DNA from: Opitutaceae bacterium
GTDB lineage: Bacteria > Verrucomicrobiota > Verrucomicrobiia > Opitutales > Opitutaceae
Length of the DNA: 55,277 nucleotides
Reading direction: 5' to 3'
Assembly: GCA_025360455.1 (NCBI GenBank)
Contig: JANYCF010000063.1
Span: 1-55,277, forward strand
Position numbers and translations under genes: made by a program. Below the pieces are notes generated by a model that saw nothing but the letters and a program-made list of their open reading frames with translations, was not told the origin of the DNA and did not search any database. Numbering within the stretch: position 1 is the stretch's first letter; each line of letters opens with the position of its first letter. Of the stretch, positions 1-55,277 are shown piece after piece.

Positions 1-1035
1 CGCTCCGGCCTGCCGAAATTCTCCCTCTTTGGCGGCTGGCATATTAAGCACAAACTCTTCGGCCTCACCCAGCCTTTCGCTGATGCCATCAAAGCGCTGA
101 CCAAAGAAGACATCGTCCCCGCTGAAGCTGATAAACTCCTCCACTTTCTCGCGCCCGTTATCGTCGTCGCCTTCTCGCTGATGACGTTCGCGGTACTGCC
201 TTTCGGTCGCCATCTCATCCCGGTCGAGCTCGACGCCGCCCTGCTTTATTTCTTCGCCGCCGGTGCCGCCACCGAGCTCGCGATCTTCATGGCCGGCTGG
301 TCGAGCCGGAATAAATACTCGCTCCTCGCCGCGATGCGCGCCCTCGCCCAGCTCATCAGCTACGAGCTGCCTCTGATCCTCTCCGTCGTGCCGGTCATCC
401 TCGTCACCGGCACGCTCTCGACCCAAAACATCGTACTCGCGCAAGGCAGTTGGACCTTCGGTTTTCTGCCCCACTGGTTTGTCTTCACGCCCTGGGGTTT
501 CGCCGGCTTCATCATCTTTCTGATCTCCGCGCTAGCCGAATCCAACCGCTCGCCGTTCGATCTGCCCGAGGCCGAGAGTGAACTCATCGCCGGCCACCTC
601 ACCGAATATTCCGGTTTCAAATACGCCCTCTTCTTCATGGCTGAATATTTCGGCCTCACCGCCCTCAGCGGCTTGGGCGTCACGATCTTCCTCGGCGGCT
701 GGCAGGCTCCGTGCGAGTTCCTCCAGTGGATTCCTTCCTACCTCTGGTTCATGGGAAAACTGGTGCTGATGATCGTCTTCTTCATCTGGCTCCGCGGCAC
801 CCTGCTCCGCCTGCGCATCGACCAACTCACGCGCCTCTCCTGGAAATTCCTCGTGCCGCTCGCGCTCATCAATCTCGGCAATGGCGGCTTCTGGGCGCTG
901 ACCGCCGATTGGGTCGGACCGCTCCAGCTTGTCCGCTGGGCCGTCTCGATCGTCGTGATCGTGATTCCGTTTCTCCTCATGGGTCGCCGCCTCTCCGCCG
1001 GCTACGCCCCCCGCACCTATCGCTACGCGCCATGA
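1..1035 (+). CDS. nuoH: NADH-quinone oxidoreductase subunit H, 5' end missing
   Basis: This is the membrane subunit of respiratory complex I that links the peripheral arm to the proton-pumping arm and forms part of the quinone chamber. The reading frame is open from base 1, so the start lies left of the window. The first residues already match NuoH (FGLTQPFADAIKALTKEDIVP region), and the conserved acidic loop follows (ALAESNRSPFDLPEAESELI), then GFKYALFFMAEYFG. Several hydrophobic helices are visible and the protein ends at a TGA at 1033-1035. In most bacteria nuoI follows directly; here a 319-base repeat-filled gap follows and the next gene is nuoJ. Identity is certain; only the N-terminus is absent. 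Confidence 0.97.
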   Translation, partial: RSGLPKFSLFGGWHIKHKLFGLTQPFADAIKALTKEDIVPAEADKLLHFLAPVIVVAFSLMTFAVLPFGRHLIPVELDAALLYFFAAGAATELAIFMAGWSSRNKYSLLAAMRALAQLISYELPLILSVVPVILVTGTLSTQNIVLAQGSWTFGFLPHWFVFTPWGFAGFIIFLISALAESNRSPFDLPEAESELIAGHLTEYSGFKYALFFMAEYFGLTALSGLGVTIFLGGWQAPCEFLQWIPSYLWFMGKLVLMIVFFIWLRGTLLRLRIDQLTRLSWKFLVPLALINLGNGGFWALTADWVGPLQLVRWAVSIVVIVIPFLLMGRRLSAGYAPRTYRYAP

Positions 1036-1354
1036 GAACACTTGAAAGACAACTGTTTCAGGTAGGACGGATTATTCTGAATCCGTCGGTCTTGAATGGC
1101 ATGCACTCATCGCAACGTGGCGCGACCAGCGCGCCACCTACCTCATGTAGATTTCCCGTAAGGTGGAGCGCGTTGCCCCCAACGCGCTTGGCCCGTGCTA
1201 CGTTCAAACCAGCGCATTGGGGACAATGCGCTCCACCCTTTCATACAATTGCAGGAAGCACCCAACATCGCGGCATAAAGCCGCTCCTACAGTCCGAACG
1301 TGGCGCGACTAGCGCGCCGTCCCCCAATCCGAAATCCAGAATCAAAAATCGAAA
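1036..1354. other. nuoH-nuoJ intergenic gap, no gene
   Basis: This 319-base gap lies where nuoI is normally found. No reading frame with the two CxxCxxCxxxCP ferredoxin motifs of NuoI occurs on either strand. It holds a short hairpin-like stretch (GACGGATTATTCTGAATCCGTC, about 1066-1087), the family A palindrome at 1161-1236 and a half copy of the family C repeat around 1268-1285 (GCATAAAGCCGCTCCTACAG). Confidence 0.8.
1161..1236. repeat. Family A palindromic repeat, copy A1
   Basis: The arms are GGTGGAGCGCGTTGCCCCCA and, about 35 bases later, TTGGGGACAATGCGCTCCACC in inverted orientation. Related copies occur at 8263-8318 (inside nuoM2) and 43314-43390 (inside a CRTAC1 gene). The GGTGGAnC...GnTCCACC ends are shared with 20548-20620 and 31033-31105. 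It is probably a non-autonomous REP/MITE-like element. Confidence 0.75.
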
Positions 1355-1855
1355 ATGATTTTGCTTCCCCTCATTTTCATCATGCTTCTCACGCTCGGCA
1401 GCGCGGCCGCAGCGATGATGCTGCGTAATCTGATTCACAGCGCCCTGCTCCTGATTCTTAGCTGGGCGGGCATTGCCGCCTTTTATCTCTGGGCCGGCGC
1501 CGAGTTCGTCGCTTTCGCCCAGATCTTGGTCTACGTTGGGGCGGTTTCGATGATCGTGCTCTTCGCCGTGCTCCTCACCCGTCGTTCACGCGCCGAGCTG
1601 GATATCCCCCCGCCCAATATCACCCGAGGGATCTTCGCCATTTTTCCCGCTACTCTCATCGCCGGCCTGTTAATCGGTGCCATCTTGGGCGCGTTTCCTC
1701 TCAGCAATGCCGGCCCCGCCCCCGAGCTCACCGTCAAAGACGTAGGGCAGTTACTCATGGGACCGCACACCGCCGCCCTGCTCGTCGTCGGCGTCTTGCT
1801 CACCGTCACTCTGCTCGGCGCCATCGTGATCGCCTCACCGGAATCCAAAGACTGA
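1355..1855 (+). CDS. nuoJ: NADH-quinone oxidoreductase subunit J
   Basis: This 166-residue membrane subunit of complex I contributes the pi-bulge helix and part of the proton path between NuoH and NuoK. Five hydrophobic helices are seen. The family signature is clear around residues 49-72 (AEFVAFAQILVYVGAVSMIV). The start ATG at 1355 follows repeat DNA, and no other start gives a better N-terminus. The stop codon lies inside the left arm of a terminal-inverted-repeat element (1849-1882), so the element begins exactly at the gene end. NuoK follows after 370 bases instead of the usual few. Confidence 0.96.
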   Translation: MILLPLIFIMLLTLGSAAAAMMLRNLIHSALLLILSWAGIAAFYLWAGAEFVAFAQILVYVGAVSMIVLFAVLLTRRSRAELDIPPPNITRGIFAIFPATLIAGLLIGAILGAFPLSNAGPAPELTVKDVGQLLMGPHTAALLVVGVLLTVTLLGAIVIASPESKD

Positions 1856-2203
1856 AGAACTGAAAAGCTGAAGCACTGAATCCCGTGATGAACAAGCCTC
1901 CAATGACAATATCCACCCACAGACGCCCCACTCCGATGGCGTCGGGTTGTGGCGCAAATTGGCGGATGCTTAACCGTATCCATGCAGCCTCGACCGCAAA
2001 ACACGTTTTGCCCGTGACGGGAAGAAACAGGGGCATTGACGCGCTGTGCTGTAGGGCCGGCCCTTGTGGACGCGCCTTCTTCAAACCCGGCACGGCCACA
2101 AGGGCCGGCCCTACAAAATACTGTTTCCTCGGGGTTGAAATTGCAGGACGTGGTCGCCGCACTCCGGTTGATTCAGCCTTTCAGCCCTTCAGTCCTTCAG
2201 TCC
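1849..2203. repeat. Element with 34-base terminal inverted repeats between nuoJ and nuoK
   Basis: The left arm 1849-1882 and right arm 2170-2203 are inverted copies (27 of 34 positions pair). Each arm is itself made of repeated words of the type ACTGAAG/GCTGAAA. The element fills nearly the whole 370-base nuoJ-nuoK gap and overlaps the nuoJ stop codon. A family B palindrome (2051-2114) is nested inside. No coding region of its own is convincing. This looks like a small non-autonomous mobile element. Confidence 0.7.
2051..2114. repeat. Family B palindromic repeat, copy B1
   Basis: Inverted arms GTAGGGCCGGCCCTTGTGG and CCACAAGGGCCGGCCCTAC are separated by about 26 bases. Other copies lie at 29652-29719 (intergenic) and, in frame inside genes, at 41482-41535 and 45216-45269. 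Confidence 0.8.
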
Positions 2204-2225
2204 TTTCCGCCCCGGAGGACAAGCC

Positions 2226-2537
2226 ATGAGCCCGCTCGCCCTCTGCCTGATTTTCTCCAGCGCGCTATTCTGCATCGGACTCGCCGGCGCCCTCGTCCGC
2301 AGCAACGCCATCTTGGTTCTCCTCGGCATCGAGCTCATGCTCAACGCGGCCAATCTAAACTTCATCGCCTTCTGGCGCTACGGCCCAACTCATTCGTCCT
2401 CGACCGGCGTGATGTTCGTGATCTTCGCCATCGCCGTCGCCGCCGCCGAAACCGCCGTGGGCCTCGCCCTCGTGATCGCGGTGTATCGCCATCAGAAAAA
2501 CATCCGGCTGCAGGAAACGAGCAAACTCAAGGGCTAG
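2226..2537 (+). CDS. nuoK: NADH-quinone oxidoreductase subunit K
   Basis: This 103-residue membrane subunit of complex I has three helices and the buried glutamates needed for proton transfer. The signature LLGIELMLNAANLNFIAF lies at about residues 35-52 and the second acidic helix (AVAAAETAVGLALVIAVYR) at about 75-93. The start is fixed by a good ribosome-binding site, GGAGG at 2214-2218, seven bases before the ATG. It follows the TIR element after nuoJ. Confidence 0.97.
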   Translation: MSPLALCLIFSSALFCIGLAGALVRSNAILVLLGIELMLNAANLNFIAFWRYGPTHSSSTGVMFVIFAIAVAAAETAVGLALVIAVYRHQKNIRLQETSKLKG

Positions 2538-2680
2538 ACCATGAATTGCCGCAAAAAGTCACAAGTTAGCCCGTCCTGCTTCATTGATGTGAACAGCGCC
2601 TATAGGCGCACGGTAATTTCTCGACGGCAGGCAAAACACTTTTTGTGCCTCTTTGTGGCCAAAAACTCCGGGCTTCAGTC
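2538..2680. repeat. Family E repeat, copy E1, between nuoK and nuoL
   Basis: The gap carries a perfect 14-base palindrome GCGCCTATAGGCGC at 2596-2609. It is bounded by imperfect inverted words of the CCACAAAG/CTTTGTGG type (GCCGCAAAAAGTCACAAG on the left, CTTTTTGTGCCTCTTTGTGGCC on the right). The same palindrome with the same surrounding layout returns at 6826-6931 before the second nuoM. No gene is present. Confidence 0.65.
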
Positions 2681-4711
2681 ATGACCATTTCCGCCGAAAA
2701 TCTCTGGCTCATTCCCGCACTGCCGCTGCTCGCCGCGGGTATCGGCGCGTTGACTCCCCGCACCGGGCGCGGGCTCGCCGCCGGCGCCGCGATCGGCGCA
2801 ATGGCGCTTTCGTTTATTGTTTCTTGTTCCGCTCTCTGCACTGCGCTCGCCAATCCCGCAGCTCATCTTGTTTTTAATTTCTCTTGGTTCGATCTCGGCA
2901 CCAGCACGCTGCGCCTCGGCTTCCTGCTTGATCCGCTCACCGCGTTCATGTGCGTGATGGTCACCTTCGTCGGCTCGCTCATTTTCATCTTCAGTCTCGG
3001 CTACATGAAGGAGGATGCGAATTTCAAACAGTTCTTCTGCTTCCTCAGTCTCTTCGCCGCCGCGATGCTCGGCCTCCTCGTCGCCAACAGCCTCCTCTTG
3101 CTTTTCATCTGCTGGGAACTCGTCGGTCTCGCCTCTTATCTGCTCATCGGTTTCTGGTTTCACAAACCAGCCGCCGCCGCTGCCGCAAAAAAAGCCTTCA
3201 TCACCACACGCATTGGCGATCTCGGACTGTTGCTCGGCCTGCTCTGGCTCTATCACTCCACCGGAACTTCGCTTTTCTTTGATGACGGCCAGGGCTGTTT
3301 GGAATCCGGAGTCATCACCACCTTAGCCGGCCAAACCGTGGCCGGCGGTCTCGTACTCTCGACGGCCATCGGCTTGCTCATCTTCTGCGGGGCGGTGGGC
3401 AAGTCCGGACAGTTTCCCCTCCACGTCTGGCTGCCGGACGCCATGGAGGGGCCGACTCCCGTCTCCGCCCTGATCCACGCCGCCACCATGGTCGCTGCCG
3501 GCGTGTTCCTCGTGGCTCGCGTTTATCCTCTGATGGAAGCCGACAAACTGCTCGCCGCTGTCCCAGTGCATGCGCTGACGGTCGTCGCTTTTATTGGCGC
3601 GATTACGGCGCTCATGGGTGCGCTGATCGCCTGCGCGCAGAACGACATTAAACGCATCCTCGCCTTCTCCACCGTCTCCCAACTCGGCTACATGATGCTC
3701 GCCCTCGGCGTCGGCTCCTGGACCGCCGCCATCTTCCATCTACTCACGCACGCTTTCTTCAAAGCCCTCCTCTTCCTCGGCGCCGGCTCGGTCATTCATG
3801 CTGCGCATCATGAGCAGGACATCCGTTCGCTCGGTGGATTAAAGGGAAAGATGAAGATCACCTTCGTCACTTTCGCCATCGGCATGATGGCTCTCTCCGG
3901 CGTGCCGTTTTTCTTTTCCGGTTTTTGGAGCAAGGAGGCCATTCTCCACGCCGCGCACGAATGGGATGTTTCCTCTCTGCCACTCTACGCCGGCCTCTGC
4001 GCCGTAGTCCTCACCGCGTTCTACATGACACGCCTCGTCGCTGAAACATTCTTTGGCAAAGCCCGTTCGTCGAACGCCAGCCACGCACATGAAAATTCCG
4101 CAGTCATGACCATGCCGCTCGTCATTCTCGCGGTCTGCACCGTGTTGCTCAGTCTCGTCGGCACGACCGCCTGTCCTTGGCTGCAAGCACGTCTGGCCGG
4201 CACCGAATTGCACAGCAGTCTGAGTCACCTCACGGAAGGCATTGGCCTAATGCTTCTCTCCATCGTGCTCGTCGGCGCAGGACTTGGTACCGGCTGGTTC
4301 CTCTACGGCCGCAAACTCCGGCTCACCGCCGAAGCCAACGATCCGCTCACTGTCGCCGCGCCCGCCGTCATGGCCGCCCTCGCCAACCGTCTCGGCTTCG
4401 ACGAACTTTATGCCGCCACCGTCGGCCGGTTAAACAGCGCGATCGCCACCATCGCTGATCTCGTTGATCGCGTCATTCTTGATGGCGCCATTCGCCTTCT
4501 CGCCGGGCTCGGTGAAATGACCGGCCTCGTCAACCGCTCGGTCGACGAAGACGGACTCAACGGCGGCTTCGACACCGTCAGCGAAAGTCTCCGCGGCACC
4601 GGTCTCCGTTACTCGCACGCGCAAACCGGCCGTCCCCAAGGCTACCTCCGCACCATTGCTGTGGCCTTCACTGTCCTCGTGCTGCTCTTCCTGATCGGAG
4701 GTGCCCGATGA
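2681..4711 (+). CDS. nuoL: NADH-quinone oxidoreductase subunit L
   Basis: This is the distal antiporter-like pump subunit of complex I, 676 residues from the ATG at 2681; an upstream in-frame ATG at 2645 lies in repeat DNA. Pump residues are in place: Glu146 (FICWELVGLAS), Asp180 (TRIGDLGLL), Lys241 (GAVGKSGQFPLHVWLPDAMEG) and the following His of LIHAATMVAAG, plus KRILAFSTVSQLGYM. The C-terminal third holds the amphipathic lateral helix and a last membrane helix. The protein is roughly 60 residues longer than E. coli NuoL, the extra length being mostly before and within the C-terminal lateral-helix region. A longer lateral helix would matter if this complex carries an extra NuoM (see nuoM2). 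This reading of the extra length is inference. Confidence 0.97.
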   Translation: MTISAENLWLIPALPLLAAGIGALTPRTGRGLAAGAAIGAMALSFIVSCSALCTALANPAAHLVFNFSWFDLGTSTLRLGFLLDPLTAFMCVMVTFVGSLIFIFSLGYMKEDANFKQFFCFLSLFAAAMLGLLVANSLLLLFICWELVGLASYLLIGFWFHKPAAAAAAKKAFITTRIGDLGLLLGLLWLYHSTGTSLFFDDGQGCLESGVITTLAGQTVAGGLVLSTAIGLLIFCGAVGKSGQFPLHVWLPDAMEGPTPVSALIHAATMVAAGVFLVARVYPLMEADKLLAAVPVHALTVVAFIGAITALMGALIACAQNDIKRILAFSTVSQLGYMMLALGVGSWTAAIFHLLTHAFFKALLFLGAGSVIHAAHHEQDIRSLGGLKGKMKITFVTFAIGMMALSGVPFFFSGFWSKEAILHAAHEWDVSSLPLYAGLCAVVLTAFYMTRLVAETFFGKARSSNASHAHENSAVMTMPLVILAVCTVLLSLVGTTACPWLQARLAGTELHSSLSHLTEGIGLMLLSIVLVGAGLGTGWFLYGRKLRLTAEANDPLTVAAPAVMAALANRLGFDELYAATVGRLNSAIATIADLVDRVILDGAIRLLAGLGEMTGLVNRSVDEDGLNGGFDTVSESLRGTGLRYSHAQTGRPQGYLRTIAVAFTVLVLLFLIGGAR

Positions 4712-5021
4712 ATCATCCAAACACGCTTGTCATCGCGAGTCCGACGCAGTCGGACGTGGCGATCCAGGCAGGTGGATTGCCACGTCGCTCCGCTCCTCGC
4801 AATGACAAGCAATCGCATCCCACTGTCCGTCACAATTCCCCTAGCTTTTCCTTCGTCCTCTTCGCCTCCTTCGCGAGAGGATTTCCGGAGAGTGTCTCGC
4901 GAAGGATACGAAGGGAGCAAAGGAGATTAAAACATCAGAACGAGCCATCGCGGCCTTCATCCTTCGCCAAGACTTCGGATGCCAAGAAAGCCGCTCCTAC
5001 AGTTTCGGCAAGGAGGCACGC
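4712..5021. other. nuoL-nuoM intergenic gap, repeats only
   Basis: This 310-base gap has no credible gene. It contains the family D element D1 (4727-4808), then an inverted pair CTCCTTCGCGAGA / TCTCGCGAAGGAT around 4867-4912, and a family C half copy (AAAGCCGCTCCTACAGTTT, near 4987-5005). It ends with the nuoM ribosome-binding site AAGGAGG at 5010-5016. Confidence 0.75.
4727..4808. repeat. Family D repeat (GTCATTGCGAG type), copy D1
   Basis: The ends TTGTCATCGCGAG and CTCGCAATGACAA are inverted, 12 of 13 bases pairing. The interior holds further nested palindromes (GTCCGACGCAGTCGGAC and GGATTGCCACG). Three more copies lie at 12527-12646, 36275-36392 and 49735-49816, all intergenic. Confidence 0.8.
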
Positions 5022-6551
5022 ATGAACCATCTACCGATTCTCTCCCTCCTCATCTTCACGCCTTGGATTGGCGCGCTGCTGCTCGGCACCCTCAGTCAGC
5101 TGAGTCCCAAAGCCTCTCGCTGGCTTGGCCTGCTCTTCAGTCTCTCGACGCTTGCGCTGGGCTTCGTCGCCCTCGCGTCGTTCGCCCCCGCCACGATAGG
5201 CATGCAATTGGTCGAGCATTACCCGTGGATTGCCGCGCTCAACGTCCACTATCACCTCGGCCTCGACGGCCTCAGTCTCGTGCTCGTGTTGCTCACCGGG
5301 CTGATCGCACCCACCGCTCTGCTCGCCTCGTGGCGGGTTGAGCGTTCTCCACGATACTTCAATGCACTGTTCCTCTTTTTGCAGGGTGCCGCGATCGGCG
5401 TGTTTCTCGCGTTGGATTTTGTGCACTGGTTTGTGTTCTGGGAACTGAGCCTCGTGCCGGCCTTCTTCCTCCTGAAAATCTGGGGCGGCCCCAGTGCGGC
5501 CCGCGCCGCCTATCAGTTTGTCATCTACACCATCGGTGGCAGCGCGTTCATGCTCCTCGGCTTCGCGGCACTCTACGCCGCCACGGGCTCATTTGATTTT
5601 CAAACTCTCGCCACCGCAGCAGCTGACGGCTCCCTCACCGCGAAACTGGCCGGCCTCGGCCACTACTGGCCGCAAATTATTTTTCTCGGCGTATTGCTCG
5701 GCCTCGCCGTCAAAGTGCCGCTCTATCCCTTCCACACCTGGCTGCCACCGGCGTACGCCGAGGCGCCGACGGGGCTCTCGATGTTCCTCACTGGCGTGAT
5801 GTCGAAGATGGGCATGTATGGTTTCCTCCGCATCCTCTGGCCGATCTTCCCGGCGCAATTGCACGCCGCTGCGACTCCGCTGCTCTGGCTTTCGCTCGGC
5901 GGTGTGGTCCTCGGTGCCTTTGCTGCGCTGCGTCAGACAGACATGAAGCGCATGGTCGCCTATTCCTCGATCAACCATCTGAGTTACTGCCTGCTCGCCC
6001 TTTTCGCCGTCGCGGCCGGGTCAACTGCGCCCACTGCCGGTATCGCCGCCGTCTCTTCCTTCAGCGGTATTGCCCTCCAAATGTTCAACCACGGTCTCTC
6101 TGCCGCCGCGTTGTTCTTCTGCGTCGGCGTGCTCGAGGATCGCTCGGGTGGCAAACGCAGTCTCGCCGATTTCGGCGGTGTACGCATTGCGATGCCCGTG
6201 TTCGCCGGCTTCTGCGGCATCGCGCTGTTCTCCTCGCTCGGCCTGCCCGGACTCAACGGTTTCGTCGGCGAATTCCTCCTTTTCCGTGGCATCTTCAGTT
6301 TCACGCCGTGGGCCGCCGCGATCGCTACGCTGGGTCTGCTCGCCACCGCACTCTTCCTCCTGACTTTCTGGCAACGCGTCTTCCACGGCCCGCAGGGTGC
6401 CGGTGTCGCGCAGTACCGTGATCTCAGCGCCTGGGAAATCGCCACGCTGGTCCCGGCCGTCGTGCTAATGTTTGCCCTCGGTGTTTACCCGCAATTGCTC
6501 GTGCAGCTCTTTAACCCGCTGTTCACCGCGTGGTCCGCCCATCTGCCATGA
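5022..6551 (+). CDS. nuoM: NADH-quinone oxidoreductase subunit M, first copy
   Basis: This antiporter-like pump subunit of complex I has 509 residues and about 14 membrane helices. All key charged residues of a working NuoM channel are visible: Glu141 (FWELSLVPAFF), the TM7 lysine Lys231 (AVKVPLYPFHTWLP), the TM8 lysine Lys262 (VMSKMGMYGFLR) and the TM12 glutamate of FVGEFLLF. The start is well set by AAGGAGG at 5010-5016, five bases before the ATG. It is followed by a second, more divergent nuoM at 6944. The last bases with the stop codon are duplicated 255 bases downstream (6534-6570 and 6789-6825). Confidence 0.97.
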   Translation: MNHLPILSLLIFTPWIGALLLGTLSQLSPKASRWLGLLFSLSTLALGFVALASFAPATIGMQLVEHYPWIAALNVHYHLGLDGLSLVLVLLTGLIAPTALLASWRVERSPRYFNALFLFLQGAAIGVFLALDFVHWFVFWELSLVPAFFLLKIWGGPSAARAAYQFVIYTIGGSAFMLLGFAALYAATGSFDFQTLATAAADGSLTAKLAGLGHYWPQIIFLGVLLGLAVKVPLYPFHTWLPPAYAEAPTGLSMFLTGVMSKMGMYGFLRILWPIFPAQLHAAATPLLWLSLGGVVLGAFAALRQTDMKRMVAYSSINHLSYCLLALFAVAAGSTAPTAGIAAVSSFSGIALQMFNHGLSAAALFFCVGVLEDRSGGKRSLADFGGVRIAMPVFAGFCGIALFSSLGLPGLNGFVGEFLLFRGIFSFTPWAAAIATLGLLATALFLLTFWQRVFHGPQGAGVAQYRDLSAWEIATLVPAVVLMFALGVYPQLLVQLFNPLFTAWSAHLP

Positions 6552-6570
6552 CAAGCACCCGATCCATTTT
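6534..6570 (+). repeat. Direct repeat, left copy, covering the nuoM stop codon
   Basis: This 37-base segment, which includes the end of nuoM and its TGA, matches 6789-6825 at 31 of 37 positions. The family C palindrome and other repeat DNA lie between the two copies. The pattern suggests a local duplication accompanying repeat insertion. Confidence 0.7.
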
Positions 6571-6588
6571 ACTGTCTTCGAGTGCCTC

Positions 6589-6672
6589 AACTGTAAGAGG
6601 GGCTTTACGCCCCGATTCGAATACTGAGCCGCTTTCACCTCTCGATCGGGGCATAAAGCCCCTTCTACAGTT
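6589..6672. repeat. Family C palindromic repeat, copy C2
   Basis: Inverted arms AACTGTAAGAGGGGCTTTA (6589-6607) and TAAAGCCCCTTCTACAGTT (6654-6672) enclose a second inner pair (CGCCCCGA / TCGGGGC). Half copies of the same type (TAAAGCCGCTCCTACAG) occur near 1268 and 4987. Confidence 0.75.
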
Positions 6673-6788
6673 AAGGCATCGTAGCCGCGTTGGAGCGAAT
6701 GCGACAACGTGGTGCGCGTGTGATGCCAACCACGTTTTCGGGCTTCGCCCTCAAACGCGGCTACATCAAACGCTGCTCACAGCCGCAA

Positions 6789-6825
6789 TCCGCCCATCAG
6801 CCATGAAACCCTACCGATCCATTTT
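6789..6825 (+). repeat. Direct repeat, right copy
   Basis: This is the partner of 6534-6570, identical at 31 of 37 positions, including a relic of the nuoM stop region (CATCAGCCATGA here, CATCTGCCATGA there). Confidence 0.7.
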
Positions 6826-6931
6826 GCCACAAAGAACACAAAATCCGGCGGCGCTTGAAGCTCTCAAGGCGCCTATAGGCGCACGCCCCTTTCTCGCCTG
6901 CCAGATAAAACCATTTTGCGTTTTTTGTGGC
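6826..6931. repeat. Family E repeat, copy E2
   Basis: The terminal inverted repeats 6826-6846 and 6911-6931 (GCCACAAA type) pair at 17 of 21 positions. Near the centre is the perfect palindrome GCGCCTATAGGCGC at 6869-6882, identical to 2596-2609 in copy E1, followed by the same CACG. Confidence 0.7.
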
Positions 6932-6943
6932 TAACCCTCCGTC

Positions 6944-8473
6944 ATGAATCTGCTGCCGTACGCCATCTACTTGTCTTTCGCCGGTGCCCTCGCGGCCTTG
7001 GTCGCGGGGACACGTTCCGCCATGGCTGCTCGGGTGGTGGCTCTCATTACCGCCCTATCGACAACAGCAATTTCCTTAATCGCGGCCTTTGAGTTCGTCC
7101 CCACCGCCGGACTGCAAACCCTCATTGACCTGCCTTGGATCACCGCGCCCGCCATTCACTACCACCTCGCGGTCGACGGTATCAGCATGACTTTGATCGT
7201 GCTGACCGGTCTCGCCGCCACCGCCGGCATTCTTTTCTCCTGGAACATCGAGGAACGCATCGGTGAATTCTTCGCCTTCTACCTCGCGCTGATCGGCGGT
7301 GTGTACGGCGTCTTTATGAGCGCCGATGCATTTCTATTCTTCGTTTTCTACGAAATCGCCATCGTCCCAAAGTATTTCCTGATCGCGAACTGGGGCTCGA
7401 CCAATCGCGAATACGGCGCGATGAAGCTCGCGCTCTATTCTTTTGCCGGCAGCGGCCTCGTCTTGGCCGGTCTGCTCTGGACCTACGCCGCCGGTGACGC
7501 CGCCAGCTTCGGCCTCAGCGATCTCACGCGCGCCGCGCTCACCCTGCCCGCGCACGACCAGATCATCATCTTCGCCCTCGTGTTCTTCGGTTTCGCCACG
7601 CTCGCCGGTCTCTTCCCGTTGCACACGTGGGCACCGACCGGTCACGTCGCTGCGCCCACCGGTGCCTCGATGCTGCTCGCCGGTGTGGTGATGAAACTCG
7701 GCGCTTACGGTTGCTTGCGCGTGGCGCTGCCGCTCTTCCCCGTCGGGTTTGCTTACTGGCAAACTTCCATCGCGTGGCTCGCCGTGATCGGAATCGTCTA
7801 CGCCGGACTCGTCGCGCTCGTGCAGCAAGATTTCAAATTTGTCATCGGTTACTCCAGCGTAAGCCACATGGGTTTCGTGATGCTCGGCCTCGTTGCCGCG
7901 AATGAACGCGCCGTCAGCGGTGCCGTGCTGCAAATGTTCTCTCACGGCGTCATCGCCGGCCTGCTCTTCGCCGTCGTCGGTCGCATGGTCTACGAACGTA
8001 CGCATACGCGGCAACTCGATGTGCTCACGGCCATGCCGCTGCACCGGTTGCTCCCCTTCGCCTCAATAACGTTTGTACTCGCCGGCCTCGCCTCGATGGG
8101 CCTGCCCGGCTTCAGCGGTTTCCCGGCGGAGCTGACTATTCTCATCGGTACCTGGCAAACGTCTCCGCTCCTCGCCTTGCTCGCCGCGATTGGCGTGTTG
8201 ATCGCCGCCGCCTTCACCTTGCGCGTCATTCAGGTTTCGTTCTTCGGCAAGACGGAGAGCGTGGTGGAGCGAGCTGCCCCCAACACGCTGAAGCCGGTTG
8301 AGGGCAACCGGCTCCACCTCGACGGCATCACCTGGCCGGAAAAACTCGGGGCGGTCCTGCTAATCGGCGCCACGGTACTGATCGGCCTGAAGCCCGACCT
8401 CTTGCTCAACTGGATCAACGTCGCACTGCAATCGCCCGCCTTCCACGCCGTCCTAAAGGGAGGTTCGCTATGA
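6944..8473 (+). CDS. nuoM: NADH-quinone oxidoreductase subunit M, second divergent copy
   Basis: This second NuoM-type antiporter-like subunit is also 509 residues long. It keeps Glu137 (FYEIAIVPKYFLI), the TM8 lysine Lys251 (GVVMKLGAYGCLR) and a glutamate near TM12 (FPAELTILIG). In the TM7 motif, however, the lysine that NuoM1 has as Lys231 aligns with Leu220 (ATLAGLFPLHTWAP). That lysine is central to proton transfer in antiporter-like subunits, so this copy may pump differently or serve a structural role. Bases 8263-8318 (residues 440-459) are an in-frame family A repeat. The stop overlaps the nuoN start by four bases (ATGA), so translation is probably coupled. It could be an extra subunit of one enlarged complex or an alternative M subunit. 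Confidence 0.93.
   Translation: MNLLPYAIYLSFAGALAALVAGTRSAMAARVVALITALSTTAISLIAAFEFVPTAGLQTLIDLPWITAPAIHYHLAVDGISMTLIVLTGLAATAGILFSWNIEERIGEFFAFYLALIGGVYGVFMSADAFLFFVFYEIAIVPKYFLIANWGSTNREYGAMKLALYSFAGSGLVLAGLLWTYAAGDAASFGLSDLTRAALTLPAHDQIIIFALVFFGFATLAGLFPLHTWAPTGHVAAPTGASMLLAGVVMKLGAYGCLRVALPLFPVGFAYWQTSIAWLAVIGIVYAGLVALVQQDFKFVIGYSSVSHMGFVMLGLVAANERAVSGAVLQMFSHGVIAGLLFAVVGRMVYERTHTRQLDVLTAMPLHRLLPFASITFVLAGLASMGLPGFSGFPAELTILIGTWQTSPLLALLAAIGVLIAAAFTLRVIQVSFFGKTESVVERAAPNTLKPVEGNRLHLDGITWPEKLGAVLLIGATVLIGLKPDLLLNWINVALQSPAFHAVLKGGSL
8263..8318. repeat. Family A repeat A2, in frame inside nuoM2
   Basis: GGTGGAGCGAGCTGCCCCCA opens and GGGCAACCGGCTCCACC closes this segment, the same arms as copy A1 at 1161-1236. 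It is read through as residues 440-459 of NuoM2, in the loop before the last membrane helix. Confidence 0.65.
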
Positions 8474-9933
8474 ACACCGACTACGCAGAACTTTTCCAAG
8501 CCCTGCTGCCCGAAACCGTTTTGGTCTGCGGCGCATTGTTCGTCCTCTTCTTCGATATCCTCTGGGCGCGGCATCGCGCCACTGATCGGCTCAGCGTCGC
8601 CGTCATGCTCGGTCTGACTGCTCTCGGGATCGCCACCTACTTCGCCCTCACGGGCGGCAGCCCCGGACCAAAATTTGGCGGCGTGCTCATCCTCGACGCA
8701 ATGACGCTCATCTCGCGCGTGGGCGTGTTCGCGCTCGGCGCGCTGACGCTCGCGCTGTTGCCCGGTCTCACGCGGCTGCGGCACACGGCTGAGTTTGTGG
8801 CGATCATCTTGTTTGCCACCGTCGGCTTCTCCGTGATGGCCGCAGCAAACCAACTCCTCCTCGGCTTTCTCGCGCTCGAACTCGCCAGTCTTTCGCTCTA
8901 CATTCTTGCCGGCTTTGACAAGACCCGCCCTGAATCCGCCGAAGCCGGCCTGAAATATTATCTGCTTGGCGGTATGTCGTCAGCATTTCTGCTCTTCGGC
9001 TTCAGCCTGATCTACGGTCTGACCGGCTCAATCGACCTGACGCACATCGCTATGGCGCTCCATAACACGGCCATGACGCCTCTGCTCGCCATCGCCCTGG
9101 TGATGGTCCTCGTCGCCTTCGGTTTCAAAGCCGCCGCCGCACCGTTTCATCTCTGGGCACCCGATGTCTATCAAGGCGCGCCCGCTCCCGCCACTGCGCT
9201 CATCGCCTCCGCCTCCAAGGTCGCAGGGTTCACGCTCTTCATCCGTTTGCTCTGGCCCGGCCTGCACGACGTCGCCGGCACCATCGCGAGCACTTCCGTC
9301 CCCAGTGGCTGGCTGACCATCGTCGCCGTGCTCTCCGCCGCTTCGTTGTTGCTCGGAAATTTCGGCGCGCTCGCCCAATCCAATATCCGCCGGCTGCTCG
9401 CCTATTCCGCCATCGCCCACACCGGCGTAATGATGCTTGGTCTGGGCGTGTACGTTCGCACCGGGGCCGGCCCGATCCTCTACTACGCGATCACCTACGG
9501 CTTAGCCACCGTCGGTGCGTTTGGCGTGATCGCCGTCGTCGATGCCAACGGCGGTTGCCAGCGCCTCACCGATCTTGCCGGCCTGCACAAACGCTCGCCG
9601 CTCCTCGCCGGTTGCTTGCTGGTTTTCATTCTCTCCCTCGCCGGTGTGCCGCCGTTAGCCGGCTTCTTCGGTAAATTCGCCGTCTTCACCGCCGCCTTCC
9701 AACTCGGCGGCATCTCCGGTCCCGCCGGCTGGCTCGCCCTCCTCGCCATCGCCCTGAGCGCCCTCGGCCTCTACTACTATTTGATCATCCTGAAACAGGC
9801 GTTGATTGTGAAACCCACCGGGGCCGTTACGCCGATCAAGCTCCCGCTTTCCGCCGCGCTCGCGCTACTCATCGCCGCTGTGCTGCTGGTGTGGCTCGGC
9901 ATATTTCCGTCTCCACTGCTTGGGTTGTTTTAA
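8470..9933 (+). CDS. nuoN: NADH-quinone oxidoreductase subunit N
   Basis: This is the innermost antiporter-like pump subunit of complex I, 487 residues with about 14 helices. Functional residues are present: Glu137 (LALELASLSLYIL), Lys220 in the TM7 motif (FGFKAAAAPFHLWAPDVYQG), the TM8 lysine (IASASKVAGF) and a lysine in TM12 (AGFFGKFAVF). The ATG overlaps the end of nuoM2 by four bases. It closes the nuo cluster; no clear intrinsic terminator follows, and the next gene begins 86 bases later on the same strand. Confidence 0.97.
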   Translation: MNTDYAELFQALLPETVLVCGALFVLFFDILWARHRATDRLSVAVMLGLTALGIATYFALTGGSPGPKFGGVLILDAMTLISRVGVFALGALTLALLPGLTRLRHTAEFVAIILFATVGFSVMAAANQLLLGFLALELASLSLYILAGFDKTRPESAEAGLKYYLLGGMSSAFLLFGFSLIYGLTGSIDLTHIAMALHNTAMTPLLAIALVMVLVAFGFKAAAAPFHLWAPDVYQGAPAPATALIASASKVAGFTLFIRLLWPGLHDVAGTIASTSVPSGWLTIVAVLSAASLLLGNFGALAQSNIRRLLAYSAIAHTGVMMLGLGVYVRTGAGPILYYAITYGLATVGAFGVIAVVDANGGCQRLTDLAGLHKRSPLLAGCLLVFILSLAGVPPLAGFFGKFAVFTAAFQLGGISGPAGWLALLAIALSALGLYYYLIILKQALIVKPTGAVTPIKLPLSAALALLIAAVLLVWLGIFPSPLLGLF

Positions 9934-10019
9934 CTTCAGCCGGAGGGTTACGTTTTCACCCCAGGCACGAATTGTTTTTATCTTTATCCTTTCGATGTTT
10001 TCTAAACATACCCTAGCAG

Positions 10020-11627
10020 ATGATCAGAGCTTCACGCGAAAGGCCGGTTAGAACGATTCGAGCGCTATGCCCAGCGGTGATCCGGTGGTTCCTGCCCGCG
10101 AGCTTGGTCGGATTTATCATCGCTCACTGCGTTATTCTTTCGAGCAAGCACCTGTTTTGGGCTGATGAGCTTTTAACGTGGTATCCGGTGTCAGCGCCCT
10201 TTGGGTCAATGATGGCAGCAACGACCGACACGATCAACGCGGCGCCTCCCTTATATTTCATCCTGATGTGGGGGTGGGTGCATCTCTTTGGAAATTCCGC
10301 CCTCGCCCTTCGGCTCCCTTCCGCGATCGCCTTGGGCGTCGCCATGCTGATTATGTTTCATGTCTTGCGGCGCGTCTATGGCACTCTGGCCGCAACACTG
10401 GCGGTAGCCATTGCCTTCGCCTTTTGTGATCCCGCATTGCTGTTGCAAACCACCGAAGCACGCTTCCACACCCTAATCGTGGCCGAGGTGGCGCTCGCGA
10501 TTCTCCTCTACCGGCGGATGATGACGTGGCAGGGCAAGGTGCCGTTCCGCCTTCTCGCCGCCAATGCAGGAATACACGCCTGCATCGTGATGACCCACTA
10601 CTTTGGGCCGCTCTTTAGCGGGGCTATTCTGGCGGCGGTTTTGCTGACAAGCACCGCCCAACGTTTCAATCCCTCCCGGGCGGCAGCTTCGATCGTGTCA
10701 GGCTGGACCGTATTCCTCTTTTGGATTCCGGTTTTCCTCCGGCATCAGGCGATGGGAAAACCCTCTTCCTGGATACCGATTCCTGACGCCACTTCCTTGC
10801 GGACCTACTATGGGCACTATTTCACCGGCGATTTCTGGCTGCTGCTCGCCGGCCTGCTGCTCTCCCTGATTACCGGTTTCGCCATAGCGCTCAAATACGG
10901 CCGCAAAATACGGCCGTTATTTTCTCGGTTATTTTCAGTGCGATACCGGGAACTCCCCTTGCTGATGCTCCTTCCTAGCTTTGGTGTGATTCCTCTGGTC
11001 GTCTATTTTATTTCAACCAGGCCGGGCGGTGATTCGGGGTTCTTGGACCGGTATATGCACTCTGTGACACTCGCGTGGGCCATTCTATGTGCCCACCTCA
11101 GCCATCGCGCGTTTTTCACCGGAGCACTGAATCGACGCCTTCTCCTGACGAAAGTCCTGAACATTGCGCAAGCGACCGTTATTGTTGTGGCCATCGGCTG
11201 GGGCGGTTGGGCTTTACTGCAACATGGCTTGAAAGCAAAAACCGAAAACCCGAGCGAAGACCTGCTGGTCGATACCCTCGGCAGCGAAAGAATCGTGGTG
11301 GAACATCTTCATGAATTCCTAAAGCGAAACTTCTACTCAGCCCAGCCATACCGTTACCTATTTGTCGTTGATCATGAAGTTGGCCTCAAGGAGGGAGGCG
11401 GTGGTCCGCTCAACCATCAGATCATGGCCGGACTGAAACGTAATTTCCCCAAAGCTTTCACCGGCGTGATTTCCAACGAGGAGTTTTTATCTGGCACCAC
11501 CAGTTTTTGGGTGAAGCGCAGCGACATGCTGTGGTGGCGCTTCAGGATCGAGCACAATCCCTTGTTTGCGAGCGAAGTCGGCGAAGATAATTTGGTCCAC
11601 GTCGAGCGTCTCGCCCCGCCAGAATAA
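10020..11627 (+). CDS. GT-C family membrane glycosyltransferase (ArnT/PMT-like)
   Basis: This 535-residue polytopic membrane protein has a GT-C fold. After the first membrane helix comes the acidic luminal loop motif typical of polyprenyl-phosphate sugar users (HLFWADELLTWYPV, about residues 40-53). It is followed by a run of about ten hydrophobic helices (for example WGWVHLFGNSALALRLPSAIALGV) and a soluble C-terminal part of roughly 140 residues. Such enzymes move a sugar from a lipid carrier to a periplasmic acceptor; the acceptor cannot be told from the sequence. It sits 86 bases after nuoN, but nothing suggests a functional link to complex I. Confidence 0.75.
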   Translation: MIRASRERPVRTIRALCPAVIRWFLPASLVGFIIAHCVILSSKHLFWADELLTWYPVSAPFGSMMAATTDTINAAPPLYFILMWGWVHLFGNSALALRLPSAIALGVAMLIMFHVLRRVYGTLAATLAVAIAFAFCDPALLLQTTEARFHTLIVAEVALAILLYRRMMTWQGKVPFRLLAANAGIHACIVMTHYFGPLFSGAILAAVLLTSTAQRFNPSRAAASIVSGWTVFLFWIPVFLRHQAMGKPSSWIPIPDATSLRTYYGHYFTGDFWLLLAGLLLSLITGFAIALKYGRKIRPLFSRLFSVRYRELPLLMLLPSFGVIPLVVYFISTRPGGDSGFLDRYMHSVTLAWAILCAHLSHRAFFTGALNRRLLLTKVLNIAQATVIVVAIGWGGWALLQHGLKAKTENPSEDLLVDTLGSERIVVEHLHEFLKRNFYSAQPYRYLFVVDHEVGLKEGGGGPLNHQIMAGLKRNFPKAFTGVISNEEFLSGTTSFWVKRSDMLWWRFRIEHNPLFASEVGEDNLVHVERLAPPE

Positions 11628-11849
11628 TCCACGGAAACTCAATGAAAACGTGGAGCAGCCGCCGTGAAAAACCGCCGATTCCACCAAGGCTTCAATAAAC
11701 AACATGCTCAGAGATCAAGAGTGCGCGGTCGGGTTCGCCATCCAATCCACCAATAGCAACTGCCGCTTGCAGATACGCTACCAGCGGAACCTATTGTTCG
11801 ACACCGGGTCATTTATGCCGTAGCCCAGTTTAATCCATCCCTCACCACT

Positions 11850-12401
11850 ATGAAAAATATCCGTCCCTTACTTGTCCTGCTTTGCCTCGCCACCTCCACG
11901 CTGATGCTTGCTCCCGGTTGCTCCAGCACCGCGACCAGCGCCAGCACCGGTGAATATCTCGACGACAGTGTTTTAACCACCAAGATCAAGACCGACCTCG
12001 CCCGTGATGCCGCGACTCCCGGCAGCGCCATCTCGGTCGAAACTTTCAAGGGCCGGGTAATTCTCAGCGGCTTCGTGGATACGGCTGAACAAAAAAACCA
12101 AGCCCGCGTCGTTACGGCCAAAGTGACTGGCGCGAAGGAAATCGTAAACAGCCTCATCGTGAAAACCAGCAAAGCGACCGCGGGTGAATACATCGATGAC
12201 AGCGTGATTACGACCAAGGTGAAAACAGCACTCTTGAAGGCTGACGGGATTCCCGCCGCCGCCATCTCGGTAGAAACCTACCGGGGACTGGTTTTGTTAA
12301 GCGGATTTGTGAACACAGCCGCCCAAAAATCCGAAGCCGCTGCGATCGCCGCCAAGATCGATGGCGTGAAGGAAGTGTCGAACGCACTCGTGTTAAAGTA
12401 A
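11850..12401 (+). CDS. BON-domain lipoprotein
   Basis: This 183-residue envelope protein starts with a lipoprotein-type signal peptide and a lipobox-like APGC with Cys24. Two BON domains follow (about residues 38-105 and 113-183). They are clear internal duplicates: GEYLDDSVLTTKIKTDL pairs with GEYIDDSVITTKVKTAL, and ISVETFKGRVILSGFVDTA with ISVETYRGLVLLSGFVNTA. BON domains bind phospholipid or stabilise the envelope in proteins such as OsmY and DolP. The gene stands alone between a glycosyltransferase and a repeat-filled gap. It is probably stress-related, which is inferred from the family. Confidence 0.85.
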   Translation: MKNIRPLLVLLCLATSTLMLAPGCSSTATSASTGEYLDDSVLTTKIKTDLARDAATPGSAISVETFKGRVILSGFVDTAEQKNQARVVTAKVTGAKEIVNSLIVKTSKATAGEYIDDSVITTKVKTALLKADGIPAAAISVETYRGLVLLSGFVNTAAQKSEAAAIAAKIDGVKEVSNALVLK

Positions 12402-12748
12402 GCAGGCAGCTGCTCGGTAAGCCAAAACCATCCAGTCGAGAGCGAAGAGTCGAGCGTCCAGAGCCAGACAAAAGAGTGAACAGGTTTTTCAGATCGCAGA
12501 TAAAATCACTCATATCACACTCCGACTTGTCATCGCGAGGCCGACGCAGTCGGACGTGGCGATCCAGCGAGCCCCACGACAGGCTCGGGGCCTTGAGCTT
12601 GTCGAAACGGCTGGATTGCTTCGGCGCGGCACGCCTCGCAATGACAGCGGCATGTTTTTTATCTCACCGCATAACGTGGGTTCAAGAGTGAGTGTGATCT
12701 ATCCGGGCTCTCAGCTCTCAACTCTGGACGCTCAACTGAATTTCCGGG
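12402..12748. other. Gap after the BON gene, nested repeats
   Basis: This 347-base gap has no supported gene. An outer inverted pair (12448-12463 and 12722-12737, 15 of 16 bases pairing) encloses the family D element D2 at 12527-12646. The arrangement looks like one small element inserted into another. Confidence 0.65.
12527..12646. repeat. Family D repeat, copy D2
   Basis: Inverted ends TTGTCATCGCGAGG and CCTCGCAATGACA enclose inner words GGCGATCCAG and CTGGATTGCTTCGGCG, which recur in the other D copies. Confidence 0.8.
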
Positions 12749-13321
12749 CTATTCCTTGTGCGTCTTGCAGTACTGGTGGGAGGCCACCACCGGGTACTTG
12801 TTCGCCAGATCCACGTCGTTTAGCGCGGACTGAGCACCCCATGAAAACACTCGCTCAAACCACGGCAGCCATTTGCTCGTCCGAATGATTTCGAGGAAGT
12901 ACACCTCGTGCTCCTTTTCCTTCATGCCCATCTCGTAAAGGATTTCGTCGTGCTCGTGAATGCCGAGTGACTGGAAGTAGCGCATCATCACGAAGTATTC
13001 ACAGACGTTTCCGCTCTCCAGTTTACCGGCGAAGAAGTACGGCATGAACCAGCCGATGACATGGCAGCCGGCCGCAATCACGTGACCGACCATGAAGAAC
13101 CTCACTTCATAATACTTTGAAACGGGCACGTCGTACTGCTGCATGATCGCCAAGACGCAGGCCCGATGATGCCATTCGTCCTGTTCGATCTGCCGGACCG
13201 CCGCCTTCGCCACCCGCGTCTTGAGCGAGTGCGCGTGGCCGACGTACGCAAACGACGCCGCCATCTCCGCCGAATAAGCTTTCTGCAAAAGATCAACGAG
13301 CGCCGGGTGATTGAGTTTCAT
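12749..13321 (-). CDS. Ferritin-like di-iron protein, COQ7-like
   Basis: This 190-residue helical protein has a complete di-iron ligand set of the ferritin/COQ7 type: Glu19, Glu49-x-x-His52 (EWHH), Glu108, and Glu135-x-x-His138 (EKEH). COQ7 members hydroxylate demethoxyquinones; related family members are rubrerythrin-like oxidases, so the substrate is not certain. I chose the ATG at 13321 (MKLNHPALVD). The longer frame to 13405 would add 28 residues encoded by the flanking repeat. Downstream of it is the D2/nested repeat region; upstream is a family E-type repeat and a convergent-looking spacer before the exporter gene. Confidence 0.75.
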   Translation of the reverse strand: MKLNHPALVDLLQKAYSAEMAASFAYVGHAHSLKTRVAKAAVRQIEQDEWHHRACVLAIMQQYDVPVSKYYEVRFFMVGHVIAAGCHVIGWFMPYFFAGKLESGNVCEYFVMMRYFQSLGIHEHDEILYEMGMKEKEHEVYFLEIIRTSKWLPWFERVFSWGAQSALNDVDLANKYPVVASHQYCKTHKE

Positions 13322-13389
13322 GAATAAGAAAACCGCGAAGCTGACCGAAGCCTTGAAAGCCCGCAAGCCGGGAGAAATCCACGGAGATT

Positions 13390-13475
13390 TCACCACGGAA
13401 GACACAGAAGACAGAACCTATGACTGATCTTCTCCGCTTCAAATATTTCCGTGTATTCAGTGTGTTCCGTGGTGA
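13390..13475. repeat. Inverted-repeat element of CCACGGAA type (E3)
   Basis: Left arm TCACCACGGAAGACACAGAA (13390-13409) and right arm TTCAGTGTGTTCCGTGGTGA (13456-13475) pair at 18 of 20 positions. It lies between the di-iron gene and the exporter, at the promoter side of the di-iron gene. Confidence 0.75.
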
Positions 13476-13521
13476 CTACCCTGCCCTGGCTTCTGCGAGG
13501 CAGGCCACACTATGCCGCCGT

Positions 13522-14754
13522 TTACCGTTTTGTTGGTTCGAGGTCTGGTAGCAATCCCGTCAGCAGCCCGATGAGAGGCAGAAAGGAACACACCTGAAAT
13601 ACATAGCCGATGCTGGTGTGATCCGCCAACCGGCCGAGCAACGCGGCACCGATACCGGCCGTGCCAAACGCCAAACCAAAAAACAACCCCGCGATCAACC
13701 CAACGTTCCCGGGCACCAGCTCCTGGGCATAGACGATGATGGCGGAAAAAGCCGAGGCCATGATAACGCCGATGAAGACCGTCAGCATGATCGCCACCGG
13801 CAAGCTGGCATACGGCAGCAACATTGAAAACGGCGCGGCACCGAGAATGGAAATCCAGATCACGCGCTTGCGCCCGATACGGTCGCCCACCGGGCCACCG
13901 ATGATCGTGCCTGCGGCTACCGCGAAGAGAAAAACGAAGAGAGCCCACTGGGACTGCTGCACCGTCAGCTGGAACTTATCGATGAGATAGAAAGTGTAGT
14001 AATTGCTCAGGCTGACGAGATACACGTATTTCGAGAAGATGAGGATCACGAGCACCGTGAGCGCACGCGCCACATGAGGCTGCGCGAAGCTCGCACGTTT
14101 TTCAGCACCCTTCGCCGCCTGCACCCAGGGATCATTGAGATGCGCCTGATACCAGGAACCGACTTGGCACAACACAAAGATGCCCAGCAACGCGATGCCC
14201 GAAAACCAGACAATGGAATTCTGCCCGTGCTTCACCACCACCAGTGCAGCCAGCACCGGCCCCAGCGAGGAACCGAGATTGCCGCCGACTTGGAAAAGCG
14301 ATTGGGCGAAACCGTGCTGCCCACCCGAGGCCAACCGGGCGATCCGCGAAGCCTCGGGATGAAAGATGGCCGAACCCAAACCCACCATCGCCGCAGCCGT
14401 CATGATCATCGGCAGTTGGTCAGCCCGGGAAAGGAGTACGAGCCCGCTCAACGTGATACCCATACCCGCGGCGAGTGAGTACGGTTTCGGATGTCGGTCG
14501 GTGTAGAAACCCACGATCGGCTGCAGAATACTTCCGGTCATTTGAAACGCAAAAGTGATCAAGCCAATTTGCGCGTAGTTAAAACCATAGGAAGTTTTCA
14601 ACACCGGGTAGATCGCCGGGATAAGCGACTGGATCGTATCGTTGAGCAAGTGCGAGAGACTCAGCATCCACAGAATGTTCATGACCGTGGCTTCAGCCCG
14701 AAGAGGCGGGGTGACGACGTTGCTTGGTTGATTGATCTCCTGACTCATCGTCAC
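13522..14754 (-). CDS. MFS exporter, fosmidomycin-resistance (Fsr) family
   Basis: This 410-residue transporter has 12 predicted helices. The N-terminal half fits the Fsr family: SLSHLLNDTIQSLIPAIYPVLK, the FAFQMTGSILQPIVGFYTDR segment, then GLGSAIFHPEASRIARLASGG and FQVGGNLGSSLGP. Fsr members export small molecules such as fosmidomycin; the natural substrate here is unknown. Two starts are possible, 14754 or the ATG two codons later. The gene runs in the same direction as the six-gene lipid-like operon that ends at 15008, but 253 bases with a tRNA-like relic separate them, so it is probably a separate unit. Confidence 0.85.
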   Translation of the reverse strand: MTMSQEINQPSNVVTPPLRAEATVMNILWMLSLSHLLNDTIQSLIPAIYPVLKTSYGFNYAQIGLITFAFQMTGSILQPIVGFYTDRHPKPYSLAAGMGITLSGLVLLSRADQLPMIMTAAAMVGLGSAIFHPEASRIARLASGGQHGFAQSLFQVGGNLGSSLGPVLAALVVVKHGQNSIVWFSGIALLGIFVLCQVGSWYQAHLNDPWVQAAKGAEKRASFAQPHVARALTVLVILIFSKYVYLVSLSNYYTFYLIDKFQLTVQQSQWALFVFLFAVAAGTIIGGPVGDRIGRKRVIWISILGAAPFSMLLPYASLPVAIMLTVFIGVIMASAFSAIIVYAQELVPGNVGLIAGLFFGLAFGTAGIGAALLGRLADHTSIGYVFQVCSFLPLIGLLTGLLPDLEPTKR

Positions 14755-14920
14755 GATTTAGCCGTCAAGGCGGAGCACGGTCAAGCGGCGGCCATCAGAT
14801 CGACCGCTATCCACCAGCACAGTGGGCCGATCCATCCGCCGGCACTGCGGCAACAATCAAGAGAACCGCTTGTCGGAATCGGTGCCGCAAGTAGCCCGCG
14901 ATTCGTGGACCCGGTTCTGC

Positions 14921-14983
14921 AGGCGCGTCGGGGACTCGAACCCCACGGGCTATCATCCGCTGGCACCCTGGCTCATCCGCGCC
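14921..14983 (-). other. tRNA-like relic, 63 bases
   Basis: On the minus strand a clean T-arm (GGGG TTCGAGT CCCC) is followed by CGCGCC. This pairs over six bases with GGCGCG placed 63 bases upstream, as an acceptor stem would. There is no room for a normal anticodon arm, the seventh acceptor pair is G-A and the 3' end reads TGCA rather than CCA. It is therefore not a working tRNA as far as I can see. It may be a decayed tRNA, an integration scar or an unusual structured RNA. Confidence 0.35.
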
Positions 14984-15007
14984 AAAATCAGAAAACAATA
15001 ACCAACT

Positions 15008-15703
15008 TCACCTCATTATCGGACATTCACCGCAATCCTGTAACTTTTTAACATTTCCGCCGCCAGGAGCTCTACACGATGAGATGTCCGTGTGAGTCGC
15101 CGGGCTGGTTTCTCCCAGAGTAAAACCCCAAGCCCCCACTCCACCCAGGACCATTCCGGCTAGCACGTCGACATCGGTGTGCTGCCGAAGTGCGACGATC
15201 GAAACACTAAGCACCCCTAGCCAGACTGCCAACAGTAGTCGTCCCATCAAGTTACGGAAAAATGAGCTGCTCGTGGCGAGCGCCCAAGTCGCGAGGACAG
15301 AAAAGGCGGCATGCAGACAGGGCATGCAATTATCGGACTGATCAACGATCAGTAGGATCGCATAGTAACGCGGCTGACCGTCGGCTGATGGCCGCACACA
15401 CGCGGTTGGATAAGCCAGGAATGTAATCCATCCCGTGAGCGCCATCGCCAGCAAGCAAATCGCAAATCGTTTCACCTGCTTCCATTCCCGCATGAAAAAC
15501 CACGGCAGCCCCACCAGTAGAAACATCGACACGTAAGGCCAAAGCCAGACCGTGTTAAATGGTAACCACCGCCAAGTCCAACACTCCTGACGTATCTCGG
15601 CCCGGGTTGCCACCAAATCTTGGATCAAGCGATACACAATAGTGGCGATCAATCCGACAAGGGCACCAAGTGCGAGTCTCTGAAAAAAAGGCCGAACCTT
15701 CAT
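15008..15703 (-). CDS. PAP2-superfamily membrane enzyme, IPC-synthase-like
   Basis: This is the last gene of the six-gene operon; its ATG overlaps the stop of the upstream hydrolase gene by four bases. The 231-residue protein has about five or six helices. Motifs resemble PAP2_3/Aur1-type enzymes: NCMPCLHAAFSVL with His131 in place of the usual PSLH, and RQHTDVDVLAG with His175 and Asp179. Such enzymes remove a phosphate from lipids or transfer a phospho-headgroup. The PS-to-PC change in the first motif is unusual. It may act on a lipid made by the upstream KAS III, reductase and glycosyltransferase, which is inference from operon structure. Confidence 0.75.
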   Translation of the reverse strand: MKVRPFFQRLALGALVGLIATIVYRLIQDLVATRAEIRQECWTWRWLPFNTVWLWPYVSMFLLVGLPWFFMREWKQVKRFAICLLAMALTGWITFLAYPTACVRPSADGQPRYYAILLIVDQSDNCMPCLHAAFSVLATWALATSSSFFRNLMGRLLLAVWLGVLSVSIVALRQHTDVDVLAGMVLGGVGAWGFTLGETSPATHTDISSCRAPGGGNVKKLQDCGECPIMR

Positions 15704-16536
15704 GGCTTGATTGCGGATTCCACCCCCAGCCCATTCAAATACGCACTGGCTCCGTCGTCATGGCAGGCGGTAATGGTGTAACGGCCATGTTGATACACGG
15801 CGCGAAGTTGATTAACCGTCTGGCGGTAGGCGTTCGCATCCCATTGCATCGCCATCGCGAGCCCGACGGGCTCAACGTTTCGTGTGATTTGGCAACCCCG
15901 CCAATAGGCGTCAGCGACGTAAAGTTGCGGGCCCGTTGATGCATTGAAAACCACGCCCAGTTGACCGGGCGCATGGCCGGGTAGCGGCACGAGTCCAATG
16001 CTCCCATCACCGAAAAGATCATGGAGCAGAAACGGCAAATCGGCGGTCGGAGCAAAAGACGTTGGGGAAATCACGTTCGCGCGATCAGGCAGCCAGTCCG
16101 GAATCAGCTTCGACAAAAAGGCGCCGTGGACCTGACGCACCGGGGAAAGTCGCTGGAGCGTTTGGAGTGCCTCCGCATGGAAATGAATCTTCGCCTGGGG
16201 GAATTCCGCCAAACCACCGACATGATCAGCGTGGAAATGCGTCACAATCACATGGCTGATTTCCCGCGCATCGATCCCGGCACCTGCCAGCATGGTTTTC
16301 ACGCTGCCCGCCTGCGTCGCGGGCGTGGCCCAACGGTAGAAGCGAGCGGGAAAGGAGCGGGTTGCCTCCTTGAAACTCGTGCCATAGCCGGTATCGATCA
16401 ACACCCAGCCTTCCCTCTCGTGCCTCAGTGCGAAAAAGACGGCTTGGAATCGGACCATCCGCCATGAACGTCCATCAATCATCCCCAGCAACTGGCGGCA
16501 GTATCCGCCTTCGAAGGCTTTGATTTGTGTGATCAT
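15700..16536 (-). CDS. Metallo-beta-lactamase-fold hydrolase (lactonase-like)
   Basis: This 278-residue protein has a full two-metal site of the MBL fold: His100-x-His102-x-Asp104-His105 (THFHADHVGGL), His188 (PGHAPGQLG), Asp209 (VADAYW) and His259 (ACHDD). The layout resembles AHL-lactonase-like and glyoxalase II-like enzymes that hydrolyse esters or lactones. No signal peptide is seen, so it is cytoplasmic. It overlaps its neighbours by ATGA on both sides. In the operon it could hydrolyse a thioester or ester intermediate; the substrate is unknown. Confidence 0.85.
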   Translation of the reverse strand: MITQIKAFEGGYCRQLLGMIDGRSWRMVRFQAVFFALRHEREGWVLIDTGYGTSFKEATRSFPARFYRWATPATQAGSVKTMLAGAGIDAREISHVIVTHFHADHVGGLAEFPQAKIHFHAEALQTLQRLSPVRQVHGAFLSKLIPDWLPDRANVISPTSFAPTADLPFLLHDLFGDGSIGLVPLPGHAPGQLGVVFNASTGPQLYVADAYWRGCQITRNVEPVGLAMAMQWDANAYRQTVNQLRAVYQHGRYTITACHDDGASAYLNGLGVESAIKP

Positions 16537-17513
16537 ATTTGAAAAAGTGCCGCCGCTTGGGTGTAACCAGCCGCCGTCCCGAGCAACAGCACCGGTGACC
16601 CAGTCGGCAGCCGACGTCGCACCGCATCAAGCACGTACGGTATACTCGCCGCCACCATGTTGCCATGCTCGGCAATGCTCACATGAAAACGATCCTCCGG
16701 CAAAGCCAGCCGACGTCGCATGAACTCCAGCGCGGGGCCCGACGCCTGGTGGGGCACTATATCAAGTTGATCCAGTCGGCCTCCTGTCTCGGCTAACACC
16801 TTCGCGAGTAAAGGAGGAAACAACTGGCTCGCCAATTTGTGCACCGCCTTTCCGTCCATGTGAAACTGGTACGCGCGACGGTGCGCCTCTTGATAAACCA
16901 TCGGCGGAAGCCGGTGTCCACCGCCACGCACCTCGCAGAGTCGACTGCCTTCGGCGTATGTCTCGAGTCGGAAACTGCAGGGATTGTCGCGACTGGCTGC
17001 TTCCAAAATGTACGCCGCAGCGCCGTCGCCCATGAGACACGCGCTTTCCGGTTCGTCCCAGTTTACACCTACCAGCGGAGTCTCAGCACAGACGAGCAAA
17101 GCTCGCTTCGCCGCTCCAGTAGCAAACAGCCCATTCACGACGTTCAGCGCTGTGACGAAACCCAGACAACTGGCGTGCACATCAAGGCAGGGAATGCCGC
17201 GCGCCTCCGCACCCAAAGTTTTCTGGATCAAGGCGGCATTGCACGGAATCGGTTGCTGCACACAAAGACTGGCATCCACGATTAAATCAATATCAGCCAA
17301 AGTTTGTTTCGCATCCATTAACGCAGCGAAACACACCTCGCGGGCCAAACGTTCCGCCTCTTCCGGTCCCGCCGCTTGATGGCGCGTGAGCACTCCCGTA
17401 TGCTTGGCCGTCCAACCTGGGTCCAAGCCGAGACGATGGTCGAGTTCACTCGCGCTAATTTTTCGCGCGGGTAAGGCGCGGGCGGAACCAATAATGATAA
17501 AATGCTGTTTCAT
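16533..17513 (-). CDS. Beta-ketoacyl-ACP synthase III-like condensing enzyme
   Basis: This 326-residue thiolase-fold enzyme has the KAS III triad visible: Cys116 (DVHASCLGFVTAL), His255 (IVPHQASGPAL) and Asn285 (EHGNMVAASIPYVL). The Gly-rich C-terminus (LLLGTAAGYTQAAAL) is also typical. KAS III enzymes join an acyl-CoA to malonyl-ACP, and OleA-like relatives join two acyl chains. No acyl carrier protein, FabD, OleB or OleC is adjacent, so it is not a normal fab or ole operon. It starts inside the stop of the glycosyltransferase gene (ATGA). It probably makes a beta-keto acyl product used by the reductase and glycosyltransferase of the same operon, which is inference. Confidence 0.87.
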   Translation of the reverse strand: MKQHFIIIGSARALPARKISASELDHRLGLDPGWTAKHTGVLTRHQAAGPEEAERLAREVCFAALMDAKQTLADIDLIVDASLCVQQPIPCNAALIQKTLGAEARGIPCLDVHASCLGFVTALNVVNGLFATGAAKRALLVCAETPLVGVNWDEPESACLMGDGAAAYILEAASRDNPCSFRLETYAEGSRLCEVRGGGHRLPPMVYQEAHRRAYQFHMDGKAVHKLASQLFPPLLAKVLAETGGRLDQLDIVPHQASGPALEFMRRRLALPEDRFHVSIAEHGNMVAASIPYVLDAVRRRLPTGSPVLLLGTAAGYTQAAALFQI

Positions 17514-18658
17514 GACCGAAGATATTCAAATTGATTAAACTGATGGACGCGGATCTTGCGCCGCCGCCACCAGATGACCGGATAAAGTGATGCGCCAACG
17601 AGAAAGAACGGTTGAAAGATTTCGGTGAAAACTGAAGCCAACGGTGAATGACGATACGCTCCTGTCATCACGCGATTGATTAGCCCAAGTGTGAGCGCTC
17701 GCAGCCCCAACACCGCGAACAATGACCAAGCGGCACATGGCCAACTCAGGCTTGCCATCAATCCAAGACTGATCAGCAGCGCCGGGTGTAAGCCATACGC
17801 CAAAACCAAAGCCGTTTGAACAACCCACGATTCATTTTGCACGAGCAGGCGCGTACAGACAAACCACCGATGCATCAACCGCCGGTAATGAGTCAGCGAC
17901 GTAACCGTGGTACTGATGAACTGGGGGCGCGTAGTCTGCACGATGCGCCCTCCCCGCTGACGAATGGCTTTCGCAATAGCCAGATCGTCAGTGATTGAGC
18001 GATTCGTGATGGCGAATAAATTCATTTCACGAACATAATCCGTCCGTACGACGTAGCACATGCCATTGATCGAAAGCGGCTCGGTCCACACTGTCGCGGG
18101 AAGATAAGTCAGTATGGCCGCCGAGTTCACAAATTCGGCTACCAACTGACTCCAGCCACCTCGCGCCGGCACATAGCAGGGCAAACCGGTGGCAATGTCG
18201 GCGCCCTCATCCACGGCCTTTATCAGTAGTTGTAGGGATAGCTGAGGTACCAGCGTGTCATCATCAATGATCGCGATCAATTCAGTACAAACAAACGGTA
18301 ATGCGGCATCTTGCTTCCACAATTTCGGATTAATCCCGTCCGGAGGTTCCTCAACACCCAGAATAGAAATACCCCGGCCCGAGTATTGTACCTTCAGGGA
18401 TTCACATAATTCCCGCGCGATCACATCAGTCTGATCAACGACCCAGATCAGAGCAGCGCCATTGAGTTCCGCTAGATTGTTCTGCAAAATCGCACCGAGC
18501 TTTTCATCCCCGCTGGTAACCGGTTGAATGACCGTCAATCGTTCCATCACAGCCGATTTTTCGGGCAATACTTTACGTGCTCGGCGGATCAATGCCAACA
18601 CAGACTTCACCCAGAGCCGTGCGAGATACCCCGCACCAATGACGAGAGCGACGTTCAT
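17510..18658 (-). CDS. Glycosyltransferase, ceramide glucosyltransferase-like (GT21-type)
   Basis: This 382-residue membrane-bound GT-A enzyme has an N-terminal membrane helix. The nucleotide-sugar site is IIDDDTLVP with Asp132-Asp134. Further on come SINGMCYVVR, an ITDDLAIAKAIRQRGG motif with Asp224/Asp225, then HYRRLMHRWF (257-266), matching the place of the (Q/R)xxRW signature of GT21 but with Leu at the first position. Three or so C-terminal helices follow. GT21/HpnI-like enzymes glycosylate ceramides or similar lipids at the inner membrane. It sits between the reductase and KAS III genes with ATGA overlaps, so a lipid acceptor made by this operon is likely. Confidence 0.82.
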   Translation of the reverse strand: MNVALVIGAGYLARLWVKSVLALIRRARKVLPEKSAVMERLTVIQPVTSGDEKLGAILQNNLAELNGAALIWVVDQTDVIARELCESLKVQYSGRGISILGVEEPPDGINPKLWKQDAALPFVCTELIAIIDDDTLVPQLSLQLLIKAVDEGADIATGLPCYVPARGGWSQLVAEFVNSAAILTYLPATVWTEPLSINGMCYVVRTDYVREMNLFAITNRSITDDLAIAKAIRQRGGRIVQTTRPQFISTTVTSLTHYRRLMHRWFVCTRLLVQNESWVVQTALVLAYGLHPALLISLGLMASLSWPCAAWSLFAVLGLRALTLGLINRVMTGAYRHSPLASVFTEIFQPFFLVGASLYPVIWWRRRKIRVHQFNQFEYLRS

Positions 18659-19599
18659 GACGGCTGGCTTTGTTGCCAGTGAACAAAACGCTCGACCCCT
18701 TCGGTCAGCGAGACAGAAGGCTGGCCCAAATCTCGCAAGGCCTTAGCGACATTAAATGTTTTCGAATATGCAAAGACACTGACGCCAAAACGTGTCAGCG
18801 GAGGTTCGCCAAGAAACGGCAGTAGGCTAAAAATCTTCTCCGCCAACAGCGCAGCAAACATCGCCCGTTCGACTGGTATACGCCGATGGGACGCCGGCAT
18901 TCCCAGCTTGGCAAACACCGTATCGAGAAATTCGAGAATCGGCACAGGCTCATTGTTCGTCAGCAAATAGAGTCCGGTCGCGCGGCAATTGATTATCCTC
19001 AGCAGATAATCCACCAAACTATCGATATAAATCAAATCCCCCAGAACAGTCTGCTTTGATTCAATCCTAGGGAGACGGCCACTGCGCGCGGCGCGAAGAA
19101 TCCGCGGAAACACCACGGTATCGCCCGGACCAAACACCGCCCGGGGACGAACAATGCACCAAAGACCGGAATACGACCGAACCACCATCTCGGCATCTCG
19201 CTTGGTGGCTGCGTACTGATTGATAGATTTTTCCGGAAGCGGCGTCTGCTCATCCAACCCGATCTGATGCACATCGGCGTACATGACTGCGCTTGTCGAA
19301 ATATAGAGCAGGAAAGGCCGGCCATGAGTCTCGCAATAGCTCACGACATTCTGAGTTGCCGTCACATTTTGTGCGACAAATTCACCGCGTGCCCCCCAGG
19401 GCGAGGAGCGCGCGGCCGCATGGACCACCACCTCCGGTATCACGTCCATATCGAGCCCTTTCGTCAAATCACCCGAGATATAATTCTTCTCGGCCTGAGT
19501 CCGTCTCCCTAATGCAGTCACGTCATGCCCCGCAGCTTCTGCGGCCCGCCACAACGCGCCTCCGACAAACCCTGAGGCCCCGGTGATCAAAAGTTTCAT
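18655..19599 (-). CDS. NAD(P)-dependent epimerase/3beta-HSD family oxidoreductase
   Basis: This 314-residue extended short-chain dehydrogenase has the nucleotide motif TGASGFVG at residues 7-14 and the catalytic YxxxK (INQYAATKRDAE). The C-terminal part (FAYSKTFNVAKALRDLGQPSVSLTEGVER) is typical of the 3beta-HSD/OleD branch that handles hydrophobic keto or hydroxy substrates. The gene is the second of the operon. It overlaps marR upstream and the glycosyltransferase downstream by four bases each. A likely role is reduction of the beta-keto product of the KAS III enzyme; this is inference. Confidence 0.85.
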   Translation of the reverse strand: MKLLITGASGFVGGALWRAAEAAGHDVTALGRRTQAEKNYISGDLTKGLDMDVIPEVVVHAAARSSPWGARGEFVAQNVTATQNVVSYCETHGRPFLLYISTSAVMYADVHQIGLDEQTPLPEKSINQYAATKRDAEMVVRSYSGLWCIVRPRAVFGPGDTVVFPRILRAARSGRLPRIESKQTVLGDLIYIDSLVDYLLRIINCRATGLYLLTNNEPVPILEFLDTVFAKLGMPASHRRIPVERAMFAALLAEKIFSLLPFLGEPPLTRFGVSVFAYSKTFNVAKALRDLGQPSVSLTEGVERFVHWQQSQPS

Positions 19600-20093
19600 G
19601 ATCGGTTTTGTTTATGCGATTGACGCTTTTTATCGGGTGACGAGGCAAGGATGGTACTCACCGCGCCGTGGGCGGCGCGCTGGATTTCATGCAATGCCGC
19701 CGTAAGAGGAACGATGACCTGAGGATCCAAGCCACGCGCCATCTCGCGTAATGCGGCCAGATACAATGGGGCCACCTGCCCGTGGAATTTGCGCCCCAGC
19801 GGTGTCAGCCCAATGCACCAGGCACGGCGGTCTTCCGGATCTTCCTCCCGTTTCACCCAACCCAACTCGACCATCCGATCAACCACATATGTCGCGCTAG
19901 AGGGATCAACCACCAATTCCTTCGCCAAGGCGGTAGAGCTCATTCCCTGCCGTGCCTCCGCCAAAACATTCAACACATTAAATTGGGCCGCACTGATACG
20001 ATAAGGCTTAAACAACCGTCCGGCCTCCCGTAGCAGGGCCCCACCCGATGAGATAATCGCGCTAGTCAAATTCTCGATGTGTTCACTTTCCAT
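19596..20093 (-). CDS. MarR-family transcriptional regulator
   Basis: This 165-residue winged-helix repressor has the recognition region RQGMSSTALAKELVVDPSSATYVVDRMVELGWVKREEDPEDRRAWCIGLTPLG, typical of MarR proteins, which bind a small, often phenolic or lipid-like, ligand. It is the first gene of the six-gene operon and its stop overlaps the start of the reductase gene (ATGA). An inverted repeat 11 bases before its ATG (20105-20118) is a good candidate for its own operator, so it probably controls the whole operon. The C-terminus is basic (SSPDKKRQSHKQNRS). Confidence 0.92.
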   Translation of the reverse strand: MESEHIENLTSAIISSGGALLREAGRLFKPYRISAAQFNVLNVLAEARQGMSSTALAKELVVDPSSATYVVDRMVELGWVKREEDPEDRRAWCIGLTPLGRKFHGQVAPLYLAALREMARGLDPQVIVPLTAALHEIQRAAHGAVSTILASSPDKKRQSHKQNRS

Positions 20094-20104
20094 TTAATTA
20101 GATT

Positions 20105-20118
20105 TTCAATATTTTGAA
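20105..20118. promoter_or_regulatory. Candidate MarR operator
   Basis: TTCAA-N4-TTGAA sits in an AT-rich stretch directly upstream of marR, in a GC-rich genome. Its place and symmetry fit autoregulation of the operon. Binding is inferred, not shown. Confidence 0.45.
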
Positions 20119-20378
20119 TTTCTAGTATTCGTCAAACCCGATTTCCCCTAAAGAAAGAAACGGAAGATGATGCCATGCAGACCGCCTGATATGACTGGCC
20201 AGATGCAATCTTTTCGGGACAACAAAGATTACATCACCTCGCCACGGAAGACTGCATTCACGCCGCCCATCTTGGGGGGTCCCCCGCCATACCTAGCTCC
20301 GCAGGAGCGAAGGCTGACTGTGATCTCCGAAGTCCGCAGGACGAAGAACACCGTGCCAGCCGAAGCCTTGGCGAAGGC
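20119..20378. other. Spacer between marR promoter and tRNA-Leu
   Basis: No gene is supported here. Near its end is a hairpin, CCAGCC...GGCTGG at 20356-20381, immediately 3' of the tRNA on the minus strand and overlapping the last bases of its CCA end. No T-run follows, so it could be a processing or repeat hairpin rather than a terminator. Confidence 0.5.
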
Positions 20379-20462
20379 TGGTGCTCGGGACAGGAGTCGA
20401 ACCTGCACGCCTTACGGCACGGGCTTCTAAGACCCGTATGTCTGCCATTCCATCACCCGAGC
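20379..20462 (-). tRNA. tRNA-Leu, anticodon UAG
   Basis: A complete class II cloverleaf is visible on the minus strand. The seven-pair acceptor stem is GCTCGGG/CCCGAGC, the anticodon stem CGGGT/GCCCG has loop CTTAGAA giving anticodon TAG (reads CUA), the long variable arm is TGCCGTAAGGCG and the T-loop is TTCGACT. The discriminator is A and the CCA end is encoded (20379-20381). The molecule is 84 bases with CCA. It reads in the same direction as marR and the GH2 gene. Confidence 0.95.
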
Positions 20463-20464
20463 GA

Positions 20465-20489
20465 GAACCGGCCGGAAGAGTGCCGGTTC
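20465..20489. terminator. Hairpin between GH2 gene and tRNA-Leu
   Basis: Perfect 8-base arms GAACCGGC / GCCGGTTC are followed on the plus strand by TTT. It lies immediately 5' of the tRNA on the minus strand and may separate it from the GH2 transcript. The T-run is short and on the other strand, so terminator function is uncertain. Confidence 0.35.
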
Positions 20490-20547
20490 TTTCCAGCGGG
20501 AAGCAAGCGGAGAATCTGTTTACAGTCCGGACGACTGGGTGAATTCA

Positions 20548-20620
20548 GGTGGAACCCGGCCTCCGGACGGGTTAGTTCGACGTTCGGAGTAGAAAACCCG
20601 TCCGGAGGACGGGTTCCAAC
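20548..20620. repeat. Family A-type repeat A5
   Basis: GGTGGAACCCGGCCTCCGGA and, inverted, TCCGGAGGACGGGTTCCAAC enclose a spacer of about 30 bases. The arms resemble 31033-31105. It lies just downstream of the GH2 gene on the minus strand. Confidence 0.7.
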
Positions 20621-20639
20621 TTGAGACACAAGCGATATT

Positions 20640-22754
20640 CTATTTTATTGGAGTCGCTGGCTCATACACCGGCTGATAGGCCCAGCGACACTCATCTTTT
20701 AACTCTTGGCCGGCCCGAGTGGCACGGGCTTCAATTCGGTTTTCGCCCTGCGTTAAAATTATCTCAGACCAAACGAATACACCTCTCTTCCCGATCTGGC
20801 GACCTTGAGTCACGCCGTTGACAAACAGCTCTACCGTCTCGGCGTTGGCATACACCTTCACCGGGGTCTTGGGCTGGGTGCGCACTGAGAAACGCCGGCT
20901 CGCAATATGCAGCACAGGTTGCGCGCTCCAGTTGGCTTGATAAAAATAAAAGGCATCCTTCCGCGTTTTCCGATCAGCGGTGACGAGACCCTTGTCGTTG
21001 ATCCCGGGAGTGCCGCCTTCATTGCGACCATCACTGGCGAAATCGAACATACACCACACGAGCTTGCTCCACATCCACGGTCGCGCGGCGAGAGCGGACC
21101 AATACACTTCATGGTAATGGGCCTGCCATTCCTCGGGATGCCATTGGCCGTTGGGTTCGGGTTTCTTGAGCGGCTCCTCGTGCTGAGTAATATTCGCCCC
21201 GGCGCCGTACTCGCTCATGCCGATCCGCAAATCCTGACGCAGGGCGTGCTGCTCGTCCGCCCAGTTGGCAAATTCTTCCGCTGCCCCGTGGTACCAACCG
21301 AAATAGTGATTGAAGCCAACCACGTCGGTCGCGCCCGCCCGAGGCTCGGTCACGTTGCCATTGCTGGCATAAGTGGAAAGCCGGGTGGGATCTTCCTCGC
21401 GCACGACGGGGGCGAGCTCGCGCAACAAACGATCATTCGCGTCGGCGGGCATCGCCTTGGGGTCGCGCACGAAAGTTTCATTGCCGATGCTCCAGAAGCA
21501 AATCGCCGGGTGATGATAATTTTGACGGATCAACTCACGCAGTTGCTCTTTCGCATTCTCGCAAAACTCGCGGTTGTCGCGCACGTCGTTCACGTAGGCG
21601 AGTTCAGCCCACATCACCATCCCGCGTTGATCGCCAAGATCATTCCACGACTGGGACTGTTGATAGTGCGACTGACGGACGAAGGTCGCTCCCATGTCCT
21701 CGATCAGCGCAAAATCTTCCCGCTCCTCCTTCTCGCCGATAGCCCAGCCTTGGCCCGGCCGGTCTTGGTGACGGTTGACGCCATGCAAATCAAGGTAATG
21801 CCCGTTGAGAAAAAAACCTTTGGCCGCATCGACGGAATAATAACGCAACCCGAGCGGCACCACCACCCCATCGCGCACCTTGCCTTGCTCGAGCAACTCC
21901 GTGCGCACCTGATAAAGATAAGGATCGGCCTGTGCATTCCACAGATGTGGTTTGGCGATTGCCAAGTGCAACCGTGCCTCCTCACGCGCCAATGGTTCGA
22001 GCGCCGCTCCGGTCTCACCGCTCGACACGATTTGCCCGTTCGCATCAGTCACGGTCACGCGCACCCGCACGGATGCAGCCGCCGTTTGATCGTTCGCCAG
22101 TTTGACGCTCACGTCCAGTTGCGCGGCAGTTTCTGATACAGCCCAAGGCCGGACATAAACTCCCGGCGAAGCATAATCGAGCAGATCAATATGCACGGGA
22201 GCAGTCGCCACTAAGCTGACTGCCCGATAAAGTCCGCCGAAAAAAGTGTAGTCGGCGCTGACGGGTATCATGTTGTCGCCGCTGCGATTGTTCACCCGCA
22301 CCGCGAGGATATTGTCACCGGACAAATTGAGCGCGGTTGTAACATCGAATCGAAACCGGGCAAAGCCGCCCCGGTGTTCACCGAGGCGCTGACCATTCAG
22401 GAAAACTTCCGCGCTCCGGCTGGCTCCGTCGAATTGCAGAAAAACGCGCCGACCAACCCAGCCCGACTCGACGCGAAACTTCCGCCGATACCAGCCATCG
22501 CCCCGAAAATAATCGCCCCCGCCATCCTCGCCATCGCGCGCATTCCACGTATGCGGCAGCGCAATCGATTCCCAAGCAGCGTCATTGAAAGTCATTTCCG
22601 AAGCGCGGGCATCCGGGCCACGCTGGAATTTCCAGCCATCCACCATACCTATTTCCTGACGGAGTACGTTGGAAGCTACCTCTGCGGCAGCGGGCAGACC
22701 AGGTAAGACAAGGAGGCAAAGTAACCCAAGGTGAAATCGGCGGATGAATGTCAT
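20640..22754 (-). CDS. Secreted glycoside hydrolase family 2 enzyme
   Basis: This 704-residue enzyme has a Sec signal peptide (LLCLLVLPGLPAAAE, cut near residue 24). The domain order is that of GH2: a sugar-binding jelly roll (about 40-185), an Ig-like domain (190-305), then a TIM barrel. The acid/base Glu426 lies in HHPAICFWSIGNE and the nucleophile is probably Glu515 in GMSEYGAGA. A C-terminal Ig-like domain follows. Activity would be beta-galactosidase, beta-glucuronidase or similar; the specificity cannot be read off. It lies downstream of the STN-type TonB receptor gene, but a strong intrinsic terminator stands between them, so it may have its own promoter in the AT-rich 22755-22790 stretch. 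Confidence 0.92.
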   Translation of the reverse strand: MTFIRRFHLGLLCLLVLPGLPAAAEVASNVLRQEIGMVDGWKFQRGPDARASEMTFNDAAWESIALPHTWNARDGEDGGGDYFRGDGWYRRKFRVESGWVGRRVFLQFDGASRSAEVFLNGQRLGEHRGGFARFRFDVTTALNLSGDNILAVRVNNRSGDNMIPVSADYTFFGGLYRAVSLVATAPVHIDLLDYASPGVYVRPWAVSETAAQLDVSVKLANDQTAAASVRVRVTVTDANGQIVSSGETGAALEPLAREEARLHLAIAKPHLWNAQADPYLYQVRTELLEQGKVRDGVVVPLGLRYYSVDAAKGFFLNGHYLDLHGVNRHQDRPGQGWAIGEKEEREDFALIEDMGATFVRQSHYQQSQSWNDLGDQRGMVMWAELAYVNDVRDNREFCENAKEQLRELIRQNYHHPAICFWSIGNETFVRDPKAMPADANDRLLRELAPVVREEDPTRLSTYASNGNVTEPRAGATDVVGFNHYFGWYHGAAEEFANWADEQHALRQDLRIGMSEYGAGANITQHEEPLKKPEPNGQWHPEEWQAHYHEVYWSALAARPWMWSKLVWCMFDFASDGRNEGGTPGINDKGLVTADRKTRKDAFYFYQANWSAQPVLHIASRRFSVRTQPKTPVKVYANAETVELFVNGVTQGRQIGKRGVFVWSEIILTQGENRIEARATRAGQELKDECRWAYQPVYEPATPIK

Positions 22755-22788
22755 GATAAAAATTAGGGAAGAGGAAAATATTTGTCGC

Positions 22789-22826
22789 TAAAAAACAGGC
22801 GCCTTCCCCCCAGGAAAGGCGCCTGT
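22789..22826 (-). terminator. Intrinsic terminator after the STN TonB receptor gene
   Basis: On the minus strand a strong GC-rich hairpin (ACAGGCGCCTTTCC, loop TGGGG, GGAAGGCGCCTGT) is followed directly by six T residues. This is a textbook rho-independent terminator placed between the receptor stop (22882) and the GH2 start (22754). Confidence 0.85.
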
Positions 22827-22881
22827 CCCTTGCGCATGTGTAAACCAGGCACACACCACCTAATTTATCTTAATGCTATCC

Positions 22882-25800
22882 TCAAAACTCGAACGTGTTG
22901 GTGATACTCCAAAGCTGCGTCGGGGCGATCCGCCAGGAGGCGACCGTGCCATCCGGTTGCACCGTGACAGGAATGAGGGAATCATTCTTGCCGACATTGC
23001 GTACGTTGAGCTGGACGTTGTAGGTGATTTTCTTGGACAGTTTCATCCGATAACCCACCCACAAATCGATATTGGTTTCCGCCGGTCCGTAAAAAGGACG
23101 GTTCAGGTCGAACTTGGCGGACGTGGCGAGGCCCCAGTTACTCGTCTGCGTGTTGCCGATGTAATAAAGCGGCTTGTAACCGATGATCACTTTATCCTGC
23201 CAACGGTAGCCCATACCAACATTGACTCCCTTCAAGAAACCGGTGGTGAAATCATAATTGGCGATCAGATTAGCCCGCCATTTGCGCAATTCCGGGACCG
23301 TATTGCCCTCCTGTCCCTTCACTGACAACCAAGAGGCCCAAAAATTCGCGTTCCAGTTTTGCAGCGCTGTCGTGGCGGTAGGACTGGTGCTACCACGAAG
23401 ACTGCCAGCCGCCGTGGTGTTGAGTGCCGTATTTATGCTGGTGACGAGTTTATTAAGTTCGATATCGCCCACGTTATTACGCACGGCTTCGGATTTGGAG
23501 GCATTCATCGTCAGGCGCAGCCCAGCCACCGGATTCGCATAAAACTCAAACTCCAAGCCTTTGGATACATTGTCCTCCGGGACCGACAAACCGTTGGGCG
23601 TCGTATAAGTAAGGGTCTTGAGTTGACTGATGGTCTGTTGATTCAAATCCAATTTATAGGCGTTGAAAAAAGCCGCGGGTAAACTTTTAACCAGTGTATC
23701 CCAGCCGGCGATATCAGCCGCCTGCGCTCCGATCGCCTCAAAACTACTTTGTCCAGAACCAGGTTGGTAAATCCACTGGTCAGAATTGCCACTAAGATAG
23801 CTGGTCGGGTCCGCAGAATTCGAAACCTGGAAGACATATTTATTACGCGCTGCCTGATAGTCGGTGAACAGCTGGCCGAGGTAAAAGGAGTTGAAGCCGC
23901 TCGTGCCGTCGGAGTTTACCACGGAGGTCTCATACTTGTTAAACCGCAGAGAATATTTTCCATCCTTCGTTTCGAGTAAAACGCCCACCTCTTTGGTTTT
24001 GCCCGTCGGTGGCAGCAGTGGATTATTGAGTGGACCGACTCGGCCCGCCTTAGGCTGAAAATTTTCGGACTTGTTATAAAACAGGCTTACATTCAACGGG
24101 AGCCTGTCCTGCAGGAAACGGTTAAGATGCAGGACACCGCTGTAGCTCCGGGAGATTCCATCCAACGTAAAGTTCGGAGCCTTCGACAAAGAATAGACCC
24201 CGGAATCCAAAATCGCGCGCCCTTCCGTATCGCGGTTCGCGCTCTTGCTCCAAGCCCGCGCCATATCCTTGCGGTAACCATACATTCCGACCAAGGCTCC
24301 ATCCCAGAAATACCCCTGCCAGTTGAGCGCTTTGGATTCGACATTGGTTTTCCCCAGACTGGCCCCGGTCGTGTTCTGATCGCGGTGGCCTTCCTCCGAG
24401 TTCGTGATCGTGATCGGGGTGTTGATCCAGCCGCGATAGTTGGCCGGATTTTCCGATTGGGTGGACGTGCGATACTGATGGCCCACCGGATAATTCGGAT
24501 TCTGCCAAGGATCGGCGGGATTAACCGTCGTCGCAATCCAGGTGGAATCAAAAGCCCGCGCACTGCCGCCGGTGACCACGCCGAGCGCCGTTGGGTTGGG
24601 GATGTGCGCGCCGGATGCGGTGGTAACCCCGACACCGGTCAAGGCATTTCCAAGATAAATCACCGGGTAAACCGCGCGCACGCTGGCATTGATATTTTGC
24701 GGCGCCGAACCGAAACCATTGATGAAATCCTTGTAGCCGTTGTCGGCCGAATAGTGAGTGAAATTCCGCGAGGATGACTCGCGCGTGTCATCACTGTAGA
24801 GCCCTGTTACCGTGTGGTGACCGAGCAGGCGCGTCAGAAAGGAATGGTGTGTGCCCTTGTCAAAATCGTGGCGGGCGTAAGCCGTCAGCCGAAAAGCCTC
24901 ACGATCAGCCTTCGAACTAAAGCCGCCCGCTCCGGAATCCGCAATGAAGGGACGACCGAAATTCGGATTGGCCGTACCATCGGCCTCGGTCTGAATGACA
25001 TCAACGTAGATCTGCTGCCCTTTGTCGGTCATGAAATTCAACTGGCCATTGTCGTAATGTTGGTGGTCGTAGGCGGCTTCATAACCAAACTTTCCGTCCA
25101 TAAAAGTCTGGGCCAGGTTCAGGTTATAACGTTTGAAATTCTGCCACTCATTTTTATTCGGTCCGTCAATCAGCTGATTGTAGAAATCAAAGATCGAGGG
25201 ATCGGAGAGCGAAAGATTGCGGGTGAGACCGAACTTGGCGCCGGGCAAATTAACTTTTTTAGAAATATCGCGATAGATCGTGATCGAGGACATCCGGCTG
25301 AAAGGAATACCGTTGATCCCCTTGTCGATCGCTCCGGTCGTGCTGATACCACGGATCGTGCTGGGCTCCCAGTTCACCAGCGTATTGGCGGCACTGTCGC
25401 CGCTGCTGAAGATCGCCATCGGATTGCCGAAATAGCCGGCACCAAATTGGCCGCCGAGCCATGGTTGCCAATAGGGATTTAAGGAGCCGCTGACCAGACC
25501 GCCGCTGTTGTTGTAGTTTTTGACTTGTTCGCCCCGGCCATCCGCGCCAATCGAGGCGATATTGCCATCCTGTAGTCCGCGCGCATCAAAACCTTTTTTG
25601 TTTAAATTAGCGTAGGTGAAAGGCGTGCCGTTGGCGGCATAGCCCGTGGCATTGCCGGTTGTAAACCAAGGCGTGATCGAATCGCCGGGAGTCAGACTGC
25701 GCGGGCGATTGCTCCGCACCTGGCCTTGTTCGTAATCCGCTTTGATAATGGTGTGAACCGAGCCTTTGTTCAAAAGAACCGGCTCATAGCGCACGGCGCC

Positions 25801-26889
25801 AGAAAATCGTTGGTCGAGCTGGTAGGCCGGATTTTGCTGAAACTTTTCGTTGTTCCGCAAAAGATCAAGCCGCACCGCGAGCTCTTTCGGGAGGAGTACA
25901 TAATTCAGATTCACCGTCGTACGCAGGGAACCAAAGCGGCTGTAGCGCGCCTCGACCTGCCCCTTGTTGATAAAACCGGCCGACTTGGTCCCGGCATTGA
26001 TAATACCGGCCGGACTGCCGAAGCCAAAAAGCATGGCGTTGGGCCCGCGCTGAAAATCGACCCGGTCAATATTGTAACTGTCCCAAGGAATATCCGTCAG
26101 AAAATAATTCACCGTGGTGTCGGCCGAGGCCAGGCCGCGCACCCGGGTGTTTTGATTCGGGTTGGAAAATTTGCCCGTCTCATCGAGTTGGGTACCGCTG
26201 CCCGAGTTGGCCATGTTACCATAAATATTTCCAACCTCAGTGTTGGTCGTGTATTGGAGCAGGCTTTCGTTGCTGGTCGCACCGATGTCCTTCAACATCT
26301 GGGCCGTCACCACCGAAATAGCGGAGCCCACATCGCGCAGCTCCGTGCTCAGACGATTACCGGCCAGCGAGGTTTCGGCGGCATAACCGCCACCTTCGGT
26401 GGCCGATACCTCGAAAGGAGAAAGAACGAGCACCGTCTCATCCTGGATCGCCGCCGGAGTCCGGCCCGCCGGATTACTGCTGATCGGCATCGCATCGGCA
26501 CGACGGGCCGGAGCGGGAGTTTCCCCCGCTGGGGCCGCTTTGCGTACGGCCAACGCGCCGGTCTTTTCATCCTGCACCGCCACCAAACCTGAATTGGCCA
26601 GCATGGCATCAAGCGCCTCCCGCGCGGTCCATTCACCGTGTACCGCGTTGGTCTGCTGACCGCGGATTTGCTCAACGGGATAGACAATCTGTTCACCGGA
26701 TTGCTCCGAAAACGTCTTGAGCGTCTGCACGGCGTCGCCGGCGGGCAGATCAAAGTTTTTCTTGGAAGCCGCCGCCGCAAAAACGGCGGAGGCCAGGGCG
26801 AGAGCGCAAAACGCAGCCAAGAAAAGGCCGCGGAATTTCAGTCCGGAAATCCGGTACCGTAATGAGGTAGGTGACATAGGGGTTACCAA
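22882..26889 (-). CDS. TonB-dependent receptor with STN signalling domain
   Basis: This 1335-residue outer-membrane transducer has a signal peptide (about 1-40), then an STN domain (about 45-115, FDLPAGDAVQTLKTFSEQSG ... REALDAMLANSGLVAV). A TonB-box-like LVLSPFEVSA comes near 150-160, then a plug domain and a long beta-barrel ending in the expected terminal Phe (WSITNTFEF). STN domains pass a ligand signal to a FecR-type anti-sigma factor. The fecR-like and fecI-like genes lie directly upstream in the same direction, so this is a cell-surface signalling receptor, probably for a carbohydrate given the GH2 gene downstream. ATGs at 26889 and 26877 are both possible starts. Confidence 0.95.
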   Translation of the reverse strand: MVTPMSPTSLRYRISGLKFRGLFLAAFCALALASAVFAAAASKKNFDLPAGDAVQTLKTFSEQSGEQIVYPVEQIRGQQTNAVHGEWTAREALDAMLANSGLVAVQDEKTGALAVRKAAPAGETPAPARRADAMPISSNPAGRTPAAIQDETVLVLSPFEVSATEGGGYAAETSLAGNRLSTELRDVGSAISVVTAQMLKDIGATSNESLLQYTTNTEVGNIYGNMANSGSGTQLDETGKFSNPNQNTRVRGLASADTTVNYFLTDIPWDSYNIDRVDFQRGPNAMLFGFGSPAGIINAGTKSAGFINKGQVEARYSRFGSLRTTVNLNYVLLPKELAVRLDLLRNNEKFQQNPAYQLDQRFSGAVRYEPVLLNKGSVHTIIKADYEQGQVRSNRPRSLTPGDSITPWFTTGNATGYAANGTPFTYANLNKKGFDARGLQDGNIASIGADGRGEQVKNYNNSGGLVSGSLNPYWQPWLGGQFGAGYFGNPMAIFSSGDSAANTLVNWEPSTIRGISTTGAIDKGINGIPFSRMSSITIYRDISKKVNLPGAKFGLTRNLSLSDPSIFDFYNQLIDGPNKNEWQNFKRYNLNLAQTFMDGKFGYEAAYDHQHYDNGQLNFMTDKGQQIYVDVIQTEADGTANPNFGRPFIADSGAGGFSSKADREAFRLTAYARHDFDKGTHHSFLTRLLGHHTVTGLYSDDTRESSSRNFTHYSADNGYKDFINGFGSAPQNINASVRAVYPVIYLGNALTGVGVTTASGAHIPNPTALGVVTGGSARAFDSTWIATTVNPADPWQNPNYPVGHQYRTSTQSENPANYRGWINTPITITNSEEGHRDQNTTGASLGKTNVESKALNWQGYFWDGALVGMYGYRKDMARAWSKSANRDTEGRAILDSGVYSLSKAPNFTLDGISRSYSGVLHLNRFLQDRLPLNVSLFYNKSENFQPKAGRVGPLNNPLLPPTGKTKEVGVLLETKDGKYSLRFNKYETSVVNSDGTSGFNSFYLGQLFTDYQAARNKYVFQVSNSADPTSYLSGNSDQWIYQPGSGQSSFEAIGAQAADIAGWDTLVKSLPAAFFNAYKLDLNQQTISQLKTLTYTTPNGLSVPEDNVSKGLEFEFYANPVAGLRLTMNASKSEAVRNNVGDIELNKLVTSINTALNTTAAGSLRGSTSPTATTALQNWNANFWASWLSVKGQEGNTVPELRKWRANLIANYDFTTGFLKGVNVGMGYRWQDKVIIGYKPLYYIGNTQTSNWGLATSAKFDLNRPFYGPAETNIDLWVGYRMKLSKKITYNVQLNVRNVGKNDSLIPVTVQPDGTVASWRIAPTQLWSITNTFEF

Positions 26890-26962
26890 CAGAGACGGAC
26901 AGACCGGGAATTTCCTTTAGAAATAATTTCAGCAATGCAACGGCAGGCGAAATATTTCACCC

Positions 26963-27985
26963 TCATTGATGCCGGCGCAACACCACTTCGTTGCCTCGCA
27001 TCACGGCATCCACACTAAAACCGACGTCGAGCAGCCGCACAAACGTATCGACGTTATCCGCCCGAAAATTTCCACCCACCAACAGGGCGCCGGTCGCCGC
27101 ATCTTCGATCACCAGCTTGCGCTGATTGTAGCGGTTGAACTCGGCGACGACATCCGCGAGCGGCATGTCGACAAACTCCAATCTTAACCCTTGCCACGAA
27201 AGCGCCCGTTCAATTTCCGAAGGGGTGACCTCACGCACCTCGGGCACCAGAGGCAGAGTGGACGCAGCCATGTTCACCACCGCCTGCTGGCCCGCAATCA
27301 GGCTGGAAAGTTCGCGTGGCGCAGACTCCCCACTATCCGTGGCAACAGACATCTCATCCAGTCTCACTTTGCCCTCGGTCACTAAAACGGACACGGCCTC
27401 ACTGTTCAGTGCCACACTGAAAGCGGTGCCGACGGCCCGTACCGCCAGCTTGTCCGCGCTAACAATGAACGGGCGGGCCGGATTCTTCGCCACCGTAAAA
27501 TGAGCTTCACCCCGTACCAATTGCACGCGGCGCTCGGCCGGAGTGAAAGCAACATCGACCTTGGCTCCGGCATTCAATTCAACAATTGATCCGTCCTCCA
27601 AGGTCATCCGCTCTGGCCCCGGATGGATGATAGCCTGCTTCGGTGCGACCGGCTCAGCCGGCCGGTATGACCACAGCATAAACGCCACCGCCACCATCGC
27701 AGCGGCCGCCATCGCTCCTGACATCCGCCAATAACCGCGACGCGTAGGCGCGAGCAAATCTGGATTTGGCTGCGGACTGTGCACCGGACGCCATTGATCC
27801 AACTGGTTCAACGCCTGCCAGGCCTTTTCCAAACGGCCAATCGCCGTACCGTGCGCCGGGTTTTCCAACAACCATTGCAAATACGCATCCTGCTCTGCTG
27901 CGACCAGACCACGATCACGCCGCGCCAGCCACTGGGCGGCGGCGGTTTCGATGGCCTCGGGATTTGATTCGGCAGAGGAAGACAT
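26963..27985 (-). CDS. FecR-family anti-sigma factor
   Basis: This 340-residue inner-membrane regulator has an N-terminal cytoplasmic segment (AAAQWLARRDRGLVAAEQDAYLQWL) that binds the sigma factor and one membrane helix near residues 88-108. A periplasmic FecR domain follows (RMTLEDGSIVELNAGAKVDVAF, VQLVRGEAHFTVAKNPARPFIV, VRAVGTAFSV). The C-terminal part (LRLEFVDMPLADVVAEFNRYN) is an STN-like domain. It starts seven bases after the sigma factor stop, so they are one transcript. It would hold the sigma factor inactive until the STN receptor binds its ligand. Confidence 0.95.
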   Translation of the reverse strand: MSSSAESNPEAIETAAAQWLARRDRGLVAAEQDAYLQWLLENPAHGTAIGRLEKAWQALNQLDQWRPVHSPQPNPDLLAPTRRGYWRMSGAMAAAAMVAVAFMLWSYRPAEPVAPKQAIIHPGPERMTLEDGSIVELNAGAKVDVAFTPAERRVQLVRGEAHFTVAKNPARPFIVSADKLAVRAVGTAFSVALNSEAVSVLVTEGKVRLDEMSVATDSGESAPRELSSLIAGQQAVVNMAASTLPLVPEVREVTPSEIERALSWQGLRLEFVDMPLADVVAEFNRYNQRKLVIEDAATGALLVGGNFRADNVDTFVRLLDVGFSVDAVMRGNEVVLRRHQ

Positions 27986-27991
27986 GACAAT

Positions 27992-28513
27992 TTAGGGCAA
28001 TCCAAAACGGGCGAGGAACTCGGTGCACCGGCGCATGCCTATTGCCACCTGCGCCTCGACGGTGTGCTCGGCAATACCCAGCTGCAGTGCGATCTCTTTT
28101 TGCGGCAAGCCGTAGATCTTTCGCAAAGTAAGCACCTGCCGGCAGCGATCCGGCAACGACTGGATAGCTTGGGTCAAAAATTCGAGTTCCTGTTTATGGG
28201 CGGTGTTGTCGGCGGGGGTGGGCTTGTCTTCTAGGACGGATGAATCGTCGATTTCCGTTATGGTCTCAAAGGTTGCGATTTGCCGGCGGCGCATCTGGTC
28301 GAACGCGAGATTCTGCGCCGTGGTGAAGAGCAGACTCTTCGGCGATTGCACTTTGTTCAGGCAATGCACCCGCCAGACCCGGGTAATGGCTTCTTGAATG
28401 ATATTTTCCGGATCATCAATCGCCGGAAATCGCCCCCGCATCCAGGCGCGCAAAGATTCCCGATGCAATTGCACCTCGTCGGCAAACCAACGGTCGGAGT
28501 ATTCGGGCGTCAT
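27992..28513 (-). CDS. ECF sigma factor, FecI-like
   Basis: This 173-residue RNA polymerase sigma factor of the extracytoplasmic type has region 2 at about residues 18-85 (LRAWMRGRFPAIDDPENIIQEAITRVW, FTTAQNLAFDQMRRRQ). Region 4 lies at about 113-165 (AIQSLPDRCRQVLTLRKIYGLPQKEIALQLGIAEHTVEAQV). It is the first gene of the sigma, anti-sigma, receptor set and probably directs transcription of the receptor gene. The AT-rich upstream region 28514-28660 should hold its promoter; no operator is evident. Confidence 0.95.
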   Translation of the reverse strand: MTPEYSDRWFADEVQLHRESLRAWMRGRFPAIDDPENIIQEAITRVWRVHCLNKVQSPKSLLFTTAQNLAFDQMRRRQIATFETITEIDDSSVLEDKPTPADNTAHKQELEFLTQAIQSLPDRCRQVLTLRKIYGLPQKEIALQLGIAEHTVEAQVAIGMRRCTEFLARFGLP

Positions 28514-28660
28514 TTCAGGGGTAGAACAGGCGAAAATCGTCGAGGTGAAAACAACTTTCCTGATCCAAACGAGTCGAGGGCAATATTACCGAATGAGAGG
28601 ATTCGAAAATATTTTCCGATTCTTCTAACGGAAACGGCACCCACTCCGTCTTAGCAGAGT

Positions 28661-29566
28661 TCACCCCGCCTCACCCAGCTGCTCGCCCATCTTGGCGTAG
28701 ACTTCCCGCTGCTGCGCGCTGTGCTCGAGCAGGTCGGCATCGAACTTGATCCTACCGGGCTGGAAAATTGTCACCACGCACGAGCCGCCGAATTTGAATA
28801 ATCCTTTCTCGTCACCCTTGGCGACCGCGCGGTCCGGCACGAACGTCTGCAGAATCGTGCCGACCATCGTGGCGCCGATCTCGCACACGGCCACTTTGCC
28901 GAATTGCGGTGAGTCCACGAGCGTCACCATGCGTTTGTTTTCCCACAGATAAGAGAGATTGCCACGCAGTGCGACGGGCGAGACCGAGTACAGCACGCCA
29001 TTAATCAGACGCGGCTCATTCGGCTGGCCGGAGACCGGAAAATGAAACCGGTGATAATCCACCGGGCACAACCGCGAGATCAGCAGCGAGCCGCCGGCGA
29101 ATTCCGCCGCCAGCGCCGGATCACCCAAGAATGACGCGAGGGAAAACTTCTGGCCCTTTGCATAAAAACCATCCGCCGCATCCACATTCTGCAACGCCAG
29201 ATGGCGTCCATCCGCTGGCAGCACCGCCACGCGATCCCCGGCTTGGCCGGCAATGGGGCGTGCTCCGGACTTCAGCGCCCGGTAGAAAAACTGGTTGAAG
29301 GTTTTGAAAGAAAACGGGTTCTTCGCGAACTCATCCACATCGAGATTATAGTGGGTGATGAAGGGCAAAATCTTCTGCGCGCTAAAACGCCAGTTCATCC
29401 GCCAGCCATAGTAACGGGAAACCAAGGCTCGTTTGACGAACCAGTTCAAAGCCACCTGCCCCAAACTGGTCTCGTAGGTCCAGCGCAGCCAGCTCTCCCC
29501 ATAGATCTGCTCGGTCTCGATGGATTTCTTCGCGCGATTAAAATAGTGAATAGGCTCGGTGGACAT
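28661..29566 (-). CDS. psd: Phosphatidylserine decarboxylase proenzyme
   Basis: This pyruvoyl enzyme makes phosphatidylethanolamine from phosphatidylserine at the inner membrane. The 301-residue proenzyme shows the catalytic CPVDYHRFHFPVSG (Asp170, His172, His175) and the self-cleavage site FGGS with Gly261-Ser262, where the alpha chain with its pyruvoyl group would begin. The N-terminal region is the long form with YGESWLRWTYETSLGQ. The gene is transcribed away from the aldehyde reductase gene at 29875. No phosphatidylserine synthase gene is adjacent. Confidence 0.95.
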   Translation of the reverse strand: MSTEPIHYFNRAKKSIETEQIYGESWLRWTYETSLGQVALNWFVKRALVSRYYGWRMNWRFSAQKILPFITHYNLDVDEFAKNPFSFKTFNQFFYRALKSGARPIAGQAGDRVAVLPADGRHLALQNVDAADGFYAKGQKFSLASFLGDPALAAEFAGGSLLISRLCPVDYHRFHFPVSGQPNEPRLINGVLYSVSPVALRGNLSYLWENKRMVTLVDSPQFGKVAVCEIGATMVGTILQTFVPDRAVAKGDEKGLFKFGGSCVVTIFQPGRIKFDADLLEHSAQQREVYAKMGEQLGEAG

Positions 29567-29874
29567 GGACCTTGTTCATTACAGGAGCCGATTTACTTGT
29601 CACGCCCTAGCTCAAGCATAACGACAGGGGCGCATCCTAATAATTCTTAAGGTAGGGCCGGCCCTTGTGGCCGTACCGAGGAGAGTGCGATCCGGCACGT
29701 CGGCAAGCGACGGCCCTACAGTCGTGAAACCCAAGGGAATAAAAACCGGGATGCGCTCTAACGACAGGCTCGTGATCATGCCCACGCTGCTCTTATGTAA
29801 GCCGAAAGATCGAGTCGCCCAGCGCTCCCGCTACCCTTAACTTTAACTCTCCACCCAACCCACTCCTCTTTCCC
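29567..29874. other. Divergent intergenic region psd / aldehyde reductase
   Basis: This 308-base region contains the promoters of both neighbours and a family B repeat (29652-29719). No gene and no obvious operator are seen. Confidence 0.6.
29652..29719. repeat. Family B repeat, copy B2
   Basis: GTAGGGCCGGCCCTTGTGG opens and CGACGGCCCTAC closes the copy. It is the intergenic counterpart of the in-frame copies B3 and B4. Confidence 0.75.
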
Positions 29875-31032
29875 ATGGACAACTTCACCTTTCAAAATCC
29901 CACGCGTCTTCACTTCGGCAAGGGCCAGATTAGCCAACTCAGCACGGAATTTCCCGCCAATGCGCGCATTCTTCTGCTGGCCGGCGGCGGTAGCATCAAA
30001 CAAAACGGCGTGCTCGCCCAGGTGAAAGCAGCCCTGGGCAACCGCACCGTTCACGAATTCTGGGGCGTCGAAGCCAATCCTGATTTCGACACGCTGATGA
30101 ATGCCGTTGATCTGGTACGCCGCGAGAAGCTCGACTGGATTCTTCCCGTGGGCGGAGGCTCGGTGCTCGACGGCGCGAAATTCGTCGCCGCCGCTATTAA
30201 TTATCCGCGCGATCCCTGGCAAATTCTGGTCACCAACGGCACCGATGTCACCAGCGCCCTCCCGATCGGTACCGTGCTCACCCTGCCCGCCACCGGCTCC
30301 GAAGCCAACGGCGCCTCCGTGATCTCGCGCCGCTCCATCAAAGAAAAACTGCACTTCATCAGCTCGCATGTTTATCCGCGCTTTTCCGTCATCGATCCCG
30401 AAACAACTTTCTCCCTGCCCCCGCGCCAGATCGCGAACGGCATCGGCGACACCTTCTGTCACGTCATGGAGCAATACCTCACCTACCCGGCCGACGCTGC
30501 GGTGCAGGATCGTTTTGCCGAGGGCATTCTCCGCACGCTGATTGAAGTCGCACCGAAGACGCTGGCGAATCCGACCGACTACGCGGCACGCGCCAACCTC
30601 GTTTGGTCCGCCACGTGTGCGTTGATCGGCATCATCGGCGTCGGCGTGCCGCAGGATTGGGCCTCACATACCATCGGCCACGAACTCACCGCTCTCCATG
30701 GCATCGATCACGCCTGCACACTCGGGATCGTGATGCCAAATATCATGCAGCTGGAAAGATCCGCCCGCCACGCGAAACTCCTGCAGTATGCCGAGCGCGT
30801 CTGGGATTTGCGCGAAGGCAGTGAGGAATCACGGATCGATGCCGCCATCGCCAAGACCCGCGCTTTCTACGAATCGATTGGCATCAAGACGCGGCTGAAA
30901 GATTACAACGTTCCTACCAGCACTGCCGCCGAAGTCGCCCGCCGACTCACCGCCCGCGGACTGAACACGTTTGGCGATCGCAACAATCTCACGCCCGCCA
31001 AAGCCGAGCAGATCCTCCAAGCGGCAGCGTAA
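29875..31032 (+). CDS. Iron-dependent alcohol dehydrogenase / aldehyde reductase, YqhD-like
   Basis: This 385-residue group III alcohol dehydrogenase has the cofactor loop motifs GGGSIKQNG (38-46) and PVGGGSVLDGAKF (91-103). The metal ligands Asp192, His196, His265 and His279 have the same spacing as in E. coli YqhD. The start MDNFTFQNPT is also YqhD-like. Such enzymes use NADPH to reduce short aldehydes and protect against lipid-peroxidation products. The gene stands alone, divergent from psd, and is followed by a family A repeat. Confidence 0.93.
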   Translation: MDNFTFQNPTRLHFGKGQISQLSTEFPANARILLLAGGGSIKQNGVLAQVKAALGNRTVHEFWGVEANPDFDTLMNAVDLVRREKLDWILPVGGGSVLDGAKFVAAAINYPRDPWQILVTNGTDVTSALPIGTVLTLPATGSEANGASVISRRSIKEKLHFISSHVYPRFSVIDPETTFSLPPRQIANGIGDTFCHVMEQYLTYPADAAVQDRFAEGILRTLIEVAPKTLANPTDYAARANLVWSATCALIGIIGVGVPQDWASHTIGHELTALHGIDHACTLGIVMPNIMQLERSARHAKLLQYAERVWDLREGSEESRIDAAIAKTRAFYESIGIKTRLKDYNVPTSTAAEVARRLTARGLNTFGDRNNLTPAKAEQILQAAA

Positions 31033-31105
31033 GGTGGAGCGCGGCCTCTGGACGCGCTTTCTTCTTTAGGAATCAAACCAACCCGTCCAGAGGCCGGGTT
31101 CCACC
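31033..31105. repeat. Family A-type repeat A4
   Basis: GGTGGAGCGCGGCCTCTGGA and, inverted, TCCAGAGGCCGGGTTCCACC are separated by about 32 bases. It begins one base after the reductase stop codon. Confidence 0.75.
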
Positions 31106-31193
31106 TGCTTGCAAGGTTCACCGTGCGGCGCGTTAAGGACCAGCCTTCACCAAAGATTACGGCCCCGCCAGTAACGAGCCCTGCCTCACCACC

Positions 31194-31577
31194 TCACCCA
31201 ATCTGCCGGCGGAAAATCTCCGCCAGCCCGGTCTTGTCGAGCCGCTTCTCCGCGATGGCGATCATCGCATCGTAGAGTTCATTATTGGGAATCGCTGAGG
31301 TTGAAACTCCATTCAGTTCAAGAAACGCCAGCGCCGTGGTAATCGCCGTGCGTTTATTGCCATCAATGAACGGTTGATTTTGCGCGAGATGAAAGGCGTA
31401 AGCCGCCGCCAGATCGAACAAGTCACCCTGTCCGTAGAAAAATACATTCATTGGCTGCGCAAGGGCGGATTCCAAACCCGTTTCATTTCTCACTCCGTCA
31501 AGACCTCCGTGTTCCTCAAGAGATCGGCGGTGCAAAACATCCACCCTCCCCCGAGCGATAAAAAACGGCTCTTTCAC
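31194..31577 (-). CDS. Doc/Fic-family toxin-like protein, altered motif
   Basis: This 127-residue death-on-curing family protein begins at a GTG that overlaps the stop of the upstream small gene by four bases (GTGA). The Fic motif reads NQPFIDGNKRT at residues 67-77, so Gln68 stands where the catalytic His of HxFx(D/E)xNKR is expected. Phe70, Asp72, Asn74, Lys75 and Arg76 remain. In P1 Doc that His is needed to phosphorylate EF-Tu. The protein may be a weak or inactive toxin, or may use another chemistry. Together with the upstream gene it looks like a type II toxin-antitoxin pair. Confidence 0.85.
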   Translation of the reverse strand: MKEPFFIARGRVDVLHRRSLEEHGGLDGVRNETGLESALAQPMNVFFYGQGDLFDLAAAYAFHLAQNQPFIDGNKRTAITTALAFLELNGVSTSAIPNNELYDAMIAIAEKRLDKTGLAEIFRRQIG

Positions 31578-31762
31578 TGAGCCAATTTGTGCAGGAGTTC
31601 TTTGCGCTCGGAGAAAATCTTATCGGCCACCTTCTTGAAGGCCGCCTCAGCCACTTGGCTCTGACTGGCTGTCGCAGGCTGAGTCACGGCCTTGGCCTTC
31701 GCCGGTTTCTTCGCGGCGTAGGGGGCGGCAGCTTCTCCGACCATGGCGGGTTTTTTGTTCAC
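31574..31762 (-). CDS. Small probable antitoxin upstream of the Doc-like gene
   Basis: This 62-residue protein starts from a GTG at 31762 (VNKKPAMVGEAAAP). The longer frame to 31831 would add residues read from repeat-like DNA, so I prefer the short form; an ATG at 31741 is another option. It has a Lys/Ala/Pro-rich first half and a charged helical C-terminus (VAEAAFKKVADKIFSERKEL). That fits an antitoxin tail that wraps the toxin, but it has no recognisable DNA-binding domain. Identification as antitoxin rests on the 4-base overlap with the Doc-like gene. Confidence 0.55.
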   Translation of the reverse strand: MNKKPAMVGEAAAPYAAKKPAKAKAVTQPATASQSQVAEAAFKKVADKIFSERKELLHKLAQ

Positions 31763-31857
31763 GCCGCCAAGTTGGTACTCAAGCGGCCCTCTGTCAACCG
31801 GGCGGATGGGGGGAACGTGGCGTGGAATCAAATCCGCTCGATAAGCTGGATAAAAAA

Positions 31858-31887
31858 CAAGCGCGTCCGGAGGCCGCGCTCCACCAT
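31858..31887. repeat. Family A-type half repeat A6
   Basis: CAAGCGCGTCCGGAGGCC followed by GCGCTCCACC matches the closing arm of A4/A5. The opening arm is degraded in the preceding 100 bases. Confidence 0.5.
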
Positions 31888-31918
31888 TTGGCCGCCGGTA
31901 ACAACCACTGCCTCCGGT

Positions 31919-32965
31919 TCAAACCGAGTTCCGGTCGATCAGGCGGATGGGCAACATGACGTTTCGCTCGGCAATCACTTCCCCCATCGTGAGTCGGTCC
32001 ATCATGCTGACGACCTTCTCCGCCATTTCGTGCAAGGGCTCTTCCATCGTGGTGAGCGGCGGATTCAGGAGTGCCGTCACGCGTTCGTTTTCACCGCCGA
32101 TCAACGAAATTTCCTGCGGCACTTTCAGTCCCATGACGTACGAGAGAATATGGAGACATTCCAAGGCCTCGAAGCTCGATCCCGGGGCATAGATAGAATC
32201 CGCCCCGGAGCGCACGATCCGTGTCACCACCGAGACGTGGTTGCTTTCGGGGCCAAACAAGGACGTGCGTTGTTCATCGATCGGAAGATCGGCATCGGCC
32301 AACGCTTTCTTAAAACCGCGCAAACGCTCGGCAAACGGAAAGTAGTTGGGCCCGAGAAACGCCGGCTTACGTTTGCCGCGCTCGATAAAATGTTTGGCCG
32401 CCAAGTAGCCGGAGTTAAAGTGATCCGAGCACACAATATATTCCGTCGGATCGATCGGGAACTTGTCGATGTGCACCACCGGCATCCGCTTCTCCAGCTC
32501 TGTAACCAATTCGCGCAACGCCTTGTCTTGGGTTACCACCACGATGCCGTCGAAGAATTTGGTGGGGAGTTCCTCAAACGGATTCGATGGCAGCAGGACG
32601 CCGATATTGCGCTTGGAAAAAGCATAGGAAAGATGCGCCGTCAGCGTGGCGGAATAACCCCCGAAACGATCAGGATAAGTGGGCTCGGACAGGATGACCA
32701 CCTCGCGATTGCGGACCGAGGCCTGCGGCTTTAAATTCAGTTCCGCAGCGGCGCGTAAAACACTTTCCCGCGTCTCCGGTTTCACGCGATCACGGTTATT
32801 CAGCACGCGACTGACGGTGCCGGGCGACACGTTGGCGAGGCGGGCGAGATCATAAATCGTAGCCTTCTTTCCCGCCAAAAGAGAAAACGCTGTCGGCTTG
32901 GTCCCGGCCTTGGCCGAGGGACTAACGGAAGGGACAGATTTCTTTTTAACGATGGATTTTTTCAC
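31919..32965 (-). CDS. LacI-family transcriptional regulator
   Basis: This 348-residue repressor starts from the GTG at 32965. The longer frame to 33109 runs into the neighbouring gene and adds a non-homologous leader. A Lys-rich N-terminal tail of about 33 residues precedes the classic LacI helix-turn-helix and hinge (ATIYDLARLANVSPGTVSRVLNNRDRVKPETRESVL, residues 35-70). A periplasmic-binding-protein-like sugar domain follows. It is the only dedicated regulator in the galactan region. The AT-rich operator-like sites at 39629, 49935, 51595 and 55112 are plausible targets, which is inference from symmetry and position. It lies downstream of the VCBS gene with a 100-base spacer. Confidence 0.93.
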   Translation of the reverse strand: MKKSIVKKKSVPSVSPSAKAGTKPTAFSLLAGKKATIYDLARLANVSPGTVSRVLNNRDRVKPETRESVLRAAAELNLKPQASVRNREVVILSEPTYPDRFGGYSATLTAHLSYAFSKRNIGVLLPSNPFEELPTKFFDGIVVVTQDKALRELVTELEKRMPVVHIDKFPIDPTEYIVCSDHFNSGYLAAKHFIERGKRKPAFLGPNYFPFAERLRGFKKALADADLPIDEQRTSLFGPESNHVSVVTRIVRSGADSIYAPGSSFEALECLHILSYVMGLKVPQEISLIGGENERVTALLNPPLTTMEEPLHEMAEKVVSMMDRLTMGEVIAERNVMLPIRLIDRNSV

Positions 32966-33065
32966 GGGAACAAGAAGGGGGTACGCGTTGATAGCATTGA
33001 ATATGTGGAGCGAAAGACGCGATGTAATATTTTTGGCCGGTGAATTTCTTTCCACATCAGCATGG

Positions 33066-34373
33066 TCATTTCTTGGGCTCCCATAGCGTAACGCGGGAAA
33101 TCCGATCATAGGGAGGATAAAACATGAACGCCCCGGTCACCAATTTGATCCGGCCATCGTTAAACATATCCGCCGCCTTAACCACCACGAGATGCGTGGG
33201 CGCGTGGGCGAGAATCCGCGGAGTGAAATGCCCGTGACCATCATTTTCAAAGCACATCAGGGAAACGGCACTTCGGTCATTCCAGTCATTGAAACAGCTG
33301 GAGGCTACAATATCGAGATAACCATCCCCATTCAGATCCGTGACCACCGGGCTGTAACAACCGGAGAAGTCACCAATGCGGTGATAGGTGAATTTTCCCT
33401 GCCCGAGATTCTCCAACCATTGGACACCGTGCCAGGGCCGGGGGCCGGGTGTGGTGTAGTCGAAGCCATCGCCATTGGTATAAATGATATCAGGACGGCC
33501 ATCCTGATTCACATCTCCGATGGTGAGCCCGCTGCTCCCATAATCTTTGTTCGTCGAGCCATAGAGGACGCGATCACGAAAGTTCCCCTGGCCGTCGCCC
33601 ATGAAGGCGTGCACTTCCTCCGAGTCCTGGGAAATAAGCGCAACGATATCCAAATTCCCCTTACCGGTGAGATCGACTGCCGGAGCGTGAATCGTGCCCG
33701 GCAAATCCAGCAGCTGGTTACTCTTGAACTGCCAGTTGCCCTGATTTTCCAGCCAGCGGATTTCGCCCTCGATATAACCAAATTGACCGACCACCAAATC
33801 AAGGCGGCCGTCCTTATTGAGATCAGCGGCGGTGACGCACGACACACGAGCGACATTTTCCAAAACCACGCGGTTGGAAAAATGATTCGTCCCATCGTTC
33901 ACCAAAATCACCACCGCACCGGTCTTCACGTTACTCGGGGGAATGACGCCCATCGACGCCACCAGTACATCCCAGTGCCCGTCCCCATTCAGATCGGCCA
34001 CCTCGACGTGAGCCGGTCCCGCCACCGTTTCCCCAATAAACTGTTCTTCAAAGACGCCTACATGTGTCTGCCGAATCCAACAGACGCGATTGAGTCGGCC
34101 ATCGCACACGAGAATATCTTTCAATCCATCCTGATCCAGATCGACGATCAGCAAATCGGTAATCCAAGGAGTGCCTTCGGGCGGATTGCCAATCGGGCGG
34201 TGGGTCAAAAAATCCACGCCCAGAGGTGGGCGGGAGCCGCTCACTTTCTCCCACGCCTGGCCCAAAACCTGACCTGATGCAGGCGATGCTTTGGTGGTGT
34301 ATTTGACGACAGCAATCACGGCCCATGCGGCCACGAGTGCGGCGATGCTGATTTTCAAGGCGCGATGGTTCAT
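33066..34373 (-). CDS. Exported VCBS/FG-GAP repeat protein
   Basis: This 435-residue protein has an N-terminal membrane anchor or signal peptide (ALKISIAALVAAWAVIAVV) and seven or so FG-GAP/VCBS blades. The blades carry calcium-type motifs such as DLDQDGLKDILV, DLNGDGHWDVLV, DLNKDGRLDLVV, DVNQDGRPDIIY and DLNGDGYLDIVA. It would fold as a beta-propeller outside the cytoplasm. Its ATG overlaps the stop of the TPR gene by four bases. The function is unknown; the neighbourhood suggests a role in carbohydrate binding or presentation at the envelope. Confidence 0.85.
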   Translation of the reverse strand: MNHRALKISIAALVAAWAVIAVVKYTTKASPASGQVLGQAWEKVSGSRPPLGVDFLTHRPIGNPPEGTPWITDLLIVDLDQDGLKDILVCDGRLNRVCWIRQTHVGVFEEQFIGETVAGPAHVEVADLNGDGHWDVLVASMGVIPPSNVKTGAVVILVNDGTNHFSNRVVLENVARVSCVTAADLNKDGRLDLVVGQFGYIEGEIRWLENQGNWQFKSNQLLDLPGTIHAPAVDLTGKGNLDIVALISQDSEEVHAFMGDGQGNFRDRVLYGSTNKDYGSSGLTIGDVNQDGRPDIIYTNGDGFDYTTPGPRPWHGVQWLENLGQGKFTYHRIGDFSGCYSPVVTDLNGDGYLDIVASSCFNDWNDRSAVSLMCFENDGHGHFTPRILAHAPTHLVVVKAADMFNDGRIKLVTGAFMFYPPYDRISRVTLWEPKK

Positions 34374-36142
34374 CGGAAAGTCTCTGCGGTGATACGACCA
34401 GCAAGTCGGTCATTGAGCGCATGTCGAAGTTCCGCATCCCCATTCGCGATCAGTGGCAGCGCCTTCTCCCAAAATCGACGCGCCTGAGCCTCGTTGCCAT
34501 CCTGATACGACACGTCACCCAGACTGAGCAAAATGGTGGGGTTCCCTGGTTGTAAGGCCGCAAGTTTTTCCAACGCGTCGGCGGCGTGACGAAATTGCTT
34601 CAGCTGCACGCAGGCGTTCGACTTGCCCGCATACGCAGTGGGCTCAATTGGAACCAAACGGATAGCCTTGTCGTAGAAATCGACGGCCGCCTCAAAATGG
34701 CCTTTTTCGCTCTCACTGTTTCCGGCTTGGACATAGGCGGAGTCGAGCATGGCCCGCAGATTTTCCTCGGCGGGGGTCTGGGCGGTCACGTAATTGATCG
34801 CCTGCTCGAGTGGCTTGATGGCGGCCATCGGGTCGGATCGCCCCAAATAATATTCCCCCAGCAGCGCACGGGAGGGCACATCGTTGGCATAAGCCGTGGC
34901 AACGCGTTGCAGGCACGTGGCGGCCGCCTCGCGTTCTCCCGCGGTCCAAAGAATCTTCGCCAGACTCATGTTCTGCGTTTGCAGATAGGGTTCTTTCTCC
35001 AAAATTTTCTCCAGCAACGTTCTGATTAATTTATCATCGCCCAACTTAACGGCCACCTCCGCATAGGCCTTGGCGAGAGGCATCGAGTCCGGCATTTTCG
35101 CGCAGGCATCAGCCATCAGACCGGCTGCCTCGGACAACTTGCCGAGGGCCAATAAAGATTTCACCAAGTACGGATAGATCTTCTCCGGATCACCGCCTCG
35201 GCGCAGGGCCTCATAATAATCCCGAATGGCGGTGATGTCATCGAGCGCGTGCGCATGGGAGAAACCGGCAAACATTTTCGTGATCGGTCCGTCAGGATCG
35301 AGCACGGCCAACCGGTTCAACAACGGCAAGGCCTCGCCCATCTTCCCGGTCTTGAAGTATTCCTCGAACGTGATGGAGAGATGCTGCACCTCATAACAGT
35401 CAGTCAGCAGCGCACTCAACCACGGATCAGCCAGCGGCGGCTCGGGTTTTTGCATACTCAATTGGGCAAGGGCAATGGCGCGATCATTCTCGCCTCGCCG
35501 GCCCAAGAGCTGGGCCAACAAGGCCGTACCCGCCGTCACCCCCGGATGACCTGCCACCAAATCCTCCAAGCGCGCCACCGCCGAATCTTCCTGGCCGCGC
35601 TGCAAGTCGATTCGTGCCAGGCCAAGCAAGGCTTGGGGTTGACCGGCATCAATGGCCAGCACCGCCGTGTACTCCTTTTCGGCGTCATCCTCCCTTCCGG
35701 TTTTGAAAAATGTTTCCGCCAAAGCAATACGGGCGGGCAGATAGCGCGGTTCGGTTTGCACCACGGCTTGGAGTTCCCTTTGCGCCGCAGTCAAGTCGCT
35801 TTCATTCTGGGTAATATCCGCCAGATAATAGTGATCTTGCGCCGTCAACCCACCGGCGCTGGCACCGATCCAGTCGAAACACTGCCGCGCCTCCCGATAC
35901 AATCGGTTCGCCTGATAAAGGCACGCCAGCTTCCGGACTCGGGCCGGATCGTTGCCGTGAGTGCGAACATCCGCATAAAGCTCGTCTGCTTTCCGGTAGA
36001 ATATCGCCGGAAGTTTTTCCGAATGCGCCACGATCGGCAACGGAGACCGCTCGCGGGTTGGATGCCTGACCAGCCAGACCACGATGGCCAAGACCACGCC
36101 GCATCCGATCACTCCAGAAATTTTTCGCCACCGATTTATCAT
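34370..36142 (-). CDS. Membrane-anchored TPR-repeat protein
   Basis: This 590-residue protein has one N-terminal membrane helix (GVIGCGVVLAIVVWLVR, about 10-26) and then many tetratricopeptide repeats through to the C-terminus (for example LLGLARIDLQRGQEDSAVARL, FDWIGASAGG, ALEKLAALQPGNPTILLSLGDVSYQDGNEAQARRFW). TPR arrays are protein-binding scaffolds. It overlaps the VCBS gene by ATGA, so the two products are probably made together and may form a complex. No enzymatic motif is seen. Confidence 0.85.
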   Translation of the reverse strand: MINRWRKISGVIGCGVVLAIVVWLVRHPTRERSPLPIVAHSEKLPAIFYRKADELYADVRTHGNDPARVRKLACLYQANRLYREARQCFDWIGASAGGLTAQDHYYLADITQNESDLTAAQRELQAVVQTEPRYLPARIALAETFFKTGREDDAEKEYTAVLAIDAGQPQALLGLARIDLQRGQEDSAVARLEDLVAGHPGVTAGTALLAQLLGRRGENDRAIALAQLSMQKPEPPLADPWLSALLTDCYEVQHLSITFEEYFKTGKMGEALPLLNRLAVLDPDGPITKMFAGFSHAHALDDITAIRDYYEALRRGGDPEKIYPYLVKSLLALGKLSEAAGLMADACAKMPDSMPLAKAYAEVAVKLGDDKLIRTLLEKILEKEPYLQTQNMSLAKILWTAGEREAAATCLQRVATAYANDVPSRALLGEYYLGRSDPMAAIKPLEQAINYVTAQTPAEENLRAMLDSAYVQAGNSESEKGHFEAAVDFYDKAIRLVPIEPTAYAGKSNACVQLKQFRHAADALEKLAALQPGNPTILLSLGDVSYQDGNEAQARRFWEKALPLIANGDAELRHALNDRLAGRITAETFR

Positions 36143-36274
36143 CGTTCAGTAGTTCTGCGGAAACCCGGCCGTATCGCAAGATCCGGTCGAAAAACAAAAT
36201 CACTTTCTGCGGCAACTGCGGCCCGTAATGCAAAGCCCCATACGCGCTCACCTAGAGTGCCGGCTCCACTTCCC

Positions 36275-36392
36275 TTGTCATTGCGAGGAGCGTAGCGACG
36301 AAGCAATCCAGCCGTTTCGACATAGCTCAAGGTCCCAAGCAAAGTCGAGGGACTGGATTGCCACGGTCAGCAAGCTTCCCTCGCAATGACAA
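36275..36392. repeat. Family D repeat, copy D3
   Basis: TTGTCATTGCGAGG and CCTCGCAATGACAA are perfectly inverted ends. Inside is GAAGCAATCCAG, also seen in D4 and, inverted, in D2. Confidence 0.85.
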
Positions 36393-36432
36393 ATATAAGA
36401 ATGCGATGTTAAGTGAGCGGCCCGTAATGCAA

Positions 36433-36460
36433 AGCCCCCTCGGTGGAAACCGAGAGGGCT
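36433..36460 (-). terminator. Hairpin downstream of TonB2
   Basis: AGCCCTCTCGGT, loop TTCC, ACCGAGGGGGCT, then TTTGC on the minus strand, 43 bases after the receptor stop codon. One stem mismatch and a short T-run make it a moderate intrinsic terminator. Confidence 0.6.
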
Positions 36461-36502
36461 CTGATTGATTTAAGCAGCTCACCCGCACTGCGTGATCATT
36501 CC

Positions 36503-39487
36503 CTAGAATGACAAAGTAGTCGTTAGGTAGTACGTCCTCGGCGGCACGATACGGTAGGCGGCATGTCGCCCGTTGGAATCCGCCGTGATCGGTCGATAGC
36601 CTCCTTTCTCCTGGAGATCCCTGATATTAAGTTGGAAGCTCAGGTTATATTTGTCGTGGCAAATCTTCATCTTGTAACCCGTCCATGCATCCACCGCGAT
36701 GTAACCGTTATTTTTATAAGGATTGGCCAGATCCAAACCGGTCACCAACGTACCGGCGGCATTCAAGATGACCGGATTACCGATAACCTGTCCCTCGATG
36801 TAGCGGGCACCGCCGCCGATGCTAAAGCCCTTCAATGGGCCATCGCTGAATTCATAATTGGTAATCCCGCTGAAATGCCATTTGGCGAGCTGCGTTGAAG
36901 GCTGCCCATCAGCCGACTTGTAGCCAATATAGACTTGTTCATTGGGTTTAGCATTCGCCTGCTGCCAATACTGTTGTCCGGTGCGCTGGGTGCCCCAGCC
37001 ATCGGCAGTGCCGACCGTCCACAACGCGGGAATACTTTGCCAGTAGGCGAGACGGTTCTCGATAAAGGCAGTCAGCCCCGGTGCGATATTCGTTTGCTTG
37101 GCATCCTGTTTGGTCACGCTGGCCTGCACGCGCCAGTTTTTCGAAACATTGTAGGTAAGTTCAAGCTCGATGCCCTTCGAGACAGTGTCGGACGTATAGG
37201 CATTGTTCAAGCGCGGGTCGCCCACCGCATTCCCCCATGACGCAGGTTCCCATGATGGTCCCCCGTTGACCTTGGGGGATATCAGCTTCGTATAAGGGAT
37301 ACCAGCCTTGGCCGCCAACTCTGGCATAACGGCGACATCCATGTAGGGAATTTCCCACGCGGCCAGAGGGAAGGTGAGATTATCAGCCGAGGCGTTGGCC
37401 GCCTTCGAATCGAACCAGTTGATCTTCATGTTGAGTTTGTCGTCCAGTACACTGACTGAGAAGCCAAAATCCTTCGTGGTGCCGGAAGGCGGAGGCGTTA
37501 CATTCCCCATCAGATCCATCGCCGTTCTGGGCGTGAAGTTTTCGGAATGATTGTAGTGCAGGCTGAGCCATTTCAGAGGATGGACGACGACACCGTAGGT
37601 CTTGGTCGCCTTCCCGAATGTGGGGTTATAATCTTTATCACCGGTCACAGGGTACTTTGAAGTAGTGGCATTAAGAAACTGCTTATTGTCGTTGTCTTTT
37701 CGTATGCCAAACATGCCGACAATCTTATTGTCCCACCAGTAGCTTTGAATCACGAAGGCCGTGGTCGTCAGTTTTTCCAGACTGCTCGTGTCACTTTTTA
37801 ATTTGTCGAAGCTGTCCAGCGTCCCGCCGGCATAAGGCACCCCGGTCTGACTCCCGGGATATCCGGGAACCGTGGTGGCTTTGACCGTATCCGAGCCGCC
37901 CAGATAATAGCGGTAGGAGACAGACTCGGCGGCCGTGGCCGAGGTGTTATTGTATTGGATGACATGGGGCTCCGTTTTGCGGCTCTCCGCGAAACCGGTG
38001 AGCTGATACCGGCCAAACCATTTGTTATACTTGGTCAAATCCAGATCGTAGGTGAGGGTGCCGCGCAACACTTGGTTTGATTCTTGATCGATGCGTTTAT
38101 TGTCGAGGCCGCGGAACTGCATGTACGTCTCCATGAAGTGCGGATTGGCGGTAGTCGTGCCGGGAATATTTTTATTAACGTCGATGTTGTAAGACGCGTA
38201 TTCGGACCGGAAGAGATCCAGAAAACTATTGTCCACGGTTTCTTTCACATACGACACGTTGGCAAATAATCCTTTCACGATTTCCTGATCGACGGAGATA
38301 TTGAAAGCTTTCAGGCCAAGATTCTGCAGGCTCGGGTTCAAATTCGCTTTATGCAGATTAATCAGACTGTCATCAGCCATGCGCGGAGACGTGAAAAGGC
38401 CAGGTCCAGCCGGAAAGGGAGTATAGAAGGAGTAGCCCACCAGTCCGTTGAAATTGTACGCATTTCCTCTCGTGCCATTCTTATCAAAAAGAATGGTCGG
38501 CTCTACGTTGCCGGAACTTGCGGTCAGCAGGGAACTCACCGGGGCTGCTGAAGAGCTGTCGAAGATCGGTTTACCATAAGCGGCCCAACTCGACACATTG
38601 TCCTCAGGCGTCAGGGAATTGGGGTTATGGGCATCGACCTTCACATGCTCATAGCTCGCCCGAATGGTCGTCTTGGACCACGGTCGGTACGTCATCGCCA
38701 GATAGTAGCGGGTGTCTTTGTTCCAAGCGGGCTTTTGTTGAAACCCTTTGTCGGCCCACACGGCAGCCAACCGAATGGCGAAGACGTCTTTGAGGACCGT
38801 CACATTGCTGTTAAGGGTCGCACGTTTGTCGCCGAAACTGCCAAAACGATAGCTGATCTCATTGCTGTTTTTGTTGATCCAGGCGAGCTGGGGCGAGTAG
38901 TTGATAATGCCGGCCGGCGAACCGATGCCGGCGAGAATAGAATTGGGACCGCGCACAATCGTGACTTCGTCGAGATTGTAGGTATCGAAGCCCGCCCACG
39001 TGCCGATGGAATAAAAATAGTCGCGAGTGATGTCCGGTGCCGCCAGGCCGCGAATACGGTTGGCCGAGTTTGAATTATTACCCACATTGTCAGTCGGCTT
39101 GCCGAATTCAGAGTGTGATTCAGTATAATCGCGGGTCCCCTCCGTGCCTGCCGTATAGCTCAAGATGTCATTCACGTTGACGGCCCCGATGTCATTCATG
39201 AAGGCCTTCGTGACAATCGTCATCGATTGCGACACATCCTTCAGGTTGGTATTGATGCGACTGCCGGCCAGCGTGGAGGTGGCGAGATAGCCATTATCTT
39301 GGGCGGCATCGACGACGAAAGGAGACAGCACGAGGGTGTCTTCTTTTTCGGCAGACGCGGTGGGTTTGGTGGTGTCAGGGGCAGGAGGTGTGACCGTTTG
39401 GGCCAGACCCGAATGGAGCAGCAGCGAAAACGCCGCCGCCACGAGAGCGAGATAACGTGTTTTCGAGGTGGGGTAGGTAGCTTGCAT
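36503..39487 (-). CDS. TonB-dependent receptor without STN domain
   Basis: This 994-residue outer-membrane transporter starts from the ATG at 39487, where a good signal peptide begins (YLALVAAAFSLLLHSGLAQ). The upstream extension to 39604 is unlikely. The TonB box region is DTLVLSPFVVDAA (about 50-62). A plug follows (SQSMTIVTKAFMNDIGAVNVNDILSYTAG, VRGPNSILAGIGSPAGIINYSP), then a barrel ending in the terminal Phe of YYLTTTLSF. It lacks an STN domain, so it imports without sigma-factor signalling. A perfect operator-like palindrome lies 142 bases upstream. It is probably the galacto-oligosaccharide porter; no SusD partner is present. Confidence 0.94.
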   Translation of the reverse strand: MQATYPTSKTRYLALVAAAFSLLLHSGLAQTVTPPAPDTTKPTASAEKEDTLVLSPFVVDAAQDNGYLATSTLAGSRINTNLKDVSQSMTIVTKAFMNDIGAVNVNDILSYTAGTEGTRDYTESHSEFGKPTDNVGNNSNSANRIRGLAAPDITRDYFYSIGTWAGFDTYNLDEVTIVRGPNSILAGIGSPAGIINYSPQLAWINKNSNEISYRFGSFGDKRATLNSNVTVLKDVFAIRLAAVWADKGFQQKPAWNKDTRYYLAMTYRPWSKTTIRASYEHVKVDAHNPNSLTPEDNVSSWAAYGKPIFDSSSAAPVSSLLTASSGNVEPTILFDKNGTRGNAYNFNGLVGYSFYTPFPAGPGLFTSPRMADDSLINLHKANLNPSLQNLGLKAFNISVDQEIVKGLFANVSYVKETVDNSFLDLFRSEYASYNIDVNKNIPGTTTANPHFMETYMQFRGLDNKRIDQESNQVLRGTLTYDLDLTKYNKWFGRYQLTGFAESRKTEPHVIQYNNTSATAAESVSYRYYLGGSDTVKATTVPGYPGSQTGVPYAGGTLDSFDKLKSDTSSLEKLTTTAFVIQSYWWDNKIVGMFGIRKDNDNKQFLNATTSKYPVTGDKDYNPTFGKATKTYGVVVHPLKWLSLHYNHSENFTPRTAMDLMGNVTPPPSGTTKDFGFSVSVLDDKLNMKINWFDSKAANASADNLTFPLAAWEIPYMDVAVMPELAAKAGIPYTKLISPKVNGGPSWEPASWGNAVGDPRLNNAYTSDTVSKGIELELTYNVSKNWRVQASVTKQDAKQTNIAPGLTAFIENRLAYWQSIPALWTVGTADGWGTQRTGQQYWQQANAKPNEQVYIGYKSADGQPSTQLAKWHFSGITNYEFSDGPLKGFSIGGGARYIEGQVIGNPVILNAAGTLVTGLDLANPYKNNGYIAVDAWTGYKMKICHDKYNLSFQLNIRDLQEKGGYRPITADSNGRHAAYRIVPPRTYYLTTTLSF

Positions 39488-39628
39488 GTTGAGCGGTTTG
39501 ATAATGTTCACTGAATTGAATTTTAAGTGGGGGGCGAAACGGCGAAAAATAAATAAAACGAGAGGACGAGAGGTTGGGTAACGCGAAAAACGCCATTCTA
39601 TCACCTTTATGTCAACAGTATTTTATTA

Positions 39629-39645
39629 AGTAAAACAGTTTTACT
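39629..39645. promoter_or_regulatory. Operator-like palindrome O1 upstream of TonB2
   Basis: AGTAAAACAGTTTTACT is a perfect 17-base palindrome around a central A, in an AT-rich island. Related sites stand before the symporter, GH2 and GH53 genes. Size and symmetry fit a LacI-family operator. Confidence 0.6.
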
Positions 39646-39678
39646 GATAGCATTTCAATTCCTGCCCCCACCCTCGCC

Positions 39679-42600
39679 TTACGGGGCAGTCAAATTAAGG
39701 CTACGCACCAGCGGCGACACCCGATGATCGGTTATGCGGCCCGAAGGCCAACGGACATGAAGGCGGCAAGGCGGATTTCCTTCCGGCCAACCGAAGAAAC
39801 AAGCGGACGTTGACTGGCTGTAATAGCCGGAACCCGCCGTAATTTCCCCCATTTGCTTCGCCCCATCAGTCAGCTCCAAAGTGATCCTGGCCCCCACCGC
39901 CGTTGGATTGCCCAGCGGCCCATGCAACCCCACCCGCAACACATGCGGCGAGGCCACCGGGGTATTCTGATAGGCGAGCGTCGTGGAATTATTCCGCGTG
40001 ATCAAAAAATCCGGCCAGCCATCGTCATTAAAATCCAGCACCGCCAACGCCTGCGCATCATCCGGAACAATCAAGCCGCTCTCCATCGGCGGCACCGCAG
40101 TGAAATGACCGTGCCCATCACCTCGCAGCAACTGACTAAACCCGCCTGCAAAGCGACCGGTGGAGGGAATGGGAGCGGATGAATTCTGTACGGCATAAAT
40201 ATCGGCATGACCATCACCATCGAAATCTCCCGCGACCACGCCTTGGATCGGGGCGATCTGCGCGATGCGGGGCAACGGCTCAAAACGGTAAGTCGCACCG
40301 GCGGTGGCACCCTCGGTGCCTTCAGGCTGGCTCAGGAGTACACCGCTGCGAAACTCCGTGGCGGCGTAACGTTGGGCGTCCGCGAGCGTATCCTCCCCGA
40401 GAATCTCGCCCAATGTGGCGCGCGCATAGAGATCGTTGCGCGGGTAGCGCTTCAGAATGAAAGGGATCGCAGCACCGAGATCCTTGCGTGTCCGCCAAGG
40501 ATACAGCCGATCGCCTTCATAGTAGGCTTCGATCAACTGCTCTGTCCCGCCTCCCTTGAAGTCGCCGGAGAAGAGCAATGCCGGATGGGCGGGATCGGCC
40601 TGATACGGTGTGTTCAGTCCGAGATTTCCCACCACGTAGTCGAGTCGGCCATCGCCATTAAAATCCGCAGCGGCAATCGAGTTCCACCAACCCGTACCGG
40701 CGGTAGCGAAGCCGGATTTCTCTGTCCAGTCTTCGAATTTTTTGCCCGCGCTATTATGGAAATACTTCACCTGGCCCCATTCGAGCGTGAGCAACAAGTC
40801 AGGCCACCCATCCGCGTCGACATCACTCCACAGCGCGGAGGTCACCATGCCCACTGCGCGCAAACCCGGAGCGATCATCTCCGTTACGTCCTCGAAGCGG
40901 CCCCCACGATTCACGAACAGTGCACTGCGCGGCGACCGTGGATAGTGCCCGGGGTGCACCCGCCCACCGAGAAACAGACTGAGTTGTCCATAGTGATCAA
41001 AATCCGCAGCAGCCACAGCGCCCACACTCACCGGAAAAGCTGGCACTGCTCCGGCCCACGTCGACCGAAACACCCCGTGCCCATCGTTAAGATAAAGTTT
41101 TGGTTGATACTCGGCGGAGTCTGCGGGCAAAGCCACGCCGCCTTTGGTTACGAGAAGATCATTCGCCCCATCGCCATCGGCATCGAACAACAGCACCGGT
41201 CCGTCGTCGAGCGAGCCACCGCCTAATTCTGCAGGTAAATTCCCTGGCACAAACCCACCTGACGACTGGGCGAGAAGCAGCCGCGTGGGATCAGTGGGCG
41301 TTCCGCCCACGATCACGTCATCCCGTCCATCGCCATTCACATCGCCAATCGCCAGAGCCGGCCCGCGACGGTTCAGCCGCATCGGCTGCAATGAATTCGA
41401 ACTGATCTCGTCGATCTTCGTTTCGCGGGATGACCACAAAAGATTCGTGAGGCCGCTCACCTCGGTGAATTGGCTCGTTTTGTAGGGCTGCCGCTCGTCG
41501 GCATGCCGCGGCACGGCGACAAGCGCCGGCCCTACCGAAACACCCTCCGGTTCAGTAATCGTGTACTTTCGATCAGCCGCCAGCTCGGCGAAACTTTGCT
41601 TTTGTCCGCTCGGCCATTCCACCGTCATCCGTTTGATCACACTGTCTTCGCCCAAACCAAAATGCAAAATTGGCTCGCTGCTGGACATGTAGCCTCGCGC
41701 GAGCACCAGTTGACGAACCTGGCTACCCGAGGCCGTTTCAACGCGCACCGTCGCGCCGACTCCGAAGCGATTCGACTGCTTACCGTGCAGGGCAACAATC
41801 ACCCGGCGCCCGGTGTCCGAGTCGTTGCGCAATACCGTCACACCTTTTTTGTAGTTGGCAAAAACGAGATCGAGATCGCCATCGCCATCCAGATCCCCCA
41901 ACGCCGCGCCGAAGCTCACGCCCTTTTGATTGAGCCCCCAGGCGGCGCCGACCTCTTCGAAACGCAGATCGCCCAGATTGCGGAAGGCCAGATTCGGTTC
42001 GGCCAGTACCGGACTGGCCCGTTCCATCCGCACTTTTTCCAGATTCGTTTCAACGGTTCTCATCCGCTCTCGCAGATCGGCATTATGTGCTTCCCGGTAC
42101 ATGCCATTGGTCACCTGCAGATCCAATCGCCCATCGTTATCCAAATCCTCGAAACGCACTGACCAGGTCCAATCAGTCGCCGCCAGACCGGCAAGATACG
42201 CCGCTTCCCGGCAGCGCCCGGTCCCGGTGGCGAGGTAAAGCACGTTGCGCATGGTGAAGGGTGCGGCCAAAGAATTATCCGGCTGATCCACGATCAGCGC
42301 GCGTGAATTTGCCACCGTACGCTGATCCTTCTGATGCGTGGTCGGCGCCATTTCGGAAACAAACAAGTCGATGAGGCCATCATTGTTCACATCACCCAAA
42401 TCCGAGCCCATCGAGGAGAACGGCATGGTCGGCACCACCTGATCGACGACATCGGTGAAAGTGCCGTCGCGATTATTGTGATACAATTTGTCCGCCGGCG
42501 TGAAATCATTTGCCACGTAGAGATCGGGCCAGCCATCCCCGTCGTAGTCCCACCATGTGGCAGAATGCCCCTGCGCCCTGCCACCAATTCCGGCGTGACT

Positions 42601-43434
42601 CGTTACGTCCGTGAAGGTGCCGTCGCCGTTGTTATGAAACAGATAATTCCTCTGCTCATGCCGGTGCTCGGTCGCCTGAGGATAATTGGTCTGAATAAAA
42701 ACATCAAGCGCACCGTCCCGATCATAGTCACAAAACGCCGCCATCACCGAGGCGTCATTCACCGCCAACCCTCGGGCGGCCGCCTCTTCCCGGAAAGTGC
42801 CGTCGCCTTGGTTAACATAGAGCAGATTCGGAGCATTGAAGCGGCAAACGTAGAGATCGAGCCGGCCATCATTGTTCACATCCACGAAAGTCGCGCCTTG
42901 TTTCCAGATCCGGGCCGCCTCGCCTTGGTCCCCGACGCCGGCCTGCGCGGTGACATCGGCGAATTTCCAATCGCCCAAATTCCGAAACAGCCGGCAACTC
43001 TCGGTCTTGCTCACGACAAATATATCCGGCCGGCCATCCCCATCAAAATCTCCGATCGCCACTCCGGTCCCAATGGAGCCGCTCTCAAATTCGGCGAAAT
43101 GCTCCGACCACATGGAAGCATCGTCGTAGTTATTTTCCGTCACCACTCCGGTCCGTTCGGGCGGCAGTTCGGAGAACATCGTCGCACCTCGCGGGCCGGA
43201 ATGCTTGGCGAGCGGTTGATCGGAAATAAAAACGGACAAATCTGCCGCAGTGGTCATCACGACGCCAAATAGCAGCAAACTTGTTGCCAAGGCAAAGCGG
43301 TAGTGCCGCTTGAGGTGGAGCGCATTGCCCTCAATGCACGGGTTTGAAGACCGCGACATCCAAGCGCGTTGGGGGCAACGCGCTCCGCCTTTCAACACAT
43401 AACTTTCGTGAGTGAAAAAATTACTCAGCGGCAT
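39679..43434 (-). CDS. CRTAC1-family protein a (VCBS / ASPIC-UnbV)
   Basis: This exported protein of about 1251 residues is built from FG-GAP/VCBS propeller blades with DxDxDG motifs (AIGDFDGDGRPDIFVV, DVNNDGRLDLYV). A central ASPIC/UnbV domain follows (about 545-635, RFGVGATVRVETASGSQVRQL ... HFGLGEDSVIKRMTVEWPSG), then a second propeller and a second ASPIC-like end (SQSTSACFFGWPEG). I chose the ATG at 43434, two bases after the upstream stop; the paralogue also begins MPLS. Two repeats are read in frame: family A at residues 15-41, before the hydrophobic signal segment (FALATSLLLFGVVMTTA), and family B near 634-651. A later start past the first repeat cannot be excluded. The function is unknown; probably a surface carbohydrate- or calcium-binding scaffold. 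Confidence 0.85.
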   Translation of the reverse strand: MPLSNFFTHESYVLKGGARCPQRAWMSRSSNPCIEGNALHLKRHYRFALATSLLLFGVVMTTAADLSVFISDQPLAKHSGPRGATMFSELPPERTGVVTENNYDDASMWSEHFAEFESGSIGTGVAIGDFDGDGRPDIFVVSKTESCRLFRNLGDWKFADVTAQAGVGDQGEAARIWKQGATFVDVNNDGRLDLYVCRFNAPNLLYVNQGDGTFREEAAARGLAVNDASVMAAFCDYDRDGALDVFIQTNYPQATEHRHEQRNYLFHNNGDGTFTDVTSHAGIGGRAQGHSATWWDYDGDGWPDLYVANDFTPADKLYHNNRDGTFTDVVDQVVPTMPFSSMGSDLGDVNNDGLIDLFVSEMAPTTHQKDQRTVANSRALIVDQPDNSLAAPFTMRNVLYLATGTGRCREAAYLAGLAATDWTWSVRFEDLDNDGRLDLQVTNGMYREAHNADLRERMRTVETNLEKVRMERASPVLAEPNLAFRNLGDLRFEEVGAAWGLNQKGVSFGAALGDLDGDGDLDLVFANYKKGVTVLRNDSDTGRRVIVALHGKQSNRFGVGATVRVETASGSQVRQLVLARGYMSSSEPILHFGLGEDSVIKRMTVEWPSGQKQSFAELAADRKYTITEPEGVSVGPALVAVPRHADERQPYKTSQFTEVSGLTNLLWSSRETKIDEISSNSLQPMRLNRRGPALAIGDVNGDGRDDVIVGGTPTDPTRLLLAQSSGGFVPGNLPAELGGGSLDDGPVLLFDADGDGANDLLVTKGGVALPADSAEYQPKLYLNDGHGVFRSTWAGAVPAFPVSVGAVAAADFDHYGQLSLFLGGRVHPGHYPRSPRSALFVNRGGRFEDVTEMIAPGLRAVGMVTSALWSDVDADGWPDLLLTLEWGQVKYFHNSAGKKFEDWTEKSGFATAGTGWWNSIAAADFNGDGRLDYVVGNLGLNTPYQADPAHPALLFSGDFKGGGTEQLIEAYYEGDRLYPWRTRKDLGAAIPFILKRYPRNDLYARATLGEILGEDTLADAQRYAATEFRSGVLLSQPEGTEGATAGATYRFEPLPRIAQIAPIQGVVAGDFDGDGHADIYAVQNSSAPIPSTGRFAGGFSQLLRGDGHGHFTAVPPMESGLIVPDDAQALAVLDFNDDGWPDFLITRNNSTTLAYQNTPVASPHVLRVGLHGPLGNPTAVGARITLELTDGAKQMGEITAGSGYYSQSTSACFFGWPEGNPPCRLHVRWPSGRITDHRVSPLVRSLNLTAP
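41482..41535. repeat. Family B repeat B3, in frame in CRTAC1 gene a
   Basis: GTAGGGCTGCCGCTCGTCGG and GGCGACAAGCGCCGGCCCTAC are the arms. It is translated as VGPALVAVPRHADERQPYK at the join between the ASPIC domain and the second propeller. Confidence 0.7.
43314..43390. repeat. Family A repeat A3, in frame at the N-terminus of CRTAC1 gene a
   Basis: GGTGGAGCGCATTGCCCTCA and TTGGGGGCAACGCGCTCCGCC are inverted arms, as in A1. It is read as residues 15-41, between MPLSNFFTHESYVL and the signal-peptide core. Confidence 0.7.
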
Positions 43435-43436
43435 GG

Positions 43437-46400
43437 CTAGGGAGCGGACAAAGTCAGCGTGCTCACTTGCTCCGGCACGTCGTGCTCCGTGCTGGTTCCC
43501 GACGGCCAGCACACATGGATTTTCCGGGGCGTATTTCCATTTGGCCAGCCAAAGAAACAAGCGGACGTCGACTGGCTGTAATATCCCGAGCCGGCATAAA
43601 CTTCACTCGTCTGTGACGTGCCGTCCCTCAGCGCAAAAGTAATCCGCGCGCCCACGGCAGTCGGATTCCCCGCCGGCCCGCGCAGGAGCACCCGCAACGA
43701 ATGCCGGTCGGATCCTCCGCTATTGTGAAACGCCATGGTCGTGCTGTTGTTGCGCGAGAGCACAAAGTCCGGCCAGCCATCCTCGTCGAGATCCAGCACG
43801 ACCAGCGCCTTGGCATCACCCGGCACGATCAATCCGCTCTCTGCCGGCGACGCGGCGGTGAAGTGACCGTGACCATCGCCCAGCAGCAGCTGGCTCAGTC
43901 CCCCATCAAAGCGCCCGACCGAAGGCACGGGCGCATAGGAATTCTGCACGGCATAAATATCGGCATGCCCATCGCCGTCGAAATCTCCCGCGACCAAGCC
44001 TTGGATCGGGGCAATCTGCGCAATGCGCGGCAGCGGCTCGAAACGAAATTTATTCCCGGGCTGGCTGAGGAACACGCCGCTGCGAAATTCCGTGGCCACA
44101 AAACGCTGGGCGACCGCAATTTTATCCTCACCGACAATCTCGCCCAGAGTGGCGCGCGCATAGAGATCATTGCGGGGAAAGCGTTTCAAAATCGAGGGGA
44201 TGGCCGCGCCGAGTTCCTTGCGCGTGCGCCAAGGGTAGAGCCGGTCGCCTTCATAGTACGCTTCGATCAATTGCTCGCTATCATCGCCCTTGAAGTCACC
44301 GGAGAAAAGCAACGCGGGATGCGCGGGATCAGCATGGTACGGGGTATTCAGCCCAAGGTTGCCCACCACGTAGTCAGGCCGGCCATCGCCATTAAAATCC
44401 GCGGCGGCGATCGAGTTCCACCAGCCCGTGCCCGCCGTCCCAAAGCCGGCTTGCTCCGTCCAGTCCGCGAAACTTTTGCCGTGATCATTGTGAAAATACT
44501 TCACCTGGCCCCATTCGAGCGTGAGCAACAGATCGGGCCAGCCATCGTCATCGACATCACTCCACAGCGCGGAAGTCACCATACCCACAGCGCCCAAACC
44601 CGGCGCAAGCGCATCCGTCACCTCTTCGAACCGGCCGCCCCGATTCGCGAGCAGCGCACTGCGCGGCGACCGGGGATATTGCCCGGGTTGAACCCGGCCG
44701 CCGAGGAAAAGATCGAGCCGTCCATTCCGATCAAAATCCGCGGCGGCCACTGCACCCACGCTCATGGACAGCGCCGGCAGCACCCCGGCGGAAGCGAGAT
44801 GAAATTCGCCATGCCCATCTTTGAGAAAAAGTTTCGGCTGATAATCAACTGATCCTGCCGGCAACGCCACTCCACCCTTCGTGACCAACAGATCATTCGA
44901 CCCATCACCATCAGCATCGAACAGCAGCACCGGTCCGTCGTTGAGCGATCCGTCCGTTCGCATGCTCGCCGTATCGGCCTCGACATAGGCGCCCTTCCCC
45001 TGCCCCACCAACAATCGCAGCGGATCAGCCGGGGTCCCGCCAATGACGACAGCGTGCCGGCCATCACCTTTAACATCGCCCACCGCCAGACTGGGCCCAC
45101 GTCGGTTCTGTCGCATGGGCAACAAGGGATCCTGACCGATCTCGTCGATCCGAGTTTCACGAGATGACCACGCCAGATTCGCGGTGCCGCTGACCTCGGT
45201 GAACTGGCTGGTTTTGTAGGGCTGCCGCTCGTCGGCAAGCCGCGGCTCGGCGACAAGCGCCGGCCCTACCAACCCAACCGCTGACTCCGTGATCGTATAC
45301 TTCCGATCAACCGCCAGATCGGTGAAACTTTGGCTCTGCCCACTCGGCCACTCCACCGTCACCTGTTTGAGTCGTGTATCTTCCCCGAGACCAAAATGAA
45401 GAATCGGCTCCGAGCTGGACAGCACGCCACGCGCCAGCACCAGTTGGCGGATCTGCCGGCCCGATGCCGTTTCGATCCGCACTGTCGCGCCCACGCCAAA
45501 CCGGTTCGACCGTGTCCCCCGCAGAGCGAAAATCACGCGGTGCCCCGTGTCCGAATCGTTGCGCAGCACTGTCACGCCTTTTTGGTAGTTGGCGTACACG
45601 AGATCCAAATCGCCATCGCCATCGAGATCCCCGAAGGCAGATCCGTAGCTCACTCCTTTTTCATTCAACCCCCAGGCCGCACCGATTTCTTGGAATTGCA
45701 GGTCGCCCAGATTGCGAAACGCCAGATTGGATTCCGCCAACATCGGACTCGCTTTTTCGATCCGGACTTTTTCCGCCAGATTTTCCGCCAAGGTCATGCG
45801 TGCCATGAGATCGGTGTTATGCGATTCGCGGTGCATGCCGTTCGTGACATGCAAATCGAGCCGGCCATCGTTATCCAAGTCTTCAAAGCGCGGCGACCAC
45901 GTCCAGTCCGTCGCCCCCAAGCCACTGAGGAAGGCGGCTTCCCGACAGCGCTTCGTGCCCGTGCCGAGATAGAGCGCATTGTGCAAATACTGCGGGGCCA
46001 TCAGAACCTCCTTCTCCGACGGATCAAAGGACACCGCCCGCGTCGCCGCCATGGTGCGCTGATCTTTTTCGTGCGTGGTGGCAGCCATATCGGCGACAAA
46101 GAAATCCATCAGTCCGTCATTATTCACGTCACCCAAATCACTCCCCATCGAGGAAAACGAGGTGTGCGGCACCGCCTGATCGATGACATCGCTGAACGTG
46201 CCATCGCGATTATTGTGATAAAGTTTGTCCGCCGGCGCGAAATCATTGGCCACATAGAGATCCGGCCAGCCGTCGTTATCGTAGTCCCACCAGGTCGCGG
46301 AGTGTCCCTGGCTTTCCCCGCGAATTCCCGCCGGATCCGTCACGTTGGTAAAGGTGCCATCACCGTTATTGTGCAGCAGATAATCCCGCTGTCCTTGTGA

Positions 46401-47105
46401 ATGGCCGATGCCATCGAGCAAATTTGTCTGGATAAACACATCGAGCCAGCCGTCGCGATCATAGTCGCAAAACGCCGCCATCACCGAAGAATCCTTGATC
46501 GCCAATCCTCGGGCGGCCGCCTCTTCCTTGAACGTGCCGTCGCCTTGATTGATATAGAGCAAATTCGGCGAGGCAAAGCGGCAGAGATAAATATCCAGCC
46601 GTCCGTCATTGTTCACATCCACAAACGTCACCCCCTGTTTCCAGATGCCAGCCGCATCGCCGTTATCACCCACGCCGGCCTTCTCGGTCACATCTTCGAA
46701 TTTCCAGTTGCCCAGATTACGAAACAACCGGCAACTCTCGGTTTTGCTCACCACAAAAATATCCGGCCGGCCATCCCCGTCGTAATCCCCGATCACGACG
46801 CCCGTGCCCACTGCGCCCAGTTCCAACTCGTGATAACGTTCCCGCCACATCTTGGGATCATTGTAGCGGTTCTCCGTCACGATACCGGTCTGTTCCGGCG
46901 CAAGCGGGACAAACATAGTGGCGCCGCGCGGACCGGAGCGTGCGGCGAACGGCACATCGAGGATACTGCCGGAAGAATCGTCCGCCCGAGTCGGCACCGT
47001 CGTCGCGAGGATCCCCGCCGACAGACTGGCCCACAACAACGACCAGAAAATTTTCCCAGTGGTGGACCGGACTGAAAATTCGGACAAAGGCATCGTGGAC
47101 GTCAC
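43437..47105 (-). CDS. CRTAC1-family protein b (VCBS / ASPIC-UnbV)
   Basis: This 1222-residue paralogue of the next gene has the same order: signal peptide (KIFWSLLWASLSAGILATTVPTRA), first VCBS propeller (GDYDGDGRPDIFVV, DVNNDGRLDIYL, FGDLDGDGDLDLVY), ASPIC/UnbV domain (about 520-610), a linker encoded by a family B repeat (about 613-630), second propeller and a C-terminal ASPIC-like segment. Long stretches are identical to protein a, so the pair arose by tandem duplication. Starts at 47105 or the ATG four codons later (MPLSEF) are both possible. It is the first gene of a minus-strand unit, with protein a starting two bases after it. Role unknown; likely an extracellular scaffold of the galactan locus. 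Confidence 0.88.
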   Translation of the reverse strand: MTSTMPLSEFSVRSTTGKIFWSLLWASLSAGILATTVPTRADDSSGSILDVPFAARSGPRGATMFVPLAPEQTGIVTENRYNDPKMWRERYHELELGAVGTGVVIGDYDGDGRPDIFVVSKTESCRLFRNLGNWKFEDVTEKAGVGDNGDAAGIWKQGVTFVDVNNDGRLDIYLCRFASPNLLYINQGDGTFKEEAAARGLAIKDSSVMAAFCDYDRDGWLDVFIQTNLLDGIGHSQGQRDYLLHNNGDGTFTNVTDPAGIRGESQGHSATWWDYDNDGWPDLYVANDFAPADKLYHNNRDGTFSDVIDQAVPHTSFSSMGSDLGDVNNDGLMDFFVADMAATTHEKDQRTMAATRAVSFDPSEKEVLMAPQYLHNALYLGTGTKRCREAAFLSGLGATDWTWSPRFEDLDNDGRLDLHVTNGMHRESHNTDLMARMTLAENLAEKVRIEKASPMLAESNLAFRNLGDLQFQEIGAAWGLNEKGVSYGSAFGDLDGDGDLDLVYANYQKGVTVLRNDSDTGHRVIFALRGTRSNRFGVGATVRIETASGRQIRQLVLARGVLSSSEPILHFGLGEDTRLKQVTVEWPSGQSQSFTDLAVDRKYTITESAVGLVGPALVAEPRLADERQPYKTSQFTEVSGTANLAWSSRETRIDEIGQDPLLPMRQNRRGPSLAVGDVKGDGRHAVVIGGTPADPLRLLVGQGKGAYVEADTASMRTDGSLNDGPVLLFDADGDGSNDLLVTKGGVALPAGSVDYQPKLFLKDGHGEFHLASAGVLPALSMSVGAVAAADFDRNGRLDLFLGGRVQPGQYPRSPRSALLANRGGRFEEVTDALAPGLGAVGMVTSALWSDVDDDGWPDLLLTLEWGQVKYFHNDHGKSFADWTEQAGFGTAGTGWWNSIAAADFNGDGRPDYVVGNLGLNTPYHADPAHPALLFSGDFKGDDSEQLIEAYYEGDRLYPWRTRKELGAAIPSILKRFPRNDLYARATLGEIVGEDKIAVAQRFVATEFRSGVFLSQPGNKFRFEPLPRIAQIAPIQGLVAGDFDGDGHADIYAVQNSYAPVPSVGRFDGGLSQLLLGDGHGHFTAASPAESGLIVPGDAKALVVLDLDEDGWPDFVLSRNNSTTMAFHNSGGSDRHSLRVLLRGPAGNPTAVGARITFALRDGTSQTSEVYAGSGYYSQSTSACFFGWPNGNTPRKIHVCWPSGTSTEHDVPEQVSTLTLSAP
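45216..45269. repeat. Family B repeat B4, in frame in CRTAC1 gene b
   Basis: It has the same arms and same relative position as B3; translated as VGPALVAEPRLADERQPYK. Confidence 0.7.
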
Positions 47106-47229
47106 TTGGACAAATCTTCGGCAACGGAGTCAAGGATGTGATCGCACGGCACGCTTGTAGAATGACTTTGCTTGCTCCGCGGCCACTCCTGCGTTTGCGT
47201 GCGTTTTAAGAACCCCTGCTGCGATCGTC

Positions 47230-49689
47230 ATGCGTCTTTTCTCCCCACTCTCCGCTCTGCGCTGGCTCATTATTCCGCTCGGCGCGTGCGGTTTTCTTTG
47301 CTGGAGCAATTTTGTGCGGATTCAACGCGTCGACTATGTGACACATACCGACTACGAAAATGCCGTGGTCGATGCCGCGTCTCCGACCGGTTACGCCGCA
47401 GGCAAACGCTGGTTGATTGTTCCCGAGCACAACAACCGCAGCTACCAGTGGATCACCGAGACCCAACAGATGTTGGCGCAACACGAATGGCGCGTGCGAC
47501 AGGTCGACTATGACAATGCTCCCCATGGTCGGGAGGTCCACGCCGCGTCACCGTATCGTTGGTGGCTCGGCCTTCTCGCTTGGTGCGATCACAGTTTTTC
47601 CGACCGGCCACTCGGCCTCTCGGTAGAACGGGCCGCCCTATTCGCCGATCCCCTCCTGCATTTTCTCCTCCTCGTGGGGACGACCCTTTTCGTCGCCCGC
47701 TTCTTCGGAAGTTTTCCCGCGGCATTGTTGGCTGTCGGACTCGTGACCCTTTATCCGTTCGCAAGCGGATTTCTGCCCGGCGCACCGGATGCGCATGGAC
47801 TCGCCTGGGCCTGCAGTCTGTGGAGCATGCTTCCTCTGTTGGCCGCAGCCAAACGCGTCGAGCCACTGACCGCAGCAAACAAGAACGCCCCAACGACCCA
47901 TTCGGATGGAGGCACTGCCCGACAGACGCACGCCTTCTTCTTGCTCGCCGGCATCGCCGGCGGGCTGGGTTTGTGGATCGACGCCGCCACTCAGATTCCC
48001 GTCCTCGCAGGCATCGCCCTCGGCGGCATCTTCTCCTCGTGGATCACGTCCGGCGGTAATCCAACCAAGCCCCTGGAGATCGCACCGTGGCGAACATGGG
48101 CCCTGGGCGGCGCGGCCACTTGTCTCGCCGCCTATTTCATGGAATATTTTCCCGCCCATCTGAATTTCGAACCGCAAGCCAATCATCCTCTGATCGGGTT
48201 GGCCTGGGCGGGAGTCGGCGAACTGCTCGCGCTGACCACAACATGGTTTTCTCAGAGGAAGATTACTTGGACCCGTCGCCCAGTGAGCTCGCTGATTTTC
48301 GCCACCATTGCCATCGCCGCTCTCCCCGTTGCGATTACTCTCAGCGAATCCTCGGCCTGGCTGACGGGAGATCAACTTGCTACCCGTTTAAGTTTTTTGC
48401 CCAACAGCGCGGTAGCAAAAAATTTCTTGGCGTGGGTAGCCCGCGACGGCCTGAACGGGCCAATCACCGCCACCTGTCTTCCCCTCCTGCTGCTCGGTCC
48501 GGTTCTTTGGCTGCTGCTGAATCGCCATGCTGAAACCGGCCGTCGCGCTCGGACCGCCTTGGCGCTCGGACCGGTGATCGTCGCTCTCGGCCTAGCCACA
48601 TTCCGCCTCCGCTATTGGAACCTTTGCGACACCCTGTTGCTCGCGCTCTTGGTCACCGTAACGGCCACCCTTTCATCCCGGGCCCGCTGGGGCTGGATCG
48701 TCCTTGCCGGTTTGATTTTCCTACCCGGCTTGATCCAACTCTGGCCGGCTGCGGGCAGTCGCGAAACCATCGAGTTCACGCGACAGGAAGTGGAAGGACT
48801 CATTGAACGCTCCCTCGCCCATTGGATCACGGATCACGCCGATCCCGGTGGCGCCGTGATTTTGCTTCCGCCCGACCGGACCACGAGCTGGTGCTTTCAC
48901 GGCGGACTGCGCGGTCTCGGCTCGGCCAATTGGGAAAATCGCGACGGACTGCAGGCCACCGTCCGAATCATCACCGCCAAAACCGCCACCGACGCTTTGG
49001 AATTAATCCAAGGCCGCGGTGTGACACATATCATCCTTCCCTCGTGGGATTCCGATTTGGATCAATTCGCGCGATGGACCTTTAGCAATCCCGAGGACGC
49101 CTTCATTTCAGCCATCCATCACTGGGCCTTACCCCCATGGTTGCAGCCCTTGCCTTATCAATTACCCGCCAACGTCGGATTCGACGGACAATCCGTGGTC
49201 ATTCTAAAAGTGATTGATGAAACCAACCGGGGCGCAGCCCTGGCGCGACTGGCAGAATATTTTGTCGAGTCGCAACAAATCGAATGGGCAACATCCACGG
49301 GCCAATCGTTGCAACTCTACCCGACGGATCTCAGCGCACTGGCCGCACTCGCCCAAGTTGAAAAAGCCAACGGCGACGCGGTTGGCTTCACCAAATCTTT
49401 TGCCACCTTGCTCGCGAGCCTTGCCGCCGGTTCCGATCGTGCGCTGGCGTGGGATCGCCGCGTCAGCCTGGCGATCATACTGGCCCAGGGTGAGCGTCAG
49501 GATTTGTCCCGCGAACAAGTGCGACGTTGCCTGGAGAAAGTGAATCCAACGCGTCTCCGCTCTTTAACCACCGGCTCACTTTTCCGCCTGCAAGTTCTGG
49601 CCAAGACTTTCGGCCTGCCCATAGCTGATCCCGCCTTGCACGAGCTAGCGGGCAAACTCCTGCCTCCAGCATTGCGCGCCCGCCTCTAG
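47230..49689 (+). CDS. GT-C-like polytopic membrane protein
   Basis: This 819-residue protein has an N-terminal membrane helix and then a periplasmic-type loop with acidic residues and WITETQQMLAQHEWRVRQVDYDNAPHGREVHAASPYRWWLGLL. That loop resembles the first loop of STT3/PMT-type GT-C enzymes. About ten further helices follow (for example HFLLLVGTTLFVARFFGSFPAALLAVGLVTLYPF). The C-terminal third is soluble and has a TPR-like helical end (LYPTDLSALAALAQVEKANGD). It may glycosylate exported proteins, perhaps the CRTAC1 proteins from which it is divergently transcribed. Both the family call and this partner are inference. Confidence 0.6.
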   Translation: MRLFSPLSALRWLIIPLGACGFLCWSNFVRIQRVDYVTHTDYENAVVDAASPTGYAAGKRWLIVPEHNNRSYQWITETQQMLAQHEWRVRQVDYDNAPHGREVHAASPYRWWLGLLAWCDHSFSDRPLGLSVERAALFADPLLHFLLLVGTTLFVARFFGSFPAALLAVGLVTLYPFASGFLPGAPDAHGLAWACSLWSMLPLLAAAKRVEPLTAANKNAPTTHSDGGTARQTHAFFLLAGIAGGLGLWIDAATQIPVLAGIALGGIFSSWITSGGNPTKPLEIAPWRTWALGGAATCLAAYFMEYFPAHLNFEPQANHPLIGLAWAGVGELLALTTTWFSQRKITWTRRPVSSLIFATIAIAALPVAITLSESSAWLTGDQLATRLSFLPNSAVAKNFLAWVARDGLNGPITATCLPLLLLGPVLWLLLNRHAETGRRARTALALGPVIVALGLATFRLRYWNLCDTLLLALLVTVTATLSSRARWGWIVLAGLIFLPGLIQLWPAAGSRETIEFTRQEVEGLIERSLAHWITDHADPGGAVILLPPDRTTSWCFHGGLRGLGSANWENRDGLQATVRIITAKTATDALELIQGRGVTHIILPSWDSDLDQFARWTFSNPEDAFISAIHHWALPPWLQPLPYQLPANVGFDGQSVVILKVIDETNRGAALARLAEYFVESQQIEWATSTGQSLQLYPTDLSALAALAQVEKANGDAVGFTKSFATLLASLAAGSDRALAWDRRVSLAIILAQGERQDLSREQVRRCLEKVNPTRLRSLTTGSLFRLQVLAKTFGLPIADPALHELAGKLLPPALRARL

Positions 49690-49734
49690 CGCGAATAGAA
49701 CATACGCCATACCGTGGAACGGCAAAATATACTT

Positions 49735-49816
49735 TTGTCGTTGCGAGGCGTGCAACGCCGAAGCAATCCAGCTCGATGGATCGCCACGCCCGACTACGTC
49801 GGTCTCGCGATGACAA
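49735..49816. repeat. Family D repeat, copy D4
   Basis: TTGTCGTTGCGAGG and CTCGCGATGACAA are near-inverted ends. The inner GAAGCAATCCAG is as in D3. Confidence 0.8.
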
Positions 49817-49934
49817 GTCGGTGTGTTATTTAAATTGGCTAACGCGCACCCGCCCCAGAAATGAAGCCCCGTCCGAATATATTCGCCACCGGTCAAACTC
49901 AGGCGGTTTGCCGCTTGGCTCATCAAACCAAGAT

Positions 49935-49951
49935 AATAAAACAATTTTACT
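49935..49951. promoter_or_regulatory. Operator-like site O2 upstream of the symporter
   Basis: AATAAAACAATTTTACT matches O1 at 15 of 17 positions and keeps most of the dyad. It lies 179 bases before the ATG of the symporter gene. Confidence 0.5.
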
Positions 49952-50130
49952 AAACATAAGACCCTTGATATTTTATTCCGGGGTGGTATGCACAACTGAT
50001 CCTGCGTTCGATCCTTCCCCCTCATGCCCTTGCCCACACTCTTTCCACCCTCTTTCCCTGCGTGGCTTCGGGCTGAATTTTCGACCGTACCCGGCGAACC
50101 ACGCCGGGCCATTCCAGCCCTTCAGTTCTG

Positions 50131-51549
50131 ATGACTACCGATACGGACAATCATCGCGCGACGCTGGCCACCGACAAAGTAAGTTTTGGAGAAAAACTGG
50201 CGTTTGGCGTGGGCACCTTACCGGTATTTTACGCCATCGCCGGAGTCGGCAGCTTTACCATCCCGGTCTATCAGATGACGCTAAAGCTCGATCCCGTGCT
50301 GGTCGGCGTGGCGCTTTCCCTTCCCCGTTTTCTCGATGCCATCATCGATCCGATCATGGGACGGATTTCCGACAACACCCATTCGCGCTGGGGTCGGCGT
50401 AAGCCCTACATCGTCTGCGGTGCGATTCTCCAGGCGCTATTTTTCGGAATCATCTGGATGGTGCCCACCACCTGGAGCAATCCGGCCATTGCGACCTATC
50501 TGGTCAGTAGCCTGATGCTGTTTTATGTCGGGTACACCATCTACTCGGTGCCGTACAACAGCGTCGGATATGAGATGACTCCCGACTACAATGAACGCAC
50601 CAATGTCTGGGCCTTCTCCTCGTTTTTCAACAAGATCGGCGAATTAAGCTACAGTTGGATTTTCCCTCTTACCACGTTGGCGATCTTCGGCTCGGTCATG
50701 CACGGCGTTCAAATCATCGGCTGGATCGTCGCTCTCGTTATTCTTGGCGGCATGGGTATCCTCCCCGGTCTCTTCGTGAAGGAGCGCTATTTCAAAAAAG
50801 CAGTGAAGCAGGAGAAGGTTCAGATTTGGCCCGCCTTGAAAGCGGCAACCGCCAATCGCGCCTTCATGCTGCTGGTCGGACTCACCGCGTTGCAGATCGG
50901 GGCCGGAATGCTGGCCAGCAACATCGATTTCTATCTGATCGTCTACTACATGTTCGGCGGCGATGTGGCGCAGGGGGCAGTATGGAAAGGCCTTCTTTCC
51001 TCGAGCTATGCCGTCCTGGGCATCATCTGGATTTTCCCGATCACCTGGCTGGCCAACCGCCACGGGAAACACGTCACCCTCGCCCTCAGCTTCGCCCTCG
51101 TACTGGTCGGAGCTGCGGGGAAATGGTTTCTTTATACGCCGGGCCATCCCTGGAAAATCCTCTTCGATTGCCTGCTCTGCGGCCCCGTCTGGGTAGCCAT
51201 CAACACGCTGTCGCGCTCGATGCTCGCTGATATTTGCGACGATGATGAACTGCGCCACGGCTTGCGACGCGAAGGTGTGTTCGGGGCCCTGTTCTCCTGG
51301 GTGGAAAAAACCGGCTACTCCTTCGCCTTCCTGGGCGCGATGATCACGCTGAAACTCACCGGCTTTAACGCCGCGAATCCCGGCGGCGCTCAGACCCCCG
51401 AAACCATTCTCTCGATGCGCCTGGTGTTGACGCTTTCAACCGCTGCCTGGGCCATTGCCGCACTTGTGATTCTCTATTTTTATCCGCTGAACCGCAAACG
51501 CGCGTATGAAATCCGCGATGCGCTCGAAGCCCGGCGCGGCAAAGTCTAA
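50131..51549 (+). CDS. Glycoside/cation symporter, GPH (MelB-like) family
   Basis: This 472-residue inner-membrane sugar transporter has 12 helices. GPH signatures are clear: LPRFLDAIIDPIMGRISDNTHSRWGRRKPYI in the first half, and VPYNSVGYEMTPDYNERTN after it. The aspartate pair in the first motif is part of the cation and sugar site in MelB. It probably carries galactose-containing disaccharides or short oligosaccharides released by GH53 into the cytoplasm for the GH2 gene 82 bases downstream. An operator-like site precedes it, suggesting LacI-type control. Confidence 0.93.
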   Translation: MTTDTDNHRATLATDKVSFGEKLAFGVGTLPVFYAIAGVGSFTIPVYQMTLKLDPVLVGVALSLPRFLDAIIDPIMGRISDNTHSRWGRRKPYIVCGAILQALFFGIIWMVPTTWSNPAIATYLVSSLMLFYVGYTIYSVPYNSVGYEMTPDYNERTNVWAFSSFFNKIGELSYSWIFPLTTLAIFGSVMHGVQIIGWIVALVILGGMGILPGLFVKERYFKKAVKQEKVQIWPALKAATANRAFMLLVGLTALQIGAGMLASNIDFYLIVYYMFGGDVAQGAVWKGLLSSSYAVLGIIWIFPITWLANRHGKHVTLALSFALVLVGAAGKWFLYTPGHPWKILFDCLLCGPVWVAINTLSRSMLADICDDDELRHGLRREGVFGALFSWVEKTGYSFAFLGAMITLKLTGFNAANPGGAQTPETILSMRLVLTLSTAAWAIAALVILYFYPLNRKRAYEIRDALEARRGKV

Positions 51550-51594
51550 TCGCCCACCATTCTTCCCCTCTTCCTGTGCTTAAAATTTCAATCA

Positions 51595-51621
51595 GTTTTA
51601 TTTTTAATAAAACAAATTACT
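51595..51621. promoter_or_regulatory. Operator-like site O3 before the cytoplasmic GH2 gene
   Basis: GTTTTATT-TTT-AATAAAAC is a perfect inverted repeat (51595-51613). Its right half continues as AATAAAACAAATTACT, close to O2. It sits between the symporter stop and the GH2 ATG at 51632. A weak terminator for the symporter is the alternative reading. Confidence 0.45.
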
Positions 51622-51631
51622 CATCGGTTAC

Positions 51632-53965
51632 ATGACCCCATTCATCGCCCTCGCTCATTCGTGGAATTTCCGGCGCCTCTCCGCGTCGGAGTGTGCCACT
51701 GACGCCTGGTCGGTGGTCAATCTGCCGCACAGTCCGTTTGTCGCTGATCTCGATGGCCGGCAGCATTGGTTCGGGGATTGCGAATACCAGCGTTCAATTA
51801 CTTTACCGCCGAATGCGCTGCACGGCCGTTGTACTCTTTTCATCGGCGCGGCGATGCACTCCGCCATCGTCTTGATTGACGGTGCCGAGCTGGGCCGACA
51901 CACGGGCGGCTTCCTGCCTTTCGAGATCGATCTCACCGCAGCGCTGCGTGATGGCCGCCCTCATTCGCTCACGCTGCAACTGGATAACCGCGACAACCCC
52001 GACGTGCCACCGGGAAAGCCGTACGCTGATTTGGATTTCTGCTGGTATGGCGGGCTCTACCGTCACGCCGAACTACGCTGTTACCCCGAGCTCCATATTA
52101 CCGAGGCCAACGGTGCGGGGGAAATTGCCGGTGGCGGGGTATTCGTCCGCACGCTCACCGCTTCGGAAACCGCTGCCACGATCAGCGTCAAAACCCACGT
52201 GCGCAATTCCGGTGCGACGGAGAAAACTTTTTCCTGCGCCGTCGAACTACAGTGCGGAACCAACGTCGTGGCTCAAGGCAAGTCCGGCATGCTTAAGCTC
52301 GCCCCAGGCGCATCCGCTCATGTCGAAATGGAAATTCAGATCGCTCACCCCGCGCTCTGGCAAATCGACTCGCCCACGCTGCATCACGCGCACGTTTCGT
52401 TACGCTCCCCCGAGGGAGATGTCAGCGAAACCCACTCCGTGCGTTTCGGTATTCGGCGGATTGCGTTCTCCCGCTCGGGCGGATTCACGCTCAATGGGCA
52501 ACGTCTCCGTCTCCGCGGCACCAATCGCCATCAGGAATATCCGCGCGTCGGCTACGCCGTGCCCGCCGCCGCCCAGCGCCGGGACGCACGCCGGATCAAA
52601 GAGGCAGGCTTCGACTACGTGCGTCTGGCTCACTATCCCCAGTCACCCGACTTCCTCGACGCCTGCGATGAACTCGGGATCGTGGTGATGAATTGCATTC
52701 CCGGCTGGCAGTTCATGGGCGGCGATACTTTTCGCGCTGCCTGCGTCCAGAACGCCCGCGAATTGATCCGTCGCGATCGCAACCATCCCTGCGTGGTGCT
52801 GTGGGAACTGTCGCTCAATGAAACCGAAATGGACGAGGCCTTCATGGCTCGAATGCATACCGCCGGTCACGAAGAATTTCCCGGCGATCAGATGTTCACC
52901 TGTGGCTGGCAGGATTTCTACGATGTTTATATTCACTCGCGGCAACATGGGGAAATCCACAGCTGGCAGCATGGCGACAAAGCCCTGGTCATCGCCGAAT
53001 ATGGCGACTGGGAATTCTACGCCTCCAATCATGGTTTTGACCAGAAGACGGGGGCCGGAATATTTTCCGAGTGGAGTCATGGGCGCCAACTCCGGGCCGC
53101 CGGCGAGCGCGGCCTGCGCCAGCAATCCACCAACCACATCGTCGCGCTGAACGATACCCTGAGCTCACCCGCCGTGCTCAATGGCCAGTGGTCGATGTTC
53201 GATTACGCCCGAGGCTACGATCCGAAGCGGGCCGCGTGCGGCATCATGGATATTTTCCGACTGCCAAAATTCTCCTATTATTTCTACCGCAGTCAGCGTC
53301 ATCCTGCGGAAGGCAACGCGTACTGGAGTGGCGGCCCCATGGTGTTCATCGCATCCTACTGGACCGCCGCCTCGGACTTGCGCGTGCGGGTTTTCAGTAA
53401 TTGCGAGCAGGTCGAACTCAAGCACAACGACAGGCTACTCGGCCGCCACCCACCGTCCCAAGCGTGGATGATGCAATATCTGCCGCATCCGCCATTCGTG
53501 TTCGAAGTACCCGCCTTTACCCCGGGAACACTGGAAGCCACGGCCTTTATTAACGGCAAAGTTTCGGCTACCCACCAAATCGCAACTCCTGGTGAGCCCG
53601 TGCGCCTCGTACTCATCATTGAAACCCTGACGATCACGGCGGCGTCGGGCGAACCCGATGTCCTGATCGCCCATGCCAAAGTCGTCGATGCCAACGGCAC
53701 GTTGTGCGTGGGTGATTTCTGTGCGATCATGTTTTCGATCGAGGGCGGGGCAGAAATCATCGGGCCAACCAGCCTCGCGGCAGAAGCCGGCATCGCTTCG
53801 GTGGTGTTACGATTGCCGGCTGATTGCACCGTCCTCACGTTGCGCGCAATGCGTAATGAAGCCCACCAGAGCTTTGGCGCCAGCAGCACATGGCGTCATC
53901 CTTCGAAGAATCAATCGGTCCTTGCGGCATCGGCTTCACCGATTCCCCAAGGAGCTATTCGATGA
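51632..53965 (+). CDS. Cytoplasmic glycoside hydrolase family 2, probable beta-galactosidase
   Basis: This 777-residue GH2 enzyme has no signal peptide. It has a sugar-binding domain (about 10-155), an Ig-like domain (about 160-275) and a TIM barrel with RLRLRGTNRHQEYPRVGYAV. The acid/base is Glu397 in NHPCVVLWELSLNETEM; the usual WSLGNE is altered to WELSLNE. The likely nucleophile is Glu456 in ALVIAEYGDWE. C-terminal Ig-like domains follow. Its place directly after the GPH symporter and next to a GH53 galactanase suggests it removes galactose from imported galacto-oligosaccharides. An operator-like dyad lies just before its start. Confidence 0.9.
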   Translation: MTPFIALAHSWNFRRLSASECATDAWSVVNLPHSPFVADLDGRQHWFGDCEYQRSITLPPNALHGRCTLFIGAAMHSAIVLIDGAELGRHTGGFLPFEIDLTAALRDGRPHSLTLQLDNRDNPDVPPGKPYADLDFCWYGGLYRHAELRCYPELHITEANGAGEIAGGGVFVRTLTASETAATISVKTHVRNSGATEKTFSCAVELQCGTNVVAQGKSGMLKLAPGASAHVEMEIQIAHPALWQIDSPTLHHAHVSLRSPEGDVSETHSVRFGIRRIAFSRSGGFTLNGQRLRLRGTNRHQEYPRVGYAVPAAAQRRDARRIKEAGFDYVRLAHYPQSPDFLDACDELGIVVMNCIPGWQFMGGDTFRAACVQNARELIRRDRNHPCVVLWELSLNETEMDEAFMARMHTAGHEEFPGDQMFTCGWQDFYDVYIHSRQHGEIHSWQHGDKALVIAEYGDWEFYASNHGFDQKTGAGIFSEWSHGRQLRAAGERGLRQQSTNHIVALNDTLSSPAVLNGQWSMFDYARGYDPKRAACGIMDIFRLPKFSYYFYRSQRHPAEGNAYWSGGPMVFIASYWTAASDLRVRVFSNCEQVELKHNDRLLGRHPPSQAWMMQYLPHPPFVFEVPAFTPGTLEATAFINGKVSATHQIATPGEPVRLVLIIETLTITAASGEPDVLIAHAKVVDANGTLCVGDFCAIMFSIEGGAEIIGPTSLAAEAGIASVVLRLPADCTVLTLRAMRNEAHQSFGASSTWRHPSKNQSVLAASASPIPQGAIR

Positions 53966-53999
53966 CTTCGGAATATGGGAGAACAGCCAAATCCGGTGT

Positions 54000-55022
54000 T
54001 CACTTAAAAGCGTCAAGCGCGGCGCTCGGGCGGCCATTTTTGCGGAACGCACCTTTGGTGTAGCCTTCCCAATTATCATGGCATTCCGGCTCCCAGTAAA
54101 ACACGCCCAGCCCTTTGCCATTCGCGACCGACTTGGTTTTGGCCATGACGTCGGTTAAAAACGCCTTGGCTCTGGATTCGTCGTCCACCTCGATCCCAAC
54201 CTCCGTGAGCATGACCTCTTTGCCGTAGCGGGCCACCATGTCGTTCATGTTGTCGAAACACTGCCGGACAAAATCCTTTCCATCCTTCAGCTCGGGGTAG
54301 AGCGACATGCCGATGACATCAAACTTGGCTCCATGGGCGGTCAGGCCATCAAACATCCAGCGGAACATTTTACTATCATAGCCATTGGAAATATGGACGA
54401 TCACTTTGGCGTCCGGAAACACCGCCTTCACAGCGGCGTGGCCGCTGTTTATCAACGCGGCGAAGTTCGCCATGCTCTTCGACGCTCGACCCTCTGGCCA
54501 CAACATGCCGTCGTTGGTTTCATTCCCCACCTGCACCCATTCCGGCGTGACCCCGGCATTCTTCAGCGCCGTGAGCACCGCCGTGGTGTGGCTCGCGACG
54601 TCAGTTACCAATTGGCTGATGTCGTGCTTTTTCCAAGCCGCCGGTTTGTTCTGTTTGCCCGGGTCGGCCCACCAAGCGCTGTAGTGAAAATCGATCATGA
54701 TCCGGAAGCCCATATCTTTCGCGCGCACCGCCATCTTGACCACATCAGCCTGGCCGCACCACCCCTCGGCCGGATTCACCCACACGCGGAGCCGGATCGA
54801 GTTCATGCCACAGCCTTGGAGAACCTGCAGACAGTCTTGCCGAACATCCTTGGCGTTATAAAAATTCACTCCTCTGCTCTCCATCTGGGAGAGCCAGCCG
54901 ACATCCGCGCCCTTGGCAAAATCCGCGGCGTGACCGGAGACGGCGAAAAAAACAGCCCCACTGGCGAGTACGATCTTGATCCACTGAGTGATCGCCGGAA
55001 CGAATTTTGAAACGAAGTGCAT
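54000..55022 (-). CDS. Secreted arabinogalactan endo-beta-1,4-galactanase, GH53
   Basis: This 340-residue enzyme cuts beta-1,4-galactan. It has a signal peptide (about 1-33, IVLASGAVFFAVSGHAADF), then a single GH53 barrel: FAKGADVGWLSQMESRGVNF, LRVWVNPAEGW and IMIDFHYSAWWADPGKQ. The acid/base is Glu168 in WVQVGNETNDGMLWPEG, followed by VIGMSLYPEL, and the nucleophile is Glu274 in VMLTEVGIEVD. It converges on the GH2 gene, ending 34 bases from it. An operator-like site lies 90 bases upstream. The family and motif match leave little doubt of the activity. Confidence 0.95.
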   Translation of the reverse strand: MHFVSKFVPAITQWIKIVLASGAVFFAVSGHAADFAKGADVGWLSQMESRGVNFYNAKDVRQDCLQVLQGCGMNSIRLRVWVNPAEGWCGQADVVKMAVRAKDMGFRIMIDFHYSAWWADPGKQNKPAAWKKHDISQLVTDVASHTTAVLTALKNAGVTPEWVQVGNETNDGMLWPEGRASKSMANFAALINSGHAAVKAVFPDAKVIVHISNGYDSKMFRWMFDGLTAHGAKFDVIGMSLYPELKDGKDFVRQCFDNMNDMVARYGKEVMLTEVGIEVDDESRAKAFLTDVMAKTKSVANGKGLGVFYWEPECHDNWEGYTKGAFRKNGRPSAALDAFK

Positions 55023-55100
55023 AAGACAAGGGATGTTTCAGCGGGCCTACGGCTACCACTGAAGGAAATTACAGGGCCTGCTTTATATATATAGTCAAGT

Positions 55101-55128
55101 GTATGATTATTCATCATACTGTTTTATT
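55101..55128. promoter_or_regulatory. Operator-like region O4 upstream of GH53
   Basis: Two overlapping signals are seen. GTATGAT-N5-ATCATAC (55101-55119) is a perfect 7-base inverted repeat. CATCATACTGTTTTATT (55112-55128) matches the reverse complement of O1 at about 12 of 17 positions. The region is AT-rich and 79-106 bases before the GH53 ATG. Confidence 0.45.
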
Positions 55129-55165
55129 TCTCTTCGCTGTTTCAACTGGCCGTGGATTCGGCATG

Positions 55166-55240
55166 GCGTAGCCACAGGCCTCCGTGCCTGTGGTCCGGAA
55201 ACGTGTGCCCAACTCGTCAGGCAGGGACGCCTGCCGCTAC
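55166..55240. repeat. Family F palindromic repeat at the right edge
   Basis: GGCGTAGCCACAGG and, inverted, CGCCTGCCGCTAC bound the element. The inner hairpin CCACAGGC-CTCCGT-GCCTGTGG is perfect. It lies upstream of GH53; no other copy was seen in this window. Confidence 0.6.
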
Positions 55241-55277
55241 TCCGAACGGATTCAACGTAGGTGCAACAAGAGGGCTC

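Follow-up and report, generated by a model that had tools for sequence, protein, structure and literature searches.

A six-gene operon from an Opitutaceae bacterium, possibly for a specialised membrane glycolipid, contains a recurring KAS III, SDR and MBL core

The window, by which we mean the whole 55,277-nucleotide stretch of Opitutaceae DNA that was analysed, carries on its minus strand an operon of six genes, running from position 20093 down to 15008. Three of its products, a KAS III, an extended SDR and an MBL-fold hydrolase, form a core that recurs in distant genomes, often again with overlapping or near-touching genes, and it is this recurrence that goes beyond chance. Judged from the enzyme families, the operon may encode a specialised-lipid pathway that is built on the conserved three-enzyme module and ends in a membrane glycolipid, a reading that we place slightly short of an even chance.

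Organisation of the operon

The genes follow one another in the order MarR, SDR, GT21, KAS III, MBL and PAP2 (Table 1). An earlier note on this DNA had described six genes in this order and at these coordinates, each joined to the next by exactly ATGA, and all five junctions indeed consist of this 4-base overlap; the family names that it gave are borne out by Pfam and NCBIfam. Of ten pairs of close neighbours on the same strand in the window, seven show this overlap and five of the seven lie in the operon (a crude set, drawn from 34 ORFs); since it is so frequent the overlaps by themselves are unexceptional, indicating an operon and little else. Of the neighbouring genes, an MFS transporter and a large gene at 20640-22754, judged by eye to resemble a beta-galactosidase-type glycoside hydrolase, both appear unrelated to the operon.

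Table 1. Genes of the operon and their positions in the window, with profile scores
Product	Position	Strand	Remarks
MarR-family regulator	19596..20093	-	first gene; PF12802 55.1 bits, PF01047 52 bits
Extended SDR, OleD-like	18655..19599	-	core; PF01370 103 bits; best NCBIfam match OleD, 165.8 bits (cutoff 580)
GT21 membrane glycosyltransferase	17510..18658	-	accessory; PF13506 84.2 bits (cutoff 21.7)
KAS III, FabH-like	16533..17513	-	core; best NCBIfam match NF005541/PRK07204, 291.8 bits (cutoff 402)
MBL-fold hydrolase, lactonase/thioesterase-like	15700..16536	-	core; PF00753 71.6 bits
PAP2-superfamily membrane protein	15008..15703	-	accessory, last gene; PF01569 31.5 bits, PF14378 28.5 bits, barely over cutoffs

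Control signals and locus borders gave little. The search for a MarR operator returned just two short palindromes, and the numbers of predicted promoters (3 observed, 3.2 expected) and terminators (8 observed, 6.6 expected) were close to expectation. No long identical pair of direct repeats was found flanking the operon and there was no step in GC. An empty site was sought in congeners, where the relatives of the flanking genes lay far apart or on separate contigs in three genomes (G181, G425 and G169) and one of the two was absent in a fourth (G330). The host assembly is 93% complete and is in 405 contigs.

Properties of the individual enzymes

The nearest solved relative of the KAS III is a 3-oxoacyl-ACP synthase 3 (145.3 bits), whereas the structure entries that we take to be OleA (3row and its kin) score about 39 bits; on sequence, the enzyme has more in common with FabH than with OleA. 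Ketosynthases, for example 4v2p and CorB, come second in sequence likeness amongst the solved structures, and PqsD scores 102.1 bits. The catalytic residues Cys116, His255 and Asn285 lie where the earlier note had placed them and are identical in all 20 core loci compared. For FabH, carbon-carbon bond formation by this Cys-His-Asn set is established, and the intact residues argue for the same chemistry here.

In the SDR, Tyr129 and Lys133 are kept in 20 of 20 loci. OleD-type SDRs reduce beta-keto acyl groups, although the likeness of this protein extends to sterol and sugar enzymes and it could oxidise rather than reduce. The nearest solved relatives of the MBL protein are AHL lactonases (37.4 bits), so that the group released could be a lactone. 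Its HFHADH motif (H100, H102, D104 and H105) was also located as claimed and is identical in the 20 core loci, and all six metal-site residues (HxHxDH, His188 and Asp209) are kept in 20/20. The last MBL histidine was seen by eye in 19 of the 20 frames, the frame of L028 being interrupted by masked bases.

Residues 69-370 of the glycosyltransferase align with ceramide glucosyltransferase (38.8 bits), with the RW motif and the acidic residue at the D3 position kept. Its relatives share DDDT, DDLA and HRW motifs. The catalytic motif of GT21 is (Q/R)xxRW, and in the window protein the first residue of this motif is a leucine; with the profile score over its cutoff and the catalytic motifs aligned, the protein falls in the GT21 family. 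Enzymes of this family glycosylate membrane-bound alcohols, as is established for ceramide glucosyltransferase, and the alignment to that enzyme makes a hydrophobic acceptor likely. The PAP2 protein may be either a phosphatase or a head-group transferase. The NCxPxLH and RxHxxxD motifs are present in all six relatives aligned and no solved relative was found by sequence at E <= 1. One of the two Pfam families that it matches, PF14378, presumably takes in IPC-synthase-like proteins. AlphaFold models calculated from three-row alignments had a mean pLDDT of 47.9 for PAP2 and 42.1 for MBL.

Distribution in the host phylum and family

At E <= 1e-60 the KAS III was found in 4 of 387 genomes drawn evenly from the phylum, all of them in the host family, and at E <= 1e-50 in 13 of 252 genomes of that family, the Opitutaceae; these counts rest on one KAS query. 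All 13 family loci were read by tblastn (E <= 1e-4). The SDR is present in every one, its start at most 5.6 kb from that of the KAS gene, and the MBL gene in 12, starting within 2 kb of it; in the thirteenth, G517, the contig ends inside the KAS gene. GT21 is seen in four of the loci (the host G000, G088, G593 and G439) and PAP2 in two (G000 and G010), the two occurring together, amongst the loci read, only in the window. The regulator was likewise found only there, with no MarR match in any other locus read at the same threshold, at which a diverged regulator could be missed. No other locus that was read holds the full gene set of the window. The earlier expectation that the five enzymes would co-occur elsewhere is thus upheld for the KAS III, SDR and MBL core and fails for GT21 and PAP2, and a single fixed set of five was rejected.

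Other genes accompany the core in the relatives. An ATP-grasp and a GNAT gene are present at 8 of the 13 family loci; in one genus the two genes lie, oppositely oriented, between KAS and SDR at four loci (L029-L032). In the host genome no ATP-grasp match was found, in a search run without a positive control. A Rieske-type gene was read in the three of these four loci that were inspected (L029, L030 and L031) and is confirmed by Pfam for L030, where the enzyme scores 58.2 bits against 4beta-methylsterol monooxygenase (cutoff 600). An MMPL transporter gene overlaps the SDR gene in L011 and follows the MBL gene in L034, its best NCBIfam match being MmpL3 (221.9 bits, cutoff 1400), and L034 also has a tailoring set of P450, Rieske and GT1 enzymes. 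As a control, the other KAS III of the host (L002, 31% identical) had no adjoining cassette genes in the 4 kb examined.

Over 20 loci, a set that leaves out L007 as a near-duplicate of L008, the correlation of tree distances was 0.81 for KAS and SDR, 0.91 for KAS and MBL and 0.81 for SDR and MBL, with none of 5000 permutations as high. For nine close family loci the values were 0.92, 0.88 and 0.84, reached in 0, 0 and 1 of 5000 permutations, respectively. Common species history adds to such correlation, and it therefore shows that the genes travel together rather than that their products interact. The core is co-inherited, with GT21 and PAP2 as exchangeable accessories.

The cassette outside the family

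Defined as a Cys-His-Asn KAS III adjoining an SDR and an MBL protein, the cassette spans 15700-19599 in the window. Outside the family, KAS, SDR and MBL genes stand in a row and are followed by an F390 synthetase-related enzyme in Janthinobacterium (L008, with its near-duplicate), E. coli (L012 and L037), Burkholderia stagnalis (L013), Paracoccus alcaliphilus (L014) and Ketogulonicigenium (L018); Pontibacillus (L015) and Paenibacillus (L016) have the core and the F390 enzyme with an ATP-grasp gene inserted. Some KAS match was seen in 344 plasmid records, and the core is present in six of the seven that were examined. The plasmid of Paracoccus sp. TOH (L017) carries the KAS alone, an observation that counts against the pathway.

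Of 5426 complete E. coli genomes, 671 have a match that covers 80% or more of the E. coli cassette. In the chromosome that was read, narI lies on one side of it and the tRNA-Tyr/purU region on the other, and it also carries PAP2, fatty-acid hydroxylase and fatty-acid desaturase genes. Its SDR scores 154.3 bits against a Shewanella OleD-type model, and its PAP2 protein weakly, 20.6 bits with a cutoff of 480, against a phosphoinositol dihydroceramide synthase model.

The window operon is not of the F390 type, since TIGR02304 has no match in it or in the 93% complete host genome. Only one of the 387 phylum genomes scores over the TIGR02304 cutoff, that of G254, which belongs to the same class as the host but to a different family and has the cluster order KAS-MBL-F390-SDR-GT21-X197-MGT. 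As it holds GT21 and F390 together, the forms with GT21 and with F390 are variants of one cluster type. The SDR of G254 falls amongst those of the Opitutaceae and its KAS and MBL do not, a split that shows piecewise exchange. This SDR directly adjoins GT21 and groups with the SDRs of a family that bears GT21, which hints that the two enzymes act in sequence.

Discussion

The claim of a dedicated lipid-type operon, with core enzymes that recur together in other genomes, is supported. Lipid-type partners at other loci include a fatty-acid hydroxylase, a fatty-acid desaturase and an MMPL transporter; the glycolipid or hydroxy lipid that the earlier note proposed as product is a best guess. From the enzyme families we infer the reactions, the step order, the chain length and the product. 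The KAS III would join an acyl-CoA or acyl-ACP to malonyl-ACP or malonyl-CoA, giving a beta-ketoacyl thioester whose ketone the SDR would reduce to a hydroxyl. The MBL hydrolase would then cleave the thioester, or a lactone derived from it, to release a free beta-hydroxy acid. In the membrane, GT21 may add a sugar to the hydroxyl-bearing lipid and the PAP2 enzyme may remove or transfer a phosphate-type head group. In the relatives, later steps would fall to the adenylate-forming F390-like ligase, ATP-grasp and GNAT enzymes, GT1-type transferases, oxygenases and an MMPL exporter. As most relatives lack GT21 and PAP2, the core product would not always be glycosylated.

More broadly, and with somewhat less confidence, it is conceivable that this is a widespread and undescribed lipid pathway, in which an exchangeable KAS III-SDR-MBL core makes a hydroxyacyl unit that is elaborated, according to the bacterium, with ligases, sugars, oxidations and exporters. 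The result would be a new class of lipid, extending from the Opitutaceae to roughly an eighth of the complete genomes of E. coli, with the window as its glycolipid branch. A description of the cassette was not found in the open-access literature, which is no proof of absence. If the idea is true, one conserved enzyme trio accounts for many scattered and vaguely annotated gene clusters, including the E. coli cluster, for which no described product was found; the product could be tested for in easy laboratory hosts, and comparison of the accessory sets would show the role of each added enzyme.

Other products can be envisaged for the same genes. The KAS III might join two acyl chains, with the SDR then forming a 2-alkyl-3-hydroxy acid resembling a corynomycolate, the MBL protein standing in the place of OleB and the F390-like ligase of the relatives in that of OleC; the window would keep and glycosylate the acid instead of making an olefin. 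OleD is the best NCBIfam match of the SDR here, the E. coli SDR also resembles OleD, the Proteobacterial form has KAS, SDR, adenylate-forming enzyme and hydrolase side by side, and two family loci come with a transporter that is like the mycolate exporter MmpL3. Nevertheless we consider this unlikely, given that the KAS III matches FabH structures far better than OleA, that the SDR falls far under the OleD cutoff and that the host genome has no F390 match. Membership of oleABCD itself was rejected on the first two of these points and on the absence of OleB and OleC from the operon: amongst its six proteins there is no alpha/beta hydrolase or adenylate-forming family and, as the earlier note had said, no carrier protein. 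A secreted small molecule, either signal or antibiotic and for instance of butyrolactone or pyrone type, with the MBL protein as lactonase or thioesterase and the remaining enzymes as tailoring, would suit the AHL lactonases and ketosynthases amongst the relatives, the sporadic distribution in the phylum and the highly variable tailoring seen in L034. We think it rather improbable, as GT21, PAP2, the fatty-acid hydroxylase, the desaturase and MMPL all indicate membrane lipids.

A sphingolipid or ceramide-type product would make GT21 a ceramide glucosyltransferase, as its alignment might suggest, and PAP2 a head-group transferase, in line with the IPC-synthase-like proteins presumed for PF14378 and with the synthase match of the E. 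coli PAP2. These scores are weak, however, and neither serine palmitoyltransferase nor ceramide synthase is amongst the six proteins of the operon, so that this has in our judgement a small chance of being right. Smaller still is that of a hopanoid or sterol tailoring operon, in which the SDR would be like HpnA or SdmB and GT21 like HpnI. The SDR scores 88.2 bits against HpnA and GT21 46.7 bits against HpnI, and there is the likeness of the L030 Rieske enzyme to 4beta-methylsterol monooxygenase, but these values are far below the cutoffs (367.65 and 310 for the first two), and the KAS III and MBL proteins have no role in such a pathway. The host genome, 93% complete, has no match to hopene cyclase (TIGR01507), making a hopanoid acceptor unlikely; none of 14 cassette genomes scored over the cutoff, and as the same was true of 14 named controls the control is weak.

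Compared with known systems, the operon resembles pqs in that a KAS III-type enzyme is paired with an MBL hydrolase; in pqs the ketosynthase is PqsD, and PqsE is an MBL thioesterase that acts on its product. The window has in addition an SDR, GT21 and PAP2, and anthranilate genes were not seen in the operon. With hpnA and hpnI it has in common an SDR and a GT21 of the same broad families, and differs in scores far under the cutoffs and in a host that has no hopene cyclase match. Like oleABCD it combines a KAS III-superfamily enzyme with an OleD-like SDR, although its KAS is nearer to FabH, an MBL protein replaces the alpha/beta hydrolase and the adenylate-forming enzyme is absent. Core families and catalytic residues are the same in the E. 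coli cassette of KAS III (PRK07204), SDR, MBL and F390 enzyme (TIGR02304), which is annotated and unnamed. Cassettes of that type are also tightly coupled and several have PAP2, whereas the window has GT21 and MarR and lacks the F390 enzyme, fatty-acid hydroxylase and desaturase.

Cassette loci and flanking elements

The E. coli form of the cassette is a seven-gene cluster of lipid type, beside narI in strain ABU 83972. Of 5426 complete genomes of the species, 671 match it over at least 80% of its length; no description of it was found in the open-access literature searched. On two Rhodobacterales plasmids, those of Paracoccus alcaliphilus (L014) and Ketogulonicigenium (L018), genes for a sulfotransferase and a TetR-type regulator adjoin the cassette, divergent and upstream of the KAS gene. 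X197, an unknown protein of about 200 residues, neighbours the membrane glycosyltransferase GT21 in three loci, and its L010 copy had no match in Pfam or NCBIfam.

Features of the compared loci and the operon flanks
Feature	Locus	Position	Strand	Remarks
Expanded family locus	L034 (host family)	9732-18881		Consecutive KAS, SDR, MBL, MMPL transporter, P450, Rieske protein, GT1-type transferase
Lipid-type cluster, seven genes	L037 (E. coli ABU 83972)	4001-10882		Adjoins narI
X197	L010	8867-9460		Adjoins GT21
X197	L028	8447-9115		Adjoins GT21
X197	L048	6622-7110		Adjoins GT21
tRNA-like element, 62 bases	Window	14922-14983	-	Directly downstream of operon
tRNA-Leu gene	Window	20379-20462	-	Opposite operon flank from tRNA-like element

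The tRNA-like element occurs as a single copy in the host genome searched, and its folding was no better than that of shuffled sequences. A T arm and an acceptor-type stem are present, with a short middle, and against the mascRNA family of Rfam the element scores 23.2 bits, under the gathering score of 42.5.
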